From NCBI GenBank assembly GCA_018241225.1, contig JAFEEG010000018.1, positions 46,650 through 110,649 on the forward strand: a stretch of 64,000 bases of DNA. The letters are read 5' to 3'. Below, piece after piece: positions 1-64,000 of the stretch. Position 1 is the first letter of the stretch. Each line of letters opens with the position of its first letter. A model generated the notes under the pieces. That model was not told the DNA's origin. It saw only the letters and a list, made by a program, of their open reading frames with translations, and made no database searches. The translations under genes and the position numbers were made by a program. The DNA comes from Pseudomonadota bacterium (GTDB lineage Bacteria > Pseudomonadota > Gammaproteobacteria > Burkholderiales > Burkholderiaceae_C).

Positions 1-1
1 G

Positions 2-103
2 CTGTGGGTGCTCGTCGAGAAGTTCGCGCCGTTCGGCTTGTGGACGGCAAGGGTCGGCGGCGTAGCGCTGCTCGCGCTCGCCGGCTGGATGCTATTGGCC
101 TAG
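2..103 (+). CDS. DUF2182 integral membrane protein, C-terminal end (partial)
   Basis: Only the last 33 codons are in the window. They read as one hydrophobic transmembrane helix (LLALAGWMLLA) preceded by a VEKFAPFG-type segment, which is how DUF2182 predicted metal-binding membrane proteins end. The stop codon (101-103) overlaps the stop codon of the convergent DUF1326 gene. DUF2182 and DUF1326 genes are commonly neighbours, and that context is the main support. The cellular role of the family is not established. Confidence 0.6.
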   Translation: MWVLVEKFAPFGLWTARVGGVALLALAGWMLLA

Positions 104-720
104 CCGGTCCACGAGAACGGCGCGTACTGGGCGTTATTGCGCCCGCTTGCGTCGCTCCAGCTGAGACCGAGCGCGGTTACCTGGCTGTTCGCCGCGCGAG
201 CAAGGCTGAACGTGTCAGCCGCCGGATGGCCGGTGTTCGAAAGCTGCAGCGGTCCACGGGTGGGATCGAGCCCGAACGCCCCTTGGCCCTCGATGTGGAT
301 CTTGTCCTTCGCGTTGACCGACCACGAAACGCCGTCGCGCTTAAATTCGATCGGCGCAGTCTCGACGCCGAGGAACTTGCTGACCAATCCTCCGACCGCA
401 GCCATCGGTCCGCCCGCGCTCCCGCTCGCAATGCCGGTAATCGCCTCGCGCTGCTCGTGCGTGGCGCGCTCATCGACCACGAGCCCGACCGACCAGTTGC
501 CCTTGGCCATCTCCTCAGGCGTGTGAGCAAGTACTACGAAGCCGAGGCCATCGAGCGGCACGTCGCCGAAACGGCCGCGCTCGATCCGGAAGCCCATCGC
601 GAACGTGCACCAACCCTTCGATGGCTTCGACATCATCTGCCCGGGGACACAGGGACATACGTAGTCGCAGCTGCAGTTCTCGTAGTATTGACCCTCGACC
701 TGCCATTTGGACGCCGTCAT
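100..720 (-). CDS. DUF1326 domain-containing protein
   Basis: A 206-residue soluble protein. The N-terminus carries the family signature: W-x-V-x-G-x-Y-x-E-N-C near residue 16, followed by C-x-C-x-C-x-P-C (residues 18-24), a cysteine cluster that suggests metal binding. The rest is a beta-rich domain full length for DUF1326. ATG at 718-720 is preceded by GGAGG on the minus strand at about 7 nt. It converges on the DUF2182 gene with overlapping stop codons. The family is often linked to metal handling by its cysteines and its partner, but no reaction is known. Confidence 0.85.
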   Translation of the reverse strand: MTASKWQVEGQYYENCSCDYVCPCVPGQMMSKPSKGWCTFAMGFRIERGRFGDVPLDGLGFVVLAHTPEEMAKGNWSVGLVVDERATHEQREAITGIASGSAGGPMAAVGGLVSKFLGVETAPIEFKRDGVSWSVNAKDKIHIEGQGAFGLDPTRGPLQLSNTGHPAADTFSLARAANSQVTALGLSWSDASGRNNAQYAPFSWTG

Positions 721-804
721 TTGTGCACCTCCGTCGCTTGACTAGAGGCCGCCGATTTTAGGCGTCCGGCGCTCAATTCGCCACCAGGGAGGGGGCGCAG
801 CGTC

Positions 805-1635
805 GTGCCTCGCCGCGGTCGCCCGGGCAGGCGGCGGGGAGGCCGAATTCGCCACCGGGCCGCGGCCAGGACATCGTGCGGGATCGAAAATCACTTTAAT
901 GAAGGTCGGCAGTCCTATTTTCTGAAGCTGAAAATAGAGCACGACGAAAAGGTCGCAAGCCAGCTTTCCTTTTTGCAGCATCTGAAAACATACGGTCGCC
1001 AGCCAACGACAATCGATCCCAAGGGTTTAGTGCAAAAAATGCTAGATCGCATGGTGTACGGTCATCGTGACTGCTTGGCAGTTTTGGACGCAATACAAGG
1101 CCGCCATGATGCTATTGACGGGGAGGAGTTGATATTTCAGAAAAGAGCAAACAGAGCTCACAAGAAAATCATTGGATGTGGACGCCTATTCGTGCTTTGC
1201 TTATTCAAGCTTGTTGCGAGAAGATCAAAAAGTCTCTCCGAGCACGAAGATCAGCACCCAGGATCCGCTACGGCGGGCAAGCTTCTGCTGCGCTCAAGCC
1301 TAGACATCCCCCCTGAAGCTCAGCGGCGAGTTGATACGACGGAATCGGAGATTCGTGACTTTGAAGTGAGACTTCACGAGGCGGAGTGGTTGCTTTATGG
1401 CTTCGAGCAACGCGTGGAAGGCCTCCGGGATGTGAGAGGCATACTGCGCGCCCTCGAGGAAATGAATTCGCTTGTCGTGATCGCTCGGCCAGATTCCGGA
1501 AAGTTCACCTACGAGTATTGGTCTCGAACTCCGAAGGAGCCACCTCCTTGGAGTAGTTCCGTGAGGGAATCCAGACATGCGAAACGAGTCCAAGCTGCCG
1601 CGGAAGCTCTAGCGGAGGACCTCCGCAAGATCTGA
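805..1635 (+). CDS. Hypothetical protein
   Basis: Open frame of 276 codons, starting GTG after a purine-rich AGGGAGGGGG stretch (787-796). Composition is distinctly more AT-rich than the flanking genome from about 890 onward. Residues 1-25 are Arg-rich and may be untranslated; the next in-frame ATG is at 1039. One short hydrophobic segment lies near residue 125, followed by charged helical sequence (residues 165-220). I do not recognise a family. It sits directly upstream of the repeat field at 1667-2010, so it could be cargo of a mobile element. Confidence 0.4.
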   Translation: MPRRGRPGRRRGGRIRHRAAARTSCGIENHFNEGRQSYFLKLKIEHDEKVASQLSFLQHLKTYGRQPTTIDPKGLVQKMLDRMVYGHRDCLAVLDAIQGRHDAIDGEELIFQKRANRAHKKIIGCGRLFVLCLFKLVARRSKSLSEHEDQHPGSATAGKLLLRSSLDIPPEAQRRVDTTESEIRDFEVRLHEAEWLLYGFEQRVEGLRDVRGILRALEEMNSLVVIARPDSGKFTYEYWSRTPKEPPPWSSSVRESRHAKRVQAAAEALAEDLRKI

Positions 1636-1666
1636 GTACGTGGAAGGTCGTACAAGGAAACGGATC

Positions 1667-1826
1667 TGTGAACGGTATTTTGGGATTTCGGCGATGCGGA
1701 TATGTGCGACCGCAACTGTGAACGAATTACTGGCTGGCGGCATGTGAACAAAATTTTGTCACGCGGAACCAGACTTCTCGGTAAATCAACGACTTACGCT
1801 GTCGCTCTTGTGAACGAAATTTTGTC
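1667..1826 (+). repeat. Four degenerate TGTGAACgAAATTTTGTC repeats
   Basis: Copies begin at 1667, 1717, 1743 and 1809. The copies at 1743 and 1809 are nearly identical (TGTGAAC[A/G]AAATTTTGTC); the first two are degenerate but keep TGTGAAC. The motif is itself close to palindromic. Multiple irregularly spaced 18-20 bp sites ending in TTTGTC are how TnsB/TniA-type DDE transposases mark transposon ends. No such transposase is in the window, so the link is by resemblance only. Confidence 0.55.
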
Positions 1827-1836
1827 GCCACGAGGG

Positions 1837-2010
1837 TGTCGGCCCAAACTCGGCCGACAGACTCGCGGCCAAGATACCTCCCTGACAAAACCAACATATG
1901 TCGTTGACAAACCAAAAGAGTCCATTGACTAGCCGCGACTTCCGCAATGCCATGCGCTTTCGCGGCTGACCAACATAGTTCGTTGACGAGTCGTTTTCGC
2001 GGTTGATCAA
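1837..2010 (+). repeat. Stem-loop followed by tandem TTGAC-type repeats with about 20 bp period
   Basis: A perfect 8-bp stem (TGTCGGCC 1837-1844 / GGCCGACA 1852-1859, 7-nt loop) is followed by TGAC cores at 1883, 1905, 1926, 1967 and 1984 and a TGATC at 2004. Spacings are 22, 21, 41 (two periods), 17 and 20 bp, close to two helical turns each. Several copies continue as TGACAAAACC or TTGACAAACC, the reverse orientation of the TTTTGTC sites just upstream. Read together with 1667-1826, this could be a back-to-back transposon right end and left end, or a decayed insertion. Confidence 0.5.
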
Positions 2011-2157
2011 GTCGGCCTAGTCACGCCAGGTCGAGAGTCTCTGCTCTCCCCAATACGGATCGGAAATCAGCGCACGGGTAAGCCTAGTTCAAGCCGGCGC
2101 ATCAAACGCAAAGATCTGCTCGGGCGCAAGCGCCGCATCGAACCTTTGGTGACTTGA

Positions 2158-2412
2158 ATGGCGGCCGGTGGCACTCAGCCGAGACGCCAGGCGGGAGGCC
2201 ATTCTGCTTTGAACGTGTATCGAATCTCCGGCAACGCGTATCGCAAGACGGGTGCGGATGCACCCACGCCAACCGCGTCCAGCCCGGCCCCCAACGCTTC
2301 GACGAGATCAACAACACAAAAGCTTCAGGAGCTTAGAGACCTCAAAGATAAGAATCTGATTTCGGCGGACGAGTACGAAAGAATGCGAAAGCAAATCCTC
2401 TCCTCTTACTGA
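2158..2412 (+). CDS. SHOCT-domain protein (probable remnant)
   Basis: 84 codons from ATG. The last 30 residues (LQELRDLKDKNLISADEYER, then MRKQIL) are a typical SHOCT short C-terminal domain, an amphipathic two-helix motif usually found at the ends of larger or secreted proteins. The first 50 residues are low-complexity and match nothing I recognise. The domain may therefore be the surviving 3' end of a longer gene cut at the repeat field upstream. Confidence 0.5.
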   Translation: MAAGGTQPRRQAGGHSALNVYRISGNAYRKTGADAPTPTASSPAPNASTRSTTQKLQELRDLKDKNLISADEYERMRKQILSSY

Positions 2413-2769
2413 ACAGTCATGAAGTCAGGCCCGGCAGTAAATCCAACTGCCGCGCGAAGGAAGAATCGGGACCGGGCTCGGGCATTGGCCTGCGTGCGAG
2501 GGCAGCCAGAGGTGCACGCAGGTCGGGGCACATAGGGCTGCATGTTCGCCATCATTGCGCGCACCCTTGCAGCACCTCTGCCTGTTGATGCAGGACGCAT
2601 GCGGTCAATTCGTGCAGCACGGCCTCGCGCGTGGTCTTTTGGCGATTTCACGGAGCAGCCAAGGCTGGTACGCGCCCTGAGGCCCGAAGGCGCCACCGTG
2701 AAATAGTGCACGGAGTACTTTGCTCAACTACTAGCGTGTACGACCCAAAAGGTCGGTAAAATCCATGCC
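2413..2769. other. Stretch without a recognisable gene
   Basis: About 360 bp between the SHOCT remnant and the next gene. Open frames here are short and lack a convincing start or family resemblance. I see no RNA gene, terminator or repeat that I can support. Confidence 0.5.
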
Positions 2770-2880
2770 GTGGTGCAGCGATTACGCAGCACCCTCAACC
2801 CTTCAAGGACGTACACCCATGAACAAGAAATCCCCGGCGACCAGGCCCAAGTGACGGCCTCTCGCGACGACAAGGGGACC

Positions 2881-3222
2881 ATGCCAGGCGGCATGCGCAT
2901 CACACCCCCAGTCACTGACTACTACGCGCCAACGCCGCAGGACCTCCAAGTGCTCAAGGAGCATTTTGGTCTCACGGCCTACGAAATGGCGCGCCTGTTT
3001 GCCGTGCAACCCGAGCAATGGCGCAAGCACACGGGTGGTCAGTCACCGCGCGAGATCAGCGTGACCAGAGCGTTCTTCATGGCGGCATTCCAGGTGCTCA
3101 GCGATGAAGAGATAGAGCGCGTGGTGGCATACATGGCGAGCTTTGGCGCTCGCTGGAACATGGACGCCGAGCCGCCGCCGCGCCCCGAACCGCGTTACCG
3201 CCAGCGCAACGAAGCCTCTTGA
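2881..3222 (+). CDS. Hypothetical protein with helix-turn-helix-like segment
   Basis: 113 residues from ATG 2881, which follows AAGGGG closely. The same frame is open up to a GTG at 2770, so a longer 150-residue form is possible. Residues 20-70 (DLQVLKEHFGLTAYEMARLF and following) have the cadence of an XRE-like helix-turn-helix: helix, 'GLTAYEMA', then 'Q...R.HTGG'. A second, 12-codon frame starting at 2820 (MNKKSPATRPK, stop) overlaps, so an upstream frameshift cannot be excluded. Possibly a DNA-binding protein; no partner gene is evident. Confidence 0.5.
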   Translation: MPGGMRITPPVTDYYAPTPQDLQVLKEHFGLTAYEMARLFAVQPEQWRKHTGGQSPREISVTRAFFMAAFQVLSDEEIERVVAYMASFGARWNMDAEPPPRPEPRYRQRNEAS

Positions 3223-3387
3223 GGCTGAGCCCTGCGGAGGGGCACCGCGACAGACACCGACGTATGCACTGCAGGTGAGTGCATGCGTGGGCGACGTTGC
3301 CCAGCTGAACAATGCGCCAGACCTGTCCCCGTCACGCCTTCGACGGTTGGCAGGGCTCTTTGTTCATTCAAAGAGAGGAACGAAAGA

Positions 3388-3510
3388 ATGAACACTGTCT
3401 CAAGACCCGATCCTGGCAAGGACAAGGACTTCGAGATCAGTGGTATTCGCGTGGAAGTTGAAAGCGCCGACGCGACAAAGCTGACCTACCGACTCACTCG
3501 CGGCCGCTAG
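3388..3510 (+). CDS. Small protein of 40 residues
   Basis: ATG at 3388 is preceded by AGAGAGGAACGAAAG, a good ribosome site. The product (MNTVSRPDPGKDKDFEISGI, ending LTYRLTRGR) is acidic-then-basic, soluble, without signal peptide or membrane segment. The start signal, codon usage typical of the genome, and a clean stop support it as a real small gene. Function unknown. Confidence 0.5.
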   Translation: MNTVSRPDPGKDKDFEISGIRVEVESADATKLTYRLTRGR

Positions 3511-3636
3511 AGCGCACGGCGCTTGCAGTCCAGATAGGCGTTCGCAGGAATGCCTCGGTGAATCGCGCGAGTTGCATCGCATGCCTGTGCACATGGCATG
3601 CGGGGCGATCTTGCCCGGAGCCTTTGGAGAACTTTC

Positions 3637-3911
3637 GTGAAGAGGAATATTGTTTTGGCCGCTGCCCTGGTAGCGGGATGCTTTGCCGCCCAGGCACAGC
3701 AGCAAGCCCCCGATGCGACCACCCAGTCGCAGCAGTCCCCCGCGCCGATGTGGGGCAGCCCGCAGCAGCCTTGCGACAAGGCCACCGACACTGCCCGTCC
3801 CGATGCGCCTTGCATCGTGTCCGGTGCATCGCCGACCAAGGAATCTGAAGGTTCTCCGTCGCCAGCGACCCAGTTGCGCCAGCCCAGCGCCAACGCCAAG
3901 ACGGGAGGTGG

Positions 3912-3918
<7 letters not shown>
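3637..3918 (+). CDS. Small secreted Gln/Pro/Ser-rich protein
   Basis: GTG start at 3637, with TTTGGAGA upstream, gives a 93-residue protein. Residues 2-20 form a signal peptide (KRNIVLAAALVAGCFAAQAQ, cleavage after AQA). The mature part is rich in Gln, Pro, Ser and Thr, with two cysteines (C...PC) that could form a disulfide. Its stop overlaps the start of the next lipoprotein gene (3912-3918), so the two are probably co-transcribed. No family recognised. Confidence 0.6.
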
Positions 3919-4778
<860 letters not shown>

Positions 4779-4853
4779 TCGCTGCCTTCCAGGCGCAGTG
4801 ACCTGCAGGTTACTGCGCTCGGTCTCCTAAATACATTCCCAAAGGATTCGAAC

Positions 4854-4949
4854 ATGAAAAGGCTTCTTGCCCTGATGGCACTCGTTGCGCTTGTGGGATG
4901 CGCAACCAAAGAGGGCGTAGTGAAGGCGGCCTCGTGGCCGAGCCGCTGA
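4854..4949 (+). pseudogene. Truncated small lipoprotein
   Basis: ATG at 4854 follows AAAGGA. The first 18 residues (MKRLLALMALVALVGCAT) are a perfect lipoprotein signal with lipobox LVGC. After 'TKEGV' the frame runs into sequence that reads as recombinase in another frame (from about 4925) and stops at 4949. The likely history is an entericidin-like or other small lipoprotein gene cut by a recombination event. Confidence 0.5.
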
Positions 4950-5185
4950 GCACCGCGGCCGTGCGCGAGATCGTGAAGAGCCGCTGCGCGCTGGCGGGGG
5001 TGGATGGTGACTATTCGGCGCACTCGCTGCGCTCGGGCTTCGTCACCGAGGCGGGTAAAAGAAACATGCGGCTGGGAGACACCCTGGCGCTGACGGGGCA
5101 TCGGAGTGTGCCGACGGTGTTGGGATATTTTCGGGCCGAAGGCGCCCTCAGCTCGCCGGTGGCGCGGCTGATGGACGACGAGTAG
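4925..5185 (+). pseudogene. Tyrosine recombinase/integrase, C-terminal catalytic fragment
   Basis: The frame reads LSTAAVREIVKSRCALAGV..., then HSLRSGF (the catalytic H-x-x-R box), TGHRSVPTVLGYF (second catalytic His and the nucleophilic Tyr) and a short tail. This is the last ~85 residues of a phage/plasmid-type tyrosine recombinase. The N-terminal and core-binding domains are missing: upstream the sequence belongs to a lipoprotein gene. It marks a former integration or excision point. Confidence 0.75.
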
Positions 5186-5426
5186 GCGGGCCTTGTTTCG
5201 CAGGATGCGCGGGTCCGACGCGCCTGACCCGTCGCCCTTACCCGTCGCCCTTCCCTCCTTGCGTCTGGCCGGCTGCCTTGCAAAGCAAGCCCCAGTGAAC
5301 CGCGCGGCGCTTGCGCTGCACTACTTGCCAAGCAGGATCTTGGTCCCGCCAGCCAGCAACGGTTGGCGTCGGCAACCCGTTGCAATCCCAATGCCATCAC
5401 GCGGTGCCTTGGCATCATCAAGGCCC

Positions 5427-5687
5427 ATGTCTTCCGACAACGCCTTCGCCACCCCCGACATGTTGACGCCGGCGCTGAGCGCCGCAGCCCAGCGCGCGGG
5501 CCAGGCGCTGGCCAAGCTCGGTGAGGCCGAGCTGCTCGCAGTCCTGGGCATCGAGCTGCAGCGCCGCGGCCTGCAGGAATTGGGCGCGCTGCCCAAGCCG
5601 CGCGTGCGGCCCCGCAAGCGCGCGAAGGTCGAGCGCGAGCAGCTTCTGCTCCTCCTGCCCGTGCACGACGACATGGCAGACCGCTGA
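5427..5687 (+). CDS. Hypothetical helical protein
   Basis: 86 residues from ATG 5427. Ala/Leu-rich helical N-terminal two-thirds, a basic stretch (PRVRPRKRAKVERE) and a hydrophobic LLLLLPVHDD tail. No signal peptide. Codon use is typical of the genome. I do not recognise a family. Confidence 0.4.
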   Translation: MSSDNAFATPDMLTPALSAAAQRAGQALAKLGEAELLAVLGIELQRRGLQELGALPKPRVRPRKRAKVEREQLLLLLPVHDDMADR

Positions 5688-5759
5688 GACGAGCGGCGCG
5701 CGCCGACGGCCCACGACGCGTCAGGCCGCCCCAGCCGACGTTGAGGTGGCTCGGGCTTC

Positions 5760-6137
5760 ATGTTTTGCGCTGTCTATCGCCTGCGCGCTCAAGGGCACAA
5801 GCTGGAGCGCGAAGTCGTGCAGCGCCACCCGTCCCACGGGGACCTGGTCTTCCGGGAGCGACTTCACGATCCGCGGCCGGGCCGTAGCGTCATGATGGCC
5901 ATGCTGCTGGCCGCCGACGGTGAAAGCTATGTGATTCCCGTGCTCGACCGCGCCCGAGTCACGCAGATCCGCGGCAAGGGCGTGCTCATCACAGGAACCG
6001 AAGTTCAGCCGCGCGGGCGCAGCATGAAAAACATCCAGGCCGACCGCTACCGCCAGACCTGGTGGTGCGTGCCCCAGCCCGTGGCGGCTCGACGCGCCTC
6101 CGGCACCGAGCATGTCGGCCGCGACGAACAACCCTAG
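5760..6137 (+). CDS. Hypothetical protein
   Basis: 125 residues from ATG. Soluble, basic, with a central beta-like portion (VMMAMLLAADGESYVIPVLD). No motif I can name. It precedes a small membrane protein and a SRAP gene on the same strand; the region between recombinase and IS30 remnants looks like accessory DNA. Confidence 0.4.
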   Translation: MFCAVYRLRAQGHKLEREVVQRHPSHGDLVFRERLHDPRPGRSVMMAMLLAADGESYVIPVLDRARVTQIRGKGVLITGTEVQPRGRSMKNIQADRYRQTWWCVPQPVAARRASGTEHVGRDEQP

Positions 6138-6184
6138 CGGGCTATGGCATCCTTCGCGCACGAAAAAACATCGAGGAGTCAGGC

Positions 6185-6394
6185 ATGGCCAACTACAAGT
6201 TCGTCAACACGCTCAGCTTTGGACAGATCCTGGGGCAGGGTCTCATCTGGCTGGTGCTGATCCTGCTCACGTTCGGCCTGGCCACGCCATTCTTTGCCTA
6301 CTACTTCATCAAGCTGCTCATCAACACCACGGAGATGCATGAGATCGCGCCACCCCCGAAGTTGCGCTCAAGCTACCGCGAGCCCTCGTTGTGA
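6185..6394 (+). CDS. Small membrane protein
   Basis: 69 residues. ATG 6185 has GAGGAGT about 7 nt upstream. After a short N-terminal region (MANYKFVNTLSFGQILGQG) there is one long hydrophobic segment (residues 19-47, possibly two short helices separated by TFGLATP), then a polar tail. The pattern resembles small inner-membrane proteins of unknown function; I do not assign a family. Confidence 0.6.
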   Translation: MANYKFVNTLSFGQILGQGLIWLVLILLTFGLATPFFAYYFIKLLINTTEMHEIAPPPKLRSSYREPSL

Positions 6395-6477
6395 CCGCGA
6401 ACGCCTGCTTCGCGTGCACCCGGGCGGCACAGCCCCCAACGGCTGGCTTTGGCGGCTGACCTGCACTGCTGACCTCC

Positions 6478-7185
6478 CTGTGTTCGAACTACGAAGCCGT
6501 CTCGCGCGCCGATCGACTCCTGAGCTTCTTTGGCGTCGTGCGCGAGCGCGACGACCCCACCGCCACGGTGTTTCCGACGGGCCTCGCGCCCTTCATTCGC
6601 CTCGCCGAGGACGGCTCGGGCCACAGGCGCGTGCACGATGGCGCCTTCGGGCTCCTGCCCTACTTCGCCAAGGAGATAGCCTACGGGCGCAAGACCTACA
6701 ACGCGCGCACCGAGACGGTGGCGACGCTCCCCAGCTTCAAGGATGCATGGCGGCGCGGCCAGCGCTGCATCATCCCCGCTGAAAGCATCTTCGAGCCCAG
6801 CTACGAGACCGGCAAGGCGGAGCGCTGGCGCATCTATCAGCCGGGCGACATCCCGATGGGCATTGCCGGCATCTATACGAAGTGGCGCGACACCGAGAGC
6901 GGCGAGGAGCTGTACAGCTTCGCGATGCTCACCGTGAACGCAGACGGGCATCCGGTGATGCAGCGCTTTCACAAGGTCGAAGATGAGAAGCGCATGGTCG
7001 TGATCCTGGATCCGGCCGACTACGACACCTGGCTCACCTGCCCGATGGGCGAAGCGAAGAGGTTCTTTCGGCAGTGGATGGGGCCGTTGGACTCCTACCC
7101 TGCCCCGCTGCCGCCACGTGCGCCGAAGGCGTACAGCGGTCAAGTCATTGCGCCGCGGGCCGATCCCGAGCCTGGATTGTTCTGA
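6478..7185 (+). CDS. SOS response-associated peptidase (SRAP/YedK/HMCES family) with non-canonical start
   Basis: SRAP proteins crosslink to abasic sites in single-stranded DNA through Cys2, exposed when Met1 is removed. Here the codon before the Cys codon (6481) is CTG, not ATG; the frame is closed by a TGA at 6457 and has no ATG, GTG or TTG before GTG 6538. The other family features are intact: CSNYEA at the N-terminus, NARTET (the catalytic Asn loop), the C-x-I-P-A-E-S-I-F-E block, and the His in 'RFHKVEDEKRMVVIL'. Length (235 residues) is normal. It either starts at CTG or, if translated from GTG 6538, lacks Cys2 and should be inactive. Confidence 0.75.
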   Translation: MCSNYEAVSRADRLLSFFGVVRERDDPTATVFPTGLAPFIRLAEDGSGHRRVHDGAFGLLPYFAKEIAYGRKTYNARTETVATLPSFKDAWRRGQRCIIPAESIFEPSYETGKAERWRIYQPGDIPMGIAGIYTKWRDTESGEELYSFAMLTVNADGHPVMQRFHKVEDEKRMVVILDPADYDTWLTCPMGEAKRFFRQWMGPLDSYPAPLPPRAPKAYSGQVIAPRADPEPGLF

Positions 7186-7223
7186 CCGGCCAAGAGTCGA
7201 GCAGCCGGTCTCTGACGGCGGAT

Positions 7224-7634
7224 TCAACCGGTCGATGCAACACACTATGCCCCGCTTCGGCGGAAGGAGTGTTGCAGATGAAGCAGCGACCCCGGATCTA
7301 CTACTCGGAGGCCCAGAAGGCCCAAATGTGGGCGCGGTGGAAGGAAGGATGGACGATGCACCAGATCGCCCACCTGTTTGACCGAGGCCATTCGTCGATA
7401 CACCGAATCATCGCTGAGTCCAGTGGCATCCAGCCGCCGCTGCGACGTCGGTCGCACCTGGCGCTGACGCTCGTCGAGCGCGAAGAGATCTCGCGTGCAT
7501 TGGTGACAGGCCACTCGATTCGCTCGATCGCTGCGCGGATTGGCAGAGCGCCGTCGACGGTCAGTCGCGAGATCAAGCGCAACAACGCTGGAGCCCGCCG
7601 TAGGGACCGGCGATTGACGACCTTGCGTCTGTAG
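7224..7634 (+). mobile_element. IS30-family insertion sequence, 5' fragment
   Basis: Begins near GATTCAACCGGTCGATGCAA (7224-7243), which resembles IS30-family terminal inverted repeats, and continues into a transposase gene that is lost after about 100 codons. No matching right end is visible before mazE at 7809. It therefore looks like a deletion remnant. Confidence 0.6.
7278..7634 (+). pseudogene. IS30-family transposase, N-terminal fragment
   Basis: From ATG 7278 the product carries two helix-turn-helix blocks typical of IS30 transposases: residues 8-48 (WARWKEGWTMHQIAHLFDRG) and residues 68-100 (EREEISRALVTGHSIRSIAA, ending TVSREIKRN). After KRNNAG the sequence stops matching and ends within 20 residues. 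The DDE catalytic domain (roughly 200 more residues) is absent, so it cannot transpose; a leftover DNA-binding protein is conceivable. Confidence 0.8.
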
Positions 7635-7760
7635 GGCCGCCGACGTCGACATCCCACGCGGGGTCGCGCCGATCTCCACATCGGATCGACTTTACCGGAC
7701 TCCAATCGAATCCGAGGAAGCGCCAGGCCCATTCTGCGCACGGCTGCGAGCGACCCCAAC

Positions 7761-7794
7761 TTGACCCGTTTTCAACAATGTAATAACATTGTTG
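7761..7794 (+). promoter_or_regulatory. mazEF promoter overlapping a palindromic operator
   Basis: TTGACC (7761-7766) and TAACAT (7784-7789) form a -35/-10 pair with a 17-bp spacer. A perfect 9-bp inverted repeat, CAACAATGT (7773-7781) / ACATTGTTG (7786-7794) with 4-bp spacer, overlaps the spacer and the -10. This is the expected layout for autorepression by a MazE-type antitoxin. Confidence 0.65.
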
Positions 7795-7808
7795 ACACTG
7801 GAGTAACC

Positions 7809-8063
7809 ATGCAAGTCACTATTCGGACCATCGGCAACAGCAAGGGCGTCGTACTGCCCAAACCCCTTCTGGCACAAGCCGGCCTTGGCGAGGACCATAC
7901 CGCGCAAATGACAGTCGAAGACGGCGCCATCGTCCTTCGCAAAGCAGCCCTGCCACCGCGCGCAGGCTGGGCCGAGGCCGCGAAGGCCCTGGCAGCGAAA
8001 GGCGGAGACGAGCTGGTGATGGGCGAGTTTGGGAACGAGTCAGACTCGGAGCTGGCTTGGTGA
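7809..8063 (+). CDS. mazE: MazE/AbrB-type antitoxin
   Basis: 84 residues. The N-terminal 45 residues (QVTIRTIGNSKGVVLPKPLL) are a SpoVT-AbrB swapped-hairpin DNA-binding fold with the diagnostic GNSKGVVLPK turn. The acidic C-terminal tail (EFGNESDSELAW) would wrap the toxin. Stop codon overlaps the toxin start (GTGA at 8060-8063), so translation is coupled. A palindromic operator lies just upstream. Confidence 0.9.
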   Translation: MQVTIRTIGNSKGVVLPKPLLAQAGLGEDHTAQMTVEDGAIVLRKAALPPRAGWAEAAKALAAKGGDELVMGEFGNESDSELAW

Positions 8064-8377
8064 AACGCGGCGACATCTGGCTGGTGAATCTTGACCCCAC
8101 CGTAGGCAGCGAAATCAAGAAATCGCGCCCCTGCGTGGTGGTCTCGCCTTCTGAGTTGAACGACCATCTGCGCACGGTCATCGTGGCGCCGATGACCTCC
8201 AAAGGCTTTGCGGCCCCGTTTCGTGTCGCGATAACGCACGGCGGCACCAAAGGCTTGATCCTGCTGGATCAGGTCCGGACGGTAGACAAGGCGCGCCTGG
8301 CCAAGAGGTTAGGCGCGGTTTCCACGAAGACGCTGACGGCGGCCTTGAGCACACTGCAGGAGGTTTTCGCCGAGTAG
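8060..8377 (+). CDS. mazF: MazF/PemK-type endoribonuclease toxin
   Basis: 105 residues from GTG 8060 (a TTG at 8057 is also in frame). Family motifs are all present: KRGDIWLVNLDPTVGSEIKK (with the GD.W and P..G.E features of the RNA-binding loop), RPCVVVSP, and the T-S/A-R region around MTSK and LLDQVRTVD. Full length for MazF. Expected to cleave mRNA at short specific sequences when MazE is lost. Nothing suggests inactivation. Confidence 0.92.
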   Translation: MKRGDIWLVNLDPTVGSEIKKSRPCVVVSPSELNDHLRTVIVAPMTSKGFAAPFRVAITHGGTKGLILLDQVRTVDKARLAKRLGAVSTKTLTAALSTLQEVFAE

Positions 8378-8567
8378 GGGACAGAAGCGTAGCGCCTCCT
8401 TGTAGTCTGATCGAACGACTGCTGCTCTGGCGGCACCGCGGGCTAGCTGCCACCTGGAGGCCAGCAAGCCAAGCTTTGCCCACACCATTCCCGCACGCCA
8501 AAGTGGGCTCGATCAGCGGGAGGACCAGCGGCTCAAACTGCCATTGGGGCACCGCGATTCGGCGCGA

Positions 8568-8717
8568 GTGACCTACGTCAACGTGACGGACATACCCGAA
8601 CCTGCGCGAAGTGCGTTCCTGGAAAACATGCGCGGATCGGCGCGCCCCGCGGTGGGAGGGCGCCTGGATACTGTGTATTCGTGGGACTGGTTGGATTTCC
8701 TCGCGGGGCAGCGCTGA
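8568..8717 (+). pseudogene. Short coding-like fragment
   Basis: The frame from GTG 8568 reads VTYVNVTDIPEPARSAFLEN, then an acidic/aromatic end (TVYSWDWLDFLAGQR). The same frame is open upstream to 8406 without an ATG. Composition is protein-like but no start or ribosome site is visible and it matches no family I know. Probably the 3' end of a lost gene. Confidence 0.3.
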
Positions 8718-8891
8718 GTGAGGTACGCGCGTAGCGCAGCTGACACTAGGAGTAGATGTGAGCACAAGATAAAGGGTCGCGGCGACGCCGAAACCCAGCA
8801 AGTACGAACCAGGAGCAGGTGATCGCGCTGTTCCGACTCGCCGCCGAACTCCGCAGGCGCATGCTGGCCGCACCTCCGAAAGGAACAATTT

Positions 8892-8924
8892 ATCCATCAA
8901 GATGTATATATTGCCTTGATGGAT
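8892..8924 (+). promoter_or_regulatory. Operator-like inverted repeat upstream of hipA-1
   Basis: A perfect 10-bp inverted repeat, ATCCATCAAG (8892-8901) / CTTGATGGAT (8915-8924), has a 13-bp AT-rich core containing TATATATT. A further partial half-site (TATCATGATGG) lies at about 8940-8950, 6 bp before the start codon. HipB-type antitoxins bind palindromes of this general size; the AT-rich core also offers the -10 element. Confidence 0.6.
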
Positions 8925-8955
8925 CTACATATTTTACCTATCATGATGGCAAAAT

Positions 8956-10311
8956 ATGGCGGCGACCAATCCTTCTACCGTGATCCAGACCCACCGCGAC
9001 GGGGCGTGGACCGATGCCGCCGAGCTCGAGGTGCTTGGGCCGGACAAATGCCGTTTCGAGTACCTGCCCGAATACGTCTTCAGCAGTGAGAATCCGTGGC
9101 CGGTTGCGCTGGGTCTGCCCATCGGATTCGAGCCGGATCGTTTCATCGAAGGGCCCACCGGCATGGAGGCAGACCGCAGGCCGCCATCGTTCCTCTTTGA
9201 TCTGGTGCCGCAAGCAAAGGGCCGGAAGTACCTGCTCGAGCGGTTGAACCTGGCGGACGGCGACAACTTGATCCTGCCGCTCGTGATGGCTGGCGCGTTC
9301 AATCCCATCGGATGCCTGCGATTCCAGAGCGCTCTCGAGTTTTTTCATGAGGAGGCGCGAAAGCATCCAGACCCCGCGACGGCACAAGGCTTTACCCTGG
9401 ATGAAGTTTTGCAGCGCAGCGAGGGCTTCCTCGAGCATCTATCGCTGCATGCGATGCTGGCTTCCGGCACGACCGGCGTGCAGGGTGTGGCGCCGAAGTT
9501 CCTGTTGAGCACCGATAAAGACGGCCGGTGGTTTGCGGACATGGCGCTAGCTGATGACCGCGCGCAAGAGCACTGGCTAATCAAGCTTCCGCGCGGCAAA
9601 AGCGATGAGGACCGCGCGGTGCTGCGCAACGAGGCTGGCTTCCTGCGCCTTGCCGCTGAATGCGGTATGCGCACAATCGCCTCGCCTGAACTCCATGGGG
9701 AGATCCTGTTCGTGCGCCGTTTCGACCGCCAAGTGGTGGACGGGAAGGTGCACCGTCTCCACCAGGAGAGCTTGGCAAGCATCTGCGACCTGCGCGGCTT
9801 CGGTATCCCGAAAAGCCAGCAGACGCTCCTGCAGGGACTGCGGAACGCAGTTGAAGATCCGCTGTGCGAGACAATCGAATTCATGCAGCGCGATGTGCTC
9901 AACCTTGCGATGCGCAACACTGACAACCACGCGCGCAACACCGCGGTGCAACGTCTGCTCGACGGAACCGTCCAGCTCACGCCTGTATTCGACTTCGCGC
10001 CCATGTACCTGGACAACGAGGTCATCGTGCGGGGCTGCCATTGGCGCGACGAGCAGGGGAAGATCCAAGAGAGCTGGACGCAGATCATTGAAACGCTTGA
10101 TGTCGACGACGAAGAGCGCGGCATCATTGCAGGAGCGCTCAGCGACTTTGCCGCTGTCGTGGCCAACATCCCAGCGATGGCACCCGATTGCGGGATCGAG
10201 CCGGGTGTGATCGAGGCATGTCGAGCGACGATCGACAAGCAGGCCGAGCAGCTAAGCGCCCTTAGCGCGCTACTCCCCCGGAACGTTGATCAGGAGCGCT
10301 GTGGTCGATAA
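8956..10311 (+). CDS. hipA: HipA-family serine/threonine kinase toxin (module 1)
   Basis: 451 residues. Kinase features: Gly-rich loop SGTTGVQGVAPK (170-181), EHWLIKLP with the ATP-binding Lys (about 210), catalytic NTDNHARN with Asp323 and Asn328, and metal-binding Asp346 in TPVFDFAP. The Asp-Asn-Asp spacing (5, 18) equals that of E. coli HipA (D309, N314, D332). The loop lacks the exact ISVAGAQEK sequence with its autophosphorylated Ser. The antitoxin gene lies downstream, opposite to E. coli hipBA order, overlapping by 11 bp. Confidence 0.88.
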   Translation: MAATNPSTVIQTHRDGAWTDAAELEVLGPDKCRFEYLPEYVFSSENPWPVALGLPIGFEPDRFIEGPTGMEADRRPPSFLFDLVPQAKGRKYLLERLNLADGDNLILPLVMAGAFNPIGCLRFQSALEFFHEEARKHPDPATAQGFTLDEVLQRSEGFLEHLSLHAMLASGTTGVQGVAPKFLLSTDKDGRWFADMALADDRAQEHWLIKLPRGKSDEDRAVLRNEAGFLRLAAECGMRTIASPELHGEILFVRRFDRQVVDGKVHRLHQESLASICDLRGFGIPKSQQTLLQGLRNAVEDPLCETIEFMQRDVLNLAMRNTDNHARNTAVQRLLDGTVQLTPVFDFAPMYLDNEVIVRGCHWRDEQGKIQESWTQIIETLDVDDEERGIIAGALSDFAAVVANIPAMAPDCGIEPGVIEACRATIDKQAEQLSALSALLPRNVDQERCGR

Positions 10312-10666
10312 GAGGCGCAAACGCTCGGACGCCGACACAGAACGACGCATTCGTGCCGAGTTTTACGCGGCGGTCGCGGCCGGCAACATGACGATCGGTC
10401 AGGCTGTTGCGGCCATGCGCCGCATCAGCAAGTTGACGCAGCCGGAGTTTGCCCATCACCGCGGGCTCAGCGTGCAGAGCCTTCGATTGATCGAAGCGGA
10501 CAAGGCAAACCCAACAATCGACACACTGAACAAGATTGCGACGATCTTCGGCCTTCAGGTTGGGTTTGTGCCGAAAAGTCCAATACAAGTGTCGGTGCGC
10601 GAGTTGGTGCAGTCGGCTTCGGCGCCTGAGGCCGGAGCCGATCGGCCCGCACCGAGCAACGGTTGA
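10301..10666 (+). CDS. HipB-like XRE antitoxin (module 1)
   Basis: 121 residues from GTG 10301, chosen because CAGGAG sits 5-6 nt upstream; a TTG at 10286 is also in frame. Residues 40-85 are an XRE helix-turn-helix (RRISKLTQPEFAHHRGLSVQ, then LIEADKANPTIDTL and IATIFGLQVGFVPK). A long charged N-terminal extension (KRRKRSDADTERRIRAEF) is unusual for HipB. It follows hipA with an 11-bp overlap, so expression is coupled but the antitoxin is translated second. Confidence 0.8.
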   Translation: MVDKRRKRSDADTERRIRAEFYAAVAAGNMTIGQAVAAMRRISKLTQPEFAHHRGLSVQSLRLIEADKANPTIDTLNKIATIFGLQVGFVPKSPIQVSVRELVQSASAPEAGADRPAPSNG

Positions 10667-10891
10667 AAGCCAGCAGCAGCTCATACAACGAGAAGCGCAT
10701 CAAGATCTCGCTTGGGCTCTCTGAGTCCTGTTGAGTACCGAAGAAGCATTGGAATCGTGGCTTAGTCAGTCCAAGATTTCTGCCGCCTCCCCGCCGGGTC
10801 AGGATTGCATGGAAATCAACACAGGGCTCTCTCCTTGGCGTCGAATCGCTCGAACGAGTCGAGCACGCCGCGCCATGGTGGTTCTACCGCG

Positions 10892-11003
10892 AAGCGTTGT
10901 CGAGTAGCTGAGAAACAGATATTTACCGAATAGCTTTATTGCAGATATTTGACGAATAGCCGAAATGGCGATAAATTACCAATAGCATAAATACGGCTAT
11001 CCG
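10892..11003 (+). promoter_or_regulatory. Four direct repeats at exact 26-bp period upstream of hipB-2
   Basis: GATATTTACCGAATAGC-like 17-mers end with (C)GA(A/G)TAGC or CAATAGC at 10892-10908 (degenerate), 10918-10934, 10944-10960 and 10970-10986. Starts are separated by exactly 26, 26 and 26 bp. An inverted half-site GGCTATCCG (10995-11003) abuts the start codon. The array is AT-rich within GC-rich DNA and must overlap the promoter. Cooperative binding of HipB dimers is the natural reading. Confidence 0.65.
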
Positions 11004-11267
11004 ATGGACGCTCTTCCTGCTCAACCGCTACTTACAGGCGATCAACTCGGCCAGGCGCTGCGCAGCACGCGCAAGCGGCTCGAGATGAACCAGGCGGCCA
11101 TTGGAGAGAGGCTGAACCTCAGCCAGAACCGGGTTTCATACCTGGAGCTTCATCCCGAGGAACTGAGCTTCAGGCAGCTTTTGACCTGGTGCTCCGTCCT
11201 GGGCCTCGAGCTGAAGTTGGGCACGCGTGGCTTGTCCGCGACCAAGTCGCCGACAACGGAGTGGTGA
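11004..11267 (+). CDS. hipB: HipB-type XRE antitoxin (module 2)
   Basis: 87 residues. Central XRE domain: LGQALRSTRKRLEMNQAAIG, then LNLSQNRVSYLE and LLTWCSVLGLELKLGTR, ending in a short tail as in HipB. Precedes its toxin with a 1-bp gap (stop 11265-11267, next ATG 11269), the classical hipBA order. Expected to bind the repeated operator immediately upstream and to neutralise HipA-2. Confidence 0.88.
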   Translation: MDALPAQPLLTGDQLGQALRSTRKRLEMNQAAIGERLNLSQNRVSYLELHPEELSFRQLLTWCSVLGLELKLGTRGLSATKSPTTEW

Positions 11268-11268
11268 C

Positions 11269-12606
11269 ATGGGTCGCCCGTCACATAGCCAGTCTCTGGG
11301 CCTGTGGTCGAACGGCGAGCGCGTCGGACGCTGGACGATCCCTGGGCGCGGCGACATGGAGCTGCGCTACGAGGACTCCTGGGTGCGTTCCGAAGTCGGC
11401 CGCCCCCTGTCCCTATCCCTGCCATTCACGCCACACAACGACGTTCTCAAGGGCACGTCGGTCGAGCACTACTTCGACAACCTCTTGCCCGACAGCGAGG
11501 CCATCCGAAAGCGCGTCGCGGCGCGCTTCAAGACTGGGTCGCTTGATTCCTTCGACTTGCTTCGCGCCATCGGGCGCGATTGCGTGGGCGCCATCCAGCT
11601 GCTCAGCGAGGACGAAACGCCGAGCGCTATCGACCGGGTCGAAGCGGTACCCGTCGATGAGGCCTCCATCGAACGCCACCTGCTGGGGGTTGTGAATCCT
11701 GGGAGGTTCGACGACGTGGCCGCCCCAGATGACTTCCGCATCTCTCTCGCTGGCGCACAGGAAAAGGACGCATACCTCTGGTGGAACGGTAGTTGGCACA
11801 AGCCGCGCGGCACGACGCCCACCACGCACATCTTCAAGCTCCCGCTGGGCCTAATTGGCGGCCGCCAGGCCGACTTCTCGACGTCTGTCGACAACGAGTG
11901 GCTGTGCTTGAAGCTGCTCAAGGCCTACGGCCTTCCCACGGCAGACGCAACGATCCAGACTTTCGGGAAGCAGAGGGTCCTCGTGGTCGAGCGATTCGAT
12001 AGACGTGTGACGCAGGCCGGCCGGCTGTTGCGCCTGCCTCAAGAGGACTTCTGCCAGGCCACAGGGACGTCTCCCCTGGTGAAGTACGAGAATGAGGGAG
12101 GACCAGGTCTGGAGAAGCTGTTCTCGCTGCTGCAGCAGTCCGCAAACGCGGCTCAAGACATGCGCACCTTGATGGCTTCGCAGGTCCTCTTCTGGCTGCT
12201 TCGCGCGCCTGATGGCCATGCGAAGAACTTCAGCATCCAGCTGCTCGCCGGCGGCACGTTCCAGCTCACGAAGATGTACGACGTGATGTCGGCCTACCCA
12301 ATCCTAGGCAATGGCTCAAACCAGTGGTCACCCCATGAAGTCAAGCTGGCGATGGCACTCATGGGAAAGAACAGACACTACGTCATGGAGAAGGTCCTGC
12401 GTCGGCACTTCAACAGCACCGCCCAGAAGGTGGGATTCGGTGGCAGTGCGGAAGGCGTGATTCAGGAGCTGATTGCCAGGACGCCCGCCGTCATCGACGA
12501 AGTCAGGGCGCAGCTGCCGAAAGACTTCTCATCGTTGGTGGCCGAGCGTGTGCTGGATGGGCTGCAGACCGCGGTCAATGCGCTCGAAGGCATGCCGGCG
12601 ACCTGA
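11269..12606 (+). CDS. hipA: HipA-family serine/threonine kinase toxin (module 2)
   Basis: 445 residues, full length. Contains HipA N-terminal subdomain (GLWSNGERVGRW...), LPDSEAIR, the autophosphorylation loop RISLAGAQEK with Ser159 (E. coli Ser150), ATP-binding THIFKLPLG, catalytic APDGHAKNF with Asp315/Asn320, and Asp338 in KMYDVMSAYP. These spacings equal E. coli HipA exactly. The classical members phosphorylate glutamyl-tRNA synthetase and induce dormancy. All key residues are intact, so the toxin is predicted active. Confidence 0.93.
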   Translation: MGRPSHSQSLGLWSNGERVGRWTIPGRGDMELRYEDSWVRSEVGRPLSLSLPFTPHNDVLKGTSVEHYFDNLLPDSEAIRKRVAARFKTGSLDSFDLLRAIGRDCVGAIQLLSEDETPSAIDRVEAVPVDEASIERHLLGVVNPGRFDDVAAPDDFRISLAGAQEKDAYLWWNGSWHKPRGTTPTTHIFKLPLGLIGGRQADFSTSVDNEWLCLKLLKAYGLPTADATIQTFGKQRVLVVERFDRRVTQAGRLLRLPQEDFCQATGTSPLVKYENEGGPGLEKLFSLLQQSANAAQDMRTLMASQVLFWLLRAPDGHAKNFSIQLLAGGTFQLTKMYDVMSAYPILGNGSNQWSPHEVKLAMALMGKNRHYVMEKVLRRHFNSTAQKVGFGGSAEGVIQELIARTPAVIDEVRAQLPKDFSSLVAERVLDGLQTAVNALEGMPAT

Positions 12607-12617
12607 CGCCAAGTGCG

Positions 12618-12836
12618 TTATGCCCGAATGACTTCCACCGGCCCGATGCCGTTGTAGACGGTCTCACCGGTTTTCAACAAGGTCACCGTCCAGCGCGAGC
12701 CGTTCTCGCCTGGGGTGACCTTGTATGCCCCTGGCTCGAGCGAGAGCTCCCTCTCCTCGTGCACGCCGGGGGCGTACCAAACTGGCATGCGCAAGATGGA
12801 AGATGTGCGGGCAAAGAGGTCGTGCGTGTCGGACAT
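12618..12836 (-). CDS. Hypothetical small protein
   Basis: 72 residues from ATG at 12834-12836. Soluble, beta-rich (ELSLEPGAYKVTPGENGSRW, TVTLLKTGETVYNG). No signal peptide. Convergent with hipA-2, 11 bp apart. The cadence of alternating hydrophobic residues suggests a small beta-barrel or carbohydrate-binding-like fold, but I do not recognise a family. Confidence 0.5.
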   Translation of the reverse strand: MSDTHDLFARTSSILRMPVWYAPGVHEERELSLEPGAYKVTPGENGSRWTVTLLKTGETVYNGIGPVEVIRA

Positions 12837-13051
12837 GCTTCGATGGTAGCGACCCGACGACGTCTTTCCCCACTCTGGCGTTACTGCGCAGCCGCGCACT
12901 GCACAGTGGAACGGGCGTCTTCAAACCATGCATTCAGACGTCTCCATTCAAAACACGCACATCCCAACTGCGGCTCGTAGACCTTGACAACGCTTTCTGA
13001 TTTCACGTCAGCAGGTAGAACATCCGGAAGCGATAACCTTGTCTTGGTTGT

Positions 13052-14461
13052 TCAGTTCCTGTGAAGCATCTTGGCTGCGAGGCGCAGCTGTTCGCTGAAC
13101 CCGGGCGCGGTCAAGTGCGCTCGCGGATAGGACTTCACATCGTTGCTCGGCGCGCCGTCGGCAGTCTGGCGTGCTCCTGTGACAGGCCCGTCCAGTCCCG
13201 GGCGCTGCGCCTCGCCCTTTGTCAGACCTGCATCCGTGAGCGAGAACAGCGACGGATCAGGTAGCAGGCCATCGGCACCGAGCGACACGCGGCCGTGCCG
13301 CCCCGTGAGACGCGCCAGTTCGAGCTGCGCCGCCAGCTGGTTTTCTCGCACCACCTCGCCGACAAACTGAGCCGCAACCTGCCCCAGGCCGGCGCCGAGC
13401 GAAGACGGTGCGAGCAGGCCGCGGTCGATCACCATGTCGAGGCGGGTGCCGTCGGAAGACGCCTGCTCCAGCCGGTCGATGAATGCGCTCTGGCGCACCA
13501 CCGGCTGCGCGAAGATCCCGGGCTCGTAGCCTAGTTCGTGCGCATGCGGCTCGGGCCAGAAGAACAGGCGCTGGAAGTACAGCGGGTCGCCGTTGTCGAT
13601 GCGCGGCGCCGAAATGTCCAGGTGAATGGTCAGCTGCGCCAGGTCGGTGGCGCCGGCCCGGTCCACCAGCGTATAGGTGAACACGTCCTGCAGGACCTGC
13701 CCGAAGCCGGCGGCCGCCAGCACCTCGGGGTTGGTCATGTCGATGCTATAGGTGTAGCTGCCGTCGGCATTGAGCACCAGCGTTCCGTAGCGGCCCGCCA
13801 GGGCCTGGCCGATCACACCCGCCGTGCCGCTGCCCGCTTCCGCGCCCGTGCGCACCGCGCCCACGTGCAGCGCGTCACCGCCGTCCACGTCGGAGTCGTT
13901 GGGCAGGACGTTGCCCGTGGCTTGCGGCGCCACCACCTGGTCGGTGGCGACATTGCTGTCGTCGCGCGCGACCGGGTTGTCGTTGGCGCCCTGCACCACG
14001 ATCACCAGGTTTGCACGGGAGGTGGCCCCCGCCGTGTCGCTCATGAGGTAGCTGACGCTCTCGGTCAGCGTCTCGCCGCTGGTGCGTATGGCCTGCACCG
14101 CCGCGTTGTTGTTGTCCACCACGTAGCGCCAGATGCCATCGGCGTTGATGACCAGCGAGCCGTAGAGGCCGGCAATGGCGGCGCCTGCATCGCCCACCAC
14201 GCCGGTGCCGGCGCTGGTGTAGTTGACGACATGTTTGGTTTCGCCGTTGGCGACGCTGTCGACGTCGGTGTCGTTGTTCGGCACATTGCCGAGCGAATCG
14301 CTGCCGGGGGTGCCGTTGTTGATGCCGCCGGCTTCAACGGCAACGCCCGCGTCGTCGCGCTCAACCGGGATGTCGTTGGCGCCATGCACCGCAATGACAA
14401 ACATGGCGCTGTCGGTCTGGCCACCCGGATCGCTCATCGTGTAGGTGAAGAAATCCTGCAG
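13052..14461 (-). pseudogene. VCBS/cadherin-like repeat adhesin, C-terminal part (5' truncated)
   Basis: About 465 residues without a credible start. Two and a half repeats of about 100-120 residues carry the VCBS hallmarks: GANDxPVARDD, 'LPNDSDVDGGD', 'GRYGTLVLNADGSYTYSID', and 'LQDVFTYTLVDRAGATD'. A non-repetitive C-terminal region follows (DPLYFQRLFFWPEPHAHELG and on). Such domains occur in very long RTX/type I-secreted adhesins. Upstream of about 14465 homology ends abruptly at an HTH relic, so only the 3' end of the gene survives. Confidence 0.75.
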
Positions 14462-14495
14462 GACGTCGCATCGGCTGACGTCCGAGTGTGTGATG

Positions 14496-14606
14496 TACGT
14501 GAACGCGTCCGACCTTCCGCGTGGCCAGCATGCCATTGGTGATCGTGCGGCGCACGTGCGGCTCGGTCCGGCCGGCGTGCCGGGCGGTTTCGTCGATCGT
14601 TAGGCC
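14496..14606 (-). pseudogene. Excisionase-like helix-turn-helix (HTH_17) relic
   Basis: On the minus strand one frame reads LTIDETARHAGRTEPHVRRT, then ITNGMLATRKVGRVHV. This is the pattern of MerR/excisionase-type HTH_17 domains (LT-x-x-E-A-A-x-x-L-G...V-R-R-x-I-x-x-G-x-L-x-x-x-K-V-G-R). The frame has no start codon nearby and runs out of frame into the VCBS fragment. It is a second gene scar at the same breakpoint. Confidence 0.5.
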
Positions 14607-14732
14607 CTGGGGCCAGAGGGATCGACGCCCACCTGATGCACCACGAAGTCGACGAGTCAGGCGGAAGATCCCGTGCTCGTGAGCGACCCCACATCGCCCG
14701 CATCATCGGGTCGACGGTATTGCCGCCGCCGG

Positions 14733-14762
14733 TGATCCGCCTTCCTCCAGGGTGCGTAGAAG
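14733..14762 (+). promoter_or_regulatory. ECF (RpoE/ChrR-type) promoter candidate P1
   Basis: TGATCC (14733-14738), 18-bp spacer, TAGAAG (14757-14762), 26 bp before the start of the first lipid-modification gene. TGATCC is the -35 element recognised by the RpoE of the RpoE-ChrR singlet-oxygen system in Rhodobacter. The same -35/spacer design recurs at three more places around the sigma-factor locus. Confidence 0.65.
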
Positions 14763-14787
14763 CTTGACACGGCACCAACGAGGTTCG

Positions 14788-15837
14788 ATGAATCCGCAGA
14801 GCGCTTTCGCCATCCGCTGGCTCGAGCAGGGCCTTGTGCCCGACCGGCTGGTACGCCTGGGCATGCGGCGGCTGCTCGCCCAGCGCCTGAAGGAAGTGCG
14901 CAGCGGCGACGCCACCGCCGCTGCCGAATTGACCCAGGCGTTTGCGCAGTCCCTGCACGCCGCGCCACTGGCCCTGCACGCCGACCTGGCCAACGCGCAG
15001 CACTACGAGCTTCCGGCCGCCTTCTTCGAGCGCGTGCTCGGGCCCCGGCTGAAATACAGCTGCTGCCTGTGGGAGCATCACGAAGACTCGAGCCTGGCGC
15101 AAGCCGAGATGGCGGCCCTCGTGTCCACCTGTGTACGCGCCCAGTTGTCCGATGGGCAGGAAGTGCTGGAGCTGGGCTGTGGCTGGGGCGCACTGAGCCT
15201 GTGGATGGCTGAGCACTACCCCGCGAGCCGTATCACGGCGCTGTCCAATTCGGCGTCCCAGCGCGCCTTCATCGAGGCCCGCGCACGGGCGCGCAAACTG
15301 GAGAATCTGCGCGTCGTCACGCGCGACTTCAGCGACTGCGACCTCCCGTTTCGGCACTACGACCGCGTCGTGTCGCTCGAGATGTTCGAGCACCTTCGCA
15401 ATTGGCCGCGCGCCTTTGCGCGGGTCGCGAGCTGGCTGCGTCCGGGAGGCCTCTTCTTCCTGCATGTTTTCGCGCATCGCGAGACGCCCTATAGCTTCGA
15501 GGTACGCGACGCTAGTGACTGGATGAGCCAGCACTTCTTCACCGGCGGGATGATGCCCAGCGACGACCTGCCGTTGTACTTCCAGGATCACCTGCGCCTG
15601 GTGCAACGCTGGCGCTGGGACGGGCGGCACTACGCCCGCACCGCGCGCGCCTGGCTCAGGAACATGGATGCGCACCGTGACGCTCTTCTCCCCGTCGTGC
15701 AGGCCGGACACGGCGGCGCGGGGGAGCTGTGGTGGATGCGCTGGCGACTGTTCTTCATGGCGGTGGAAGAACTGTTCGACTGGAATGAAGGACAGCAATG
15801 GTGGGTAGGCCACTATCTCTTCGAGCCGCGCGCGTGA
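14788..15837 (+). CDS. CFA-synthase-like SAM-dependent methyltransferase
   Basis: 349 residues. SAM-binding motif VLELGCGWGALS (127-138), then the VSLEMFEHLRNW acidic loop and C-terminal region ending in W-x-VGHYLF, all as in the shorter cyclopropane-fatty-acid-synthase-like family. It lacks the N-terminal lipid-binding domain of true CFA synthases and has HYELP in place of HYDLG. Probably methylates or cyclopropanates unsaturated acyl chains of membrane phospholipid. First gene of a five-gene run, behind an ECF-type promoter; next gene overlaps (GTGA). Confidence 0.85.
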   Translation: MNPQSAFAIRWLEQGLVPDRLVRLGMRRLLAQRLKEVRSGDATAAAELTQAFAQSLHAAPLALHADLANAQHYELPAAFFERVLGPRLKYSCCLWEHHEDSSLAQAEMAALVSTCVRAQLSDGQEVLELGCGWGALSLWMAEHYPASRITALSNSASQRAFIEARARARKLENLRVVTRDFSDCDLPFRHYDRVVSLEMFEHLRNWPRAFARVASWLRPGGLFFLHVFAHRETPYSFEVRDASDWMSQHFFTGGMMPSDDLPLYFQDHLRLVQRWRWDGRHYARTARAWLRNMDAHRDALLPVVQAGHGGAGELWWMRWRLFFMAVEELFDWNEGQQWWVGHYLFEPRA

Positions 15838-16415
15838 GGTGTGCACCGGCCGCATCGCGGCGCGGGCTCAGTTTGCGACTGAAGCTCGGCCATTTCGCGC
15901 TGTTTCAGCTGGCCTGGCTGGCCATGGTGATGGGCGCAGCGCATGGCCATGCGTACCTGGGCTGCCTTGCCATCGCGCCGGTGCTGGTCTTGCACCTGGC
16001 GCTGGCGCGGTACCCGGGGCGCGAGGTGCTGCTGCTTGGCAGCGTGACCTTGGTGGGGCTGGCCGCAGAAACCCTGCAACTGCGCCTTGGACATGTCCGC
16101 TACGCGGGCGTGGATGCCGAATCCGCCTGGCCCGCGCCTTGGCTGCTGCTGCTCTGGACGCTGCTCGGCACGACACTCAACGTCAGCATGCGCTGGCTGC
16201 GCGGGCGCCCCCTGCTGGCGGCCTGTCTCGCTGCCATTGGCGGACCGGCAGCATTCGCGAGCGGCGCGAGACTGGGCCCCGCGCAGTTCGTCGACGCGAC
16301 CGCCGCGCTCGTCAGCTCCTCCTTGCTTTGGTCGGTCCTGCTGCCTTTGATGCTGGCCTTGGCGCGACGCCTGGATGGGTTCGTACCGGTGAGCTTCGGG
16401 AGCTCGAATGCATGA
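15834..16415 (+). CDS. DUF2878 family membrane protein
   Basis: 193 residues from GTG overlapping the preceding stop (15834-15837). Five hydrophobic segments, and the family block WPAPWLLLLWTLLGTTLNVS followed by GGPAAFASGARLG. DUF2878 proteins are small inner-membrane proteins repeatedly found with CFA-like and DUF1295 genes; no activity is proven. Its stop overlaps the next gene by 8 bp, so it is translationally coupled on both sides. Confidence 0.85.
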   Translation: MRCAPAASRRGLSLRLKLGHFALFQLAWLAMVMGAAHGHAYLGCLAIAPVLVLHLALARYPGREVLLLGSVTLVGLAAETLQLRLGHVRYAGVDAESAWPAPWLLLLWTLLGTTLNVSMRWLRGRPLLAACLAAIGGPAAFASGARLGPAQFVDATAALVSSSLLWSVLLPLMLALARRLDGFVPVSFGSSNA

Positions 16416-17202
16416 GTTACTCGCATGCGCCCTGCCCGGCCTGGCCGTCAGCGCGGCGTTGGCGCTGACGGCCTGGGCCTGGAGCCTGTGGCTTCGCGAC
16501 GTGAGCATCGTCGATCCCTTCTGGCCCTTCATGGTCTCCGGGGCGGGGCTCGCTCAGGCCATGTGTTTGCCGACGCACCGGCCGCGCAGTGAACTGGCGC
16601 TGGGATTGGCATTGGCCTGGGCGCTGCGTCTGGGCTTGCACCTCGCCCGCCGGCGGCGCGGCCATGGCGAGGACCGCCGCTACCAGGCCATCCGGGCCCG
16701 CAACCAGCCCGGCTTCGCATTCAAGAGCATCTACCTCGTGTTTGGTTTGCAGGCAGTGCTGGCGTGGTGCGTCTCTGCCCCACTGGGCGTAGCGGCCGCG
16801 TCCACCAGGCCCCTGAACGCGCTCGATCTTGCGGGTGCTGCGCTAGCCTTGTTCGGTCTGCTGTTCGAGGCTCTCGCCGATGCCCAGCTCGCGCGCTTTC
16901 GCGCGCGGTGTACGCCGCAAGCAAAGGTGATGGACCAGGGACTATGGCGCTACAGCCGGCATCCCAACTATTTCGGCGAAGCCTGTATCTGGTGGGGGCT
17001 GGGCGTGGTGGCGCTCGCAGGCGGTGGGCCTGGCGCGGTCTGGAGCCTGGTGTCGCCGCTGCTCATGACCGTGCTGCTGCTCAAGGTTTCGGGCGTGGGC
17101 CCGTTGGAGGCCGACATGGTAGGCCGCAACGAAGCCTATCGCGCCTACATCGCGCGCACGCCTGCCTTCGTGCCCGGCAGGCCGCGGGAGGACACGTTCT
17201 GA
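16408..17202 (+). CDS. DUF1295 (steroid 5-alpha-reductase-like) membrane protein
   Basis: 264 residues with six to seven membrane segments. The signature GLWRYSRHPNYFGEACIWWG (about residues 174-193) is that of DUF1295, related to 5-alpha-reductase and isoprenylcysteine methyltransferase folds; the N-terminal VDPFWP motif is also typical. The fold reduces or methylates lipid-like substrates, fitting the neighbouring lipid enzymes. Stop and next start overlap (TGATG). Confidence 0.88.
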   Translation: MHELLACALPGLAVSAALALTAWAWSLWLRDVSIVDPFWPFMVSGAGLAQAMCLPTHRPRSELALGLALAWALRLGLHLARRRRGHGEDRRYQAIRARNQPGFAFKSIYLVFGLQAVLAWCVSAPLGVAAASTRPLNALDLAGAALALFGLLFEALADAQLARFRARCTPQAKVMDQGLWRYSRHPNYFGEACIWWGLGVVALAGGGPGAVWSLVSPLLMTVLLLKVSGVGPLEADMVGRNEAYRAYIARTPAFVPGRPREDTF

Positions 17203-17849
17203 TGCCGTCAATCAAACCGCAAGCCCTCGCAGCCGCCGCGCTGCTGGGGGGAATCTTTCAGCTGGCCAACGCGCAGGAATGGAACTTCACCGTCCTGCTC
17301 GACGGCGAGCCGATCGGCATGCATCGCTTCGTCGTTCGCACCGATGCCGCGCAGGGTGAAGGTCGCCGCAGCCTGCGCAGCCAGGCCGAATTCCGCGTTC
17401 GATTGCTAGGCGTTGCGCTTTACAGCTACCGACACGCTGCCCAAGAGCTTTGGCGCGGCGACTGCCTGGAGCGACTGGACGCGCAAACCGACGATGACGG
17501 CGAGCGCAGCCAGGTGCATGCGCGGGAGGTCGCCGGCGGCCTGCAGGTGAACTCGCCGCTGGGGAGCTCGCTCGCCGCGGGCTGCCTGATGACCTTCGCC
17601 TACTGGAACCCGGCCCTTCGCCGACAGCAGCGCCTTCTCAACGCGCAGACAGGGCGCGTCGAGCAGGTGACGTGGCAGCGCATGGACATCGCCACGCTGA
17701 CCGTGCAGGGCCAGGCATTGAGCGCCACGCGCTGGCGCCTGTCCGGCACCGAGCGGCCCCTGGACGTCTGGTGGACGGAAGATGGCCGCTGGGTCGGCCT
17801 CGATGCCACCGTGCGCGGTGGGCGCCAGCTGAGCTACCGCTTGCGCTGA
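17202..17849 (+). CDS. DUF6134-like exported protein
   Basis: 215 residues. Signal peptide (residues 1-24, cleaved after ANA), then a beta-rich domain: WNFTVLLDGEPIGMHRFVV at the start of the mature protein, 'LMTFAYWNP', and 'DVWWTEDGRWVGLDATVRGG' at the end. The architecture (antiparallel sheet forming a lipid-binding-type barrel) and its position suggest a periplasmic protein acting on or carrying a lipid intermediate. Coupled to the DUF1295 gene by a 1-bp overlap. Confidence 0.7.
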   Translation: MPSIKPQALAAAALLGGIFQLANAQEWNFTVLLDGEPIGMHRFVVRTDAAQGEGRRSLRSQAEFRVRLLGVALYSYRHAAQELWRGDCLERLDAQTDDDGERSQVHAREVAGGLQVNSPLGSSLAAGCLMTFAYWNPALRRQQRLLNAQTGRVEQVTWQRMDIATLTVQGQALSATRWRLSGTERPLDVWWTEDGRWVGLDATVRGGRQLSYRLR

Positions 17850-17888
17850 CGCGCGGCGCAATGGATGCAGCAACCCAAGGAAACACCC

Positions 17889-18314
17889 ATGCGACGACTG
17901 GCACTGGCATGGCTTCTGGCCGCCGTGATCTTCCTGACCCTGGACGCCCTATGGCTGGCCTTCATGACGCCCCGCCTGTACCGCTCCGCGCTCGCAGGAT
18001 TGCTGCGCGAGGACTTCGACCTTTTGCCGGCCCTGCTCTTCTACCTTCTATACCTGAGCGGCATCGCGTGCCTCGCCATCGCACCGGCACTGCGTAGCCT
18101 GCGCGTTGCAAGCGCCGCATGGCGCGGCGCGCTGCTGGGCCTGGTGTCCTACGGAACCTATGACCTCACCAACCAGGCCACGCTGGTCGGCTGGCCGTGG
18201 CATGTCACAGTGGCCGACTTGGCCTGGGGCGGCGCCGCATCAGCCGTCACATCGGCCCTGTCGTGCGCGGCGACCCTGGCCATCGAACGACGGTGGGCGG
18301 GTACTCGCCGGTAG
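17889..18314 (+). CDS. DUF2177 family membrane protein
   Basis: 141 residues from ATG 17889, chosen for the AAGGA 8 nt upstream over an earlier ATG at 17865. Four membrane helices and the family motif YGTYDLTNQATL plus WP..VTVADLAWG. DUF2177 proteins are inner-membrane proteins of unknown activity that travel with RpoE/ChrR clusters. Ends 6 bp before the convergent anti-sigma gene. Confidence 0.88.
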   Translation: MRRLALAWLLAAVIFLTLDALWLAFMTPRLYRSALAGLLREDFDLLPALLFYLLYLSGIACLAIAPALRSLRVASAAWRGALLGLVSYGTYDLTNQATLVGWPWHVTVADLAWGGAASAVTSALSCAATLAIERRWAGTRR

Positions 18315-18320
18315 TAGGCG

Positions 18321-18965
18321 CTACATGCCGATCAGGGCGCCCATGGTGCGTGCGAGCCAGCCTTCGAACAGCACCTTTCCCTCGACCGACGCCAGGCAGA
18401 TGCACTCGCCATCGGCATTCGTCACCGGCTGGTGCCGCACGCCAGCGTCAGTCTCGTCGAAATCACCGGCGGCGAAGGTGCTTCGGCCGTCGTCGAAGGC
18501 GCCGTACAACACCTGCGTCAGCTCGCTCTGGCTGTGGGTATGCCGTGGCAGCATGCGGCCAGCGCCGATGCGCAGCATGAAGACATTGGCATCGGCCGCA
18601 CCGGGCAGCGCGACCCGGTTCCAGTACATGCCCGGGCCCATCCAGTGCCAAGCGCTGACGCTGCAGGCGGCCATGGCCTGCGGCCAAGCGGTGGGCAGAT
18701 CAGGCTTGGCGCCCTGAGCAGCTTGCAGCTGTGGCGCCGTAGGCGCGTCGATCGCGGCGAGCGTGCGCTCCAGCGCATCGGGCGCCAGCTCTGCCGGTGC
18801 GAGCGATTCGAGCAGAACGCCGCCCAGCGCATCCAGGCGCCCCATCCGCTGCTGACAATGCGGGCAACCTTCCAGGTGCACCTCCAGCAGCAGTCGATGG
18901 CCGGCGCCGAGCGTGCCGGCGGCATGGGCCAGCAACAGGGCGTCGTCGGGATGATGTCGAATCAT
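18321..18965 (-). CDS. chrR: ChrR-family zinc-dependent anti-sigma factor
   Basis: 214 residues. The N-terminal zinc-binding anti-sigma domain has H5, H30 and the C34-P-H-C37 pair, the His-His-Cys-Cys pattern of ChrR. The C-terminal cupin domain carries the HTHSQSE metal site and a later His (VRHQP), which in ChrR senses singlet oxygen or organic hydroperoxide. Its ATG overlaps the sigma-factor stop (18962-18965), so the two are made together. Predicted to hold the sigma factor inactive until photo-oxidative stress. Confidence 0.9.
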   Translation of the reverse strand: MIRHHPDDALLLAHAAGTLGAGHRLLLEVHLEGCPHCQQRMGRLDALGGVLLESLAPAELAPDALERTLAAIDAPTAPQLQAAQGAKPDLPTAWPQAMAACSVSAWHWMGPGMYWNRVALPGAADANVFMLRIGAGRMLPRHTHSQSELTQVLYGAFDDGRSTFAAGDFDETDAGVRHQPVTNADGECICLASVEGKVLFEGWLARTMGALIGM

Positions 18966-19558
18966 GGCTCCAGTCCGTTCAGCTTGCGGCGCAGCTGGCT
19001 CAGCGCGAGCCGCACACGCGATTTCACCGTTCCAAGCGGGATGCCCAATTCGACGGCAATCCGCGCGTGCGGGTGGTCCTCGAAAAACGACAGCTGCAGC
19101 ACACGCTGCTGCTCCGCCGGCAGGGTGGCCAGCGCCGCGCGCACGCCGCGCTCGCACTCCTGGCCGAACACCTGCGCCTCGGGCGTGGGTGCGGGGTCGG
19201 CCTCCTCGGTCATCGCGCCCTCCTCAGGCGCAAGGCCGACCTGCTCCATGCGGTGCCCCAGGCGGCGGTAGTGGTCGACACGCAGGTTGCGCGCCACCGT
19301 GTAGATCCAGGTCGAGGCAGCCGCCTGTTCCGGGTCGAAGCTGGCGGCCTTTCGCCAGACATTCACCATGGCCTCCTGCGCAAATTCTTCGGCCTGCGCA
19401 TCGCTGCTGCCCGAGCGCACCAGGTAGCTTTTGAGGCGCGGGGCAAAGTGCTTGAAGAGCGCCGCGAAAGCCTGCCGGTCGGCATCCTTCCCCACCGCGA
19501 CCAGCAGTTGGTTCAACTGTTCGCCCGATGGCACGAAGCTACGACTGTCTGGCGGCAT
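18962..19558 (-). CDS. rpoE: ECF sigma factor, RpoE/ChrR-controlled group
   Basis: 198 residues from ATG at 19556-19558. Sigma-2 region: DRQAFAALFKHFAPRLKSYL, EFAQEAMVNVWRKA, STWIYTVARNLRVDHYRR. Sigma-4 region: ALATLPAEQQRVLQLSFFED, GIPLGTVKSRVRLALSQLRR. An in-frame ATG at 19633 also exists but lies at or before the transcription start expected from promoter P3, so a downstream start is preferred. Overlaps the anti-sigma gene. Expected to transcribe its own operon and the flanking lipid genes. Confidence 0.9.
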   Translation of the reverse strand: MPPDSRSFVPSGEQLNQLLVAVGKDADRQAFAALFKHFAPRLKSYLVRSGSSDAQAEEFAQEAMVNVWRKAASFDPEQAAASTWIYTVARNLRVDHYRRLGHRMEQVGLAPEEGAMTEEADPAPTPEAQVFGQECERGVRAALATLPAEQQRVLQLSFFEDHPHARIAVELGIPLGTVKSRVRLALSQLRRKLNGLEP

Positions 19559-19637
19559 GGCGATGGACAGGTAGGGGGGTAGCGTCCGCCCCGAGGCGGG
19601 GAGGCTCGCCGCAGGCTGTCGCATGGATGTCATGTCG

Positions 19638-19667
19638 ACTGTACGCAAAGGCAAGGCGATTGGATCA
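19638..19667 (-). promoter_or_regulatory. ECF promoter candidate P3 (autoregulatory, sigma-anti-sigma operon)
   Basis: Minus strand TGATCC at 19667-19662, 18-bp spacer, TACAGT at 19643-19638. Transcription would begin near 19631. It sits back-to-back with P2, the two -35 hexamers being 24 bp apart. Confidence 0.6.
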
Positions 19668-19691
19668 CAACGCCCTGCCAGCCGCTGCGAC

Positions 19692-19721
19692 TGATCCAAG
19701 ATGCGGACGACAACGTAAAGG
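19692..19721 (+). promoter_or_regulatory. ECF promoter candidate P2 (COG2907 operon)
   Basis: TGATCC (19692-19697), 18-bp spacer, TAAAGG (19716-19721), 24 bp before the start codon at 19745. Same hexamer and spacing as P1 and P3. Confidence 0.7.
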
Positions 19722-19744
19722 AAGCAGTTCACCGCGTCCACGGC

Positions 19745-21127
19745 ATGTACCAACCGCACTCAGACTCGCTCCCGCCTGCCCCTGCGGCCCTGCCAGCCCG
19801 CGGTGCGCCCTTGCAGGTCGCCGTGATCGGCAGCGGCGTCTCCGGGCTCTCGGCCGCCTGGCTGCTGGCCCAGCGCCACAAGGTGCGGCTATTCGAGTCG
19901 TTGCCGCGCGCAGGCGGCCACAGCCACACGGTGGACGTGCAGGTCGGCCGGGGCAAGGTCGCGGTGGACACCGGCTTCGTCGTCTACAACGAGCCAACCT
20001 ACCCGAACCTCACCGCACTCTTCGCCCATCTGGGTGTGAACACGCAACCCAGCGACATGTCCTTCGCGGTCAGCCTGGACGGCGGCTGCCTCGAATACTC
20101 GGGCAGCGGCCTGGCGGGACTGTTGGCTCAGCCGGTCAATGCGCTGCGCCCGCGCTTCTGGCAGATGCTGCGCGAGCTCGTACGCTTCTATCGCGAGGCT
20201 CCGGGTGAGGCCGCGAGCTTCGGATTGCGTCCGCTGGACCAGTACCTGGACGCACGCGGCTACGGGCGCGCCTTTCGGGAGGACCATCTCTACCCGATGG
20301 CGGCGGCAATATGGTCGGCCCCCGCGGCGCGCATCGGCAGCTATCCCGTCGAAGCTTTCGTGCGCTTCTGCGAGAACCATCACCTACTGAGCCTGGGCGG
20401 GCGCCCTCCCTGGCGTACGGTGACCGGCGGCAGTCGCCACTACGTCGACCGCCTGGTCGCCCGGCTGGGCGGCAAGAACCTGCAACTGGACTGCGAGGCA
20501 CTGCAGCTCGCACGTGGCGCCGAGGGCGTGCACGTGCGCACGGCCTGCGGCTGGCATACGTGTCGCTTCGACGCGGTGTTGATCGCCACCCATGCAGACC
20601 AGGCACTGCGAATACTGGACGCACCCAGCGACCAGGAGCGCAATCTGCTGGGTGCCTTCGCCTACAGCCGCAACCTTGCAGTACTGCACACCGACACGCG
20701 CCTGATGCCGCGCCGCCAGCGGGTGTGGTCGAGCTGGAACTACCTCGGCGCGCGCGACGCCGACGGCGCGCCGCCGTGCGTGAGTTACTGGATGAATCGC
20801 CTGCAGCCATTGGCCACCACAACACCGGTGATCCTGACGCTCAATCCGCCGCACGACCCAGCCCCTGGCCACCTGCTTCATCGGCAGCTCTATGAGCATC
20901 CCTTGTTTGATGCCGCGGCCCTTCGCGCCCAGCGGGCCCTGTGGAGTCTGCAGGGCCAGCGCCGCACCTGGTTCTGCGGCGCCTACTTCGGCGCAGGCTT
21001 TCATGAAGACGGCCTGCAGGCCGGCCTGGCAGCGGCCGAAGCACTGGGCGCCGTGCGCCGCCCGTGGAACGTGCCGGACGAATCGAAACGCATCATGCTA
21101 CCCCACAGCCTGGCGAGCACGCCATGA
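19745..21127 (+). CDS. COG2907 FAD/NAD(P)-binding amine-oxidase-like flavoprotein
   Basis: 460 residues. FAD-binding Rossmann motif VAVIGSGVSGLSAAW (25-39) with the Glu of FESLPRAGGHSHT, plus the family segments VDTGFVVYNEPTYPNLTALF and FCGAYFGAGFHEDGLQ at the C-terminus that closes the FAD site. Members of this group sit in RpoE/ChrR regulons and are thought to oxidise or desaturate acyl chains of membrane lipids. First of three overlapping genes (ATGA to DUF1365). Confidence 0.88.
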   Translation: MYQPHSDSLPPAPAALPARGAPLQVAVIGSGVSGLSAAWLLAQRHKVRLFESLPRAGGHSHTVDVQVGRGKVAVDTGFVVYNEPTYPNLTALFAHLGVNTQPSDMSFAVSLDGGCLEYSGSGLAGLLAQPVNALRPRFWQMLRELVRFYREAPGEAASFGLRPLDQYLDARGYGRAFREDHLYPMAAAIWSAPAARIGSYPVEAFVRFCENHHLLSLGGRPPWRTVTGGSRHYVDRLVARLGGKNLQLDCEALQLARGAEGVHVRTACGWHTCRFDAVLIATHADQALRILDAPSDQERNLLGAFAYSRNLAVLHTDTRLMPRRQRVWSSWNYLGARDADGAPPCVSYWMNRLQPLATTTPVILTLNPPHDPAPGHLLHRQLYEHPLFDAAALRAQRALWSLQGQRRTWFCGAYFGAGFHEDGLQAGLAAAEALGAVRRPWNVPDESKRIMLPHSLASTP

Positions 21128-21924
21128 GCGACAACGCCTGTGCCTTGTACGACGCAACCGTGATGCACCAGCGCCTGCGGCCGCTGCGCCATCGGCTGCG
21201 CTATGGCCTGTTCTGCCTGCTGCTTGACCTGGACGAATTGCCGCGGCTGCCAGAGCGCCTTCGCCTCTTCTCGGTCAACCACTTCAACCTGTTGAGCCTG
21301 TACGAGCGTGACCATGGCGCGCCGCCCGGCACGTCCCTTCGCGCACACGTCGATGCCTTCCTGGCGCAGAGCGGCATCGAAGCCGGCGGACCGGTGCGGC
21401 TGCTAGCCATGCCGCGCATCCTGGGCTTTGCCTTCAACCCGCTGTCGATCTATTTTTGCGAGCACAAGTCGGGCGGACTTGCCGCCATCGTCTACGAGGT
21501 CCGCAACACCTTCGGCGAACGGCATCGCTATCTCTTCGAGGTGGCGCCGCAGCAGGCGCGCGAGGCGGTGCTACGGCACACCTGCGCCAAGCGGATGCAT
21601 GTCTCGCCCTTCATGGACATGGCGATGCGGTACGACTTCGAGCTTGCACCACCCACACCGGAACGAGAGGGCGTGGATATGGCCATCAGGACCTGCGATG
21701 CGCAAGGCTCGGTGCTGGTCGCGCAGTTGCATGCTCGGCGTCGCGAGCTGAACGACCGCAGCCTGCTGCGCTCCTTCCTGTCCCATCCCGCGCTGGGCCT
21801 GAAGGTGCTAGGAGCCATCCATTGGGAGGCCTTGCGCCTGCTCCTGAAGGGCGCACCCTTCGTCCGCCATCCGGGGCCGCCCGACGAGCCGATGACGGTC
21901 ACCCGATTGAACGACACCCCATGA
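21124..21924 (+). CDS. DUF1365 family protein
   Basis: 266 residues. Contains the family blocks RHRLRYGLFCLLLDLDELP, FNLLSLYERDHG, 'AMPRILGFAFNPLSIYFCEH' and 'KRMHVSPFMDMAMRYDF'. DUF1365 proteins lie between the COG2907 flavoprotein and CFA synthase in many proteobacteria, exactly as here, with ATGA overlaps on both sides. Activity unproven; a role in processing the same modified fatty acid is the usual inference. Confidence 0.9.
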   Translation: MSDNACALYDATVMHQRLRPLRHRLRYGLFCLLLDLDELPRLPERLRLFSVNHFNLLSLYERDHGAPPGTSLRAHVDAFLAQSGIEAGGPVRLLAMPRILGFAFNPLSIYFCEHKSGGLAAIVYEVRNTFGERHRYLFEVAPQQAREAVLRHTCAKRMHVSPFMDMAMRYDFELAPPTPEREGVDMAIRTCDAQGSVLVAQLHARRRELNDRSLLRSFLSHPALGLKVLGAIHWEALRLLLKGAPFVRHPGPPDEPMTVTRLNDTP

Positions 21925-23141
21925 ACACGAGCTCGATTCAGACGCCCGCCAAGGCGTCCTCTCTCTTCGCGTGGTCGCCGTTGGGGTTGTTCGAGCAACT
22001 CCTGGCGCGGCTGCATTGTGGGAGCCTGCGCGTGGAACTCCCCGATGGCCGCGTGATCGGCCAGCAATGCAGCGTCGACGGACCGCACGCCACACTGCAG
22101 TTGCGGCGGTGGCGGGCGCTGCGCTGCCTGATGACACAAGGCGATCTAGGCCTGGCCGAAAGCTACCGCGACGGCGACTGGTCCACGCCCGACCTGGTGG
22201 CGCTCCTGGAGTTCGGCGTGCGCAACGAGGCCGCCTGGGGCGCCGCCTTGCAGGGCAGCCGCCTGGCCCAGTTGATTGCGCGCTGGCGCCATGTGCTCAA
22301 CGCCAACACCCGACGCGGCAGCCGGCGCAACATCTCGGCGCACTATGACCTGGGCAATGACTTCTACGCCGCCTGGCTCGATCCGCGCTTGATCTATTCC
22401 GGTGCTCTCTACGGACCTGGAGACGCGACGCTGGAGCAGGCCCAGTCGCGCAAGATGGCGCGCATCGCGCAGTTGCTGGCGTTGGAGACGGGCCAGCACG
22501 TTCTCGAAATAGGCTGCGGCTGGGGCGCCCTCGCGATCGATCTGGCACGCAGGTACGGCGTCCGCGTGACGGGCGTCACCCTGTCGCAGCGGCAACTCAC
22601 CCACGCCCGGGCCGAAGTCGCGCGGGCCGGTCAGGACGGCGCCGTGCAACTGCACCTGCAGGACTACCGGGACCTGAAAGGTCGCTTCGACCGGATCGTC
22701 TCCATCGAGATGCTCGAAGCCGTGGGGGAAGCCTACTGGCCGCTGTACTTCGACACGCTGCGAGAGCGCCTGCGGCCAGGCGGCTTTGCCGTGCTGCAGG
22801 TGATCCTGATCGACGACGCACACTTCGCGAACTACAGGCGCGGCACCGACTTTATCCAACGCCACATCTTCCCCGGCGGCATGCTGCCAAGCGCCACAGC
22901 AATTCGCGAACAGGCCGCCCGAGCCGGGCTACGGATCGAGTGCGCCGACCGGTTCGGCGCGAGCTACGCGCGTACGCTGGTCGAATGGCGCAGGGCCTTC
23001 GACGCCGCCTGGCCACAGCTGTCGCAACAAGGATTTGGCGATGCCTTTCGCAGGCTCTGGCACTACTACCTCTGCTACTGCGAAGCAGGCTTTCGCGCCG
23101 GCCGGATCGACGTGGCGTTGTTTCGCCTCTCGCATGAATGA
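21921..23141 (+). CDS. Cyclopropane-fatty-acyl-phospholipid synthase family methyltransferase
   Basis: 406 residues, full length. Has the lipid-binding N-terminal domain, the ISAHYDLGNDFYAAWLD block (138-154), SAM motif VLEIGCGWGALAIDLA (194-209), and the bicarbonate-site region IVSIEMLEAVGEAYWPLYF; C-terminal HYYLCYCEAGFRAG is also typical. Transfers a methylene or methyl group from SAM to the double bond of membrane phospholipid acyl chains. With the upstream flavoprotein it may make a further oxidised methylated lipid. Last gene of the P2 operon. Confidence 0.9.
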   Translation: MNTSSIQTPAKASSLFAWSPLGLFEQLLARLHCGSLRVELPDGRVIGQQCSVDGPHATLQLRRWRALRCLMTQGDLGLAESYRDGDWSTPDLVALLEFGVRNEAAWGAALQGSRLAQLIARWRHVLNANTRRGSRRNISAHYDLGNDFYAAWLDPRLIYSGALYGPGDATLEQAQSRKMARIAQLLALETGQHVLEIGCGWGALAIDLARRYGVRVTGVTLSQRQLTHARAEVARAGQDGAVQLHLQDYRDLKGRFDRIVSIEMLEAVGEAYWPLYFDTLRERLRPGGFAVLQVILIDDAHFANYRRGTDFIQRHIFPGGMLPSATAIREQAARAGLRIECADRFGASYARTLVEWRRAFDAAWPQLSQQGFGDAFRRLWHYYLCYCEAGFRAGRIDVALFRLSHE

Positions 23142-23243
23142 TCACCATGCTCACGGACGACCGGTGGATGAGATCGTGCGCATCCCCTACTCTCGTCCTG
23201 CAAGGCGCCCGTATGCCAACCTTGCCGACGGTTACACCTACCG

Positions 23244-23274
23244 TGATCCTTCAGCCTCCCTAACGACGTACAGG
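23244..23274 (+). promoter_or_regulatory. ECF promoter candidate P4
   Basis: TGATCC (23244-23249), 19-bp spacer, TACAGG (23269-23274), 48 bp before the start of a small exported protein and about 100 bp after the CFA gene. The -10 resembles that of P3 (TACAGT). The one-base-longer spacer lowers confidence. Confidence 0.5.
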
Positions 23275-23322
23275 CGGAGAGAGGCATTGCATATCGCAAT
23301 CACTTCTTCGAGGAGCCCTATC

Positions 23323-23661
23323 ATGAAATCCTTCGCAGCCGGCGCTGTGGTGCTGTGTCTTGGTGCATCCGCGTATGCACAGCAGAACATTCCAGGATCG
23401 ACCGTGCCCCCCAATACTCCCGGGTACACCATGGGAAAGTCGGAGGACGCTGCGGAGCGCCGAAAGCAAGCGAAACCGAAAGGACAGGTGCGACCTGAAG
23501 CCGGGGACGCTGCCAACAACGTCGAAATCAGCGGCGTTCCCAACGACCGTGGCGCGATTGCCGGTGAGAAGCGCGTGCAATCGCGCGATGCCCGCCGGCC
23601 CAACGCGCGCAAAACAACTCAAGGCGGAACGCCAGACGATCCATTGGCGCCCGCAAAGTAG
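23323..23661 (+). CDS. Small exported protein
   Basis: 112 residues. ATG 23323 follows GAGGAGCCC. Signal peptide (1-19, MKSFAAGAVVLCLGASAYAQ), then a hydrophilic, Lys/Arg/Gly/Pro-rich, probably disordered chain without cysteine. No family recognised. An ECF-type promoter upstream would make it a periplasmic member of the RpoE/ChrR response. Confidence 0.6.
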   Translation: MKSFAAGAVVLCLGASAYAQQNIPGSTVPPNTPGYTMGKSEDAAERRKQAKPKGQVRPEAGDAANNVEISGVPNDRGAIAGEKRVQSRDARRPNARKTTQGGTPDDPLAPAK

Positions 23662-23849
23662 GTTAGCTGGGGAAGACTCTCTGCGTTGTCGCGCGAGATG
23701 AGGTTGCTGTCCACCGCCCCTGGGCCGGGGCCTCGAGCAGAAAAAAGTATCTTGACGGCCGAACCGCCGTCCTTCGGATCAAACCCGGGAATGGCGCGGC
23801 CCGGCCAATCCCGACGCAACTCTTCGTCCAACGGTCCGAGCAACTTCAT
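23660..23849 (-). pseudogene. Uracil-DNA-glycosylase-like protein, N-terminal fragment
   Basis: From ATG at 23847-23849 the frame reads MKLLGPLDEELRRDWPGRAI, PGFDPKDGGSAVKILF, then APGPxAV-like and FISRDN-like blocks ('ARGPGPGAVDSNLISRDNAE'). This is the start of the UDG-like family (DPxDGG...LFLLEAPGPxAVxSGFxSRDN). After ISRDN the homology stops and the remaining two-thirds of the gene is missing. In place of the family Glu-Ala-Pro the fragment has Ala-Arg-Gly. Broken gene; no function expected. Confidence 0.55.
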
Positions 23850-23967
23850 GCCTGAGGACCGCCCTGCCTGGTGCGCAGGCGACGAACCAGCGCATCGATG
23901 ATGATGCCGGACGCGGTGTCGGCGCTCGCTACGTTCGGTCCTGGTGCGAAGTCGCCGTCCTCCTGGG

Positions 23968-24369
23968 CTAGCTGAGGTGCTTGAAGAACTCCTTGTCGAA
24001 CAGCTTTCCCTTTGCTGGGTCATGCTTGCTGAGATACGCGCTGACTGCTCTGACGAACGGCGTTGGCTCCGATGCGACCCACCCAACGAACATCTCGTCC
24101 TCAATCTTGGTTGCTGTCGGCATCCAGCTCGACGCGAGTTCCTTGACCAAGGCAGGGTCCGGATGTTTCGGGTCGACATTCTCAACAGTGACGCAAAGCG
24201 GCTGAACTCCTGCTTTGTTCAGTTCCTCGACCCACAGGTTTCGCTGCGCGAGGGTCTCGGTGGCCAGGATCGTCAGCGCCCCCTGATATGCAGTCCGCAT
24301 CTGGTGATGGTCATCCACGCTCAACGTGACACTCTTGATTTCCTTGGTCGGCACTTTGATTTCGAACAA
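23968..24369 (-). CDS. Hypothetical protein with strong SD and TTG start
   Basis: 133 residues. The start is TTG at 24367-24369, chosen because a perfect AGGAGG lies 6 nt upstream on the minus strand; the first ATG would cut off 23 residues. Soluble, mixed alpha/beta: FEIKVPTKEIKSVTLSVDDH at the start, 'LAQRNLWVEELNKAG' and 'SSWMPTATKIEDEMFVGWV' in the middle, charged C-terminus. No family recognised. Confidence 0.6.
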   Translation of the reverse strand: MFEIKVPTKEIKSVTLSVDDHHQMRTAYQGALTILATETLAQRNLWVEELNKAGVQPLCVTVENVDPKHPDPALVKELASSWMPTATKIEDEMFVGWVASEPTPFVRAVSAYLSKHDPAKGKLFDKEFFKHLS

Positions 24370-24492
24370 CTGGATCCTCCTAGTGAAGATTCGCGAACCT
24401 GAACCTATCAGGGGCGATCGGCGCGCGGTGCTGCGGCATGTCAATCTAGGCGAGTGACCAGGCGCCGTGGGATTGTCGGCGCTGCAAGCTGT

Positions 24493-24861
24493 TCAGCAGC
24501 GCCCCTTTTTCGCCTGCCCCGGGGGGCAATGACCGTTACCATGGCCGCCCCTGGGCTTCCAGTCGCCCTCCACCCAGCGATAGCCCCCATCTGCGTGCAC
24601 CCAGCGGCCAGGCGCATAGTCGTAGTCGGGGCGGGCCTGCTCCCAGCGACCGGGGCGCCAAGCGTAGTTGTTGTTCGACCAGTACCAGTTGCCCTGAACC
24701 CAGACCTGTCCAGGGCGGATGGCAGGCACCGGCTCATAGCGCGGCGGTGGCGGTGCCACAGCAATGAGGCCGGGCACGTTGATGTTCACAGACACCTGCG
24801 CCGTTGCAGACAACGGGACAACGACAGCGGCGAAGGCCGCGGCAAGAAACAGAGTTCGCAT
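24493..24861 (-). CDS. YXWGXW-repeat exported protein with CPPGQAKKGxC tail
   Basis: 122 residues. Signal peptide 1-22 (cleaved after TAQ region), a Pro-rich segment, then repeats of the form VWVQGNWYWSNNNYAWRPGR and GRWVHADGGYRWVEGDWKPR, which are YXWGXW-type Trp/Gly repeats found in periplasmic and outer-membrane-associated proteins. It ends CPPGQAKKGRC. Two Cys in the tail could pair. The divergent lipoprotein at 25024 ends with almost the same tail. Confidence 0.8.
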   Translation of the reverse strand: MRTLFLAAAFAAVVVPLSATAQVSVNINVPGLIAVAPPPPRYEPVPAIRPGQVWVQGNWYWSNNNYAWRPGRWEQARPDYDYAPGRWVHADGGYRWVEGDWKPRGGHGNGHCPPGQAKKGRC

Positions 24862-24900
24862 GGTATTTCCTCTGGAGACGATCAGTCAGGCGACACGATG

Positions 24901-24928
24901 CATTTTTGGGAAAACTATCCCAAAAATG
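24901..24928. promoter_or_regulatory. Perfect 11-bp inverted repeat between divergent envelope genes
   Basis: CATTTTTGGGA (24901-24911) / TCCCAAAAATG (24918-24928) with a 6-bp AAACTA loop. It lies 40 bp upstream of the YXWGXW gene start and about 95 bp upstream of the small lipoprotein start. Operator for both genes or a bidirectional terminator-like hairpin are both possible; the position between two start codons favours an operator. Confidence 0.5.
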
Positions 24929-25023
24929 AGACTACATTCTAGGCAGGTGGCTCAGTGGTGGCGGATTGGCAACCGCTAGGCCTTGAAGAGATGTATTCAC
25001 TGCAGTCGCGTGTGCTCGACACC

Positions 25024-25176
25024 ATGATGAAAAAGTTCGCACTCATCCTTGTCATTGGATCTTTTGTCGCCGGGTGTGCCGTCTATGCACCAGCGCCAGG
25101 GCCCGCGCCAGCATCCAAGGGCGGCCCGGGCAACAACTACTGTCCGCCCGGACAAGCTAAAAAAGGCAACTGCTAG
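25024..25176 (+). CDS. Small lipoprotein with CPPGQAKKGxC tail
   Basis: 50 residues. Lipobox VAGC (Cys18) in MMKKFALILVIGSFVAGCAV, a short Pro/Ala spacer (YAPAPGPAPASKGGPG), then NNYCPPGQAKKGNC at the very C-terminus. The tail matches that of the divergent YXWGXW protein. Too short for an enzyme; probably an outer-membrane-anchored peptide. Seen widely in Burkholderiales, function unknown. Confidence 0.7.
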   Translation: MMKKFALILVIGSFVAGCAVYAPAPGPAPASKGGPGNNYCPPGQAKKGNC

Positions 25177-25291
25177 AGAATTGGCAATGACTGCAGTCGC
25201 GATGCCCCCGGTCGATGTGGTCCCCAGGACCTAGACATCCGGCAGAACCGGTGATCGAATGGCCACCCCCACTATCCGTAGGGAGTCCGAG

Positions 25292-27229
25292 ATGGCGAAA
25301 CTGGGTTGGCTGGCAACTGTGCTCGCACCTTTGGCAATCACCTTGGCGGGCTGCAGTGGTGGTGGTGGTGGCGGTGGCGCTTCTTCCTCGGCCATGGCGC
25401 CTCCCGCCGGCTTGGTCGAGCGCGACGAATCACCGATCTACGCCGTCGGCGTTCCAATTGTGGCGGAGACGGTGAGTAATAGCGGGGGCGCCATCACGAA
25501 GTGCTCGGTGTCTCCACCCCTGCCACCAGGTCTGACCCTCGATCCGCAGGACTGCACTATCAGTGGCACGCCGACCGGAGTTAGCCATGCCACGATCCAC
25601 ACGGTCACCGGCAGCAACTCGGCAGGCAGCGCCTCCACCCGGGTCGAGATCGAGGTCAAGGATGAAGTAGTCCCACCAGACGGACTGGACTACCTGGATC
25701 GGTCGGTCATCTACCCAGTCAATGCCTTTATCACGCCGAATACACCGGTCAGCACTGGTGGCGAGATCACTCAATACAGCGTGTCTCCGGCACTGCCCGC
25801 GGGGCTTGCCATTGACCCGAAGACCGGCGTCATCACCGGCACCCCCACTGAGGTGACGGCGCCGGCGGTCTACACGGTGACGGGCGCCAACAGCGCTGAC
25901 AGCGTCCAAGCCTTGCTCACCCTCGAAGTGGCCTCACAAGCGGTGCCGCCGGTGGGCCTCGTGTACGTGGATCGGCTGCCCGAATACATCGTGGGCGTGC
26001 CAATCACATACAACGAGCCCGTGTACTCCGGCGGCGAGGCTACAGAGTTTTCTGTATCCCCTGCGCTGCCGGCGGGCTTGAGCCTCAACACGCAGACAGG
26101 GGTCATCAGCGGCACGCCAACCACTGAAACGCCGCAGACGACGTTTATCGTGATCGCCAGTAACGTTGCGGGAAGCGCTACGACCCAGTTCACCATCACC
26201 GTGGCCGCTCCCCAGGTTGGCGAGTGGCTGCCCGCCGATGCGATGAATCTGGGGCGCTTCCGCCACACCGCCACACTCCTGCCCGATGGGCGAGTCCTGG
26301 TGGCGGCTGGAAACAGGAAGCAGGCGACGTCTTCAGCCGAGTTGTTTGACCCTGCGGCGAACAACTGGACCCGCACGGGCAGTCTTGGACGCAGCAGACA
26401 ATCGCACTCCGCGACGCTTTTGCCCGACGGCCGTGTGCTTGTCGCGGGGGGATTCGGTACTGGTGGAGGCAATGCGCTATCTTCGACGGAACTGTATGAC
26501 CCAGCGACAGGCAACTGGTCCCAGGCCGGCAGCCTCATCCATGAGCGTGACAGTCATACGGCCACGCTGCTGCGGGATGGCCGCGTGCTGGTGGCAGGTG
26601 GTGAAGGCCAGGGTGGTAGCAAGGGCGCCTTGTCTTCCGCTGAACTCTACGATCCTGCCACGAACACATGGTCGCCCACCGGCAGCCTCGGCCAGCCGCG
26701 AAAGCAACATATAGCGATCCTGCTGCCAAGCGGCAAGGTCCTGGTCGTGGGTGGTGAAGACGCAGAGGACGGTGCGCTGGCATCTGCCGAACTGTTCGAT
26801 CCAGCCAGCGGGACGTGGTCTCCCACCGGAAGCTTGAGTCAGCCTCGCTACGCCTATGCTGCCGTGCAGTTCAGCGACGGGCGGGTGCTCGCAGTCGGAG
26901 GGTTCGACGGGACGCACGCGCTCGCAAGCGCCGAAATCTATGACTTGGCGGCCGGAACGTGGTCAAGTACAGGCAGCCTGCGACAGGCCCGTGATTTCCA
27001 CAGCGCCACGCTACTTTCTAGCGGTCGAGTGTTGGTGGCCGGCGGTGCCGAAGGCAGCGACCTGTTCGCGAGCGAAGTCTATGACCCGGCAACTGGCGGC
27101 TGGTTCCAGGTTGGCAGTCTTGGACAACTTCGCGAGCAACACACGGCCACATTGCTATCAGACGGCGCGGTCCTCGTCGCAGGAGGAATTGGACGAGGAA
27201 TCTTGTCCTACACCGAACTGTTCCGTTAG
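25292..27229 (+). CDS. Large lipoprotein with three putative Ig (He_PIG) domains and Kelch repeats
   Basis: 645 residues. Lipobox LAGC (Cys21) and a poly-Gly linker. Three ~90-residue Ig-like repeats follow, each with 'SVSPALPAGLxIDPxTGVITGTPT' type cores (about residues 40-310). Then six Kelch-type blades (RHTATLLPDGRVLVAAGN, ELFDPAANNWTRTGSL) to the end, enough for a beta-propeller. Surface-anchored binding protein is the likely role. Downstream 660 bp lacks an intact gene. Confidence 0.85.
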   Translation: MAKLGWLATVLAPLAITLAGCSGGGGGGGASSSAMAPPAGLVERDESPIYAVGVPIVAETVSNSGGAITKCSVSPPLPPGLTLDPQDCTISGTPTGVSHATIHTVTGSNSAGSASTRVEIEVKDEVVPPDGLDYLDRSVIYPVNAFITPNTPVSTGGEITQYSVSPALPAGLAIDPKTGVITGTPTEVTAPAVYTVTGANSADSVQALLTLEVASQAVPPVGLVYVDRLPEYIVGVPITYNEPVYSGGEATEFSVSPALPAGLSLNTQTGVISGTPTTETPQTTFIVIASNVAGSATTQFTITVAAPQVGEWLPADAMNLGRFRHTATLLPDGRVLVAAGNRKQATSSAELFDPAANNWTRTGSLGRSRQSHSATLLPDGRVLVAGGFGTGGGNALSSTELYDPATGNWSQAGSLIHERDSHTATLLRDGRVLVAGGEGQGGSKGALSSAELYDPATNTWSPTGSLGQPRKQHIAILLPSGKVLVVGGEDAEDGALASAELFDPASGTWSPTGSLSQPRYAYAAVQFSDGRVLAVGGFDGTHALASAEIYDLAAGTWSSTGSLRQARDFHSATLLSSGRVLVAGGAEGSDLFASEVYDPATGGWFQVGSLGQLREQHTATLLSDGAVLVAGGIGRGILSYTELFR

Positions 27230-27299
27230 GTCGAGGACTCATCAGAATGAGCGTCATGAGGCAGCGCAACTAAGATCGCGGCGATTGGGGCAGAGGAGG

Positions 27300-27662
27300 A
27301 AGGCCAGCCGTCATCTGCACCCAAGGGATAAACAGGAATTCCGGCGCTCGGTACCAGTACTCCGCCCATGCCAGCTCGTCGGTTTGAAAAAGGCCGTCGA
27401 CCCGGCAGCGCGCGCGCCGAAAAAGCTCGGCTTATCGAAGTGCTGGGGGTGGCGTCTGGTGCCCGATGAACCATGTAGTTGCGTAGCTCAGCAATGCCAT
27501 CCGAATATGGTGCGGCTGGCCACTCGACCTCACTTCGCAAACCAGGACACGGCGCACACCCGATACGTCGACGTGCGCCCAGATATCAACCTGGGAAGTG
27601 GGGTGCAGGGTCTCGTGCTCAATGTCCAGCAGATGGATCGCTGACACCTGTTCGAGCAGCAT
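27300..27662 (-). pseudogene. Decayed PD-(D/E)XK/AbiEi-like protein fragment
   Basis: On the minus strand, VDIWAHVDVSGVRRVLVCEV then RSSGQPHHIRMAL resembles the conserved block of a bacterial family with 'VCEVKSSGQPRHVRxALLQL'. The expected continuation (LRNYMVHRAPDATP) is present in a different frame from about 27490, so there is a frameshift, and further homology is lost. The family's EVK is EVR here. It is a relic; family name is tentative. Confidence 0.4.
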
Positions 27663-27888
27663 TCAAAGGGCCTCCGCAGCCTAGCGCTCCACGCCTTTCA
27701 TCGAATCGGAGGGTTTCAACCCAACGGGTGAAAGCCGGCCGTCGAGGTTCTGAGGTGAGATGCCCCGGGCCTCACGGTCCTCATGGGACGATCAGTGTTG
27801 AAGCAATGTGGCGGACCAATTGTTCTGGCGATCTCGACTCCAGAGACAGACTACGCCTGAATTCCAACAAGCACCAAGACATGCCCTC

Positions 27889-28857
27889 TCAAGCCATCAT
27901 GCGCTGCGCCGTCTCGACCACCACACGGCGCAGAGATTGCACCGTGGGGTGCGGCTCCAGGTCCTTCAGCATGAAAAAGCTCACGGGCGGCAGGTTCCAG
28001 CTCAGCCGATAGGGCAAAGCGGCCCAGTGGCCGGCCCCCTCGATGTCCGCAAGCACGTCGCGGGCGAAGATGGTGATCGCGTTGGGCTCCTGCCGCAGGA
28101 CCATCTCCATGGTCCGGATCGCGGTGGTCTCGAGAATGGGCAAAGGCGGTTGCACGCCCGCGCCCACGAAGATGGCGTTGTAGGTCCTGCGCATCGGCGT
28201 GTTGGGCGGCGGCAGGATCCAGTCGAGTTGCGCGAGCTTCGCCCAGTCCAAGGGAACGCGCGAGAGGCGCTTGACGTTCTTGGCGCCGACGACGAGGCAG
28301 GGCTCCTGCTCGAAGATTGCTTCCTGCACCAGTCCGCTTGCGTCGCCGTCATACGAGCGGCCAATGGCGCAATCGAGTTCACGCGCCACAAGGCCGGCCA
28401 CGAGTTCATCCGTGGTGCCTTCACGCACCATCACCGAGATGCGCGGTGAACGGTCGAGCAGGTGCGTGAGCGCGGCCGACATGAGCTGCTTGGGCACCTG
28501 CTGCGTCAGGCCTAACCGGATCCGGCCGCTGCGGCCCGCTTCGAGCGAGGTGAGAACGCGCGAAGTCGCTTCCAGCTCGGCCAGCCAGCGGCGCGCGCAA
28601 TGCAGCGCTGCATCTCCCGCGGCAGTCGGCACAAGCCCACGGCTCGTGCGGTCGAAGAGCTGGCTGCCGAAGATGTCCTCGACCTCGTGCAGTGCCTTGG
28701 TGATTGCCGGCTGGCTGAGCTGCATCTCAGCCGCCACACGCCCCAGAGTGCGGTGTCGGTCGATGGCCTGCAGCAGGGAGAGTTGCCGCAGCTTTAGACG
28801 GGAAATCAGCGCATGCTGCAGCAAGGCAGCGGGGTCCAGGGCGGTGGGCAAGGCCAT
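27889..28857 (-). CDS. LysR-family transcriptional regulator
   Basis: 322 residues. N-terminal winged helix-turn-helix at residues 20-80 (LRQLSLLQAIDRHRTLGRVA, MQLSQPAITKALHEVEDIFG, LFDRTSRGLVPT), then the effector-binding domain from about residue 110. Divergent from the GAF-VOC-hydrolase-ABC-monooxygenase run with a 69-bp shared promoter region containing a dyad, so it is the probable regulator of that run. Confidence 0.92.
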   Translation of the reverse strand: MALPTALDPAALLQHALISRLKLRQLSLLQAIDRHRTLGRVAAEMQLSQPAITKALHEVEDIFGSQLFDRTSRGLVPTAAGDAALHCARRWLAELEATSRVLTSLEAGRSGRIRLGLTQQVPKQLMSAALTHLLDRSPRISVMVREGTTDELVAGLVARELDCAIGRSYDGDASGLVQEAIFEQEPCLVVGAKNVKRLSRVPLDWAKLAQLDWILPPPNTPMRRTYNAIFVGAGVQPPLPILETTAIRTMEMVLRQEPNAITIFARDVLADIEGAGHWAALPYRLSWNLPPVSFFMLKDLEPHPTVQSLRRVVVETAQRMMA

Positions 28858-28889
28858 AACTCCACGGTTATCGGGACATGAGAAATTAT

Positions 28890-28903
28890 TTCACTTTGGT
28901 GAA
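28890..28903. promoter_or_regulatory. Dyad TTCAC-TTTG-GTGAA in divergent intergenic region
   Basis: TTCAC (28890-28894) / GTGAA (28899-28903) lies midway between the LysR start (28857) and the GAF-gene start (28927). LysR regulators bind short interrupted dyads in this position. Confidence 0.45.
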
Positions 28904-28926
28904 TTGCCGGTCCTAGACTTTTCTCC

Positions 28927-29517
28927 ATGGACTCGACCAGCACACCGACGACCACCGCCATCACGGCCCAGTTTCTGGACGAACTCGCCGCGGCGCAAAG
29001 CGCCGACGAGGCGCTGCGCCAGATCGACCTTCGCCGCTTGCGAATCGCCCCCGGCAGCATCTTCAGCATCCAGCAGAACGTGACGACCGCACGCGATACG
29101 GCCGGCGAAGTCCTTCTGCGCCGTTTCTATTCGTCGGAGGCGCAGACCTTTCCGGTCAACGGCGCCAAGCGCAAGACGCTCACGCGCTGGACCGAGTGCC
29201 TTTTCGTCCGGGGCCAGGTATTCATCGGCGAGGGCGAGCATGTTCTTGCCCAGACCTTTGACGACTACGAGCAGATGCGCGCCTGCAACCTGCGCAGCGT
29301 AGTCAACGTGCCGATGATGCAAGGTGCTCTCTGCTACGCCACCTTCAACGTCTTCGGAACGCGCGCCCGCTGGCAGCCTGAGGAAATCCTCGGCATCCGG
29401 CTGCTGGCACTTGCCGCCGCACGCTGGGTGCCCTGCGTGCCCGGTCTCGACTACCGCTTCCCCCCGGCTGCACCCCATCCCGCTCGGGAACTCGGCGCTG
29501 CGCTAACGATGCGATGA
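28927..29517 (+). CDS. GAF-domain protein
   Basis: 196 residues. The central 130 residues fit a GAF fold: LRIAPGSIFSIQQNV, 'GEGEHVLAQTFDDYEQMRAC', 'LRSVVNVPMMQGALCYATFN', 'WQPEEILGIRLLALAAARWV'. No output domain is attached. GAF proteins bind small molecules; a free-standing one at the head of a catabolic operon may sense or bind the substrate. Eighteen bp before the VOC gene. Confidence 0.75.
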   Translation: MDSTSTPTTTAITAQFLDELAAAQSADEALRQIDLRRLRIAPGSIFSIQQNVTTARDTAGEVLLRRFYSSEAQTFPVNGAKRKTLTRWTECLFVRGQVFIGEGEHVLAQTFDDYEQMRACNLRSVVNVPMMQGALCYATFNVFGTRARWQPEEILGIRLLALAAARWVPCVPGLDYRFPPAAPHPARELGAALTMR

Positions 29518-29535
29518 ACTGAAAGGGAGTTTGCG

Positions 29536-29943
29536 ATGCCCGTCTCTGCCCTGCACCACTTCACTATCCGCTGTACGCCGGACGAACTGCCGCCGCTGGT
29601 GGACTTCTACACGCGGGTGATGCGGCTCAGGGTGGGCGCACGGCCGGAGATCCCGGCGCCCGGGGCGTGGCTCTATGCTGATGGCCAGCCGATCGTCCAC
29701 CTGTACGCCCACCTGGCCACACCCGATGAGCCGGTGCAGCCCGTCACCGGTCATGTCGACCACATCTCGTTCCGCTCGCACGGTCTCACCGAGATGCGCG
29801 AGCACCTCCGGGCACTGGGTGTGCCGTTCGCCGAAGCGCCGATCCCAGGCTGGGCGATCCATCAGCTCTTCCTGCACGACCCACGCGGCCTGAAGATCGA
29901 GATGACCTTCTGGCTGGACCAGGAAGAAGGGAGCGCCGCATGA
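29536..29943 (+). CDS. VOC (glyoxalase/dioxygenase superfamily) protein
   Basis: 135 residues with AAGGGAG upstream. Two paired beta-alpha-beta-beta-beta modules: ALHHFTIRCTPDELPPLVDF at the start, GHVDHISFRSHGLTEMREHL in the middle, and FLHDPRGLKIEMTF at the end. His8, His76 (DHIS) and the Glu of KIEM are placed as metal ligands. VOC proteins catalyse isomerisation, lyase or extradiol chemistry. Overlaps the hydrolase gene (ATGA). Confidence 0.82.
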   Translation: MPVSALHHFTIRCTPDELPPLVDFYTRVMRLRVGARPEIPAPGAWLYADGQPIVHLYAHLATPDEPVQPVTGHVDHISFRSHGLTEMREHLRALGVPFAEAPIPGWAIHQLFLHDPRGLKIEMTFWLDQEEGSAA

Positions 29944-30731
29944 CGAACTTCGTGCAGGCCGGCGAGGTGCGCATCGCCTTCGACCGCGACGGCGACGGCC
30001 CCCCGCTGCTGCTGATGCATGGCGCGGAAGCCTCGCGCCAGATGTATTCGGCGCTGGTGCCGCATCTGTCCAAGCACTTCACCGTGATCGCCTACGACCA
30101 GCGCGATTGCGGCGAGACCGAGGGACCGGATCGCGCATCGACCCTCACCGATCTCGCGAAGGATGCACAGGAGCTCATCAAGGCGCTGGGGCTCAGGCGC
30201 GCGCACGTGTTCGGCTCCTCCTTCGGCGGCCGAGTGGCGCAGGCGCTGGCGCTGCTGCACCCGCGCTTCGTCGAACGGCTCGTGCTGGCCAGCACCTGGC
30301 CGCTGCCGCGGCCCTACGAGGAACTGTGCCCCGATGCGCGCCGGCTGGCCGAATTGCGGCGCGGCCTTCCGGACTCGGCCGAGGAGCTGGCGACCTGGTT
30401 CTTCCCTGAAACCTTTCTTCAGAAGCGGCCGGAACTACGGCGCATCTTCGCCAACGCGCGGCCCGAGTCGGCCCGCACCTCGCGCCGCAGCGCCACCGTG
30501 GCGACCGCGCTCGAGATGGGCGTGGCCGACATCCTGGCGCCCACACTCGTGCTGGCCGGGGAGCTCGATCGCGTGGTGCCGCCAGCGGTGACGCTCGCGA
30601 TGGCTGGCCGCATCCGCGGTGCCGACGCCGCGCTGCTGCCGGCGATCGGCCATGTCACCGCGATGCAGGCGCCCGAGGTCCTGGCACACCACATCGTCCG
30701 CTTCCTGAGTCCCCAAGGAGCCAAGCAATGA
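29940..30731 (+). CDS. Alpha/beta-fold hydrolase
   Basis: 263 residues. Oxyanion LLLMHGAE, nucleophile elbow GSSFGG with Ser94, acid Asp in LVLAGELDRVVPP, and catalytic His in IGHVTAMQAPE. Resembles 3-oxoadipate enol-lactonase/meta-cleavage-product hydrolase type enzymes, but substrate cannot be fixed. Overlaps genes on both sides by 4 bp, so it belongs to the same transcript as the transporter. Confidence 0.88.
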   Translation: MTNFVQAGEVRIAFDRDGDGPPLLLMHGAEASRQMYSALVPHLSKHFTVIAYDQRDCGETEGPDRASTLTDLAKDAQELIKALGLRRAHVFGSSFGGRVAQALALLHPRFVERLVLASTWPLPRPYEELCPDARRLAELRRGLPDSAEELATWFFPETFLQKRPELRRIFANARPESARTSRRSATVATALEMGVADILAPTLVLAGELDRVVPPAVTLAMAGRIRGADAALLPAIGHVTAMQAPEVLAHHIVRFLSPQGAKQ

Positions 30732-31528
30732 GCACAAACCACGAACGCGCACGCGGGCGGCCCGACTACATCCGCATCGAGGGGCTGACGAAGCACTTCG
30801 GCGATGGAGGCGAAGGTGTTCTCGCACTGAAGGACATCGACTGCACAATCGAACAGGGCAGCTTCGTGACCATCGTCGGCCCGAGCGGCTGCGGCAAGAG
30901 CACGCTGCTGCGCATCCTCGCAGGCCTGCTGGACTACGACATTGGCCGCGTGGTGCTCGACGGACAGCCGATCCACGGCACGCGGCGCGACGTGGGCGTG
31001 GTGTTCCAGAGCTCGATCCTGCTGCCCTGGCGCACCATCCTCGAGAACGTGATGCTGCCGGCCGAAGTGCTCGGCATCCCGATGAGGCAGGCGCGCGAGC
31101 GCGCGATGCAGCTGCTGCAGATGGTCCGGCTCGAAGGCTTCGAGCACAAGCTGCCGCGGCAGTTGAGCGGCGGCATGCAGCAGCGCGCCTCGATCGCACG
31201 GGCATTGCTGCACGACCCAAAGATCCTGCTCATGGACGAGCCCTTCGGCGCCCTCGACGCGATGACGCGCGAGCGCATGAATCTGGAGTTGCAGCGCATC
31301 TGGATGGAAAGCGGCAAGACCGTGGTGCTCATCACGCACTCGATCCCGGAGGCAGTGTTCCTCGGCGACAAGGTATTCGTCATGTCGCCGCGGCCCGGCA
31401 CGCTGGAGCGCGTGTTGCCCATCGACCTGCAGCGCCCGCGCTCGATGGAGGTGATGTCCCACCCCGTCTTCGCTGCCGCGTCCGCATCCATCCGCGAGCG
31501 CTTCTCGCACGCCGCTTCGTTCGATTGA
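30728..31528 (+). CDS. ABC importer ATP-binding protein (nitrate/sulfonate/taurine type)
   Basis: 266 residues. Walker A GPSGCGKST, Q-loop VVFQSSILLPWRT, signature LSGGMQQR, Walker B ILLMDEPFGALD, H-loop LITHSIPEA. The LLPWRT Q-loop and C-terminal PRPG are typical of the SsuB/TauB/NrtD group. It energises uptake by the permease at 31541 with the binding protein at 32466. Confidence 0.93.
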   Translation: MSTNHERARGRPDYIRIEGLTKHFGDGGEGVLALKDIDCTIEQGSFVTIVGPSGCGKSTLLRILAGLLDYDIGRVVLDGQPIHGTRRDVGVVFQSSILLPWRTILENVMLPAEVLGIPMRQARERAMQLLQMVRLEGFEHKLPRQLSGGMQQRASIARALLHDPKILLMDEPFGALDAMTRERMNLELQRIWMESGKTVVLITHSIPEAVFLGDKVFVMSPRPGTLERVLPIDLQRPRSMEVMSHPVFAAASASIRERFSHAASFD

Positions 31529-31540
31529 GAGGGGCCTTCG

Positions 31541-32419
31541 ATGACCACCGCCATGCTCACCACCAACGACCCCATCGCGCAGACGCCGGATCCGGCGGCG
31601 ACCAGGCGCACGCGACGCGCCAACCCATTGGCTTCGACTCGGGTGCAGTCAATCTTGCTGCTCGTCGCGCTACTCGGCTCCTGGGAGGCGGCCGTGCGGA
31701 TATTCAAGGTGCCCAAGCACCTCGTACCGCCGGTCAGCGACATTGCGGTCGCGCTCTGGCGCGGGCTGGCGACCGCGCCACTGGCGAAAGATGGCTTCTG
31801 GTATCACGGTGGCGTGACCGTGGCCGAGATCCTGCTGGGCTTCGTGATCGGCAGCGGCATCGGCCTGGCGATCGGCATCGTCGTGTCCCAGATGCCTAAG
31901 GTCGAGGCACTGCTGGAGCCCTACGTCGCCGCCCTGCAGAGCGTGCCGAAGGTGGCGATCGCGCCTGTCATCGTGGTATGGCTGGGCTTTGGCATCGGCT
32001 CGAAGGTAATGATCATCTGCCTGCTCACATTCTTCCCGGTGCTGGTGACCAGCATCGCAGGCTTCAAGGCGGTGGATTCGGACCGGATCGACCTGCTGCG
32101 CTCGCTGTCGGCGACGCATTGGCAGATCTTCCGCAAAGCCAAGTTCCCTAGCGCCCTGCCCTACATCTTCGCGGGGCTGAACATGGCCGCGGCGTTCAGC
32201 GTGGTGGGCGCGGTGGTCGGCGAGTTCGTCGGCGCGCAGGCCGGGCTGGGCGTGCTCATCCTGCAGATGGAAGCGCAGATGGACACCGGCGGAAGCTTCG
32301 CGGTATGCGTCGTGCTGTCCGTGATCGGCATCGTGCTCACCGACCTGCTTCGCCGCATCGAGCGACGCGTGCTGCACTGGATGCCGGCCGACACATCGAG
32401 GCGCACGGTCAACGTCTGA
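31541..32419 (+). CDS. ABC importer permease (nitrate/sulfonate/taurine type)
   Basis: 292 residues, about six membrane helices. The coupling loop ALQSVPKVAIAPVIVVWLGF and the 'ATHWQIFRKAKFPSALPYIF' segment (EAA-type loop) define the SsuC/TauC family. Works with the ATPase 13 bp upstream. Confidence 0.92.
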   Translation: MTTAMLTTNDPIAQTPDPAATRRTRRANPLASTRVQSILLLVALLGSWEAAVRIFKVPKHLVPPVSDIAVALWRGLATAPLAKDGFWYHGGVTVAEILLGFVIGSGIGLAIGIVVSQMPKVEALLEPYVAALQSVPKVAIAPVIVVWLGFGIGSKVMIICLLTFFPVLVTSIAGFKAVDSDRIDLLRSLSATHWQIFRKAKFPSALPYIFAGLNMAAAFSVVGAVVGEFVGAQAGLGVLILQMEAQMDTGGSFAVCVVLSVIGIVLTDLLRRIERRVLHWMPADTSRRTVNV

Positions 32420-32465
32420 TCCCGCCAACCCTGCCCTCCCCTATTTCTTCGTGAAGGAGTGAACC

Positions 32466-33563
32466 ATGTTGACGCGACGTGATTTCGGCCTGGGCCTCGG
32501 CGCCCTTGGCCTGGCCGCTGGACTGCCGGCGCTGGCGCAGAGTGTGCGGATGATGCGGGTTGCCAATACCGTGGGGGTGAACGATCCGCAGCAGTGCTTC
32601 GTCACCTCCGGGCAATCTCCCAAGCTCAACTTCTACAAGCCCAATGGCGTGGACATCGAGTACGTCAACATGTCCAGCATCACCCAGGCGCTGCAGAGCC
32701 TGCGCGGCGGCCATGTGGAATTCGGCCCCGCAGTGCCCGGCGTGCTGCTGCCGGCGATGGCCAAGGACCCGGGGCTTGATCTGGTGAGCGTCTACAAGTG
32801 GCTGCCTCGCAATGCGAACGTGATCGTGGTCAAGCCGGGCAGCCCGATCAAGTCGGCCGCAGACCTGGAGGGAAAGCGCATCGGCGTGCGCAGCCAAGGC
32901 GACACCGGCATCATCATCACCAAGACAATGCTGGCGGAGCTGGGCCTGAAAGACGACAAGTGCGAGTACATCGCCATCGGCGACGGCGCACCTGCGGGCG
33001 CGGCCATCGACAACGAGCGCGTGGATGCGATGGTGGCCTTCGACACCGCCACCGCCCGCATCGAACTGGTGGGGACCAAGCTGCGCTACGTGCCACTCAC
33101 GCCGAAGTTCGCGCAGCTCGGCTCGGGTTGGATGTGCGTGCCGCGCAAGCTGCTCAAGGACGAGCGCAAATCACTGGTGGCGCTATTCCAAGGCATCGCC
33201 AAGTCAACGATCTTCGCCAATGCCAACCTCGACGCAGCGATCGACCTGCACTGGTCGGTGTACCCCGAGAGCCGCCCCAAAGGCCGCAGCGAGGAGGAGG
33301 CGCGCAAGGAACTCGCCTTCATCCTCAAGGACCGCAAGAACAGCTGGATGCGCCGGCCCGACGATCCGGACCAGCGCATGGGCGCATCTTCGCTAGCCGA
33401 ATGGAAGGCCAACATCGAGATGACCGCCGAGAGCACCAAGAACCCCAAGCTTGCGGATGAACTGGGCGACCCGAATCGCCTGTTCACGAACGAACTCATC
33501 GACGACATCAACGCCTTCGACAAGCAGGCGGTAGTCCAGTTGGCCAAGGAATTCAAGCTGTAG
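32466..33563 (+). CDS. ABC importer periplasmic substrate-binding protein (SsuA/NMT1-like)
   Basis: 365 residues. N-terminal TRRDFGLGLGALGLAAGLPA with RR suggests Tat or Sec export, cleaved after ALA. Two-lobe NMT1/SsuA-like domain: 'SITQALQSLRGGHVEFGPAV', 'AADLEGKRIGVRSQGDTGII'. A long lysine-rich C-terminal region is appended. Ligand unknown; taurine, sulfonates, pyrimidine precursors and aromatic acids are bound by relatives. Confidence 0.87.
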   Translation: MLTRRDFGLGLGALGLAAGLPALAQSVRMMRVANTVGVNDPQQCFVTSGQSPKLNFYKPNGVDIEYVNMSSITQALQSLRGGHVEFGPAVPGVLLPAMAKDPGLDLVSVYKWLPRNANVIVVKPGSPIKSAADLEGKRIGVRSQGDTGIIITKTMLAELGLKDDKCEYIAIGDGAPAGAAIDNERVDAMVAFDTATARIELVGTKLRYVPLTPKFAQLGSGWMCVPRKLLKDERKSLVALFQGIAKSTIFANANLDAAIDLHWSVYPESRPKGRSEEEARKELAFILKDRKNSWMRRPDDPDQRMGASSLAEWKANIEMTAESTKNPKLADELGDPNRLFTNELIDDINAFDKQAVVQLAKEFKL

Positions 33564-33585
33564 GCTGCAAGCTCAGGAGCAATCC

Positions 33586-34707
33586 ATGGACGTTCTCATC
33601 TCTGGCGCCAGCATGGCCGGGCTGTCAGCCGCCTACTGGTTCTCTCGCCTGGGCCACCGGGTGACTGTAGTCGAGCGTGCGGATGGCTTGCGCCCCGGTG
33701 GAGCGCCCATCGACGTTCGCGGTCGCGCACTCGGGACGGCCGAGCGCATGGGAATCCTGGGGAGGATCGACGACCAGAAGGTCAGCATCGTCGAGCCTGC
33801 GCCCGTCCTCGACGGAGCGGGTGCACAGGTTGCGACCCTCGATCTGCGGTGGTTCGCCAACGAGACCGACGAGGACGCCGAGATCACGCGCGACCGGCTC
33901 AACCGGATCCTGCTCGGCACCATCCCCGAGGACGTCGAGTTTCGCTTCAGGACATCGATCTGCGCGCTCGCCGATGGCGCCAAAGGTGTCGACGTCGCCT
34001 TCACGGACGGACGGGAGGGGCATTATGAGTTGGTCGTTGGCGCGGACGGACTCCACTCCAACGTTCGCAAGCTTGCCTTCGGACCGGAGAAGGACTACGT
34101 CCGCCACTTCGGCCACTACGTCGCTCTCGTCGACCTCCCAAGCGGCAGGCAGTGGCAGCGCGGCATGCTCAACGTGCCCGGCCTGACGATTGCCGTGCGT
34201 GACGCAGGCGACGGGCCGCAGGGGATGATGCTCGTTGCCAGCCCCGAAGTGGACTACGACTATCGCGACCTCGACGCCCAGCGCAGGATGATCGATCGCT
34301 TTCTCTCTAGCGTAGACGCCTGGCAGGTACCGGCGCTGCGTGCTGCATTCATCGACCCGGCTGCCAAGGGCTTCTACTTCGACTCCGTGAGCCAGACCCA
34401 CATGCCCAGTTGGATCAAGGGCAACGTCGCGGTCATCGGAGATGCGGGCCATTGCGCCGCGCTGCTATCCGGCATGGGGACGACGCTGGCGATGGTGGCC
34501 GCGGAGACTTTGGCGACGACCTGGACCGAGTATGAAGGCGACCTGGAAGCAGCCTCCCCGGCCTACCACGAGCGCCTGCGTCCCTACGTCGACCAGTGCC
34601 AGGCGTTCGCCCATGAAGGCGCACCAATCATGGTTCCGAAGACGCAGGAGGCCCTCGACGAGCGCAACGCGACCTTCCGGGCGTATGCCGCCAGGTTCGC
34701 GACATGA
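33586..34707 (+). CDS. FAD-dependent monooxygenase (PHBH-type)
   Basis: 373 residues. FAD motif VLISGASMAGLSAAYWFSRL, the ED-type Glu in VVERADGLRPGGAPIDVRGR, mid-protein DG motif (LVVGADGLHSNVRKL), and GD motif AVIGDAGHCAALLSGMGTTL. Group A flavin hydroxylases use NAD(P)H to hydroxylate aromatic or similar rings. Its place behind the importer suggests it acts on the imported compound. Confidence 0.88.
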   Translation: MDVLISGASMAGLSAAYWFSRLGHRVTVVERADGLRPGGAPIDVRGRALGTAERMGILGRIDDQKVSIVEPAPVLDGAGAQVATLDLRWFANETDEDAEITRDRLNRILLGTIPEDVEFRFRTSICALADGAKGVDVAFTDGREGHYELVVGADGLHSNVRKLAFGPEKDYVRHFGHYVALVDLPSGRQWQRGMLNVPGLTIAVRDAGDGPQGMMLVASPEVDYDYRDLDAQRRMIDRFLSSVDAWQVPALRAAFIDPAAKGFYFDSVSQTHMPSWIKGNVAVIGDAGHCAALLSGMGTTLAMVAAETLATTWTEYEGDLEAASPAYHERLRPYVDQCQAFAHEGAPIMVPKTQEALDERNATFRAYAARFAT

Positions 34708-34872
34708 AGGCGCGGGCCGGTCCACAAAGCCAGCGCGGCACTGCTGCGTTGCACCACGGACATATGCCACGTCCCCTTTGTAGACGCTGCCTGCTCGCTA
34801 AAGCGGAGCACGCTGGGTTGCGTATAGAACCAAACAACTACACACTTTCGATCCACGAGGAGGGGAAAACCT

Positions 34873-35817
34873 ATGCGCACCCACCGCTTGGCGGCCGTTG
34901 TTGCCGCTTGCCTGGTAACGTTTGCCTCGGTCAGCCAGGCACAACTGCGAGGCGGAGCTGCGACGAGCTTCGATGCCCCGGTGCTCACAGGGGGTTCAAT
35001 CACGTTGCCGGCCGTGCTCTATAAGGCGTCAGATCCAAGTAAAGGGGTCGTCGTCCTTATCCACGGTTCAGATGGATTGAACGACCATCGTGAGGGGCAT
35101 TACGGGCGCGCTCTGGTTGCCGCGGGCTATTCGGCGCTGGCAGTGGATACCTATGGGCCTAGGGGAATCACAGGCACTATCGCCGACCAATCCAAGCTCT
35201 CCATTTGGCAGCAAGATTCGGACGCGTTCGCGGCCAGACGTTATCTCGTTGCCCAAGGCTTCCCGGCGGACAAGATTGCCATCATGGGATTCTCTCGAGG
35301 AGGAACCGTCGCGTTCCATGTCGCTGACATGAACTTCACGCCAAATGAGGCGGACCGTTTCAAGCTGGCGATTCCTTTTTACGCCGCTTGCGCAACGCGC
35401 CCTCGTCAACCCAAGCCTACCAGTGCGCTTTACGTGGTGTTGGCGGAAAAGGACGACTGGACCGGCACCAAGAACTGCGAGGCAGCAGCAAACGCTCACG
35501 CGGCTGCAGGTGGCAAGGTGACAGCCAAGCTCTACATGGGGGCCTCCCATGGCTTTGATGGTAATCCAGAGCACACGCGGTTAACACGCGTTTGGGACGC
35601 TGCAACACTCGTTGATTGTCTGGGGTTCATCGAGCCCGATGGCAGTGCCTCATACGAGGGAAAGGTCTATCCGAACTATGTGGGAGGAGGCAACTCAGAT
35701 TTCGCGACTGCCATGAACAAGACCTGCGTGAAAAAGGGTGCCACAGTCTGGACCAATGTGACACAGAAAGAAGCGGTGACCCGTGACGTCATCGATTTTC
35801 TAAACGCCAATATGTGA
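34873..35817 (+). CDS. Exported dienelactone-hydrolase-like protein
   Basis: 314 residues. GAGGAGGGG 8 nt upstream of ATG. Signal peptide 1-23 (cleaved after SQA). Hydrolase core with LIHGSDGLNDH, nucleophile GFSRGG with Ser141 in place of the Cys of true dienelactone hydrolase, Asp in AEKDDW, and His in ASHGFD. A periplasmic esterase or lactonase is likely. Separate promoter: 165 bp after the monooxygenase. Confidence 0.82.
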   Translation: MRTHRLAAVVAACLVTFASVSQAQLRGGAATSFDAPVLTGGSITLPAVLYKASDPSKGVVVLIHGSDGLNDHREGHYGRALVAAGYSALAVDTYGPRGITGTIADQSKLSIWQQDSDAFAARRYLVAQGFPADKIAIMGFSRGGTVAFHVADMNFTPNEADRFKLAIPFYAACATRPRQPKPTSALYVVLAEKDDWTGTKNCEAAANAHAAAGGKVTAKLYMGASHGFDGNPEHTRLTRVWDAATLVDCLGFIEPDGSASYEGKVYPNYVGGGNSDFATAMNKTCVKKGATVWTNVTQKEAVTRDVIDFLNANM

Positions 35818-36016
35818 CTGCCTTGAAGCCAGTGGTCAGGCTGCTTCTTGGCGCAACGGCTTCCGAGCCTTGAGGCTGAAAGTCCGCTCTTCGCCTGCGA
35901 AGTGCCCGTAGCCGGTATGCCGCGGCAACCATCATTCGAGGTCGACCAGGCGTTCGACCCTCCCGGCCGGGCGGGCCTCGGGGCAGGACGAAACGACTTC
36001 CCCCCGCTCGGGTATT

Positions 36017-36670
36017 TCAGGCCAACGGCATTGTGCGAATCTCGGTTGCCACCTCGAGCTTTGCCTCGGTAGCGGCCAGCACTTGCTCAACGCTGACGCC
36101 GGGTGCCGTTTCGAGCAGCAGCAACCGCCCGTCCCGCTGCTCGATGACCGCCAATTCCGTGACCACCAGGTCTACCGGTCTAGCAGAGGTCAGCGGCAGC
36201 GCACAACGCTGGACGATCTTGGCCTTGCCCTTGGCGGTGTGCTGCATGGCAACCACCACGCGCTTCGCACCGGTCACGAGATCCATGGCGCCGCCCATAC
36301 CCGGAACCATCTTGCCGGGAATCATCCAATTGGCGAGCAACCCTTGTGCATCTACCTGCAGGCCGCCAAGCACTGTCATGTCCACATGGCCACCACGGAT
36401 GAGACCGAACGAGATAGCGCTGTCGAAAGTGCAGGCACCGGGAATCGCCGTGACCGGCCGCCCGCCGGCGTCAGTGAGCCGCGCCTGCACCATCGCCCCG
36501 TCCGCAATTGGCCCGGTGCCGATCAGCCCATTCTCGGACTGGAAAAACACGTGCATTCCCTGCGGCACATAGTTCGCGACCATCGTTGGAATGCCGATGC
36601 CCAGATTGACCAGCATGCCGTCCTTGAGCTCAAGGGCGATGCGCCGCGCGATCACAGTCTGCGCTTCCAT
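36017..36670 (-). CDS. atoA: CoA-transferase subunit beta (AtoA-type)
   Basis: 217 residues from ATG at 36668-36670 with GGGAGG upstream. Contains LVNLGIGIPTMVANY, QSENGLIGTGP with the catalytic Glu of SENG, 'LGGLQVD...NWMIPGKMVPGMGGAMDLV', and TELAVIE. Closely follows E. coli AtoA along its length. With the alpha subunit it moves CoA between acetyl-CoA and short-chain 3-oxo or other acids. Two bp after the alpha gene. Confidence 0.9.
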   Translation of the reverse strand: MEAQTVIARRIALELKDGMLVNLGIGIPTMVANYVPQGMHVFFQSENGLIGTGPIADGAMVQARLTDAGGRPVTAIPGACTFDSAISFGLIRGGHVDMTVLGGLQVDAQGLLANWMIPGKMVPGMGGAMDLVTGAKRVVVAMQHTAKGKAKIVQRCALPLTSARPVDLVVTELAVIEQRDGRLLLLETAPGVSVEQVLAATEAKLEVATEIRTMPLA

Positions 36671-36672
36671 GA

Positions 36673-37320
36673 TCAATTCCTCCCGACGAGGTAGTCCACC
36701 AACACCGCAGGCGTGACGACATGGTCGGGCGAGATCATTCCTACCGGCACGATCTGCTCAACTTCGGCCACCACCGTCTTGCCAGCCATCGCGATGACGG
36801 GGTTGAAGTTGCGTGCCGTGAGGGCGTAGACCAGATTGCCGAGGTAATCCGACATGAAGGCCTGCACCAACGCGAAGTCGGCATGAAGCGCGGTTTCCAG
36901 CAGGTAGGTGCGCCCCTGGACCTCGAGCCTCTGCTTTCCTTCTTCAACCACGGTGCCGACGCCGGTGGGGGTCAGCACTCCGCCGAGGCCATGGCCGGCC
37001 GCACGGATGCGTTCGATGAGAGTTCCCTGAGGAACCAGTTCGACTTCGAGTTCGCCGGCAAGCATCTGCCGCTGGGTTTCCGGGTTCAGGCCGATGTGGC
37101 TGGCGATCACCTTGCGCACCGCCCTGGCGGTGACCAGCTTGCCGATGCCCACGCCGGGCAGAGCGGTGTCGTTGGCGATCACGGTGAGCTCGCGCCGCCC
37201 TTGGCGCACCAGCTCATCGATCACGCGCTCTGGCGAGCCTACGCCCATGAAGCCCCCGACCATCAGGCTCGCTCCGTCGGGGATCAGAGCAACTGCCTCT
37301 TCCGCGCTTGTCGTGTGCAT
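36673..37320 (-). CDS. atoD: CoA-transferase subunit alpha (AtoD-type)
   Basis: 215 residues from ATG at 37318-37320; AGGAGG 6 nt upstream. Motifs: GASLMVGGFMGVGSPERVID, LTVIANDTALPGVGIG, 'HIGLNPETQRQM', 'VPQGTLIERIRAAGHGLGG', 'LTPTGVGTVVEEGKQ'. Colinear with E. coli AtoD. Likely allows use of acetoacetate or a related 3-oxoacid, or CoA activation for nearby catabolic genes. Confidence 0.9.
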   Translation of the reverse strand: MHTTSAEEAVALIPDGASLMVGGFMGVGSPERVIDELVRQGRRELTVIANDTALPGVGIGKLVTARAVRKVIASHIGLNPETQRQMLAGELEVELVPQGTLIERIRAAGHGLGGVLTPTGVGTVVEEGKQRLEVQGRTYLLETALHADFALVQAFMSDYLGNLVYALTARNFNPVIAMAGKTVVAEVEQIVPVGMISPDHVVTPAVLVDYLVGRN

Positions 37321-37516
37321 GCCCAGCCTCCTGTGCCCGTGACTCAGATGCGTGGCGGCGGACTGGCCGCGCCAAGTCTTGTGCGAGGGGAATTCTAGGG
37401 GCCAACGTCGGGACCTGCAGTGATGCAGAAATACTGTATCGGCATGCAACGTGACTTGGGACTGAAGATGCGCGTGAGCAAAATGACGCGCGTCTTAAAC
37501 GACTCAGGAGTCCGTG

Positions 37517-38548
37517 ATGAAGACGATGAAAGCCGCCGTGGTTCATGAGTTTGGCAAGCCGCTCAAGATCGAGGAGGTGCCCGTCCCGGAGGTCACGCCT
37601 GGCCAGGTGCTGGTGAAGGTGGCCGCCTCGGGCGTCTGTCACACCGACCTGCACGCGGCAGACGGCGACTGGCCGGTCAAGCCCAATCCGCCCTTCATTC
37701 CAGGCCACGAAGGCGTGGGCCACGTCGCAGCGGTGGGTGCGGGTGTGAAGCACGTGAAGGAAGGCGACCGCGTCGGCGTGCCCTGGCTGCACACGTCATG
37801 CGGGCATTGCGAGCACTGCATCACTGGCTGGGAAACCCTGTGCGACTCCCAGCAGATGACCGGCTACACCGTCAACGGCGGCTATGCCGAGTACGTTCTG
37901 GCCGACCCTGGCTACGTAGGGCACCTACCCGCCAACATCGGCTTTTCCGCCATCGCGCCTGTGCTTTGCGCGGGTGTCACGGTCTACAAGGGGCTGAAGG
38001 TGCTCGATTGCCGGCCGGGCGACTGGGTGGCGATCTCCGGCGTTGGCGGCCTGGGCCACCTGGCGGTGCAGTACGCCAAGGCCATGGGTTTTCACGTGGC
38101 GGCGGTGGACGTGGACGACACCAAGCTCAAGCTGGCGAAAGAGGTAGGCGCCGACATGGTGGTGAATGCAGCCACCGGCGATCCGGTGAAGACGCTGCAG
38201 CGCGAGCTCAAGGGTGCGCACGGCGTGCTGGTAACAGCGGCGGCGCGCAGCGCCTTCGCGCAGGGCCTGGGCATGCTGCACAAGCGAGGCACCATGTCGA
38301 TGGTAGGCCTGCCACCGGGCGATTTCGGGCTTCCAATCTTCGATGTGGTGCTCAACGCCAAGACCGTGCGCGGCTCCATCGTCGGCACGCGCAAGGACTT
38401 GCAGGAGGCGCTTGCGTTCGCCGGTGAAGGCAAGGTCCACACGGTGTTCAGCGAAGACCGCATCGAGAACATCAACCCGATCTTCGACCGCATGCGCAAG
38501 GGCGAGATCGAGGGTCGGGTAGTGCTGCGACTGACTGACGAACCTTAG
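37517..38548 (+). CDS. adhP: Zinc-dependent alcohol dehydrogenase (AdhP type)
   Basis: 343 residues from ATG 37517 (AGGAG 6 nt upstream; a GTG at 37514 is too close). Catalytic zinc ligands Cys41, His64-Glu65; structural zinc Cys95, Cys98, Cys101, Cys109; NAD motif GVGGLGHLAVQYAKA. Length normal. Interconverts primary alcohols and aldehydes. Divergent from the CoA-transferase pair by about 200 bp. Confidence 0.93.
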   Translation: MKTMKAAVVHEFGKPLKIEEVPVPEVTPGQVLVKVAASGVCHTDLHAADGDWPVKPNPPFIPGHEGVGHVAAVGAGVKHVKEGDRVGVPWLHTSCGHCEHCITGWETLCDSQQMTGYTVNGGYAEYVLADPGYVGHLPANIGFSAIAPVLCAGVTVYKGLKVLDCRPGDWVAISGVGGLGHLAVQYAKAMGFHVAAVDVDDTKLKLAKEVGADMVVNAATGDPVKTLQRELKGAHGVLVTAAARSAFAQGLGMLHKRGTMSMVGLPPGDFGLPIFDVVLNAKTVRGSIVGTRKDLQEALAFAGEGKVHTVFSEDRIENINPIFDRMRKGEIEGRVVLRLTDEP

Positions 38549-38744
38549 TTCTGAGCGGGGGCTGACGGCCGGCTTGCGAATAGCGTTACACCCGCGCGTT
38601 TGGCTTTGTCCAAACAGGTGATGAGGCAGCACGCTCGTTGCGAGGTCGGGCCAAGCAGCTCATCAAGACCTGGGGGCAGTGTGAGCGCCACGCTGAGAGC
38701 GGCTTTGGTGAGTTGCGTCAACCACTCTGGTCTGGGAGAGAGCG

Positions 38745-39137
38745 ATGAAGCGACGTTCTGTCTTGATCAAATTTGCCCATGGCTGCCTCGTCTTGGGATC
38801 GACTGTCGCGGCGTCGAGTAGCCCGGCTCAACGCGTCTCCAATCCAATCGTTCGTCCGGGCGGTCCAGGTGGTCCGCTTGGACCGGGTCGCCTTCCCAGT
38901 GATTCAGATGGCGTCAATCGAGCGCCGTTGCCCGGCGTTTACGTGGTTCGGGCCGTAAGTGATCGAGACGACACCATTCGGTTGAGCGATGACCAGGGGA
39001 AGACAGCGGACGTCTTTGTACGAACGGATGTCTTCGACATCTCGAAGCTGAAGCCAGGGGATCGGGTCGCCGTCGACTTGATCATGCCGCACGGTAAGGG
39101 TTCAAGGCTCGAAGCGGCCAGTTTGTGGATCCCTTGA
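38745..39137 (+). CDS. Exported small protein with beta-barrel-like C-terminal domain
   Basis: 130 residues; GGGAGAGCG before ATG. Signal peptide 1-28. A Gly/Pro-rich linker (RPGGPGGPLGPGRLP) leads to a 65-residue domain (VYVVRAVSDRDDTIRLSDDQ, 'KLKPGDRVAVDLI') that looks like a small OB- or DUF5666-type barrel. No cysteine. Family assignment uncertain. Confidence 0.6.
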   Translation: MKRRSVLIKFAHGCLVLGSTVAASSSPAQRVSNPIVRPGGPGGPLGPGRLPSDSDGVNRAPLPGVYVVRAVSDRDDTIRLSDDQGKTADVFVRTDVFDISKLKPGDRVAVDLIMPHGKGSRLEAASLWIP

Positions 39138-39283
39138 CCTTGTCAGCCTGAGCCCCTCTCGTCGTGGATGGTTGAGGCGTCTCTCATTGGCAAACGGGAC
39201 CTGCGCGACCGGCAGCGCAGGTCGAATTGCCGTTGACCACTTCTATGAGCGGCCGCAACTTGGAACCGAGTCCTGTTCGCTGG

Positions 39284-40381
39284 CTAGAAACTGTGCTTGA
39301 TCCCCAGGTCAAACCCGGAGGAATGGCGATCGGGTGCCGTGATCGAGCCATTCAGGGCATAGGAAGCGCCGCCGCTGTTGTGAAGGTAGGCATAGGTCCC
39401 ATAGGCCGCGGTGCGCTTTGACAGCGAATACAGGAAACCCACGGCAAGCTTGTCCCCGCGTGGGTCTCCCGCGGCGTCGGTTCCGTACGACGAGTAGGAC
39501 ATCTTCAGCTGCGTGGCACCGAGCGGAACGACGGCGCCGAGAAGCCAGCCGGTGGCCGTCAGCGGGGAGATCTGCTTGATCTCGTCGTGGTAGTAGCCTG
39601 CGCTGATCTTCACGACCTGAAAGTCGTAGGAGGCGCCGACGTTGACGGCCTCGATGTCGCCAGTCGTGGCAGTCTGGGCTACGCGGGTGCGGCTGCCGGC
39701 CACGGCAACGGCGAAGGCGCCGTTCCCCCAACCGAGGCGGCCCGCGTAGCCGTTGCCGTCATTCACGCTGGGCTGACCTGTGACCTGTGCGTTCTCGCCC
39801 ATGAAGTACTGCGCCTCGCCGAAGAAGCCTCCCAGGCCAGGTGGCAGGAAGTAGGCGACCATGTTGGACGCGCGCGTGGCCGTCGGGCCGTCGATCGTCA
39901 GGGCATCGGCCAGGTTGGCGCCTACGCCGGTCGTCGAGAAAGGATCGACGTCGTCGCGGTTGCGGAAGATGGACGTGAAATCCCGGCCCAGCCGCATCTC
40001 ACCCCAGAAATCCATCAGGCTGACGGTGGAGCGGCGACCGAACAGCGCGTCGATGGTTCCGCCGGACTGGTTGTTCATGTTGGAGGTGCCGGTGCCGCCG
40101 GTGTCCACGTTGAGCTGGCCTTCCAGCCAGAACCCGGCTGCCAGCCCACCACCCAGGTTCTCGAAGCCGCGCACGCCCCAGCGAGATGTCGAACTCTTGC
40201 CGCTGGCCAGTTGTGTGAGATTGGCGACGCTGCCCGTGCCGTAGCTCAGCGCGACGTCGACGATGCCGAAGAAGTTGAGGGAGTCGCTGGTCACCTCCTT
40301 GGCGACCTGGGCATTTTGCGCTGCAGCTGCAGTTGCACCTAGAGCGAGTGCAATGAAGGCTAGCGATCTCAATTTCCTCAT
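39284..40381 (-). CDS. Gram-negative porin (OmpC/Omp32-like)
   Basis: 365 residues. Signal peptide 1-21 (ATAAAAQ), first strand SLNFFGIVDVALSYGTG, the loop-3 region 'RRSTVSLMDFWGEMRLGRDF' and FG-type strand ends; closes with GFDLGIKHSF, the C-terminal Phe required for outer-membrane assembly. Length and motifs are those of trimeric 16-stranded Burkholderiales porins. General diffusion of small anionic solutes is typical. Confidence 0.93.
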   Translation of the reverse strand: MRKLRSLAFIALALGATAAAAQNAQVAKEVTSDSLNFFGIVDVALSYGTGSVANLTQLASGKSSTSRWGVRGFENLGGGLAAGFWLEGQLNVDTGGTGTSNMNNQSGGTIDALFGRRSTVSLMDFWGEMRLGRDFTSIFRNRDDVDPFSTTGVGANLADALTIDGPTATRASNMVAYFLPPGLGGFFGEAQYFMGENAQVTGQPSVNDGNGYAGRLGWGNGAFAVAVAGSRTRVAQTATTGDIEAVNVGASYDFQVVKISAGYYHDEIKQISPLTATGWLLGAVVPLGATQLKMSYSSYGTDAAGDPRGDKLAVGFLYSLSKRTAAYGTYAYLHNSGGASYALNGSITAPDRHSSGFDLGIKHSF

Positions 40382-40787
40382 GGTCCATCTCCATGTCGAT
40401 CAGGTCACTGTTGAGCACCCCACTTCTTCTGGGGCGTGTGGCCGAAGAGCCGCAGCCGCGGTTCATCTTGTACCGATGAATTTCCTTCAGGTCGAGCCTT
40501 CGCACGGGCGGGTAGCAAGATGGCCCATTGCGATGTCGCTTGCGAACAACGAAGGCCTTTAGTTCGGGTAGGAACTCCTGATGCAGGGCCGAAATTTGGT
40601 GAAGCATTTTGCGAACTGCTATCGCTGCTGCACCGCCGCTTCCCCAACCGCTAATCAAGTGAACCCGCAGGAGCACGCCTTCCAGCGAAGCTAATCGCGC
40701 CGGCTCCGGATGTTCTTCCGTTGCCATTCAGTAGTGGAGAGGAACTATTGCAGCTGGCGAACACGCATCACCTGACCAGCCGCCGTG
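40382..40787. other. Porin upstream region without a recognisable gene
   Basis: About 400 bp between the porin start and a small convergent-side gene. It must contain the porin promoter on the minus strand, but I cannot point to a clear -35/-10 pair. Open frames here lack coding character. Confidence 0.4.
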
Positions 40788-41000
40788 CTACCAGAACTTC
40801 CAAAAGGGGCGCCTTTTCCGCTCGGGCTCTATCAGGGGACCCATCGTCGTTTCCGCGCTCCCAAAGCGACGCCGAACCTCGCGTTCATGTTCGTGCGCAT
40901 GCGCCCGCGCGCCCGCCTGTCCGCGCAGTGCCGCAAGGCGCCAGCGATGCGCCCGGTCCAGTAGGTCTTCGTCCGACAGCGCAGATGGCTCGGTCATCAT
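40788..41000 (-). CDS. Hypothetical protein ending RRPFWKFW
   Basis: 70 residues from tandem ATGs (40995-41000) with GGAGAG about 10 nt upstream. Helical, with an Ala/Arg/His-rich centre (RWRLAALRGQAGARAHAHEH), ending in RKRRPFWKFW. Small proteins with this aromatic basic tail recur in Burkholderiales. Soluble, function unknown. Confidence 0.55.
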   Translation of the reverse strand: MMTEPSALSDEDLLDRAHRWRLAALRGQAGARAHAHEHEREVRRRFGSAETTMGPLIEPERKRRPFWKFW

Positions 41001-41420
41001 CGTTTGACCACTCTCCGTCGACAGTTCTAGTCGCTCGCGGTTCCAGAGATCGCGGCGCTGCATGGATTTGGCGCGAGACGGCACATCTGCAACTTTGTTC
41101 TTCGTTCTACCGCGTACGACGCCTGCGCGTCACTTGTCCTTCAGCGGGTCCATCGTTGGGGTCCAAGGCACCTGAGGCGCGAAGTCGTTAGCTTGGAATT
41201 TGCCGCACTTTTGCAAGAGCTCGGTCTGCGCAGAACGCTACCTTGGCAACTTCTTCACGAAACCGTGCGTTCAATTCGGCCGCAAACGCCGCACGCCGCT
41301 TCGCGCGCGAGGATGATCGCGCCGCCGTCGGAAATCGAGACGCCGCCTCATGGGTGGAGACGAATCTGGACTTACTAGCGGCGAAGGTCGACTTGCACCC
41401 TATCAATAAGAAGGAATCGG
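41001..41420. other. Stretch without a recognisable gene
   Basis: About 420 bp upstream of the periplasmic binding-protein gene. No frame carries a convincing start or motif. AAGAAGGAATCGG just before 41421 is the ribosome site of the next gene. Confidence 0.4.
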
Positions 41421-42554
41421 ATGAAGGCACTGTTGCTGCGCGCCCGAGGGCGAATGTTTGTCACCACCACCCTACTGGCCATCGCCGCGCAGTCCAGCGT
41501 GGCTGCAACCGTTGTCGTTGGACAGGTCGCGCCAATATCTGGGCCCGAGGCGCGCCAGGGCCGGGACTATGGCACAGGCCTTCAGATGTACTTCGATGCC
41601 GTCAACAAGGAGGGCGGTATTAACGGCCATACCTTCACCTTGGTGCGCAAGGACGATCACGGCCAGCCCGCAGAGACCGTGGCCCTCACCCGCAAGATGG
41701 TGTCCGAGGACAAGCCTCTGGTGCTGGCAGGCTACTTCGGCAGCCGCAACATCTCCGATCTCGCCGCCTCGGGCCTCCTGGAGAACGAGCGCCTAGCCCT
41801 GGTAGGCTACCGCAGCGCCGAGATCCGCGACGATTTGCCGATGCTCTACAACGTACGCGCCAGCCTGCGCGACGAACTCACGCGCATCACTGCGCACCTG
41901 GCCACCGTCGGCATCCGCAAGCTGGGCTTGTTCTACGAAGACGGGCCGAACGCCCAGGCCTTGGTCGCAGCGGCTGATGCCGCAGCAAAGAAGGCGGATA
42001 CCAGCATCGTCTCGCGCGCCTCGTACGCGCCCAACACCACCAAGGTAGCCGCTGCCGTCGACCAGTTCATCACGACCAAGCCCCAGGCCATCGTCATGGT
42101 CTCCAGTGGCGCTGCGGCAGGTGCCTTCATTGAAGCCTATCGAAGCGGCGGAGGGAGCGCACAACTATTGGCTCACTCAGGCACCGAACTGGAACAGCTC
42201 TCAACGCGCCTGGGCGAGGAGCAGATGGCCGGCCTCGTGATCGCGCAAGTCACACCCAATCCCTACCGGATCAATGGCCGGCTCACCAAGGAGTTCATTG
42301 ACTCCGCCAAAGCCCAGAAGATCGAGGCGCCGAGCTACGCGATGATGGAGGGCTATATCGCCGCCCGCGTCATCGTGGAAGCAGTTCGCCGCCAGGGCGC
42401 CCGCCCGACGCGCGAAGGTATGGCACCAACGTTAAACAGCATGGACAACCTCGATCTCGGAGGCTACAGCCTAGCCTTCAAGCCCACCCAGCGCACCGGC
42501 TCGCGCTATGTCGAACTGTCCATCGTGAACAGCACTGGAAAAATCCGGCAGTAG
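41421..42554 (+). CDS. Periplasmic ligand-binding protein (branched-chain amino-acid ABC type)
   Basis: 377 residues. Signal peptide 1-28 (cleaved after VAA). Peripla_BP_6 fold: VVVGQVAPISGPEARQGRDY, 'INGHTFTLVRKDDHGQPAET', 'VLAGYFGSRNISDLA', 'MEGYIAARVIVEAVRRQGAR'. No permease or ATPase gene is nearby, so it serves a transporter encoded elsewhere or acts as a sensor component. Relatives bind amino acids, aromatics or amides. Confidence 0.88.
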   Translation: MKALLLRARGRMFVTTTLLAIAAQSSVAATVVVGQVAPISGPEARQGRDYGTGLQMYFDAVNKEGGINGHTFTLVRKDDHGQPAETVALTRKMVSEDKPLVLAGYFGSRNISDLAASGLLENERLALVGYRSAEIRDDLPMLYNVRASLRDELTRITAHLATVGIRKLGLFYEDGPNAQALVAAADAAAKKADTSIVSRASYAPNTTKVAAAVDQFITTKPQAIVMVSSGAAAGAFIEAYRSGGGSAQLLAHSGTELEQLSTRLGEEQMAGLVIAQVTPNPYRINGRLTKEFIDSAKAQKIEAPSYAMMEGYIAARVIVEAVRRQGARPTREGMAPTLNSMDNLDLGGYSLAFKPTQRTGSRYVELSIVNSTGKIRQ

Positions 42555-43143
42555 CGGTCCCAGCCCCCTTCGGTGGATTGGAGAGCGCGAGCCGCGGCTG
42601 GTCCACTATCTCCACGCAAGGGGCGCTTGGCACCCGCGAAATTGCCGAAGGGATCGTTGCCAACGACCGCTTCAACAGCCAGAGCAGCAGTTCATTGAAT
42701 GCGACGGAATGACCGCAGCTGGTCGAACTGTGTCGATGGCACCTACTTGCGCTTGACGAAGATACTGGTGCCGACCGCCGAATCAGTGCGCCGTGTTGTG
42801 CCCGGGGAAAGCGAGTGCCCCCGACAAGGAATGCGGTTTTTCCCCACTCCCCAATTCGACGAGATGGTGATGAAGCCGATGACCGCTCGCCCTCGCTGAC
42901 AGGCCCGGTTATCGATTCACAAATATCTGAAGACGGCCCGTGGCCAACCCCAAGCAGCTAAGAAGGCGCCGCGAGCGTTGGCCGAAGCATCGCTACGTCT
43001 CCTTTTGGGCGAACGGTGCATTCGTTGCACTCAGTCCGCTCACAGCCGAGCGCCGCTGTCACTGTGGCAGCACCGTGCCCTGCGGGGACGGCCTGATTCG
43101 CCAAGAGCGGACCTTCTGCACGCCCCAGGGCGGCCTGTCGAAG
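42555..43143. other. Region with coding-like scraps, no intact gene
   Basis: About 590 bp. One frame at 42615-42710 reads TQGALGTREIAEGIVANDRF and stops; another at 42940-43060 has a basic start. None extends to a recognisable domain. It appears to be decayed gene sequence between two regulons. Confidence 0.35.
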
Positions 43144-44073
43144 TCAGGCAAGCCTAGGAAACAGCTTCTCCGCATTGGCGCGGTTGATGGCGCGACGTGC
43201 TTCCGTCGAGAGCTTGAACTCGTCGAGTAGTTGCGCAAAGTGCAGCGAGCGCGACTTCGGCGCATACGGCCAATCGCTGCCAAACGTGATTCGCGTAGGG
43301 TCCGCGAACGCAAGCAATGACGGCAATGCGTAGGGACTGCTCGACAGCGCCGTATCGAAGTAGAAGCGATGCAGGTTCTCAACGCCCGTCGCTGCAACCC
43401 CATCGGCCGAGCACATACGAGCAATGCGCTCAGCTGCATATGGGATGAAGCCGCCGCCATGCGAAAGGATGATTCTGACGTTGGGGTATCGTTCCATCCA
43501 TCCTTGACGGCACATGTTGATACCAGCACGGGTCGTGTCCAGAAGGAAGTCCGCGACAAAGGGGGGAATCCCCGGCACCGGAGGGGCGGGCAGTTCCGAT
43601 GGATGAACGAACACTACGGCCTCGCGGCGATTGAGTTCCTCCATGAGCGGGTCGATGGACGAGTCACCGAGGTAGACGCCCCGGACGTTTGTGAGCAATA
43701 CGACTCCATCTGCACCCAGCGCATCCAGCGCATGTGCGGCCTCCGCGATGGCGCCGTCGACATCTGGAAGTGTCAGCGTGGCGAAGAAGCCAAAGCGTCC
43801 CGGATGGGCCTTCGCGACACCAGCCGCGAATTCGTTGACCGAGCGTGCCATCGCGCGGGCCTCGGCATCGATTCCCAGATGCGCTCCGGGGGTGGATACG
43901 GACAAGATGCCGGCAGCAACGCCGGCGCTTTCCATAAGGTCCAGTGCGCCTTCTGCGCTCCACTGAGGAATGGGCAGGCCGCCAGCAAGTACACCGTTCT
44001 TTGCTAGCCACGAAGCGTACTCGGGTGGGACGATGTGCTGGTGGGTATCGATGCGCCTTGCGTCGGTTGCCAT
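43144..44073 (-). CDS. Amidohydrolase (ACMSD-like, amidohydrolase 2 family)
   Basis: 309 residues. Metal site HxH in RIDTHQHIVP (His11, His13), GVVLLTNVRGVYLGD, the His of VVFVHPSELP, ILSHGGGFIPYAAERI, and the final Asp in ITFGSDWPYAP. The family covers aminocarboxymuconate-semialdehyde decarboxylase, gamma-resorcylate decarboxylase and related hydrolases. It follows a Bug-type binding protein by 29 bp, suggesting uptake and breakdown of one carboxylate. Confidence 0.9.
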   Translation of the reverse strand: MATDARRIDTHQHIVPPEYASWLAKNGVLAGGLPIPQWSAEGALDLMESAGVAAGILSVSTPGAHLGIDAEARAMARSVNEFAAGVAKAHPGRFGFFATLTLPDVDGAIAEAAHALDALGADGVVLLTNVRGVYLGDSSIDPLMEELNRREAVVFVHPSELPAPPVPGIPPFVADFLLDTTRAGINMCRQGWMERYPNVRIILSHGGGFIPYAAERIARMCSADGVAATGVENLHRFYFDTALSSSPYALPSLLAFADPTRITFGSDWPYAPKSRSLHFAQLLDEFKLSTEARRAINRANAEKLFPRLA

Positions 44074-44102
44074 AACTTAAGTTTTGGTGAGTTTGAGTTG
44101 GT

Positions 44103-45077
44103 TCATTCGGCCTTGAGGCCGGCTTGCTGAACGGCGAGGGCCCACTTTTTCTTTTCTGAGTCGAGGAACTTGCGCGCCTCGGCAATCGAGCCGCCTACCG
44201 GATAGTTGGCGGTCGCCTGCAGCTTTTGGACAAGCTCTGGCGACTTCAGCGCAGCGTTAACGGCAGCGTTGATTTCATTCAGGCGAGCCGCCGACGTCCC
44301 TTGAGTTCCGAAAAGCATGAACCAGCCCGACAACTCCATTCCCGGCACGGTGTCGCGCGCAAGGGGCAGACCTTCCAGTCCGGGGAGTTGCCTGTTGGAT
44401 GTCACGCCCAATGCTCGCAGACGACCAGACTTCACCATTGGCAGCAGCGGCGCCACGCCATCCACCGAAACGACGGTATCGCCTCCCAGCACAGCCTGAA
44501 TGGCTTGGCCGCTGGTGCTCATCGGGATGTTGTTGAACTGCGTTCCAGTCAACTGGCCCAGTAGCACGCCAGCTAGATGCGGAATAGACCCACGAGCCGT
44601 ACTGCCGAGAGCCACTGAATCTGGACCAGCTTTTGCCTGCGTTACTGCTTCTGCTAGTGACTTCGGCCCTTTGGCTTGATTGGCGACGAACATCATCGGC
44701 GTGTCCGCGACCGTCGCAATCGGCTCGAAGTCGGTCGCCAAGTCGAATTTCGCCGCGCGGTAGGTCAGCGGTGTGACGGTGGCCACCGCCGCATGCACGA
44801 AGAGCAACGTGTTCGGTCGATTCCCAGCGGACTTGGCCGCCATCACGGCAACAATGCCGCCCGCACCCGGCTTGTTTTCCACGATGAAAGGTTGGCCGAG
44901 TCGATGCTGCAACTCGTCGCTGAGCAGGCGGGCCACAATGTCTGGCGCGCTCCCTGCGGCCGCGGGTACGACCATCGTCATTGGCGTATGCGACGCCGGC
45001 GTCTGCGCCAGTGCGGAGTTAAACGCGATTGACAAGAGCGCCGCCACCGATACGGCCCTACTGAGCAGCATGAACAT
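44103..45077 (-). CDS. Bug-family tripartite tricarboxylate transporter substrate-binding protein
   Basis: 324 residues from ATG at 45075-45077, GGAGA upstream. Signal peptide 1-24 (SALAQ). TctC/Bug motifs: MTMVVPAAAGSAPDIVARLL, 'LGQPFIVENKPGAGGIVA', 'DLATDFEPIATVADTPMMFV', 'GRLRALGVTSNRQLPGLE'. Captures a carboxylate in the periplasm; TctAB membrane genes are not in the window. Divergent from a LysR gene. Confidence 0.9.
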   Translation of the reverse strand: MFMLLSRAVSVAALLSIAFNSALAQTPASHTPMTMVVPAAAGSAPDIVARLLSDELQHRLGQPFIVENKPGAGGIVAVMAAKSAGNRPNTLLFVHAAVATVTPLTYRAAKFDLATDFEPIATVADTPMMFVANQAKGPKSLAEAVTQAKAGPDSVALGSTARGSIPHLAGVLLGQLTGTQFNNIPMSTSGQAIQAVLGGDTVVSVDGVAPLLPMVKSGRLRALGVTSNRQLPGLEGLPLARDTVPGMELSGWFMLFGTQGTSAARLNEINAAVNAALKSPELVQKLQATANYPVGGSIAEARKFLDSEKKKWALAVQQAGLKAE

Positions 45078-45171
45078 CGACGTGTCTCCGTTTTTTGAAG
45101 TGGACGGCTCAAGACTAAGTCGAGGTCGAGTTTCTGAATAGCGCAGGACACGAAAATCTAGAATCCATCGT

Positions 45172-46104
45172 ATGGATATCAGGTCCGTCGACCTCAACCT
45201 GCTTCCGGTACTGGATGCGCTGCTTCGCCATCGCAGTGCGACGTTGGCCGCTCGCGATCTCAACATGAGCCAGTCCGCCCTCAGTACGGCGTTGGGGCGA
45301 CTGCGCACCCTACTAGGAGATGAGCTGTTTGTCCGTACAGGACGAGGGCTTCGTCCCACCGCCCGCGCGAGCGAACTCGCTGAGCCGCTGGCCGATATCC
45401 TTGAGCGTGTACGCGACAGGGTTTTGCAAAGCCCAAGCTTCGACGCGCAATCCGCTCGAGTCGAGCTCCGTATCGCGCACTCTGACGTCGGCGCCTACGT
45501 TCTCTGGCCGCGGGTGGTGCGGGCAGTGCGAGCACGGGCACCTGGCGTGCGGCTGTCGCTGAAGACACTGCAGCAGTCGGAAATTGCTCTCGCACTTGCA
45601 GAAGGGCAGGTAGACCTGGCCATTGGCAGCTACCCCAGTTTGCCGGATTCTCTCTTTCAGCAGCGCTTGTTCGAGCGGGTCTATGTCGCCCTGGTCGCGG
45701 CAGGCCACCCACTTGCCCGCAAGGCGCTGACTCTGCGCAGCTTCGCGGCCACGCCACAAGTCGTCGTGCGAGCGCCATCGCGCGTCCAGGACCGCATCGA
45801 TGAGGAGTTGGCAAGACACGGCCTTGCCCGGTTGGAGTGTGTTGAGTTGCCGTCCTACCTGATGATTCCGCCACTCCTTGAGGCAGGCGACTTCTTAGCC
45901 GTTGTTCCCGGCCAGCTAGCCGATGCCTTCTCGCGCCATGGCAACTTCGTGAGTCGCAAACTACCCGTGTCCGTGCCGGCCTCCGTCATACGCATGCACT
46001 GGCACCGGCGCTTCAACGAAGACCCAGCCAATCGCTGGCTGCGTGCATTGATGGCCGAAGAATTTGGCGGTGAGCTCGCTCCCACGCGGGGACGAGGGCT
46101 CTAG
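45172..46104 (+). CDS. LysR-family transcriptional regulator
   Basis: 310 residues. Winged HTH at 5-65 (VDLNLLPVLDALLRHRSATL, LNMSQSALSTALGRLRTLLG, LFVRTGRGLRPT) of the NodD/NahR-like subgroup, followed by the effector domain. Divergent from the Bug/amidohydrolase operon with a 94-bp gap. A dyad ATCCAT-CGT-ATGGAT (45163-45177) overlaps its own start codon and may mediate autoregulation. Confidence 0.92.
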   Translation: MDIRSVDLNLLPVLDALLRHRSATLAARDLNMSQSALSTALGRLRTLLGDELFVRTGRGLRPTARASELAEPLADILERVRDRVLQSPSFDAQSARVELRIAHSDVGAYVLWPRVVRAVRARAPGVRLSLKTLQQSEIALALAEGQVDLAIGSYPSLPDSLFQQRLFERVYVALVAAGHPLARKALTLRSFAATPQVVVRAPSRVQDRIDEELARHGLARLECVELPSYLMIPPLLEAGDFLAVVPGQLADAFSRHGNFVSRKLPVSVPASVIRMHWHRRFNEDPANRWLRALMAEEFGGELAPTRGRGL

Positions 46105-46151
46105 GCTTGCGCACCGCTGGACGCCAGGCAGCACCTGATACGCTGCGGGCG

Positions 46152-46739
46152 ATGAGTACCCGCAAACTGCCCGGACGTCCCGGGCCCACACGCATCTACC
46201 AGTTGCGCATCGAGTTGCAGCACATCGAACCGCGCATCTGGCGCACGATCCTCGTGTCCGACACGCTCACGCTGGCGAAGCTTGATCGTATCGTGCAGGC
46301 CGCCATGGGCTGGACCAACAGCCACCTGCATGACTGGCATATCGAGGGCAAGCGCTATGGCGTGCCGGACCCCGAGTGGGACAACGAGGGCGACATGCTC
46401 GATGAGCGAAAGTTCACCGTGGGCAGCGTGCTTGCAGACAGCGTTGAGGAGTTTGGCTACCAATACGACTTCGGCGATGGCTGGGAGCATCGCATCTCGG
46501 TCGAAAAGCGCCTGGTGCCGCAGCCCGACTACAACACCTGGCCGATGTGCATCGCTGGTGCCAACGCCTGCCCACCCGAGGACGTCGGCGGCCCGCCAGG
46601 CTACCTGGACTTCGTGCACGCCATACGAACTCCCATGCACGAAGAACACCAGCAGATGTGGCTGTGGAACGGCGGCCCCTTCGATCCCGCCGCATTCAGT
46701 GCCAATGATGCGAATCGGGCGATCAGGCGTCTCCGGTAG
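46152..46739 (+). CDS. Plasmid pRiA4b ORF-3 family protein
   Basis: 195 residues. Family signature YQLRIELQHIEPRIWRTILV, 'AAMGWTNSHLHDWHIEGKRY', 'YQYDFGDGWEHRISVEK', and a C-terminal 'C.AGANACPPEDVGGPPGYLDF' segment. These small soluble proteins are spread by plasmids and IS-rich regions; function unknown. The IS110 scrap just downstream fits a mobile neighbourhood. Confidence 0.9.
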   Translation: MSTRKLPGRPGPTRIYQLRIELQHIEPRIWRTILVSDTLTLAKLDRIVQAAMGWTNSHLHDWHIEGKRYGVPDPEWDNEGDMLDERKFTVGSVLADSVEEFGYQYDFGDGWEHRISVEKRLVPQPDYNTWPMCIAGANACPPEDVGGPPGYLDFVHAIRTPMHEEHQQMWLWNGGPFDPAAFSANDANRAIRRLR

Positions 46740-46849
46740 CACGAGCCAGTATGAAGAACATCGAACGCTCATCGACTCGGGCGGCGACATCTCGATTGGA
46801 CCCGCCGCTGACTTCGACTGCGTCGCGGCTGCCACCGACAGATCCACCT

Positions 46850-46953
46850 GCCTGCGCCGCCGTCTTGGCTTCGTGGCACACCTCGCCGTGTTCGTCGACG
46901 ATGCAAATCGAGACAGAGCGCAGCGACACATCGATTCCGGTGAAGTACGTAAT
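46850..46953 (-). pseudogene. IS110-family transposase, N-terminal scrap
   Basis: The minus strand reads TYFTGIDVSLRSVSICIVDE, then HGEVCHEAKTAAQ: the N-terminal DEDD-type block of IS110 transposases (with the first catalytic Asp in GIDVS). An AAGGAG site precedes it but the start position is ATT. Homology ends after about 35 residues. It is an inactive remnant. Confidence 0.7.
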
Positions 46954-47117
46954 TCGATCTCTCCTTCGTCAAGGGGACTAAGAGTCCAGAGAGACAACTC
47001 TGCGGACTACTGTGCCCGCCCGATCACCGATCCTCCCGGTCGAGTTTTGCCAAAACATTTCCGCGCTCGCCCGCGCCGACGGGCGGAGGCAGCCATCTGA
47101 CCAAGCGAGAGCCAGTG

Positions 47118-47465
47118 TCAAAGCAAGCCGGAATCCACGGCGGTTCGCCGGGCCTCACGCAGCAGCCGTCGCCCGTGCGGGCTCAAGGCGACCTGCCGTT
47201 TGTTCTCGCATCCCACAACACGCTCCAGTAGGCCGGTCTTCTCGAGCGGGAGTAACTGTTGCACCAACCGGGATGGCGGCACGCACAGGCTGCGTGCGAG
47301 TTCTGTGGTGAGTGGAGCGACTCGTCCAGCATCTAGCACCGCAAGCAGAACGAAGTCGGACCAGGACAAGCCGTGATGAACGCCGAGTTCGTCGTCGAGC
47401 CGAGATACCCAAGCCGCGTGTGCCAAGTGTCGGGCGACGCAGGATTCCAACAACTCTTCACTCAC
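47118..47465 (-). CDS. MarR-type winged-helix regulator
   Basis: 115 residues. Helical dimerisation N-terminus, then winged helix: LSWSDFVLLAVLDAG, 'TTELARSLCVPPSRLVQQLL', 'EKTGLLERVVGCENKRQVAL', 'LSPHGRRLLREA'. Shorter than most MarR proteins because the C-terminal dimer helices are reduced. Its start overlaps the stop of the upstream GIY-YIG gene by 4 bp, so both are read from the promoter at 47909-47938. Confidence 0.85.
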   Translation of the reverse strand: MSEELLESCVARHLAHAAWVSRLDDELGVHHGLSWSDFVLLAVLDAGRVAPLTTELARSLCVPPSRLVQQLLPLEKTGLLERVVGCENKRQVALSPHGRRLLREARRTAVDSGLL

Positions 47466-47818
47466 GACGCCAATCCCAACAACTCGCGATGAAGTTGCTC
47501 GAGCGCCTTCAACTCAGACTCGTAGTCGAAGTGCGCATCCTCGCGCTCTTTCACAACTTCCAGGACTTCGAACGCGAGGCCATCCGCGCCACTCCGGTTC
47601 CACTCGGCCTGCAGAACGCGGTCGCGATGCTTGCCCATGCGCAGTTCAAAGCGTGCGCGGTTCAGTGCCGCATGCACGTCGCGGCTTGCGCCAAGAAGCA
47701 CGTGCCCGCTCGAGAGGTCCCGAATGGCGTAAATACCCATCGGCGGGAAAGCATCCCGCGCCTGGCGCGCTATCGCTCGCCGCGCAACGCGCGGCGATTC
47801 GTTTGATGAAGTGTCCAT
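47462..47818 (-). CDS. GIY-YIG-type domain protein
   Basis: 118 residues. PMGIYAIRDLSSGHVLLGAS corresponds to the GIY-(10)-YIG strand pair, but the second motif reads LLG, so its Tyr is Leu. The basic helix NRARFELRMGKHRDRVLQAE follows with the conserved Arg position. Nuclease activity is doubtful; the domain could bind nucleic acid. Co-transcribed with a MarR regulator. Confidence 0.7.
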   Translation of the reverse strand: MDTSSNESPRVARRAIARQARDAFPPMGIYAIRDLSSGHVLLGASRDVHAALNRARFELRMGKHRDRVLQAEWNRSGADGLAFEVLEVVKEREDAHFDYESELKALEQLHRELLGLAS

Positions 47819-47908
47819 AGTTTCTTGTGTTGGCACCGCAGCAGGCAGACCACTAGGCACGCCCAGATGGCGGCAATCCCGCCGCATTGGCGACGGGCCC
47901 GTTCAGCT

Positions 47909-47938
47909 AATTTACCCTGATTAAATAGGGTGAGTCAA
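47909..47938 (-). promoter_or_regulatory. Promoter with embedded dyad for the GIY-YIG/MarR pair
   Basis: Minus strand TTGACT (47938-47933), 18-bp spacer, TAAATT (47914-47909). The spacer and -10 edge are covered by the inverted repeat ACCCT (47914-47918) / AGGGT (47927-47931). A MarR-type autorepressor would block RNA polymerase here. Confidence 0.65.
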
Positions 47939-47939
47939 T

Positions 47940-48417
47940 ATACCCGGGCAAAACATCGGAAAAGGCATTCTTCGAGCGCCGGCGAGTTCTTTCATGGACG
48001 TCATGAACTCGCAGCTGAAATAGTGGTCATGGAGCATCCCGACAACGCCACGACGTGTAGTCGGCGTGCCAACACCGCGTTCATGCCAATGCGCGCGCCG
48101 GGGGAGCTAGCCCAGTCTTGGTACTTGGGTCGCGAGGACCCTCACCCCATGTCGAAAGAGCATCTCGCCAGGTCCGCGCGCACCTTGCCGACATGCTTTG
48201 AGAGCGGCGCCAGCCTCACTTGAACCATCTCTCGCGAGTTGAGCCTAGGCTCTTGAGTTGAGCGGCCTGTGTACGACCGCTCCCTGACTAGTCATGGGCA
48301 ATCTGACGATGGCGACGAACGCCGCCCTGCACGACGCTGACCCGGCGGGTTTTGATCTATCTGCGCAGCGCTGTTGCGAAGCGAGGCAGTGAAGGCCCGC
48401 CCTACCTACTGCGCAAT
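47940..48417. other. Stretch without a recognisable gene
   Basis: About 480 bp between the divergent promoter and the end of a convergent gene. Frames are present but have no ribosome site or motif that I can defend. Confidence 0.4.
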
Positions 48418-48834
48418 TCAATCCTCCTCGGGGAAGAAGCGCACGACCACGAGCGTCATCTCGTTGCTGACTGGCGCTTGCGGCAACAGGTTTCCGCTCG
48501 TTCGATCGGTGCCGTTGGCACCTAACCTGAAGCGGTAAGTCCCTTCGGCGCTTGGCGTGCCCGACACGTCACCGTCGGCGTTGAGACTCATGCCGGGAGG
48601 CAGCGAGCCGCCTCGGACCGACAGATGAACCGATCCGCGGCAACGCTCTGGCGTCATGGTGGGCCGCACAGTTCGCTCCTCCCCCAGCTGCAGGCCCAGG
48701 ATCCGGGGTTCGAAATCGATCTTGATGGATGTCGAACCCGCGGCGCAACCGCCGTCCGACCGGCTCCATGCAGCCAGACTCCCGAGAGAGGCGACCAGGC
48801 ACGCCAGCGCAAATAGCAGTGGACGAACCTTCAT
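48418..48834 (-). CDS. Exported putative-Ig (He_PIG) protein
   Basis: 138 residues. Signal peptide 1-22. One He_PIG-like domain with 'SVRGGSLPPGMSLNADGDVS' and GTPSAEGTYRF. Two Cys (residues 30 and 65) may pair. Starts inside the stop region of the upstream amidohydrolase (ATGA overlap 48831-48834), so it is co-expressed with that lipoprotein and may be its partner. Confidence 0.7.
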   Translation of the reverse strand: MKVRPLLFALACLVASLGSLAAWSRSDGGCAAGSTSIKIDFEPRILGLQLGEERTVRPTMTPERCRGSVHLSVRGGSLPPGMSLNADGDVSGTPSAEGTYRFRLGANGTDRTSGNLLPQAPVSNEMTLVVVRFFPEED

Positions 48835-50573
48835 GGCGCCGTACCGAACTGCACGCCGTCGGCCTTGTAGACTTCGCGCCCGCTCACATAGGTAGCGGCA
48901 ACCTTGACGTTCTTGATCTCGGCCTCGGGAATGGTCATGAAGTCGCTTCCAATTGCCACGAAGTCGGCGAACTTGCCGGCCTCGATGGAGCCCTTGCTGG
49001 CGGCCTCGTTGTTGAGCTTGGCAAAGTTGATGGTGTACATCCGTAGCGCCGCCACGCGATCGATACGCTGGTCGGCACCATATACGCCGTCGTTGATGGT
49101 GTCGCGGGTGATGAAGTGGTACATCGACACGAAGGGGTTCAGCACCAGGGGCGAGTCGGAGCCGCCGGTGAGTGTGAAACCCTCGTCCATGAAGGTCTTG
49201 ACCGGCGTGACCTGTTCAGTCCGTGCCCGGCCCCACTGCTGCGCAATCACTGGCGCGGCGTAGTACAGGTGCGTCTGCACTGACAACTTCACCCCCAGGG
49301 CGCGCAGACGGGCGTACTGGTCGGGCCGCACCACGAAGGCATGCTCGATGGTCCAACCCTTGACGGCGCCTGGCTTGGCTTGATCAAGCTGTTCCCACAC
49401 ACCCAGCACCAGATCCAGCGCGGCGTCGCCGACGACGTGCACTGCCACGCGGTAGTTGCTCGCCGCCCAGTCGCTCACCACGTCCTTGTGCTCCTGCGCG
49501 GTCACCAGCGGCAAGCCATAGTAGGTGCCACCTTTGCCATAGGGCTCTGCATAGGGCTGTGTCATGAAGCCGCCTTCAAAGCCCCCGTCGATGTAGGTCT
49601 TCACGCCCCAGATCCGAACCCAGTCGTCACCCGAGCCCGCCGGCAGCTTGGCAGCAGTGCGGATCGCCTGGGCCTTGGCCGCCGTGTTGACGCGCGAGTC
49701 GAGCAAGAGCTGGAAGCGCAGGTTCAGTTTTCCGTCCTTCTGCAATTGGCGAATCAGACCGTACACGGTGGGCACGTCGGAGCCGGTGAAAGAACCCGGA
49801 ACGCGGACGCTCGTCACGCCCAGCGCGTTGAGCTTGGACTGCCAGGTGGCCAGCGCAGCCGCATCGAAGGCCGGCGCCGGAGGCAGCGTCACCAGGTTCT
49901 GCGCCGCATTGATCAGCACGCCAGTGAGGTTGCCGTTGCCGTCCTTGTCGATGATGCCGCCCACGGGTTGGGGCGTAGCCGCCGTGATGTTGAACTGCGC
50001 CAGCGCTGCGGAATTCAGGATCGACGTGAGCCCACCGCGATGGACCACAAGCGGATTGTTGGGGGCTACGCTGTCAAGTTCCGCCAAGGTTGGCATGCGC
50101 CGCTCGTTGAGTTGCGCGTGGTACCAGTCGGGGTTGGACTCGAGAAGCTTTCCCGCTGGCGCCGCGGCGACTGCCACCCGGATGGCGTCGAGCAACTCCG
50201 CAATCGAACGCGTCTTCGACAAGTCGATGTTGGGGCCGCCGCCGGCGTCATGAATGTGCCCGTCGACTAGACCGGGCAGCACGGTACGCCCGCCCATGTT
50301 TACCACTTTGGTCGAGGGCCCGACAAGCTTGGAGACATCCGCGCTGGAGCCCACCGCCATGAAGCGCCCATCCTTGACGGCAAAGGCCTCGGCCAGCGAG
50401 TTCTTGTCGTCGACAGTCACCACCTTCGCGTTGGTGTAGACCGCGTCCGCCGCCTCCACCGCTGGCGCTGTCGATGCAGCATCGCCAGAACCTCCACAGC
50501 CGGGGATGACGACGAGCGATGCAATCGACGCAGCGACGCAAATCGCCAGGGCACTTCTTCTTGGCACGAGCAT
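48831..50573 (-). CDS. Lipoprotein amidohydrolase (YtcJ-like, COG1574)
   Basis: 580 residues. Lipobox VIPGC (Cys26). Metal-dependent hydrolase family: VLPGLVDGHIHDAGGG (His106, His108), 'KTYIDGGFEGGFMTQPY' with the Lys, 'YRVAVHVVGDAALD', 'WTIEHAF', 'LTGGSDSPLVLNPF', and the final 'GSIEAGKFADFVAIG'. Members hydrolyse N-acyl or amide substrates; the lipid anchor places it in the periplasm or on the surface. LysR gene upstream in the same direction. Confidence 0.9.
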   Translation of the reverse strand: MLVPRRSALAICVAASIASLVVIPGCGGSGDAASTAPAVEAADAVYTNAKVVTVDDKNSLAEAFAVKDGRFMAVGSSADVSKLVGPSTKVVNMGGRTVLPGLVDGHIHDAGGGPNIDLSKTRSIAELLDAIRVAVAAAPAGKLLESNPDWYHAQLNERRMPTLAELDSVAPNNPLVVHRGGLTSILNSAALAQFNITAATPQPVGGIIDKDGNGNLTGVLINAAQNLVTLPPAPAFDAAALATWQSKLNALGVTSVRVPGSFTGSDVPTVYGLIRQLQKDGKLNLRFQLLLDSRVNTAAKAQAIRTAAKLPAGSGDDWVRIWGVKTYIDGGFEGGFMTQPYAEPYGKGGTYYGLPLVTAQEHKDVVSDWAASNYRVAVHVVGDAALDLVLGVWEQLDQAKPGAVKGWTIEHAFVVRPDQYARLRALGVKLSVQTHLYYAAPVIAQQWGRARTEQVTPVKTFMDEGFTLTGGSDSPLVLNPFVSMYHFITRDTINDGVYGADQRIDRVAALRMYTINFAKLNNEAASKGSIEAGKFADFVAIGSDFMTIPEAEIKNVKVAATYVSGREVYKADGVQFGTAP

Positions 50574-50673
50574 TGGAATGGTCTCCTAATCGTTGTGGGG
50601 CTGAAGGCAACCAAGGAGAAATCGAACCTCGGAAGGCCTTCGCCGCGCACTTTAGGTAACGATCATTCCAACG

Positions 50674-50693
50674 TCTAATGCATATTTTTTAGA
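50674..50693 (-). promoter_or_regulatory. Interrupted dyad upstream of the amidohydrolase
   Basis: TCTAA (50674-50678) / TTAGA (50689-50693) with a 10-bp AT-rich spacer, about 100 bp before the amidohydrolase start and between it and its upstream LysR gene. Size and place fit a LysR binding site. Confidence 0.45.
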
Positions 50694-50739
50694 CTTAGCA
50701 TGAGTTCAAGACAGACCTCTCCGAGGCTGAATGAGCTGC

Positions 50740-51624
50740 TTACCCTTGCATCAACTCATCCATCAACTGCTTTAGAACCGGGAGAGCAGGTGGCTCCGAG
50801 CGTCGACGCAAGGTAATCAGGCCGAAGCGCGCAAAGGCATTGAGGGCGGGCTCCATCTTCACTTCGACCAGGTCGGGCGCCGCGGCACGGATGGCCAACA
50901 GAACCGCGTTGCTGCGCCGAACCACGTCGACCAGGCTGGGCAGTTCCTCGCATTCCAGCGACACGCATTTCGAGGGGTGTGCGTCCGGGCCATAGCGCTC
51001 CATCAGTTCGCGCGAGATCTCGTCGCCCAATGGCGTTGACGCAATGGGATAACGGCGCAGTGCATTGAAGTCGACGCCCTTGCGCTTTCGCGCTAGCGGG
51101 TGGCCCTTGCGGCACATGATGGCGCCGCGCATATCGCGCAAAAGCGTGATCTGAAGATCGGTGGCCGGGCGCATGGACCGCGCTTCAAGCACCACCGCGT
51201 CCAGCGTCCGGTCTCGCAGCGCCTGCAGCAGTAGCTCGGTGCCGCCGCGCGACACCCGCACCCGCAGGTTCGGATAGTTCGTGGCGATGTGCATCAACAA
51301 CGGCGTCATCAGGATCGCACCCGGGCCTGATGCCATGCCGACGCGCATCGAGCCAGCTTGACCCGCACGCATCAGCCGGCCGCTCTCCCGCAGGTCGCCG
51401 GCATCCAGCACCAGGCCCTGTGCGCGCTCGAGCACATCGCGACCAAAGGGAGTGACTTCGCTGTGGCGGCCAATACGATCGAACAGGGCCAGACCGAGTT
51501 CGTCCTCAAGCGCGCGAACGCTGCGGCTTAACGCCGGCTGCGTGAGGTGCAAAAGCTCAGCAGCCTTGCTGAAAGAGCCGGTTTCGGCAAGCGCGATGAA
51601 GTGTTTGAGTTGGACGAGCGTCAT
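50740..51624 (-). CDS. LysR-family transcriptional regulator
   Basis: 294 residues from ATG at 51622-51624. Winged HTH: MTLVQLKHFIALAETGSFSK, LLHLTQPALSRSVRALEDEL, LFDRIGRHSEVTPFGRDVLE; effector domain 90-294 of the CbbR/ArgP-like type. Lies upstream of, and parallel to, the lipoprotein amidohydrolase, which it probably controls. Confidence 0.92.
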   Translation of the reverse strand: MTLVQLKHFIALAETGSFSKAAELLHLTQPALSRSVRALEDELGLALFDRIGRHSEVTPFGRDVLERAQGLVLDAGDLRESGRLMRAGQAGSMRVGMASGPGAILMTPLLMHIATNYPNLRVRVSRGGTELLLQALRDRTLDAVVLEARSMRPATDLQITLLRDMRGAIMCRKGHPLARKRKGVDFNALRRYPIASTPLGDEISRELMERYGPDAHPSKCVSLECEELPSLVDVVRRSNAVLLAIRAAAPDLVEVKMEPALNAFARFGLITLRRRSEPPALPVLKQLMDELMQG

Positions 51625-51990
51625 GGGGTTCTTGCCGTATCTGCCTGAAACCCACCATAGGTGGAGTGACTCGGTAGCTTGGCAACGATAGCAGTCGTCG
51701 TCCTCCTCAAGACCAGAGGCGTCCGATTGTGCCAAGAAGTCGACGTACCCGAATCGCGACTTGGCAACGAACTGATGGCCGGGATACTGGCTCAGACCCC
51801 AAAACCTCTACTAATCGGGGCACATACAAACAGGCCCCCGAGATAAGGGGCTCCAGGGTCGTCTGGCCCTCAGTTTCGCGGCCAACTCACGCCCGCACCC
51901 GAGGCGCTGAACACGCAGAACGCGCGACAGTCGACTTGAGTCAAACACACACATTCCAGCACGGTGCAGCAGGGTGTGCGCAGAAACGAC
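51625..51990. other. Intergenic stretch without a gene
   Basis: About 370 bp between the LysR start and the promoter/operator of the carboxylase operon. No frame has coding character; the LysR promoter must lie near 51650 on the minus strand but is not distinct. Confidence 0.4.
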
Positions 51991-51994
51991 TCGA

Positions 51995-52040
51995 CAACAT
52001 AGACAACTATGTTGACCATTTAGTCAATGCTGTGTACTAT
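51995..52040 (+). promoter_or_regulatory. Strong promoter with two palindromes for the carboxylase operon
   Basis: TTGACC (52012-52017), 17-bp spacer, TACTAT (52035-52040), about 75 bp before the first start codon. Palindrome A: CAACATAG (51995-52002) / CTATGTTG (52007-52014). Palindrome B: TTGAC (52012-52016) / GTCAA (52023-52027). They share the -35. Palindrome B has MarR-box shape, and a MarR gene closes the operon, so repression relieved by a pathway intermediate is plausible. Confidence 0.7.
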
Positions 52041-52115
52041 TTTCAAAACGACACGAGGCAGGATCGCTACTAGGTACGCCTGTCATCGAAGCCCGCATCC
52101 ATCAGGAGACAAATC

Positions 52116-53087
52116 ATGATCCGCACTGGCCTGTCGCGCGCACGGCGCACCTTGACCGCAGCCCTGCTGTGTTGCGCTATCCCAGCGCTCGCTCAGACCT
52201 ACCCCACCCAGCCCGTGCGCCTGGTGGTGCCTTATCCCGCAGGCGGCTCCACCGACGCCATCGCCCGCCTCTATGCGGAGGGCATGGCCACGGAATTGGG
52301 GCAGCCGGTAGTCGTGGACAACCGCCCGGGCGCAGCCACCAACATCGGCAGCGAAACCGTGGCACGCGCCACACCCGACGGCTACACGGTGCTTTTCGGA
52401 GCGGGCGGCCCGACGCTCAATCAGGTCTTCGGCCCAAAGCCTTCGTTCGACCCAGCCACGGCCTTGCAGCCAGTGAGCCTGATTGCGCGCGTACCCTTCA
52501 TGCTCGCGGCCAATCCGAAGGCGCCCTTCTCCACCGTGGCGCAGTTCGTTGCGGCCGCTAAGGCCAAGCCCGGCAAGTTCAGCGTCTCCAGTGCGCAGCT
52601 GAACGTGTATGTGGAGTTGATGAAGGCCCAAGCGAATGTCGATGTTTTGCACGTGCCCTATAAGGGCGGCGCCCAGGCTGCCACCGACGCAATCGCAGGG
52701 CAGGTCGACATGGTCTATGCGCTGGTCCCGGTGTTATTGCCACACGTTCAGGCCGGCAAGCTCAAGGCCATTGGCGTCACCTCGGTCGCACGGCAACGAA
52801 AGGTGCTGCCCAACACGCCATCGTTCACCGAAGCCCACGTGGGCTACAGCATCGACACCGCCTACAACCTCTCGGCGCCCGCCGGAACGCCCGCACCGGT
52901 GGTGGATCGGCTGACGCGCGCGACGAAGAAAGTGGTTGGCGATCCGGCCTTCGTCGAGAAGCTGGCATCCATGGGCGCCCAAGCGGCCAGTAGTGATCCA
53001 GAGTCGCTGCGGCGCGAGAACGCAGCCAACCTGCGCACCTGGACCGAACTTGCAGCCAAGGTCCCCAGCCTGATCCAGAGCGAATAG
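52116..53087 (+). CDS. Bug-family substrate-binding protein (operon gene 1)
   Basis: 323 residues; AGGAGA upstream. Signal peptide 1-27 (cleaved after ALA). TctC/Bug blocks: PVRLVVPYPAGGSTDAIARL, 'LGQPVVVDNRPGAATNIGSE', 'DPATALQPVSLIARVPFMLA', 'PYKGGAQAATDAIAGQVDMV', 'GKLKAIGVTSVARQR'. Likely captures the carboxylate later activated by the CoA-transferase. Tripartite membrane subunits are not in this operon. Confidence 0.92.
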   Translation: MIRTGLSRARRTLTAALLCCAIPALAQTYPTQPVRLVVPYPAGGSTDAIARLYAEGMATELGQPVVVDNRPGAATNIGSETVARATPDGYTVLFGAGGPTLNQVFGPKPSFDPATALQPVSLIARVPFMLAANPKAPFSTVAQFVAAAKAKPGKFSVSSAQLNVYVELMKAQANVDVLHVPYKGGAQAATDAIAGQVDMVYALVPVLLPHVQAGKLKAIGVTSVARQRKVLPNTPSFTEAHVGYSIDTAYNLSAPAGTPAPVVDRLTRATKKVVGDPAFVEKLASMGAQAASSDPESLRRENAANLRTWTELAAKVPSLIQSE

Positions 53088-53103
53088 AAGCAGGAGCACA
53101 CGC

Positions 53104-54639
53104 ATGAAGAAGTTCGAGACGCAGGCGGCCGAGCACGCCCGTCGCACGCAAGCCGCCCTGGCCATGGGCGGCGAGAAGAAACTGCAGGAGCGGCGCGAGG
53201 GCGGTGTCCTCAACGCACGCGAGCGCATCGACAGGTTGGTCGATGACGGCAGTTTCCTGGAGGTCGGTCTGTTTGCCACTTCCATCCGTCCCGAGGCACG
53301 CGAGCGCTCGCCGGCCGACGGCAAGATCACCGGCTACGGAAAGATCGGCGGCCGCGAGGTGGCCATCGTCTCCAACGACTTCACGGTGATGGGCGCGTCG
53401 AGCAGCACCGTCAACACCGCGAAGGTCGGCCGCGTCAAGCGGACCGCAAGCTCGCGCGGCCTGCCCATGGTCTTCCTCGGAGAATCGACCGGGGCCCGCA
53501 TGCCCGACGTGATGGGCGCTGCCGGCGTCGGCGCAGGCGACCGCCCCACACAGTACCGTCGCATCCGCGAAACGCCTTGGGTGTCAGCCGTACTGGGGCA
53601 TTGCTATGGCTCTTCGTCCTGGTATGCGGCGCTGGCCGATTTCGTGGTCATGCGCAAAGGCGCGATCACAGCCGTTTCCAGCACCAAGCTGACCTCGATG
53701 GCCATCTCCGAAGCAGTGGACCCGGAGGAACTGGGAGGCTGGCGGCTGCACACAGAGGTCACCGGCATGGTGGACTTGGCAGTCGACACCGACGAGGAGG
53801 CTCTGGCCGCTGTTGCGAGGTTCCTGTCCTACCTGCCTTCGCACAGCAACGAAGCCCCACCCGTGCACCCGGTGCCGCCTGGCTCGGGCGAAGAGGCACA
53901 CCGCATCCTCGACATCCTGCCCGAGTCGCGCACACAGGTGTACGACGTGCGCAAGATCCTGGCCCTGATCTACGATCAAGGCAGCGTATTCGAGCTCAAG
54001 CCGCGCTTCGGCAAGTCCATCGTCACGGCGTTGGCACGATTGAACGGCCGCTCGGTCGGCATCGTTGCGAGCAACCCCATTGCCAAGGGCGGTGCGATCG
54101 ATCCCGAGTCCTGCGAGAAGGTCGTCAGCTTTCTGGTGATGTGCGACTCGTTCAACATCCCGCTCATCTTCATGGTTGACCAGCCGGGATTCCTAATCGG
54201 CGTGGAGGGCGAGCGCAAGGGCGCCATCGGCCGCGTCATGAACTGGATGAACGCACTGTCGCTAGTCACGGTGCCCAAGATCTCGGTGGTGATGCGCAAG
54301 AGCTACGGCCAGGCGGTGCTGAACATGGGCGGCGGCGGCAATGCCGACGAGGTCGTGGCCTGGTACACGGCCGAGGTCAACTTCATGGACCCGCGCTCCG
54401 CTGTCACCATCGTGCACGGTGTGCGCCCCGAAGAAGAGCCCGAACGCTACGAGCAGCTGCTGACCGAGATGACCAAGGGCACCACGGCCTACGACGCCGC
54501 GGCGGTCAATGCCGCGCACACCGTGATCGCACCCACCGAGACGCGCGCCCATCTCACGCGCCTGCTGGAGATTCACACGCTGCGCATGAGTGACGGCGTG
54601 GGCGAGCACCTGATGCACACCTGGCCCACCAGCTACTGA
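53104..54639 (+). CDS. Acyl-CoA carboxylase carboxyltransferase subunit, paralog 1
   Basis: 511 residues, the usual length of fused N+C carboxyltransferase subunits (PccB/AccD type). N-terminal ARERIDRLVDDGSFLEVGLF; acyl-CoA-side oxyanion region 'VFLGESTGARMPD'; C-domain 'GRSVGIVASNPIAKGGAIDP', 'IPLIFMVDQPGFLIGVEGER', 'KSYGQAVLNMGGGGNAD'. Transfers CO2 from carboxybiotin to an acyl-CoA. Sixteen bp after gene 1. Confidence 0.9.
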   Translation: MKKFETQAAEHARRTQAALAMGGEKKLQERREGGVLNARERIDRLVDDGSFLEVGLFATSIRPEARERSPADGKITGYGKIGGREVAIVSNDFTVMGASSSTVNTAKVGRVKRTASSRGLPMVFLGESTGARMPDVMGAAGVGAGDRPTQYRRIRETPWVSAVLGHCYGSSSWYAALADFVVMRKGAITAVSSTKLTSMAISEAVDPEELGGWRLHTEVTGMVDLAVDTDEEALAAVARFLSYLPSHSNEAPPVHPVPPGSGEEAHRILDILPESRTQVYDVRKILALIYDQGSVFELKPRFGKSIVTALARLNGRSVGIVASNPIAKGGAIDPESCEKVVSFLVMCDSFNIPLIFMVDQPGFLIGVEGERKGAIGRVMNWMNALSLVTVPKISVVMRKSYGQAVLNMGGGGNADEVVAWYTAEVNFMDPRSAVTIVHGVRPEEEPERYEQLLTEMTKGTTAYDAAAVNAAHTVIAPTETRAHLTRLLEIHTLRMSDGVGEHLMHTWPTSY

Positions 54640-54673
54640 GCCCGCCACCCGCACATCTCCCGAAGGGAACCTC

Positions 54674-56044
54674 ATGTTCAACAAAGTCCTGGTCGCCAAC
54701 CGCGGCGCCGTGGCCCGTCGCGTCCTACGCGCGCTGCGCCAGCTTCGTATCAAGTCCGTGCTCGCCTATTCGGAGGCCGACGCCTCGCTCCCCTACCTCG
54801 CCGAGGCTGACGAGGTTCACTGTATCGGCCCGGCCGAGCCGAGGGCGAGCTACCTCAACCAGGAGGTGCTGCTCGACCTGCTGCGCCGCACCGGCGCCGA
54901 CGCGCTGCATCCAGGCTACGGATTCCTATCGGAAAACGCCGACTTCGCGCAGCGCGTGCACGACGCTGGCGCAACGTTCATCGGCCCGAGCCCGCGCTGG
55001 CTCGAAGCCATGGGCCACAAGACGCGGGCGCGCGACCTGATGGCGCGCCACGGCATGCCCATGGCGCGAAGCTCGGGGCTGCTGCCCTCGGGCGAAGTGC
55101 CGGATGTACAGGTCAATGCCGCGCTGCAGGCGGCCTCCAAGCTGGGCTTCCCAGTGCTGGTCAAGCCTGCGACCGGTGGCGGAGGCATCGGTATGCTGGC
55201 CGCGCACTCCGAGGAACAGCTGCGCCAGGCCATCGGACAAGCCGCCAGCCTTGCGCAACGCAGCTTCGGCAATGCCGAGCTCTATCTCGAGGAGCTGCTG
55301 CTTCGGCCGCGCCACATCGAGTTCCAGATCCTGGCCGACCGGCACGGCAAAGTGCGCCACCTGTTCGAACGCGACTGCTCGGTTCAGCGCCGCCATCAGA
55401 AGGTGATCGAGGAATCGCCTGCGCCCCTGCTGCCCCGCGCCGTGGTCACGAAGGCCGCTCAAACCATGGCCGACATCCTCGCCGGCCTGCGCTACGACGT
55501 GATCGGCACGGTGGAGACGCTCTACAACAGCACGAGCCAGGCGTTCCAGTTCCTGGAGATGAACACGCGGCTGCAGGTGGAGCACGCGGTGACCGAGGAG
55601 ATCACGGGCATTGACCTCGTGGTCTCGCAGATTCGGCTGGCGGCGGGTCAACCGCTGGAACAGGTGTTGCCCGACGAGACAGGCACGCACGGCCACGCCA
55701 TCGAGCTGCGTGTGTATGCGGAAGACCCGGTGCGCTTCTACCCCTCGCCCGGCACGCTCAAGACCCTGCGCTTCGCCGATGCGCCCGGCCTGCGAATCGA
55801 GACCGGCTATGCCGAGGGAAGCACTGTCACGCCCTACTACGACCCGCTGATCGCCAAGCTAGTGATGCATGCCGAAGACAGGCCCCGCGCCATTGCGGCG
55901 CTGCTGCAGGTGATCGATAACTCCGAGATTGCCGGCGTGCGGCACAACCTGCCGTTCCTGCGGCGGGTGCTCAGCTCAACCCAGTTCCAGGAGGGCCGTG
56001 TGCACACCGGCCTGGCCGCCGAACTGCCGCCCATGGCGCGCTGA
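54674..56044 (+). CDS. Biotin carboxylase subunit
   Basis: 456 residues, AccC length. N-domain FNKVLVANRGAVARRVLRAL, ALHPGYGFLSENADFA, ATP-grasp Gly loop VKPATGGGGIGMLAA, 'ERDCSVQRRHQKVIEESPAP', 'FQFLEMNTRLQVEHAVTEE', C-domain to LPFLRRVL. The Gly loop has GGGGIGM rather than the common GGGGKGM, losing a Lys; activity may still be retained. Stand-alone: no fused carrier domain, which is supplied by the next gene. Confidence 0.9.
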   Translation: MFNKVLVANRGAVARRVLRALRQLRIKSVLAYSEADASLPYLAEADEVHCIGPAEPRASYLNQEVLLDLLRRTGADALHPGYGFLSENADFAQRVHDAGATFIGPSPRWLEAMGHKTRARDLMARHGMPMARSSGLLPSGEVPDVQVNAALQAASKLGFPVLVKPATGGGGIGMLAAHSEEQLRQAIGQAASLAQRSFGNAELYLEELLLRPRHIEFQILADRHGKVRHLFERDCSVQRRHQKVIEESPAPLLPRAVVTKAAQTMADILAGLRYDVIGTVETLYNSTSQAFQFLEMNTRLQVEHAVTEEITGIDLVVSQIRLAAGQPLEQVLPDETGTHGHAIELRVYAEDPVRFYPSPGTLKTLRFADAPGLRIETGYAEGSTVTPYYDPLIAKLVMHAEDRPRAIAALLQVIDNSEIAGVRHNLPFLRRVLSSTQFQEGRVHTGLAAELPPMAR

Positions 56045-56084
56045 CCCCTATCTTTTTCCAATCCCCCAATCGAGAACAGAACCC

Positions 56085-56306
56085 ATGGCACAAACTGAAA
56101 TCCGCTCCGAAGTCACCGGCAAGGTCTGGAAGGTCCTGGCCGCCCCCGGCGCCAGCGTCACGCCCGACGAGCCCATCCTGGTCGTCGAGTCGATGAAGAT
56201 GGAGATCCCCGTCTTCGCCACCGACAACGGCGTGCTGCGCGAGCTGCGCGTGCAGGAAGGCGACGCCGTCGAGGACGGTCAGGTGGTGGCCATCGTCGAG
56301 GAATGA
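56085..56306 (+). CDS. Biotin carboxyl carrier protein (single biotinyl domain)
   Basis: 73 residues: essentially one biotin/lipoyl-attachment domain. The biotinylation site is ESMKMEIP with Lys38, and thumbless hairpins flank it (APGASVTPDEPILVV, VQEGDAVEDGQVVAIVEE). It lacks the Ala/Pro linker and N-terminal domain of AccB, as in minimal carriers of acyl-CoA carboxylases and decarboxylases. Shuttles carboxybiotin from the biotin carboxylase to one or both carboxyltransferases. Confidence 0.92.
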   Translation: MAQTEIRSEVTGKVWKVLAAPGASVTPDEPILVVESMKMEIPVFATDNGVLRELRVQEGDAVEDGQVVAIVEE

Positions 56307-56307
56307 C

Positions 56308-57321
56308 ATGACGGGTGCACGCATTTCCCGCCCGCCCTCGGGCCTGCGGCGCCGCGACGCCCTCATCGCCCTGGGTGGCGCGCTGGCGAGTCTGGGCGCG
56401 CAGGCCGGCTGGCGCCCCACCGGCCAAGTTGAATACATCATCCCAGCGGCGGCGGGAGGTGCAGTCGACACCTATGGCCGCATCATGAAGAAGCACTTCG
56501 ACAGCCAGAACGCACTCGCCGGCCAGACCTTCATCATCAGCAACAAGCCCGGCGGGCAGGGCATGATCGCCGTTGCACCCGTGGTTCAGCGCAGCGGCGA
56601 CGGCAATGTCTTCACGATGTTGTCGACCGGCTTCATGCTGGGCCAGACGCTGGGCGAGTTCAAGCACGACCTGCTGCAGGACTTCACCATCGGGCCGATC
56701 TTCTTCGAAGAATCCCTGGCGGTGGCCGTACGCGCAGATTCGCCGCTGAAGACCGCGGGCGACCTGGTCGCGCGGCTGCGCGCCGACCCGACCTCGCTGC
56801 GCATCGCCGTGGCGCCAGGGCTCAACAATCACATCCATATCGGCATCCTCAAGCCGCTCAAGGCGGCCGGCATTGCCGTCGAGCGCCTCACCGTCGCCCC
56901 CTTCCGTTCGTCTGCCGAATCGGTGACGGCCCTGCGCGGCGGCCATGTGGACGTGGTCTCGGCCAGTTCCACCAACGTCGTGACCGGCGTGCAAAGCGGT
57001 GCATTGCGCGTGCTGGCGGTGTCGTCGTCCACACGGCTCGCGGGCGCGCTCTCCAATGTACCTACCTGGAAAGAGCAAGGCGTGGACAGCGTCTTCGTCT
57101 CCGTGCAGGGAACGCTGTTCCCGCGGGGGCTCTCGGCCGACCAGGTCACCTTCTGGGACGCCCGGTTCGCGGAACTGAGCAGCGCCCCCGAGTGGCTCGC
57201 AGCCCTGCAGCAGTACGACGTGACGCCGCGCTTCATGAACAGCGCCCAGGCCCGCGTCTTCGTCGAGCGCGAGCTCAAGGAATCGGCGCGCCTGATGCGC
57301 GAACTGGGAATGATCAAGTGA
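56308..57321 (+). CDS. Bug/TctC-type substrate-binding protein (operon gene 5)
   Basis: 337 residues, starting 1 bp after the carrier gene. RR-containing signal (LRRRDALIALGGALASLGAQ), then VEYIIPAAAGGAVDTYGRIM, 'FIISNKPGGQGMIAVAPVV', 'LLQDFTIGPIFFEESLAVAV', 'GALRVLAVSSSTRLAG'. A more divergent TctC relative than gene 1. Two different binding proteins in one operon hint at two ligands or alternative transport partners. Confidence 0.85.
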   Translation: MTGARISRPPSGLRRRDALIALGGALASLGAQAGWRPTGQVEYIIPAAAGGAVDTYGRIMKKHFDSQNALAGQTFIISNKPGGQGMIAVAPVVQRSGDGNVFTMLSTGFMLGQTLGEFKHDLLQDFTIGPIFFEESLAVAVRADSPLKTAGDLVARLRADPTSLRIAVAPGLNNHIHIGILKPLKAAGIAVERLTVAPFRSSAESVTALRGGHVDVVSASSTNVVTGVQSGALRVLAVSSSTRLAGALSNVPTWKEQGVDSVFVSVQGTLFPRGLSADQVTFWDARFAELSSAPEWLAALQQYDVTPRFMNSAQARVFVERELKESARLMRELGMIK

Positions 57322-58592
57322 CGACGCAAAAGCAAACCCCCTCGCCCGCGGCACTGGAGGGCATCCGCGTGTTGGAGATCTGCACCACCATCGCGGGTCC
57401 GGCCTGCGGCCGGCTGCTGGCGGACTTCGGCGCCGACGTCATCAAGATCGAGCCGCCGGACGGCGACCCCGTACGCCAGATGGGCTACCACGTTGGCGAC
57501 GTGGCGCTCTATGCGGCATCGATCCTGCGCGGCAAGCGCTCGATCGCCATCGACCTCAAGAGCCCTGACGGCCTGGCGCTGGCACAGGCGCTGATTTCGC
57601 AGGTCGACGTGGTGCTGGAGAACAACCGGCCCGGCGTGCTCGAGCGCATGGGGCTGGGCTACGACACTGTCTCAAAGACGCGACCCCAGATCGTCTACGC
57701 CCGCATCAGCGGCTACGGGCAGGACGGACCCTACGCACAGCTGCCTGGCTATGGCGCCATTTGCGAGGCCTTTGGCGGTGTGCGCCACATGACCGGCGAC
57801 CCGGATCGGCCGCCATCGCGCGTCGCACTGGCCACGACTGACTACCTCAGCTCGGTGTACGCGGCCTTCGGCATCCTGGCGGCGCTGCGCCACCGGGACC
57901 GCACCGGGCAGGGCCAGGTGGTCGACGTGGCCCTCTACGAGACGGCCTTCTCCCAGATGGAGTCGGTCGTGCCCGCACACGACAAGCTGGGCACCGTGCC
58001 GATGCGCCAGGGCCCGAACCTGCCCTCGATGGCACCCAACAGCCTCTACCCCACCCTCGGTGGCGGCTACATCCTGATCGCAGCCAACAGCAACGCGACC
58101 TACGACAGACTCGTGCGGGTCATGCAGCGCCCGGAGTTGCTGACCGACACTCGCTACGCAACTATCCGCAGCCGCGGGTTGCCCGACAACATGCGCAGCC
58201 TCGATGCCATCGTGTCCGACTGGACACGCGGCTTCGACGGCGCCGAGCTGGAGCACCTACTGCAGGAAGGTGGCGTGCCCGCGTCACGGGTGTTCGACAT
58301 CGCGGACATCTTTGCAGATCCGCACTACGAAGCCCGCAACATGCTGCCGCGCGTGCCGCATCCGGTGCTGGGGGAGGTGCGCCAGATCGGAACCGTGCCG
58401 CGGCTGTCCGCCACACCGGGGCGCATCCGCCACAGCGGCCCCGACCTGGGCGCCGATACGGTGGCGGTACTGCGCGACGAACTCGCGCTGGATCCGGCCG
58501 CTATCGCACGGCTGGTTGACGCCGGCGTCGTGTGCGTGTCCACCTCCAATGCGACGAACACCCTCAAGGAAAAGCATGCAATCCAGTCATGA
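57318..58592 (+). CDS. CaiB/BaiF (class III) CoA-transferase
   Basis: 424 residues from GTG overlapping the previous stop (GTGA 57318-57321). LEGIRVLEICTTIAGPACGR, 'LADFGADVIKIEPPDGDPVR', 'GKRSIAIDLKSPDGLALAQ', and the catalytic Asp region 'VVLENNRPGVLERMGLGYD' to 'ISGYGQDGPYAQLPGYGAIC'. Transfers CoA between carboxylic acids. In this operon it should activate the imported acid before carboxylation. Confidence 0.92.
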   Translation: MTTQKQTPSPAALEGIRVLEICTTIAGPACGRLLADFGADVIKIEPPDGDPVRQMGYHVGDVALYAASILRGKRSIAIDLKSPDGLALAQALISQVDVVLENNRPGVLERMGLGYDTVSKTRPQIVYARISGYGQDGPYAQLPGYGAICEAFGGVRHMTGDPDRPPSRVALATTDYLSSVYAAFGILAALRHRDRTGQGQVVDVALYETAFSQMESVVPAHDKLGTVPMRQGPNLPSMAPNSLYPTLGGGYILIAANSNATYDRLVRVMQRPELLTDTRYATIRSRGLPDNMRSLDAIVSDWTRGFDGAELEHLLQEGGVPASRVFDIADIFADPHYEARNMLPRVPHPVLGEVRQIGTVPRLSATPGRIRHSGPDLGADTVAVLRDELALDPAAIARLVDAGVVCVSTSNATNTLKEKHAIQS

Positions 58593-60147
58593 ATGGCCTC
58601 AAGAGCTGGCCGAGCTGCAGTCCCGGCGCGACTTTGCCGCCGCGATGGGTGGCGAGGCCGCCCTGGCCCGCTGGAAGGACGTCGGGCGCTTGAATGCGCG
58701 CGAGCGGATCGACGCGCTGGTGGATACCGGCTCGTTCCAGGAGATGGGCGCGCTCACAGGCAAAGGTCGCTACGCCAGCGATGGCGCACTGGAATCGGTG
58801 ACGCCATCGACCCAGGTGATGGGCCTGGCGCGCATCCAGACGCGCCCAGTGGTGGTGGTGTCGGACGATTTCACGATCCGGGGCGGCTCCTCCGAGGCTG
58901 CCGTATCGGAGAAATGGATCTACGCGGACCGCTACGCCTACGAGTACCGTAAGCCGCTGGTGCGCATGGTCGACACAGCCGGTGGCAGCGTGAAGCTGCT
59001 CAACCAGATGGGCCATACCAAGATCCCCGGCTATGCCTTCCTCCCCGGTGCGCAGTTGCTGGGCCGTTCGCCGGTCGTTGGCATCGCGATGGGCGCGTGC
59101 GCCGGCCTCGGCGCCATCCGCGCGGCCAGCGCCCATTTTTCGATCATGATCAAGGGCAAGAGCCAGGTTTTTGCCGGCGGCCCGCCCGTGGTGAAGCAGG
59201 CGCTGGGCCAGGACATCGACAAGGAGTCGCTCGGCGGGTGGCACGTGCACCGCATCAGCGGTGTGATCCACAATGCGGCGACGGACGAGGCAGAAGCATT
59301 CGCCATGGCGCGCCGCTTCCTGTCTTACCTGCCTGACAACGTCTGGGAAGCGCCGCCCACCGTCTCGTGCACCGACCCTGCGGACCGCGCCGACACCTGG
59401 CTCAACGATGCGATCCCCCGCGACCGCCGCAAGGTCTTCGCACCGCGAAAGATCGTCAATGCCATCGTCGACGACGGCTCGGCCTTCGAGATGCAGCCGC
59501 AGTTTGGCGCCTCGCTGCTTACCTTCCTGGCTCGGCTCAATGGCCATCCGGTTGGGGTGATGATCAACAACCCGGTCGTCATGGGCGGCGCTCTCACGCG
59601 CGCCGCCTCCATCAAGCTAGAGCGATTCGTCGACCTGTGTGACACCTTTCACCTTCCCATCGTCAACCTGGTCGACCAACCGGGCACCATGACCGGGCTC
59701 GAGGCGGAGATGGAAGGCACCATGGCCGCAACGCTGCGCGCGGGTGCGGCCATCGAGCAGTCGTCCGTGCCGTGGTGCGCAATCGTCATCCGTCGCTGCT
59801 TCGGCTTGGCTGGCGCGATGCTCAGCCCGAAGTTCGGCCCGAGCGGCACCTCGCTACCACATCGCTTCGCCTGGCCATCGGCTAAGTGGGGCTCGATCCC
59901 GATCGAGGGTGGCGTGGCGGCGGCCTACCGCAACGAGATCGAATCCGCGGACGATCCTTTGGCTCTGCGCGACGCGTTGGAGCAGGAGTACCACCAGCTC
60001 AGTTCACCCTTCCGTACGGCTGAGCGCTTCGGCGTAGTAGACGTGATCGAGCCTGCCCAGACGCGCTCCATCCTGTGCCGATGGATGGAGGACGCCCGCG
60101 CCCTCACCTTGCACAGCCTGGCCCCCAAGGGGCGCACGATGCGCTGA
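58576..60147 (+). CDS. Acyl-CoA carboxylase carboxyltransferase subunit, paralog 2
   Basis: 523 residues from ATG 58576, overlapping the CoA-transferase by 17 bp. Same two-domain plan as paralog 1 (ARERIDALVDTGSFQEMGAL; 'GHPVGVMINNPVVMGGALTR'; 'LPIVNLVDQPGTMTGLEAEM') but clearly divergent in sequence: FLPGAQLLGRSPVVGIAMGA and 'RCFGLAGAMLSPKFGPSG' replace the corresponding regions. Either the two paralogs form a hetero-oligomer or they serve two acyl-CoAs with the shared biotin carboxylase and carrier. Confidence 0.9.
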   Translation: MQSSHEWPQELAELQSRRDFAAAMGGEAALARWKDVGRLNARERIDALVDTGSFQEMGALTGKGRYASDGALESVTPSTQVMGLARIQTRPVVVVSDDFTIRGGSSEAAVSEKWIYADRYAYEYRKPLVRMVDTAGGSVKLLNQMGHTKIPGYAFLPGAQLLGRSPVVGIAMGACAGLGAIRAASAHFSIMIKGKSQVFAGGPPVVKQALGQDIDKESLGGWHVHRISGVIHNAATDEAEAFAMARRFLSYLPDNVWEAPPTVSCTDPADRADTWLNDAIPRDRRKVFAPRKIVNAIVDDGSAFEMQPQFGASLLTFLARLNGHPVGVMINNPVVMGGALTRAASIKLERFVDLCDTFHLPIVNLVDQPGTMTGLEAEMEGTMAATLRAGAAIEQSSVPWCAIVIRRCFGLAGAMLSPKFGPSGTSLPHRFAWPSAKWGSIPIEGGVAAAYRNEIESADDPLALRDALEQEYHQLSSPFRTAERFGVVDVIEPAQTRSILCRWMEDARALTLHSLAPKGRTMR

Positions 60148-60184
60148 GACTGAAAACCGGTCCAGCCTTGCGTGGGGCCGATGC

Positions 60185-60190
60185 TATATT
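60185..60190 (+). promoter_or_regulatory. Extended -10 element immediately upstream of the marR start
   Basis: TGC-TATATT (60182-60190) lies 7 bp before the ATG at 60198, without a clear -35. A transcript from here would start at or next to the AUG, giving a leaderless mRNA for the regulator in addition to read-through from the operon. Confidence 0.4.
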
Positions 60191-60197
60191 GCCGCGC

Positions 60198-60680
60198 ATG
60201 CTTTCCAGGGCCCAACTCAAGTCACTCCAGGAATCCCGTCGCCACGGCCTCGGACGGTTGCTGTTGTTGGCCCGCCAGGATTTCATTTTTCGCATTGGCG
60301 AAGGGATGGAGCGCACCGGTAGCGATCCGACGCTGCAGGCCCGCAGCCGCCTGCTGCCCTACGTCGACGTGGAAGGAACGCGCAGCATTGACCTTGCGCG
60401 CCGCATGGGTGTGAGTAAGCAGGCTGTGGCCCGGATGGTCAAGGACCTGGAGGACGATGGCCTGCTCTGCCGCGATGCTGACGAAGCCGATGGCCGAGCG
60501 TCCCTGATCCGCTTCACGGACAAAGGCCTGGACTATCTGACTCGCATGCACCACGTGATCGAGCGGATTGAGCGTGAATACGAAGAACTCGTCGGCAAGC
60601 GGCAATTGGACGTGGTGCGAAAAGTGCTCGCGACCATTGCCTACCGAGATACCGACGACGTGCCCACTCGAATCAGCTGA
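60198..60680 (+). CDS. MarR-family regulator of the carboxylase operon
   Basis: 160 residues. Dimerisation helices at both ends; winged helix 'EGTRSIDLARRMGVSKQAVA', MVKDLEDDGLLCRDADEADG, RASLIRFTDKGLDYL with the D-x-R wing (DEADGRAS). Lies 50 bp after the last enzyme gene on the same strand. The MarR-box-like palindrome at the operon promoter is its likely target, with an acyl-CoA or free acid as inducer. Confidence 0.9.
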   Translation: MLSRAQLKSLQESRRHGLGRLLLLARQDFIFRIGEGMERTGSDPTLQARSRLLPYVDVEGTRSIDLARRMGVSKQAVARMVKDLEDDGLLCRDADEADGRASLIRFTDKGLDYLTRMHHVIERIEREYEELVGKRQLDVVRKVLATIAYRDTDDVPTRIS

Positions 60681-60967
60681 ATAGTCGTTCCGCAGCATTC
60701 CTGGATGGCCGAAGGCCTTCGGCCGCGACCTCGGCGCGATAGCGTCGTTGACGCCGCCTCCAGGATCCAAACGCCAAGGCGGCGATTTGGCAGTACCGCG
60801 CTTGACTTGTTGGGGAGGCCACTTTTCTGCGGAAGTCGTGCTGTGACTGGCTGCGCAAAGTGCTGCTGCCAGCTCACATTCGGCAGACTTGGACGGCGAG
60901 CGCGTGGCATACTGAATCGCCGTTCGGCGGGATTCGACCGCCGCAATCCGCCCCGAAGGAGACGCCG

Positions 60968-61333
60968 ATGCTAACGATGGAAAAGACGGCCGACTACGTG
61001 AAGCGCTGGGTTGACGCGTTCGAGTCGAAGGACCTCGATCGCGTTCTGGCCTTCTATACCGACGATGTGGTCTTCCACTCTCCGTTGGTTGCGCGCCTAA
61101 GTCACGACCCCAGCGGCACCGTGCACGGCAAGGCCGCCCTGCGCGCCTACGTGAAAAAGGGTTTCGAGGTTTTCGACCACATCAAGTTCACCGTGCTCGA
61201 CGTGCTGCGCGGCGTCGACAGCATTGCAATCCACTACAAAGGCATCACGGGCACGCATGTCGTCGAAGTGCTGTTCTTCGACAAGGAAGGCGCGGTCCGC
61301 GAGTCGTACGTGCACTACTCATCTCCGGAGTAG
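60968..61333 (+). CDS. NTF2-like/SnoaL-type protein
   Basis: 121 residues; AAGGAG 5 nt upstream. NTF2-like cone fold: YVKRWVDAFESKDLDRVLAF, YTDDVVFHSPLVARLS, 'GKAALRAYVKKGFEVF', 'IAIHYKGITGTHVVEVLFFD'. Such pockets bind small hydrophobic molecules or act as isomerases. Monocistronic; no context for its substrate. Confidence 0.82.
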   Translation: MLTMEKTADYVKRWVDAFESKDLDRVLAFYTDDVVFHSPLVARLSHDPSGTVHGKAALRAYVKKGFEVFDHIKFTVLDVLRGVDSIAIHYKGITGTHVVEVLFFDKEGAVRESYVHYSSPE

Positions 61334-61597
61334 CAGCCAAATTCCCCGTAACTCAGCCTCTGAGCTCGCCACGCGCGGCGCTGGCGGAGCTCGAGTGCCG
61401 GTACCTCGTTCGACTGTAGCCATCTGCAGCTCAAGGCACCTACGCAGCGAAGACCGACGGACGTATACGTTCAATCGGCCGGCCCCTGCCGCTATCCTGC
61501 AGTGCAGGGTCCCGCATCCTAGTGGTCACTCGGCAAGTAGAGATGCTCCACTAGACTGACCACGGTAGCCCGGCCCGCAGCCCAATATCTCCGACCC

Positions 61598-61783
61598 ATG
61601 ACGCCGTCTACCCCGCCCGACCCAAAGCCGCAGCCTCCCCCGCAGCCGGATTTCGAGGACTGCTGCGGCAACGGGTGCGAGCCCTGCATCTTCGACCTGC
61701 ACGACCTCGCCATGGAACGCTACCGACAGGCTCTGCGCGCATGGCGCGAGCGCCATCCCGAAGCGGCGCCGGGCAGCCAATGA
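61598..61783 (+). CDS. Oxidoreductase-like domain small protein
   Basis: 61 residues. Pro-rich start, then DFEDCCGNGCEPCIFDLHDL and 'ERYRQALRAW': the CCGxGCxPCxxDxH/Y signature of the small oxidoreductase-like (Oxidored-like) domain shared with eukaryotic mitochondrial proteins. Four cysteines suggest metal or redox chemistry. Function in bacteria unknown. Confidence 0.82.
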   Translation: MTPSTPPDPKPQPPPQPDFEDCCGNGCEPCIFDLHDLAMERYRQALRAWRERHPEAAPGSQ

Positions 61784-62091
61784 TCGGCCGCCAGTTCTGC
61801 TGTGGGCACTGAGCAGGGGCGCCGCTCTACCCGGGTCGCAGCGAAAGCCGCCCGCCCCTACCTGCAACGCGAGTACCCCAAATCCGGCGCTTTCCCGTCG
61901 TGCCCGTGGCCCTGCCTCGGCTGGCAAGGTCAGAAGTCGAGTTCGGGCCCTGAGCAGGTCCGCAACACGCCCTGCGGACATTCTCCGCGTGCCTTCGGCA
62001 GGATTAGATAAGAGGTAAGGCACTGAGCGCCCGACCTGCCTGACGCGTCCGACCGAAGACGCGGGCGCAAGCCTGCTGGTGGGCACGCTCT
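61784..62091. other. Stretch without a recognisable gene
   Basis: About 310 bp between two convergent genes. No motif, RNA gene or clear terminator seen. Confidence 0.4.
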
Positions 62092-62892
62092 CTAAATCAC
62101 CGTCGGAACCGCCGCTCCATCCATTGCCAGTACCGCGCCCGTCACATAACTCGCGCGTGCCGAAGCAAGGAACACGACTGCGTCAGCGATCTCCCGCGCT
62201 TCAGCCAAGCGGCCCATGGGCTGGCGCGCATCGGTGCGCGCCCGCGCTTCTTCGGGCGAGATCCCCTGCAGCCTTGCATCGGCCAGCAGCCCTTCTTGCA
62301 GGCGATCAGTCACCACTGGCCCCGGATTGACGACATTGACCCGCACGCCTCGCGCGGCATAGGCATTGGCCAGGCCCGCGCTTGCCAGCATCAGTGCTGC
62401 ATTCGCAGCGCCGCCAGCCAGATGAATGGGACTGGCCACCTTGCCGCCTGCACCGACGACATTGACGATCACGCCGGCCCCGCGCGCTGCCATGCGCTTG
62501 ATCACCGGGTCCATCACGTGGATGTAGGTGAAATACTTGGCCTGCATAGCCGCATGCCATTTGGCTGCGTCCAATTCATTGGGCGGCGAACGACGCGCGG
62601 CACCCGCCGAGTTGACCAGGACGTCGACCGCCCCGTGGGCCTGCTCGACGCGTTCGATGAGTTGAATGGCCGCCTGTGGGTCACCCAGGTCGCATGCATA
62701 GGTGGCAACCAGGCGCTCGGCGTCGGGCCGCGCATTGGCAAGACTCAGTGCCGCAGCGGCCAACGTCTGTTCGTCGCGCGCCACCAGGCTGACCCGCGCC
62801 CCCTCCTGAAGGAAGCCTCGCGCGCAGGCCAGGCCAATGCCCTTGCTGCCTCCTGTGACGAGAACGTGCTTTCCTGCGAGCTCGAGGTCCAT
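62092..62892 (-). CDS. SDR-family protein lacking the usual catalytic residues
   Basis: 266 residues. Rossmann TGGSKGIGLACARGF (13-27), DLGD (about 68-71), VLVNSAGAAR (NNAG-type). Where active SDRs have Ser, then Tyr-x-x-x-Lys, this reads VNVVGAGGKVASPIHLAGGAANAALML, split here as VGAGGKVASPIHL and AGGAANAALML: no Tyr or Lys. C-terminal MGRLAEAREIADAVVFLASA and 'YVTGAVLAMDGA' are normal. A known-looking SDR subgroup with altered active site; may bind NAD(P) without classical dehydrogenase chemistry. Confidence 0.82.
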   Translation of the reverse strand: MDLELAGKHVLVTGGSKGIGLACARGFLQEGARVSLVARDEQTLAAAALSLANARPDAERLVATYACDLGDPQAAIQLIERVEQAHGAVDVLVNSAGAARRSPPNELDAAKWHAAMQAKYFTYIHVMDPVIKRMAARGAGVIVNVVGAGGKVASPIHLAGGAANAALMLASAGLANAYAARGVRVNVVNPGPVVTDRLQEGLLADARLQGISPEEARARTDARQPMGRLAEAREIADAVVFLASARASYVTGAVLAMDGAAVPTVI

Positions 62893-63199
62893 GTGTGCCC
62901 TTGGTTGAGTTCCGGGGATAGTGCGACCTGATTGGCCGTGTGCGCCCCATTTTGATGCCACGGCGAAGCTAGAGGATAGCGGCAGGCATCTTCCAGTGAA
63001 GCCCAGGCCTCGGCGTCCGGGGCGACAGCGACGATGCCGCCAAAACCCATCTGCACCCGATGTCGGAAACTCCCATCGAAAGCCTTCACCATGACGCCGT
63101 CTGCCTAAGGGAGCCTGCCGGTGCTCTGCAGCGATTGCGGTCCCGCGCTGCGAACTCGTTGAACGTCGGGATAGCGCGCCGAAGTGGACGTTCCAAGCG
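62893..63199. other. Stretch without a recognisable gene
   Basis: About 310 bp between the SDR start and the end of the Crp gene. A minus-strand frame starting at 63092 (MVKAFDGSFRHRVQMGFGGI) reads plausibly for 50 residues but then overlaps the SDR gene out of frame, so I do not call it. Confidence 0.4.
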
Positions 63200-63943
63200 C
63201 TACTTTCCAGCGACAACTTTCCTAAGGCCTTCCAAGTCGAGGATGACAAAGTGCGAGTACGTCATTCGGATGACCCCGTTGGCTTCCAACTGCTTCAGTT
63301 CACGGTTGGCCATGGGTCGCGAACACCCCACCATGTCTGCGAATTCGTCCTGTGAGAGCTTGAGCGAGATAGCCAGCCCATCGTCGCGAGGCAGTCCGTA
63401 GGGCTCGGCCAACTGCAGCAGCGCATTTGCGCAGCGCTGCGCAAGCGGCAGCAAGGTCGAGTCGGACAGGCCCGAGTAGGTCAGCCGAGCACGCAGGCAC
63501 AGCAGGCGCATCAAGGCCGTGGCCAAGGCGGACTCGGTCTGCAGCGCCTCCTGGATCTGGGTGCGATGCATCAACAACACCAAAGTTGTCGAATGCGCCG
63601 TCGCATCATGAATCGCGGGCTGTTCGTCCAGCACGGGCACAAGGTTCATTAGCTGACCGGGCTCCAGGTAGCGCGCGACATGCCGCTTGCCAGTGCGGGT
63701 CGTGGTGCTGACGGCCAGGCTGCCGTCAACAACAAGGCACAAGTGCTCGACACCGCTGCCTTGCCTGCTCAGGACCTCGCCCTTTTGCAGCAGGCGCAGT
63801 ACGCCGTGCGCCAGTAGCGAATCACGGGTGGCGGGCCGGCACCCGCCGAACCAGGCACTGCGCTCCAGTGTGGCTGCGGCAAGGGAACGCTGGCCATCAC
63901 TCGGCGATGCCGAATCTGTTTGGTTCCTAACAGACTTACTCAC
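63200..63943 (-). CDS. Crp/Fnr-family transcriptional regulator
   Basis: 247 residues. N-terminal cyclic-nucleotide-binding-like beta roll (LRLLQKGEVLSRQGSGVEHL, CLVVDGSLAVSTTTRTGKRH), long dimer helix around 130-160, C-terminal winged HTH 'LKLSQDEFADMVGCSRPMAN' and 'RELKQLEANGVIRMTYSHFV'. No N-terminal Cys cluster, so not an Fe-S Fnr sensor. Ligand unknown. Confidence 0.9.
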   Translation of the reverse strand: MSKSVRNQTDSASPSDGQRSLAAATLERSAWFGGCRPATRDSLLAHGVLRLLQKGEVLSRQGSGVEHLCLVVDGSLAVSTTTRTGKRHVARYLEPGQLMNLVPVLDEQPAIHDATAHSTTLVLLMHRTQIQEALQTESALATALMRLLCLRARLTYSGLSDSTLLPLAQRCANALLQLAEPYGLPRDDGLAISLKLSQDEFADMVGCSRPMANRELKQLEANGVIRMTYSHFVILDLEGLRKVVAGK

Positions 63944-64000
63944 GTTGGATTCCTAGACTCGGTCGCAAATCTATCAGACAGCAACCATCTTGAATGACTA

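Follow-up and report, generated by a model that had tools for sequence, protein, structure and literature searches.

Furan fatty acids have been proposed as singlet-oxygen scavengers and second messengers, and RpoE of Rhodobacter (Cereibacter) sphaeroides uses TGATCC-type promoters. In Rhodopseudomonas palustris, UfaD, UfaO and UfaM are necessary and sufficient for the production of a furan fatty acid, UfaO being a DUF1365 protein with a role in furan ring formation, and the second methyl group is added by FufM (RPA0924), a separate CMAS-type enzyme of low identity (PMC7380195). A homologous switch has been described in Stenotrophomonas maltophilia, where RNA-seq, done once, showed that rpoEc, chrR and a nine-gene cluster rose 32- to 697-fold without ChrR and that this induction reverted when the sigma factor was also missing; its authors interpreted the cluster as modifying membrane lipids via CFA synthases (PMC11832516). 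In Chlamydomonas, the genes whose singlet-oxygen induction depends on SAK1 include, in the available part of PMC4067076, CFA1, CFA2 (also annotated as a coclaurine N-methyltransferase), a fasciclin-like gene and one gene each for DUF1365, DUF1295 and DUF2177.

The locus in the window (the whole 64,000-nucleotide stretch of DNA that was analyzed) shared with R. sphaeroides RpoE-ChrR (PMC6852236, PMC7380195) the zinc pair with all of its metal ligands and the UfaD/UfaO/UfaM-type enzymes, but here ufaM was joined to ufaD and ufaO in one operon, there was an additional FufM-type operon containing DUF2878-DUF1295-DUF6134-DUF2177, and the whole module was present twice. Its ufaD-ufaO-ufaM order resembled R. 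palustris RPA2569-2571; in that species the locus numbers place FufM at a distance from ufaDOM, whereas its presumed relative here had the same locus and promoter type. What it had in common with rpoEc-chrR-chrA and smlt2375-2367 of S. maltophilia was a divergent cluster of sigma-dependent lipid genes that included an FAD oxidoreductase, two genes of CFA-synthase type, a lipocalin and hypothetical membrane proteins. The S. maltophilia genes, however, form a single cluster of nine that includes an acyl-CoA desaturase, and chrA belongs to the sigma operon there; neither gene was among the module genes called here. In the accessible portion of PMC10012899, a riboflavin-responsive cluster of Aeromonas salmonicida likewise holds an FAD oxidoreductase, DUF1365, cfa and DUF2878 in one predicted operon, but begins with SDR and NTF2-like genes, and DUF1295 and DUF6134 are not named in that portion. 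The CFA1, CFA2, DUF1365, DUF1295, DUF2177 and fasciclin families of Chlamydomonas were all present in one or other of the two modules, a comparison of family names in the tables available from PMC4067076 rather than of aligned sequences; this organism is a eukaryote with a different regulator, and DUF2878, DUF6134 and ChrR are not among the genes reported in that part. The link of the DUF families with lipid genes is thus partly in print as table rows, with DUF2878 beside DUF1365 in the available text of PMC10012899 and DUF1295, DUF2177 and DUF1365 in that of PMC4067076. A literature search, with most subscription papers outside its scope, returned no paper joining the Chlamydomonas gene set to the bacterial module.

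We conclude with good confidence that the locus is an ECF11 RpoE-ChrR regulon with TGATCC-N16/17-CGTA promoters and a predicted furan-fatty-acid pathway. The sequences, the promoter sites with their conservation, the domain families and the second copy are direct observations, from which we infer the signal, the reactions in this organism and the cross-talk between copies.

The RpoE-ChrR pair and its signal

The initial annotation had proposed a sigma/anti-sigma pair of RpoE-ChrR type, one promoter type for the whole set and a pair of operons for lipid modification. All three proposals were supported, the sigma/anti-sigma pair being of the ECF11 type. Both genes are on the reverse strand, rpoE at 18962..19633 and chrR, encoding a zinc anti-sigma factor with a cupin-like domain, at 18321..18965. 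The R. sphaeroides pair was the best PDB match of both proteins; for RpoE, 2q1z_A was found at E 2.1e-38 and the next best entry at E 2.7e-17. The ligands H5, H30, C34 and C37 of the anti-sigma domain of ChrR aligned with R. sphaeroides H6, H31, C35 and C38, and H142, H144, E148 and H178 of its cupin domain with H141, H143, E147 and H177, all eight being kept in the second copy of the module (copy B) as well. ChrR scored 180.7 bits against the ChrR-family NCBIfam model TIGR02451 (cut-off 124.5) and 166.6 bits against the narrower model NF051881 (cut-off 300). Region 4 of the two sigma copies had LGIPLGTVKSRVRLAL in common.

The rpoE start was most likely 19633, which corrects the earlier assignment, based on an ATG located 8 nt past CGTA and on an N-terminal peptide common to copy B. 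In 69 of 74 alpha- and betaproteobacterial loci the rpoE start codon was 8-9 nt past CGTA, so that the predicted mRNA, with its transcript start taken from the motif, would be almost without a leader. This short distance suggests a special translation of the master switch. Differences within the first 22 rpoE codons of close pairs numbered 12, 13 and 23 by codon position, a weak third-position excess. No relevant paper on leaderless mRNA with ChrR was found in the literature search of the scope given above.

The cupin Glu and His that are needed in R. sphaeroides for the singlet-oxygen response were retained here. The switch may nevertheless be real but triggered by superoxide, organic peroxides or metals in this non-phototroph, since the homologous Stenotrophomonas system changed tolerance to superoxide (menadione) and not to singlet oxygen (PMC11832516). 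We consider this a serious possibility, though less likely than not. Against it stand the retained Glu and His, the blue-light response of Vibrio ChrR/SigmaE reported in the available part of PMC5241685, and the singlet-oxygen response of the Chlamydomonas gene set as far as its source was available.

Promoter sites in the window and the genome

The four TGATCC/TA sites described previously were confirmed at 14733 (+), 19692 (+), 19667 (-) and 23244 (+). P1 (14733..14758, +) precedes the FufM-type operon with 29 nt from CGTA to ATG, P2 (19692..19717, +) precedes ufaD-ufaO-ufaM, P3 (19642..19667, -) precedes rpoE-chrR, and P4 (23244..23270, +) precedes a small gene. The gap from TGATCC to TA was 18 nt at P1, P2 and P3 and 19 nt at P4, and the CG directly before TA was common to all four, giving the sharper form TGATCC-N16/17-CGTA (N17 at P4), hereafter the strict motif. 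It occurred four times in the window versus 0.15 expected, and at least four times in none of 100 shuffles; TGATCC alone was not enriched (25 versus 31.6 expected). The motif as first proposed, TGATCC-N18/19-TA, held for the sites but lacked specificity: TGATCC-N17/18/19-TA had 91 genome matches, and among the matches listed 19 had the N18 form, 6 of them at the modules. The loose form was dropped as non-specific and the CGTA-bearing form used instead. A pattern with TANNNT was also tried and gave one match versus 0.43 expected.

Throughout the 6.41-Mb genome the strict motif had 10 sites (six N16 and four N17), a count that leaves out two N15 variants on contigs C3 and C10. Eight of these clustered within 37 kb at C9:33049-69919 (binomial P ~1e-16 for a 41-kb stretch), and the other two, both N17, were within long reading frames on C11. 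Upstream of rpoE, the strict motif was present in all 25 of the Burkholderiales relatives with an identified rpoE gene and in 46 of 54 other loci. Upstream of ufaD, it was present in only 5 of 26 Burkholderiales loci, which counts against the regulon reading, and in 34 of 70 others. The operon-internal starts used as negative controls had none, either for chrR (0/25 and 0/49) or for ufaM (0/35 and 0/64), although the motif figures for ufaM and FufM-type starts come from a count with UfaM cross-matches mixed in, while the FufM-type gene count itself was redone with non-overlapping best matches. The putative promoters are therefore far above chance and conserved, and the motif deduced for Vibrio cholerae ChrR/SigmaE targets, TGATC-N18-CGTAT, is of the same kind in the available part of its source (PMC5241685). 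Rfam returned no family at the gathering threshold for positions 13000-25000.

The gene following P4 (23323..23661, +) encodes a small, probably exported protein with no Pfam match. Among the 121 genomes searched, its family occurred in 70, all from the genus to which the window belongs, and usually away from the module; no strict site was found before the copy in genome G028 or before the third copy in this genome (contig C36). These observations would fit a gene outside the regulon with a chance match in front of it. We regard this as unlikely, because the orthologue in Variovorax sp. OV329 (genome G070) had a site with the same N17 spacing at the same distance, that in genome G058 had one with N16, and the second copy of the gene on C9 was preceded by an extra site with TGATCT instead of TGATCC.

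The second copy of the module

The regulon had been taken as 14788-23661 with ten genes, a count corrected here to 11, and it extends beyond the window: a second complete, diverged copy (B), missed in the initial annotation, was found upstream with its own promoter sites. Modules A (in the window) and B form an 8.5-kb inverted repeat on one contig with 70% DNA identity. Two copies occurred in this genome only, among 121 genomes searched, and such a doubling of the complete cassette, with the copies diverged, is new here. A 2.3-kb direct repeat at 4923..7214 (+), which carries the last part of an integrase gene, SRAP and unknown genes and matches DNA flanking the second module at 83% identity, is part of the history of the locus and not of the regulon.

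The arrangement as an inverted repeat on one contig, in this genome alone, could point to a recent duplication within this genome. We consider such an origin improbable, and favor two lineages, since ten gene pairs of A and B differed at 39 to 67% of fourfold sites, the DNA identity is low at 70%, and a tree of eight concatenated proteins placed A with Variovorax OV329 (support 95/93) and B with G028 and G058 (99/99). In an earlier five-protein tree, with G028 and G058 left out, A grouped with OV329 at only 89/52. An old duplication of the module followed by losses elsewhere is an alternative history. Because both copies carry the same promoter motif, we infer that the two circuits should cross-talk.

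Lipid operons and the proposed pathway

The ufaD-ufaO-ufaM operon comprises ufaD (19745..21127, +), a homologue of FAD-dependent fatty acyl desaturases with Amino_oxidase and NAD_binding_8 domains; ufaO (21124..21924, +; PF07103, 267.3 bits), a homologue of the furan-forming oxygenase; and ufaM (21921..23141, +; CMAS, 282.5 bits), a CFA-synthase-like acyl methylase homologue downstream of ufaO like RPA2569. The three homologues were assigned by Pfam family and gene order. Since the DUF1365 protein corresponds to UfaO, the FAD protein to UfaD and the CMAS protein starting at 21921 to UfaM, we predict a furan fatty acid as the product, where the initial annotation had named a chemically modified membrane lipid. 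It is unlikely that cyclopropane or methyl-branched fatty acids are made instead, with the UfaD and UfaO homologues performing another oxidation, as the two CMAS-family genes and the CFA-synthase reading of the Stenotrophomonas cluster might imply, given the triad in R. palustris order, there necessary and sufficient, and the finding that 79 of 80 named loci contain both UfaD and DUF1365. In a fold search, UfaO resembled fatty-acid-binding-like and nitrobindin-like proteins only weakly (best E 2.7e-4; query TM no higher than 0.33 across the 50 matches listed), and we therefore claim no cofactor. The literature search of the scope given above found no paper on Variovorax with furan fatty acid.

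The FufM-type operon starts with a SAM methyltransferase of the CMAS family (14788..15837, +; 134.5 bits), whose nearest PDB relatives were plant coclaurine N-methyltransferases (best 6gkv, 232.7 bits; best CFA synthase 6bqc, 108.7 bits). LIME1 of plants is coclaurine-N-methyltransferase-like. FufM is 38% identical to LIME1 in the available text of PMC10940516. By neighborhood, co-occurrence and similarity to coclaurine N-methyltransferases, the 14788 product is presumed to be of FufM type, for a second methylation. The FufM-type gene encodes a CMAS-type enzyme distinct from UfaM and was found in a subset of Ufa-bearing genomes, 32 genomes having UfaD without it; in another family, UfaD was present in 35 of 37 genomes with a FufM-type gene versus 32 of 112 without, counts that ignore kinship.

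Downstream on the same strand are DUF2878 (15834..16415; PF11086, 105.7 bits), whose start overlaps the stop of the FufM-type gene, DUF1295 (16408..17202; PF06966, 218.7 bits), DUF6134 (17202..17849; PF19630, 155.9 bits) and the membrane protein DUF2177 (17889..18314; PF09945, 133.5 bits). These and DUF1365 had been listed as five proteins with no assigned reaction, which stands for the four, as literature searches found none, and fails for DUF1365, the ring-forming UfaO (PMC7380195). DUF1295, a predicted steroid-5-alpha-reductase-like membrane reductase, was a direct neighbor of the FufM-type gene almost everywhere (45 of 47 and 29 of 30 loci). Its profile (23 members) matched PDB 7c83 at E 1e-5; no paper linking furan fatty acid with DUF1295 was among the matches listed in a literature search. 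DUF6134 is probably exported and beta-rich; its model (pLDDT 90.9) weakly matched a DUF1849 barrel and LolA/LprG-type carriers in Foldseek (6ntr, E 4.3e-5, TM 0.56), and a search against PDB sequences gave a single chance-level match (E 0.45). UfaD was present in 39 of 41 genomes with DUF6134 versus 35 of 80 without, again ignoring kinship. FufM-type-DUF1295-DUF6134 occurred without rpoE, chrR or a strict site in 9 of 33 relatives' loci (17-20 kb examined per locus), so the association of the FufM-type operon with the switch is not universal; those nine genomes had a UfaD homologue elsewhere, about 47% identical.

In the proposed mechanism, the ECF11 sigma factor, restrained by ChrR, would drive its own operon, ufaD-ufaO-ufaM, the FufM-type operon and the small exported protein. 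An oxidant would take ChrR away, and the sigma factor would then induce the enzymes that make furan fatty acids on membrane phospholipids. UfaM would methylate cis-vaccenoyl chains, UfaD would form the methyl-diene, UfaO would complete the furan ring by inserting oxygen, and a second methyl group would come from the FufM-type enzyme. DUF1295 probably works as a reductase on this furan lipid, and DUF6134 is probably a periplasmic lipid-binding protein. The furan lipid would scavenge the oxidant and, in line with a proposal made for R. sphaeroides, may in turn influence how ChrR is turned over. With one motif at both module copies, the circuits would cross-talk.

Steroid 5-alpha-reductases, the predicted relatives of DUF1295, reduce the double bond of an enone. 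In a speculative extension that we think doubtful, the module would be the bacterial counterpart of a singlet-oxygen lipid kit that green algae also possess, with DUF1295 and DUF2177 acting on the furan lipid and the switch translated from an (almost) leader-free mRNA. FufM and DUF1295 would form a make-and-mend pair, in which FufM completes the dimethyl-furan lipid. Once this furan had quenched singlet oxygen, DUF1295 would reduce the resulting reactive ene-dione, clearing the membrane or ending a warning signal.

Besides the second diverged module, the rpoE start 8-9 nt past CGTA, the DUF1295/FufM-type pairing and the match to the Chlamydomonas gene set are new here. The pairing, together with the joint induction of DUF1295, DUF2177 and DUF1365 in the available part of the Chlamydomonas source, provides a concrete pathway and substrate to test for two families. 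A genome with two diverged switches and one promoter motif allows a test of whether paralogous circuits stay separate or act together.

The promoter element and the rpoE start

The four TGATCC-type promoter sites claimed in the initial annotation were present at window positions 14733 (+), 19692 (+), 19667 (−), and 23244 (+). These sites, P1 to P4, precede the FufM-type operon, ufaD-ufaO-ufaM, rpoE-chrR, and a small gene (23323..23661, +) of module A (window 14788-23661), respectively. TGATCC by itself was not enriched in the window (25 counted versus 31.6 expected), and the loose TGATCC plus TA motif originally proposed proved common, with 91 genome matches at spacings of 17-19 nt. All four sites, however, read TGATCC-N16 or N17-CGTA; the window contains four occurrences of this form where 0.15 were expected, a number reached in 0 of 100 shuffles. 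Genome-wide (6.41 Mb), ten such sites were found, eight of them within positions 33049-69919 of the window's contig, C9 (a binomial test was computed for this clustering), and the remaining two on contig C11, both within long open frames. The form of the motif is not new, since TGATC-N18-CGTAT was already deduced for Vibrio cholerae ChrR/SigmaE targets (PMC5241685).

Conservation was scanned using TGATC[CT]-N16/17-CGTA within 250 nt upstream of a gene, with at most 0.025 matches expected per shuffle before rpoE. All 25 Burkholderiales relatives with an identified rpoE carried the motif before it, a count that leaves aside 15 additional stretches containing no rpoE, as did 46 of 54 other loci. 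The motif was less regular before ufaD (5/26 Burkholderiales, 34/70 other loci) and DUF2177 (7/25 and 13/50), and within 250 nt upstream of ufaM (0/35 and 0/64) or chrR (0/25 and 0/49) it did not occur. Since DUF2177 has its own TGATCC-type site in seven relatives' loci (L035 8107, L036 8008, L041 7978, L042 8029, L153 10187, L156 10531, and L164 10553), it can be transcribed separately from the FufM-type operon. In Variovorax sp. OV329, a TGATCC-N16-CGTA site lies upstream of a small lipoprotein-like gene (L149, 3914 to ~4560), a candidate additional regulon member.

The distance from CGTA to the first in-frame rpoE start codon was 8 or 9 nt in 26 of 27 Burkholderiales sequences (the exception being 11 nt), which comprise the loci with a site before rpoE, counting both copies of the window's genome. 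The same distance was found in 43 of 47 other loci, with a GTG start in five. From the predicted start, the frame was stop-free over the first 75 codons in 27/27 Burkholderiales rows, and the N-terminal peptide contained LS[IV][VA] in 20 of them and LTVV or LKIV in the other seven. In S. meliloti, a similar ECF element whose last bases are CGTC precedes a mapped start by 9 nt (PMC3616915). Judging from this geometry and the S. meliloti spacing, the rpoE mRNA should therefore have a very short leader or none.

A second, diverged module upstream of the window

A complete second module, B, was found in the opposite orientation at C9:28784-39750, which is 22 to 33 kb upstream of module A and outside the window (C9:46650-110649). 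With its own promoter sites, it comprises the small gene, UfaM, UfaO, UfaD, divergent RpoE-ChrR, DUF2177, DUF6134, DUF1295, DUF2878, and FufM-type genes in this order, and is adjoined by fasciclin and lipocalin genes (C9:38089-39750; L031 14090-15751) with their own TGATCC-N16-CGTA site. This pair also adjoins the module in the relatives G036 (L150) and G058 (L202). Modules A and B form an 8.5-kb inverted repeat with 70% identical DNA, and their proteins are 49 to 77% identical across ten pairs, with 79% for the small-protein pair.

A direct repeat of 2.3 kb (83% identical DNA), carrying the terminal portion of an integrase gene, an SRAP gene, and unknown genes, adjoins copy B (C9:26306-28635), and its other unit lies 7.5 kb before copy A (window 4923-7214). 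A mobile element may have been involved in bringing the copies together. Between this repeat and module A lie two adjacent small frames of MazE/MazF-type toxin-antitoxin appearance (7761-8377, by eye), a protein with a HipA-like C-terminal domain (8956-10308), a frame resembling a helix-turn-helix protein (at 11004, by eye), and a Cadherin-like/Ig-like repeat protein ending near P1 (13052-14536, −) that is perhaps only part of a larger adhesin-like gene. A short internal repeat (26411-26847, 65% identity) lies inside a large repeat-type protein (25259-27229).

A search of 121 genomes (the window's own plus those of 120 relatives) detected DUF6134 in 41 (40 above the cut-off) and UfaD (E up to 1e-60) in 74, and only the window's genome had two copies of either. 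When eight proteins were concatenated for each of 21 loci, the resulting tree grouped A with OV329 (95/93) and B with the relatives G028 and G058 (99/99); an earlier tree of five proteins from 40 loci, which left out G028 and G058, placed A with OV329 weakly (89/52). From these placements, A and B therefore seem to represent two sub-lineages, joined by transfer or retained from an old duplication.

RpoE and the zinc anti-sigma factor ChrR had the R. sphaeroides pair as their best match among solved structures, and all eight ChrR zinc ligands were retained in both copies in the alignment. The two sigma copies have an identical stretch, taken as the recognition helix, as well as a common promoter motif, and each should therefore also act on the targets of the other. 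Genome-wide, the top-scoring ChrR-cupin (PF12973) match, at 77 bits, falls outside both modules (C14:171469-171756, −).

Predicted lipid enzymes and accompanying families

The P2 operon encodes an FAD protein, a DUF1365 protein, and a CMAS protein, matching the ufaD-ufaO-ufaM order of R. palustris; in R. sphaeroides and R. palustris, UfaD is a desaturase for which an NAD-FAD-binding domain is predicted, UfaO is the furan-forming DUF1365 protein, and UfaM is an acyl methylase (PMC7380195). The protein starting at 14788 is of another CMAS type than UfaM, with coclaurine N-methyltransferase as its best PDB match (233 bits) and far lower scores against bacterial CFA synthases (109 bits). Because of this match and the likeness of FufM to plant LIME1, which we take to be coclaurine-N-methyltransferase-like, it was provisionally labelled FufM-type rather than FufM proper. 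FufM itself is the second methylase, 26% identical to UfaM (PMC7380195) and 38% identical to LIME1 (PMC10940516).

Neighbourhoods were counted in 80 named loci, chosen by UfaD similarity as the best of at least 549 confirmed loci; since 21 had shorter than full flanks, the counts are lower bounds. These loci contained DUF1365 in at least 79, UfaM-type in at least 68, RpoE in at least 64, DUF1295 in at least 62, DUF2177 in at least 60, ChrR in at least 59, FufM-type in at least 47, DUF6134 in at least 12, and DUF2878 in at least 3. Among these best 80, 45 of the 47 loci with a FufM-type gene had DUF1295 within 700 nt of it on the same strand. In another family of 149 genomes, 37 of which matched, both genes fell within one ~4-kb stretch at 29 of the 30 loci retrieved. 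UfaD was present in 35 of these 37 FufM-type genomes versus 32 of 112 others (statistics ignore kinship); in those 35, the FufM-type and UfaD genes were on different contigs or at least ~300 kb apart in 19 and within ~5 kb in 16.

DUF1295 matched steroid 5-alpha-reductases (7c83, E 1e-5). It more likely acts after methylation than in it, because FufM alone is enough for 9D5-FuFA in R. sphaeroides (PMC7380195); it may reduce an oxidised furan. UfaD was found in 39 of 41 genomes with DUF6134 versus 35 of 80 without it (121 genomes; statistics ignore kinship). The DUF6134 N-terminus reads as a signal peptide, and the confident structural model predicts a beta-rich fold nearest to the DUF1849 barrel of Brucella, presumably EipB, with weaker matches to VioE and to LolA or LprG lipid carriers.

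Proposed circuit and algal parallel

In the proposed mechanism, ChrR would retain the sigma factor until the oxidant-driven loss of ChrR, and the released sigma factor would activate its own operon and the lipid genes, with UfaM, UfaD, UfaO, and the FufM-type enzyme producing a furan lipid that would scavenge the oxidant. In R. sphaeroides, ChrR turnover under singlet oxygen requires the furan fatty acid genes (PMC6852236). A similar Stenotrophomonas cluster was sigma-dependent in a single RNA-seq run, and singlet-oxygen tolerance was unaffected (PMC11832516), so singlet oxygen is one candidate signal.

In the available part of the Chlamydomonas table, the SAK1-dependent singlet-oxygen-induced genes include CFA1, CFA2, fasciclin-like, DUF1365, DUF2177, and DUF1295, with CFA2 named coclaurine N-methyltransferase in another table (PMC4067076). 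Matched by names alone, all these families occur in module A or B, fasciclin in B only. Because names alone were compared, from part of the table, this overlap is a lead, and as such the strongest outside pointer to DUF1295 and DUF2177 in a singlet-oxygen lipid response. The regulon belongs to a known type, here in a variant arrangement. Its features of most interest are the presence of two modules, the position of the rpoE start, the pairing of the FufM-type gene with DUF1295, and the resemblance to the algal singlet-oxygen genes.
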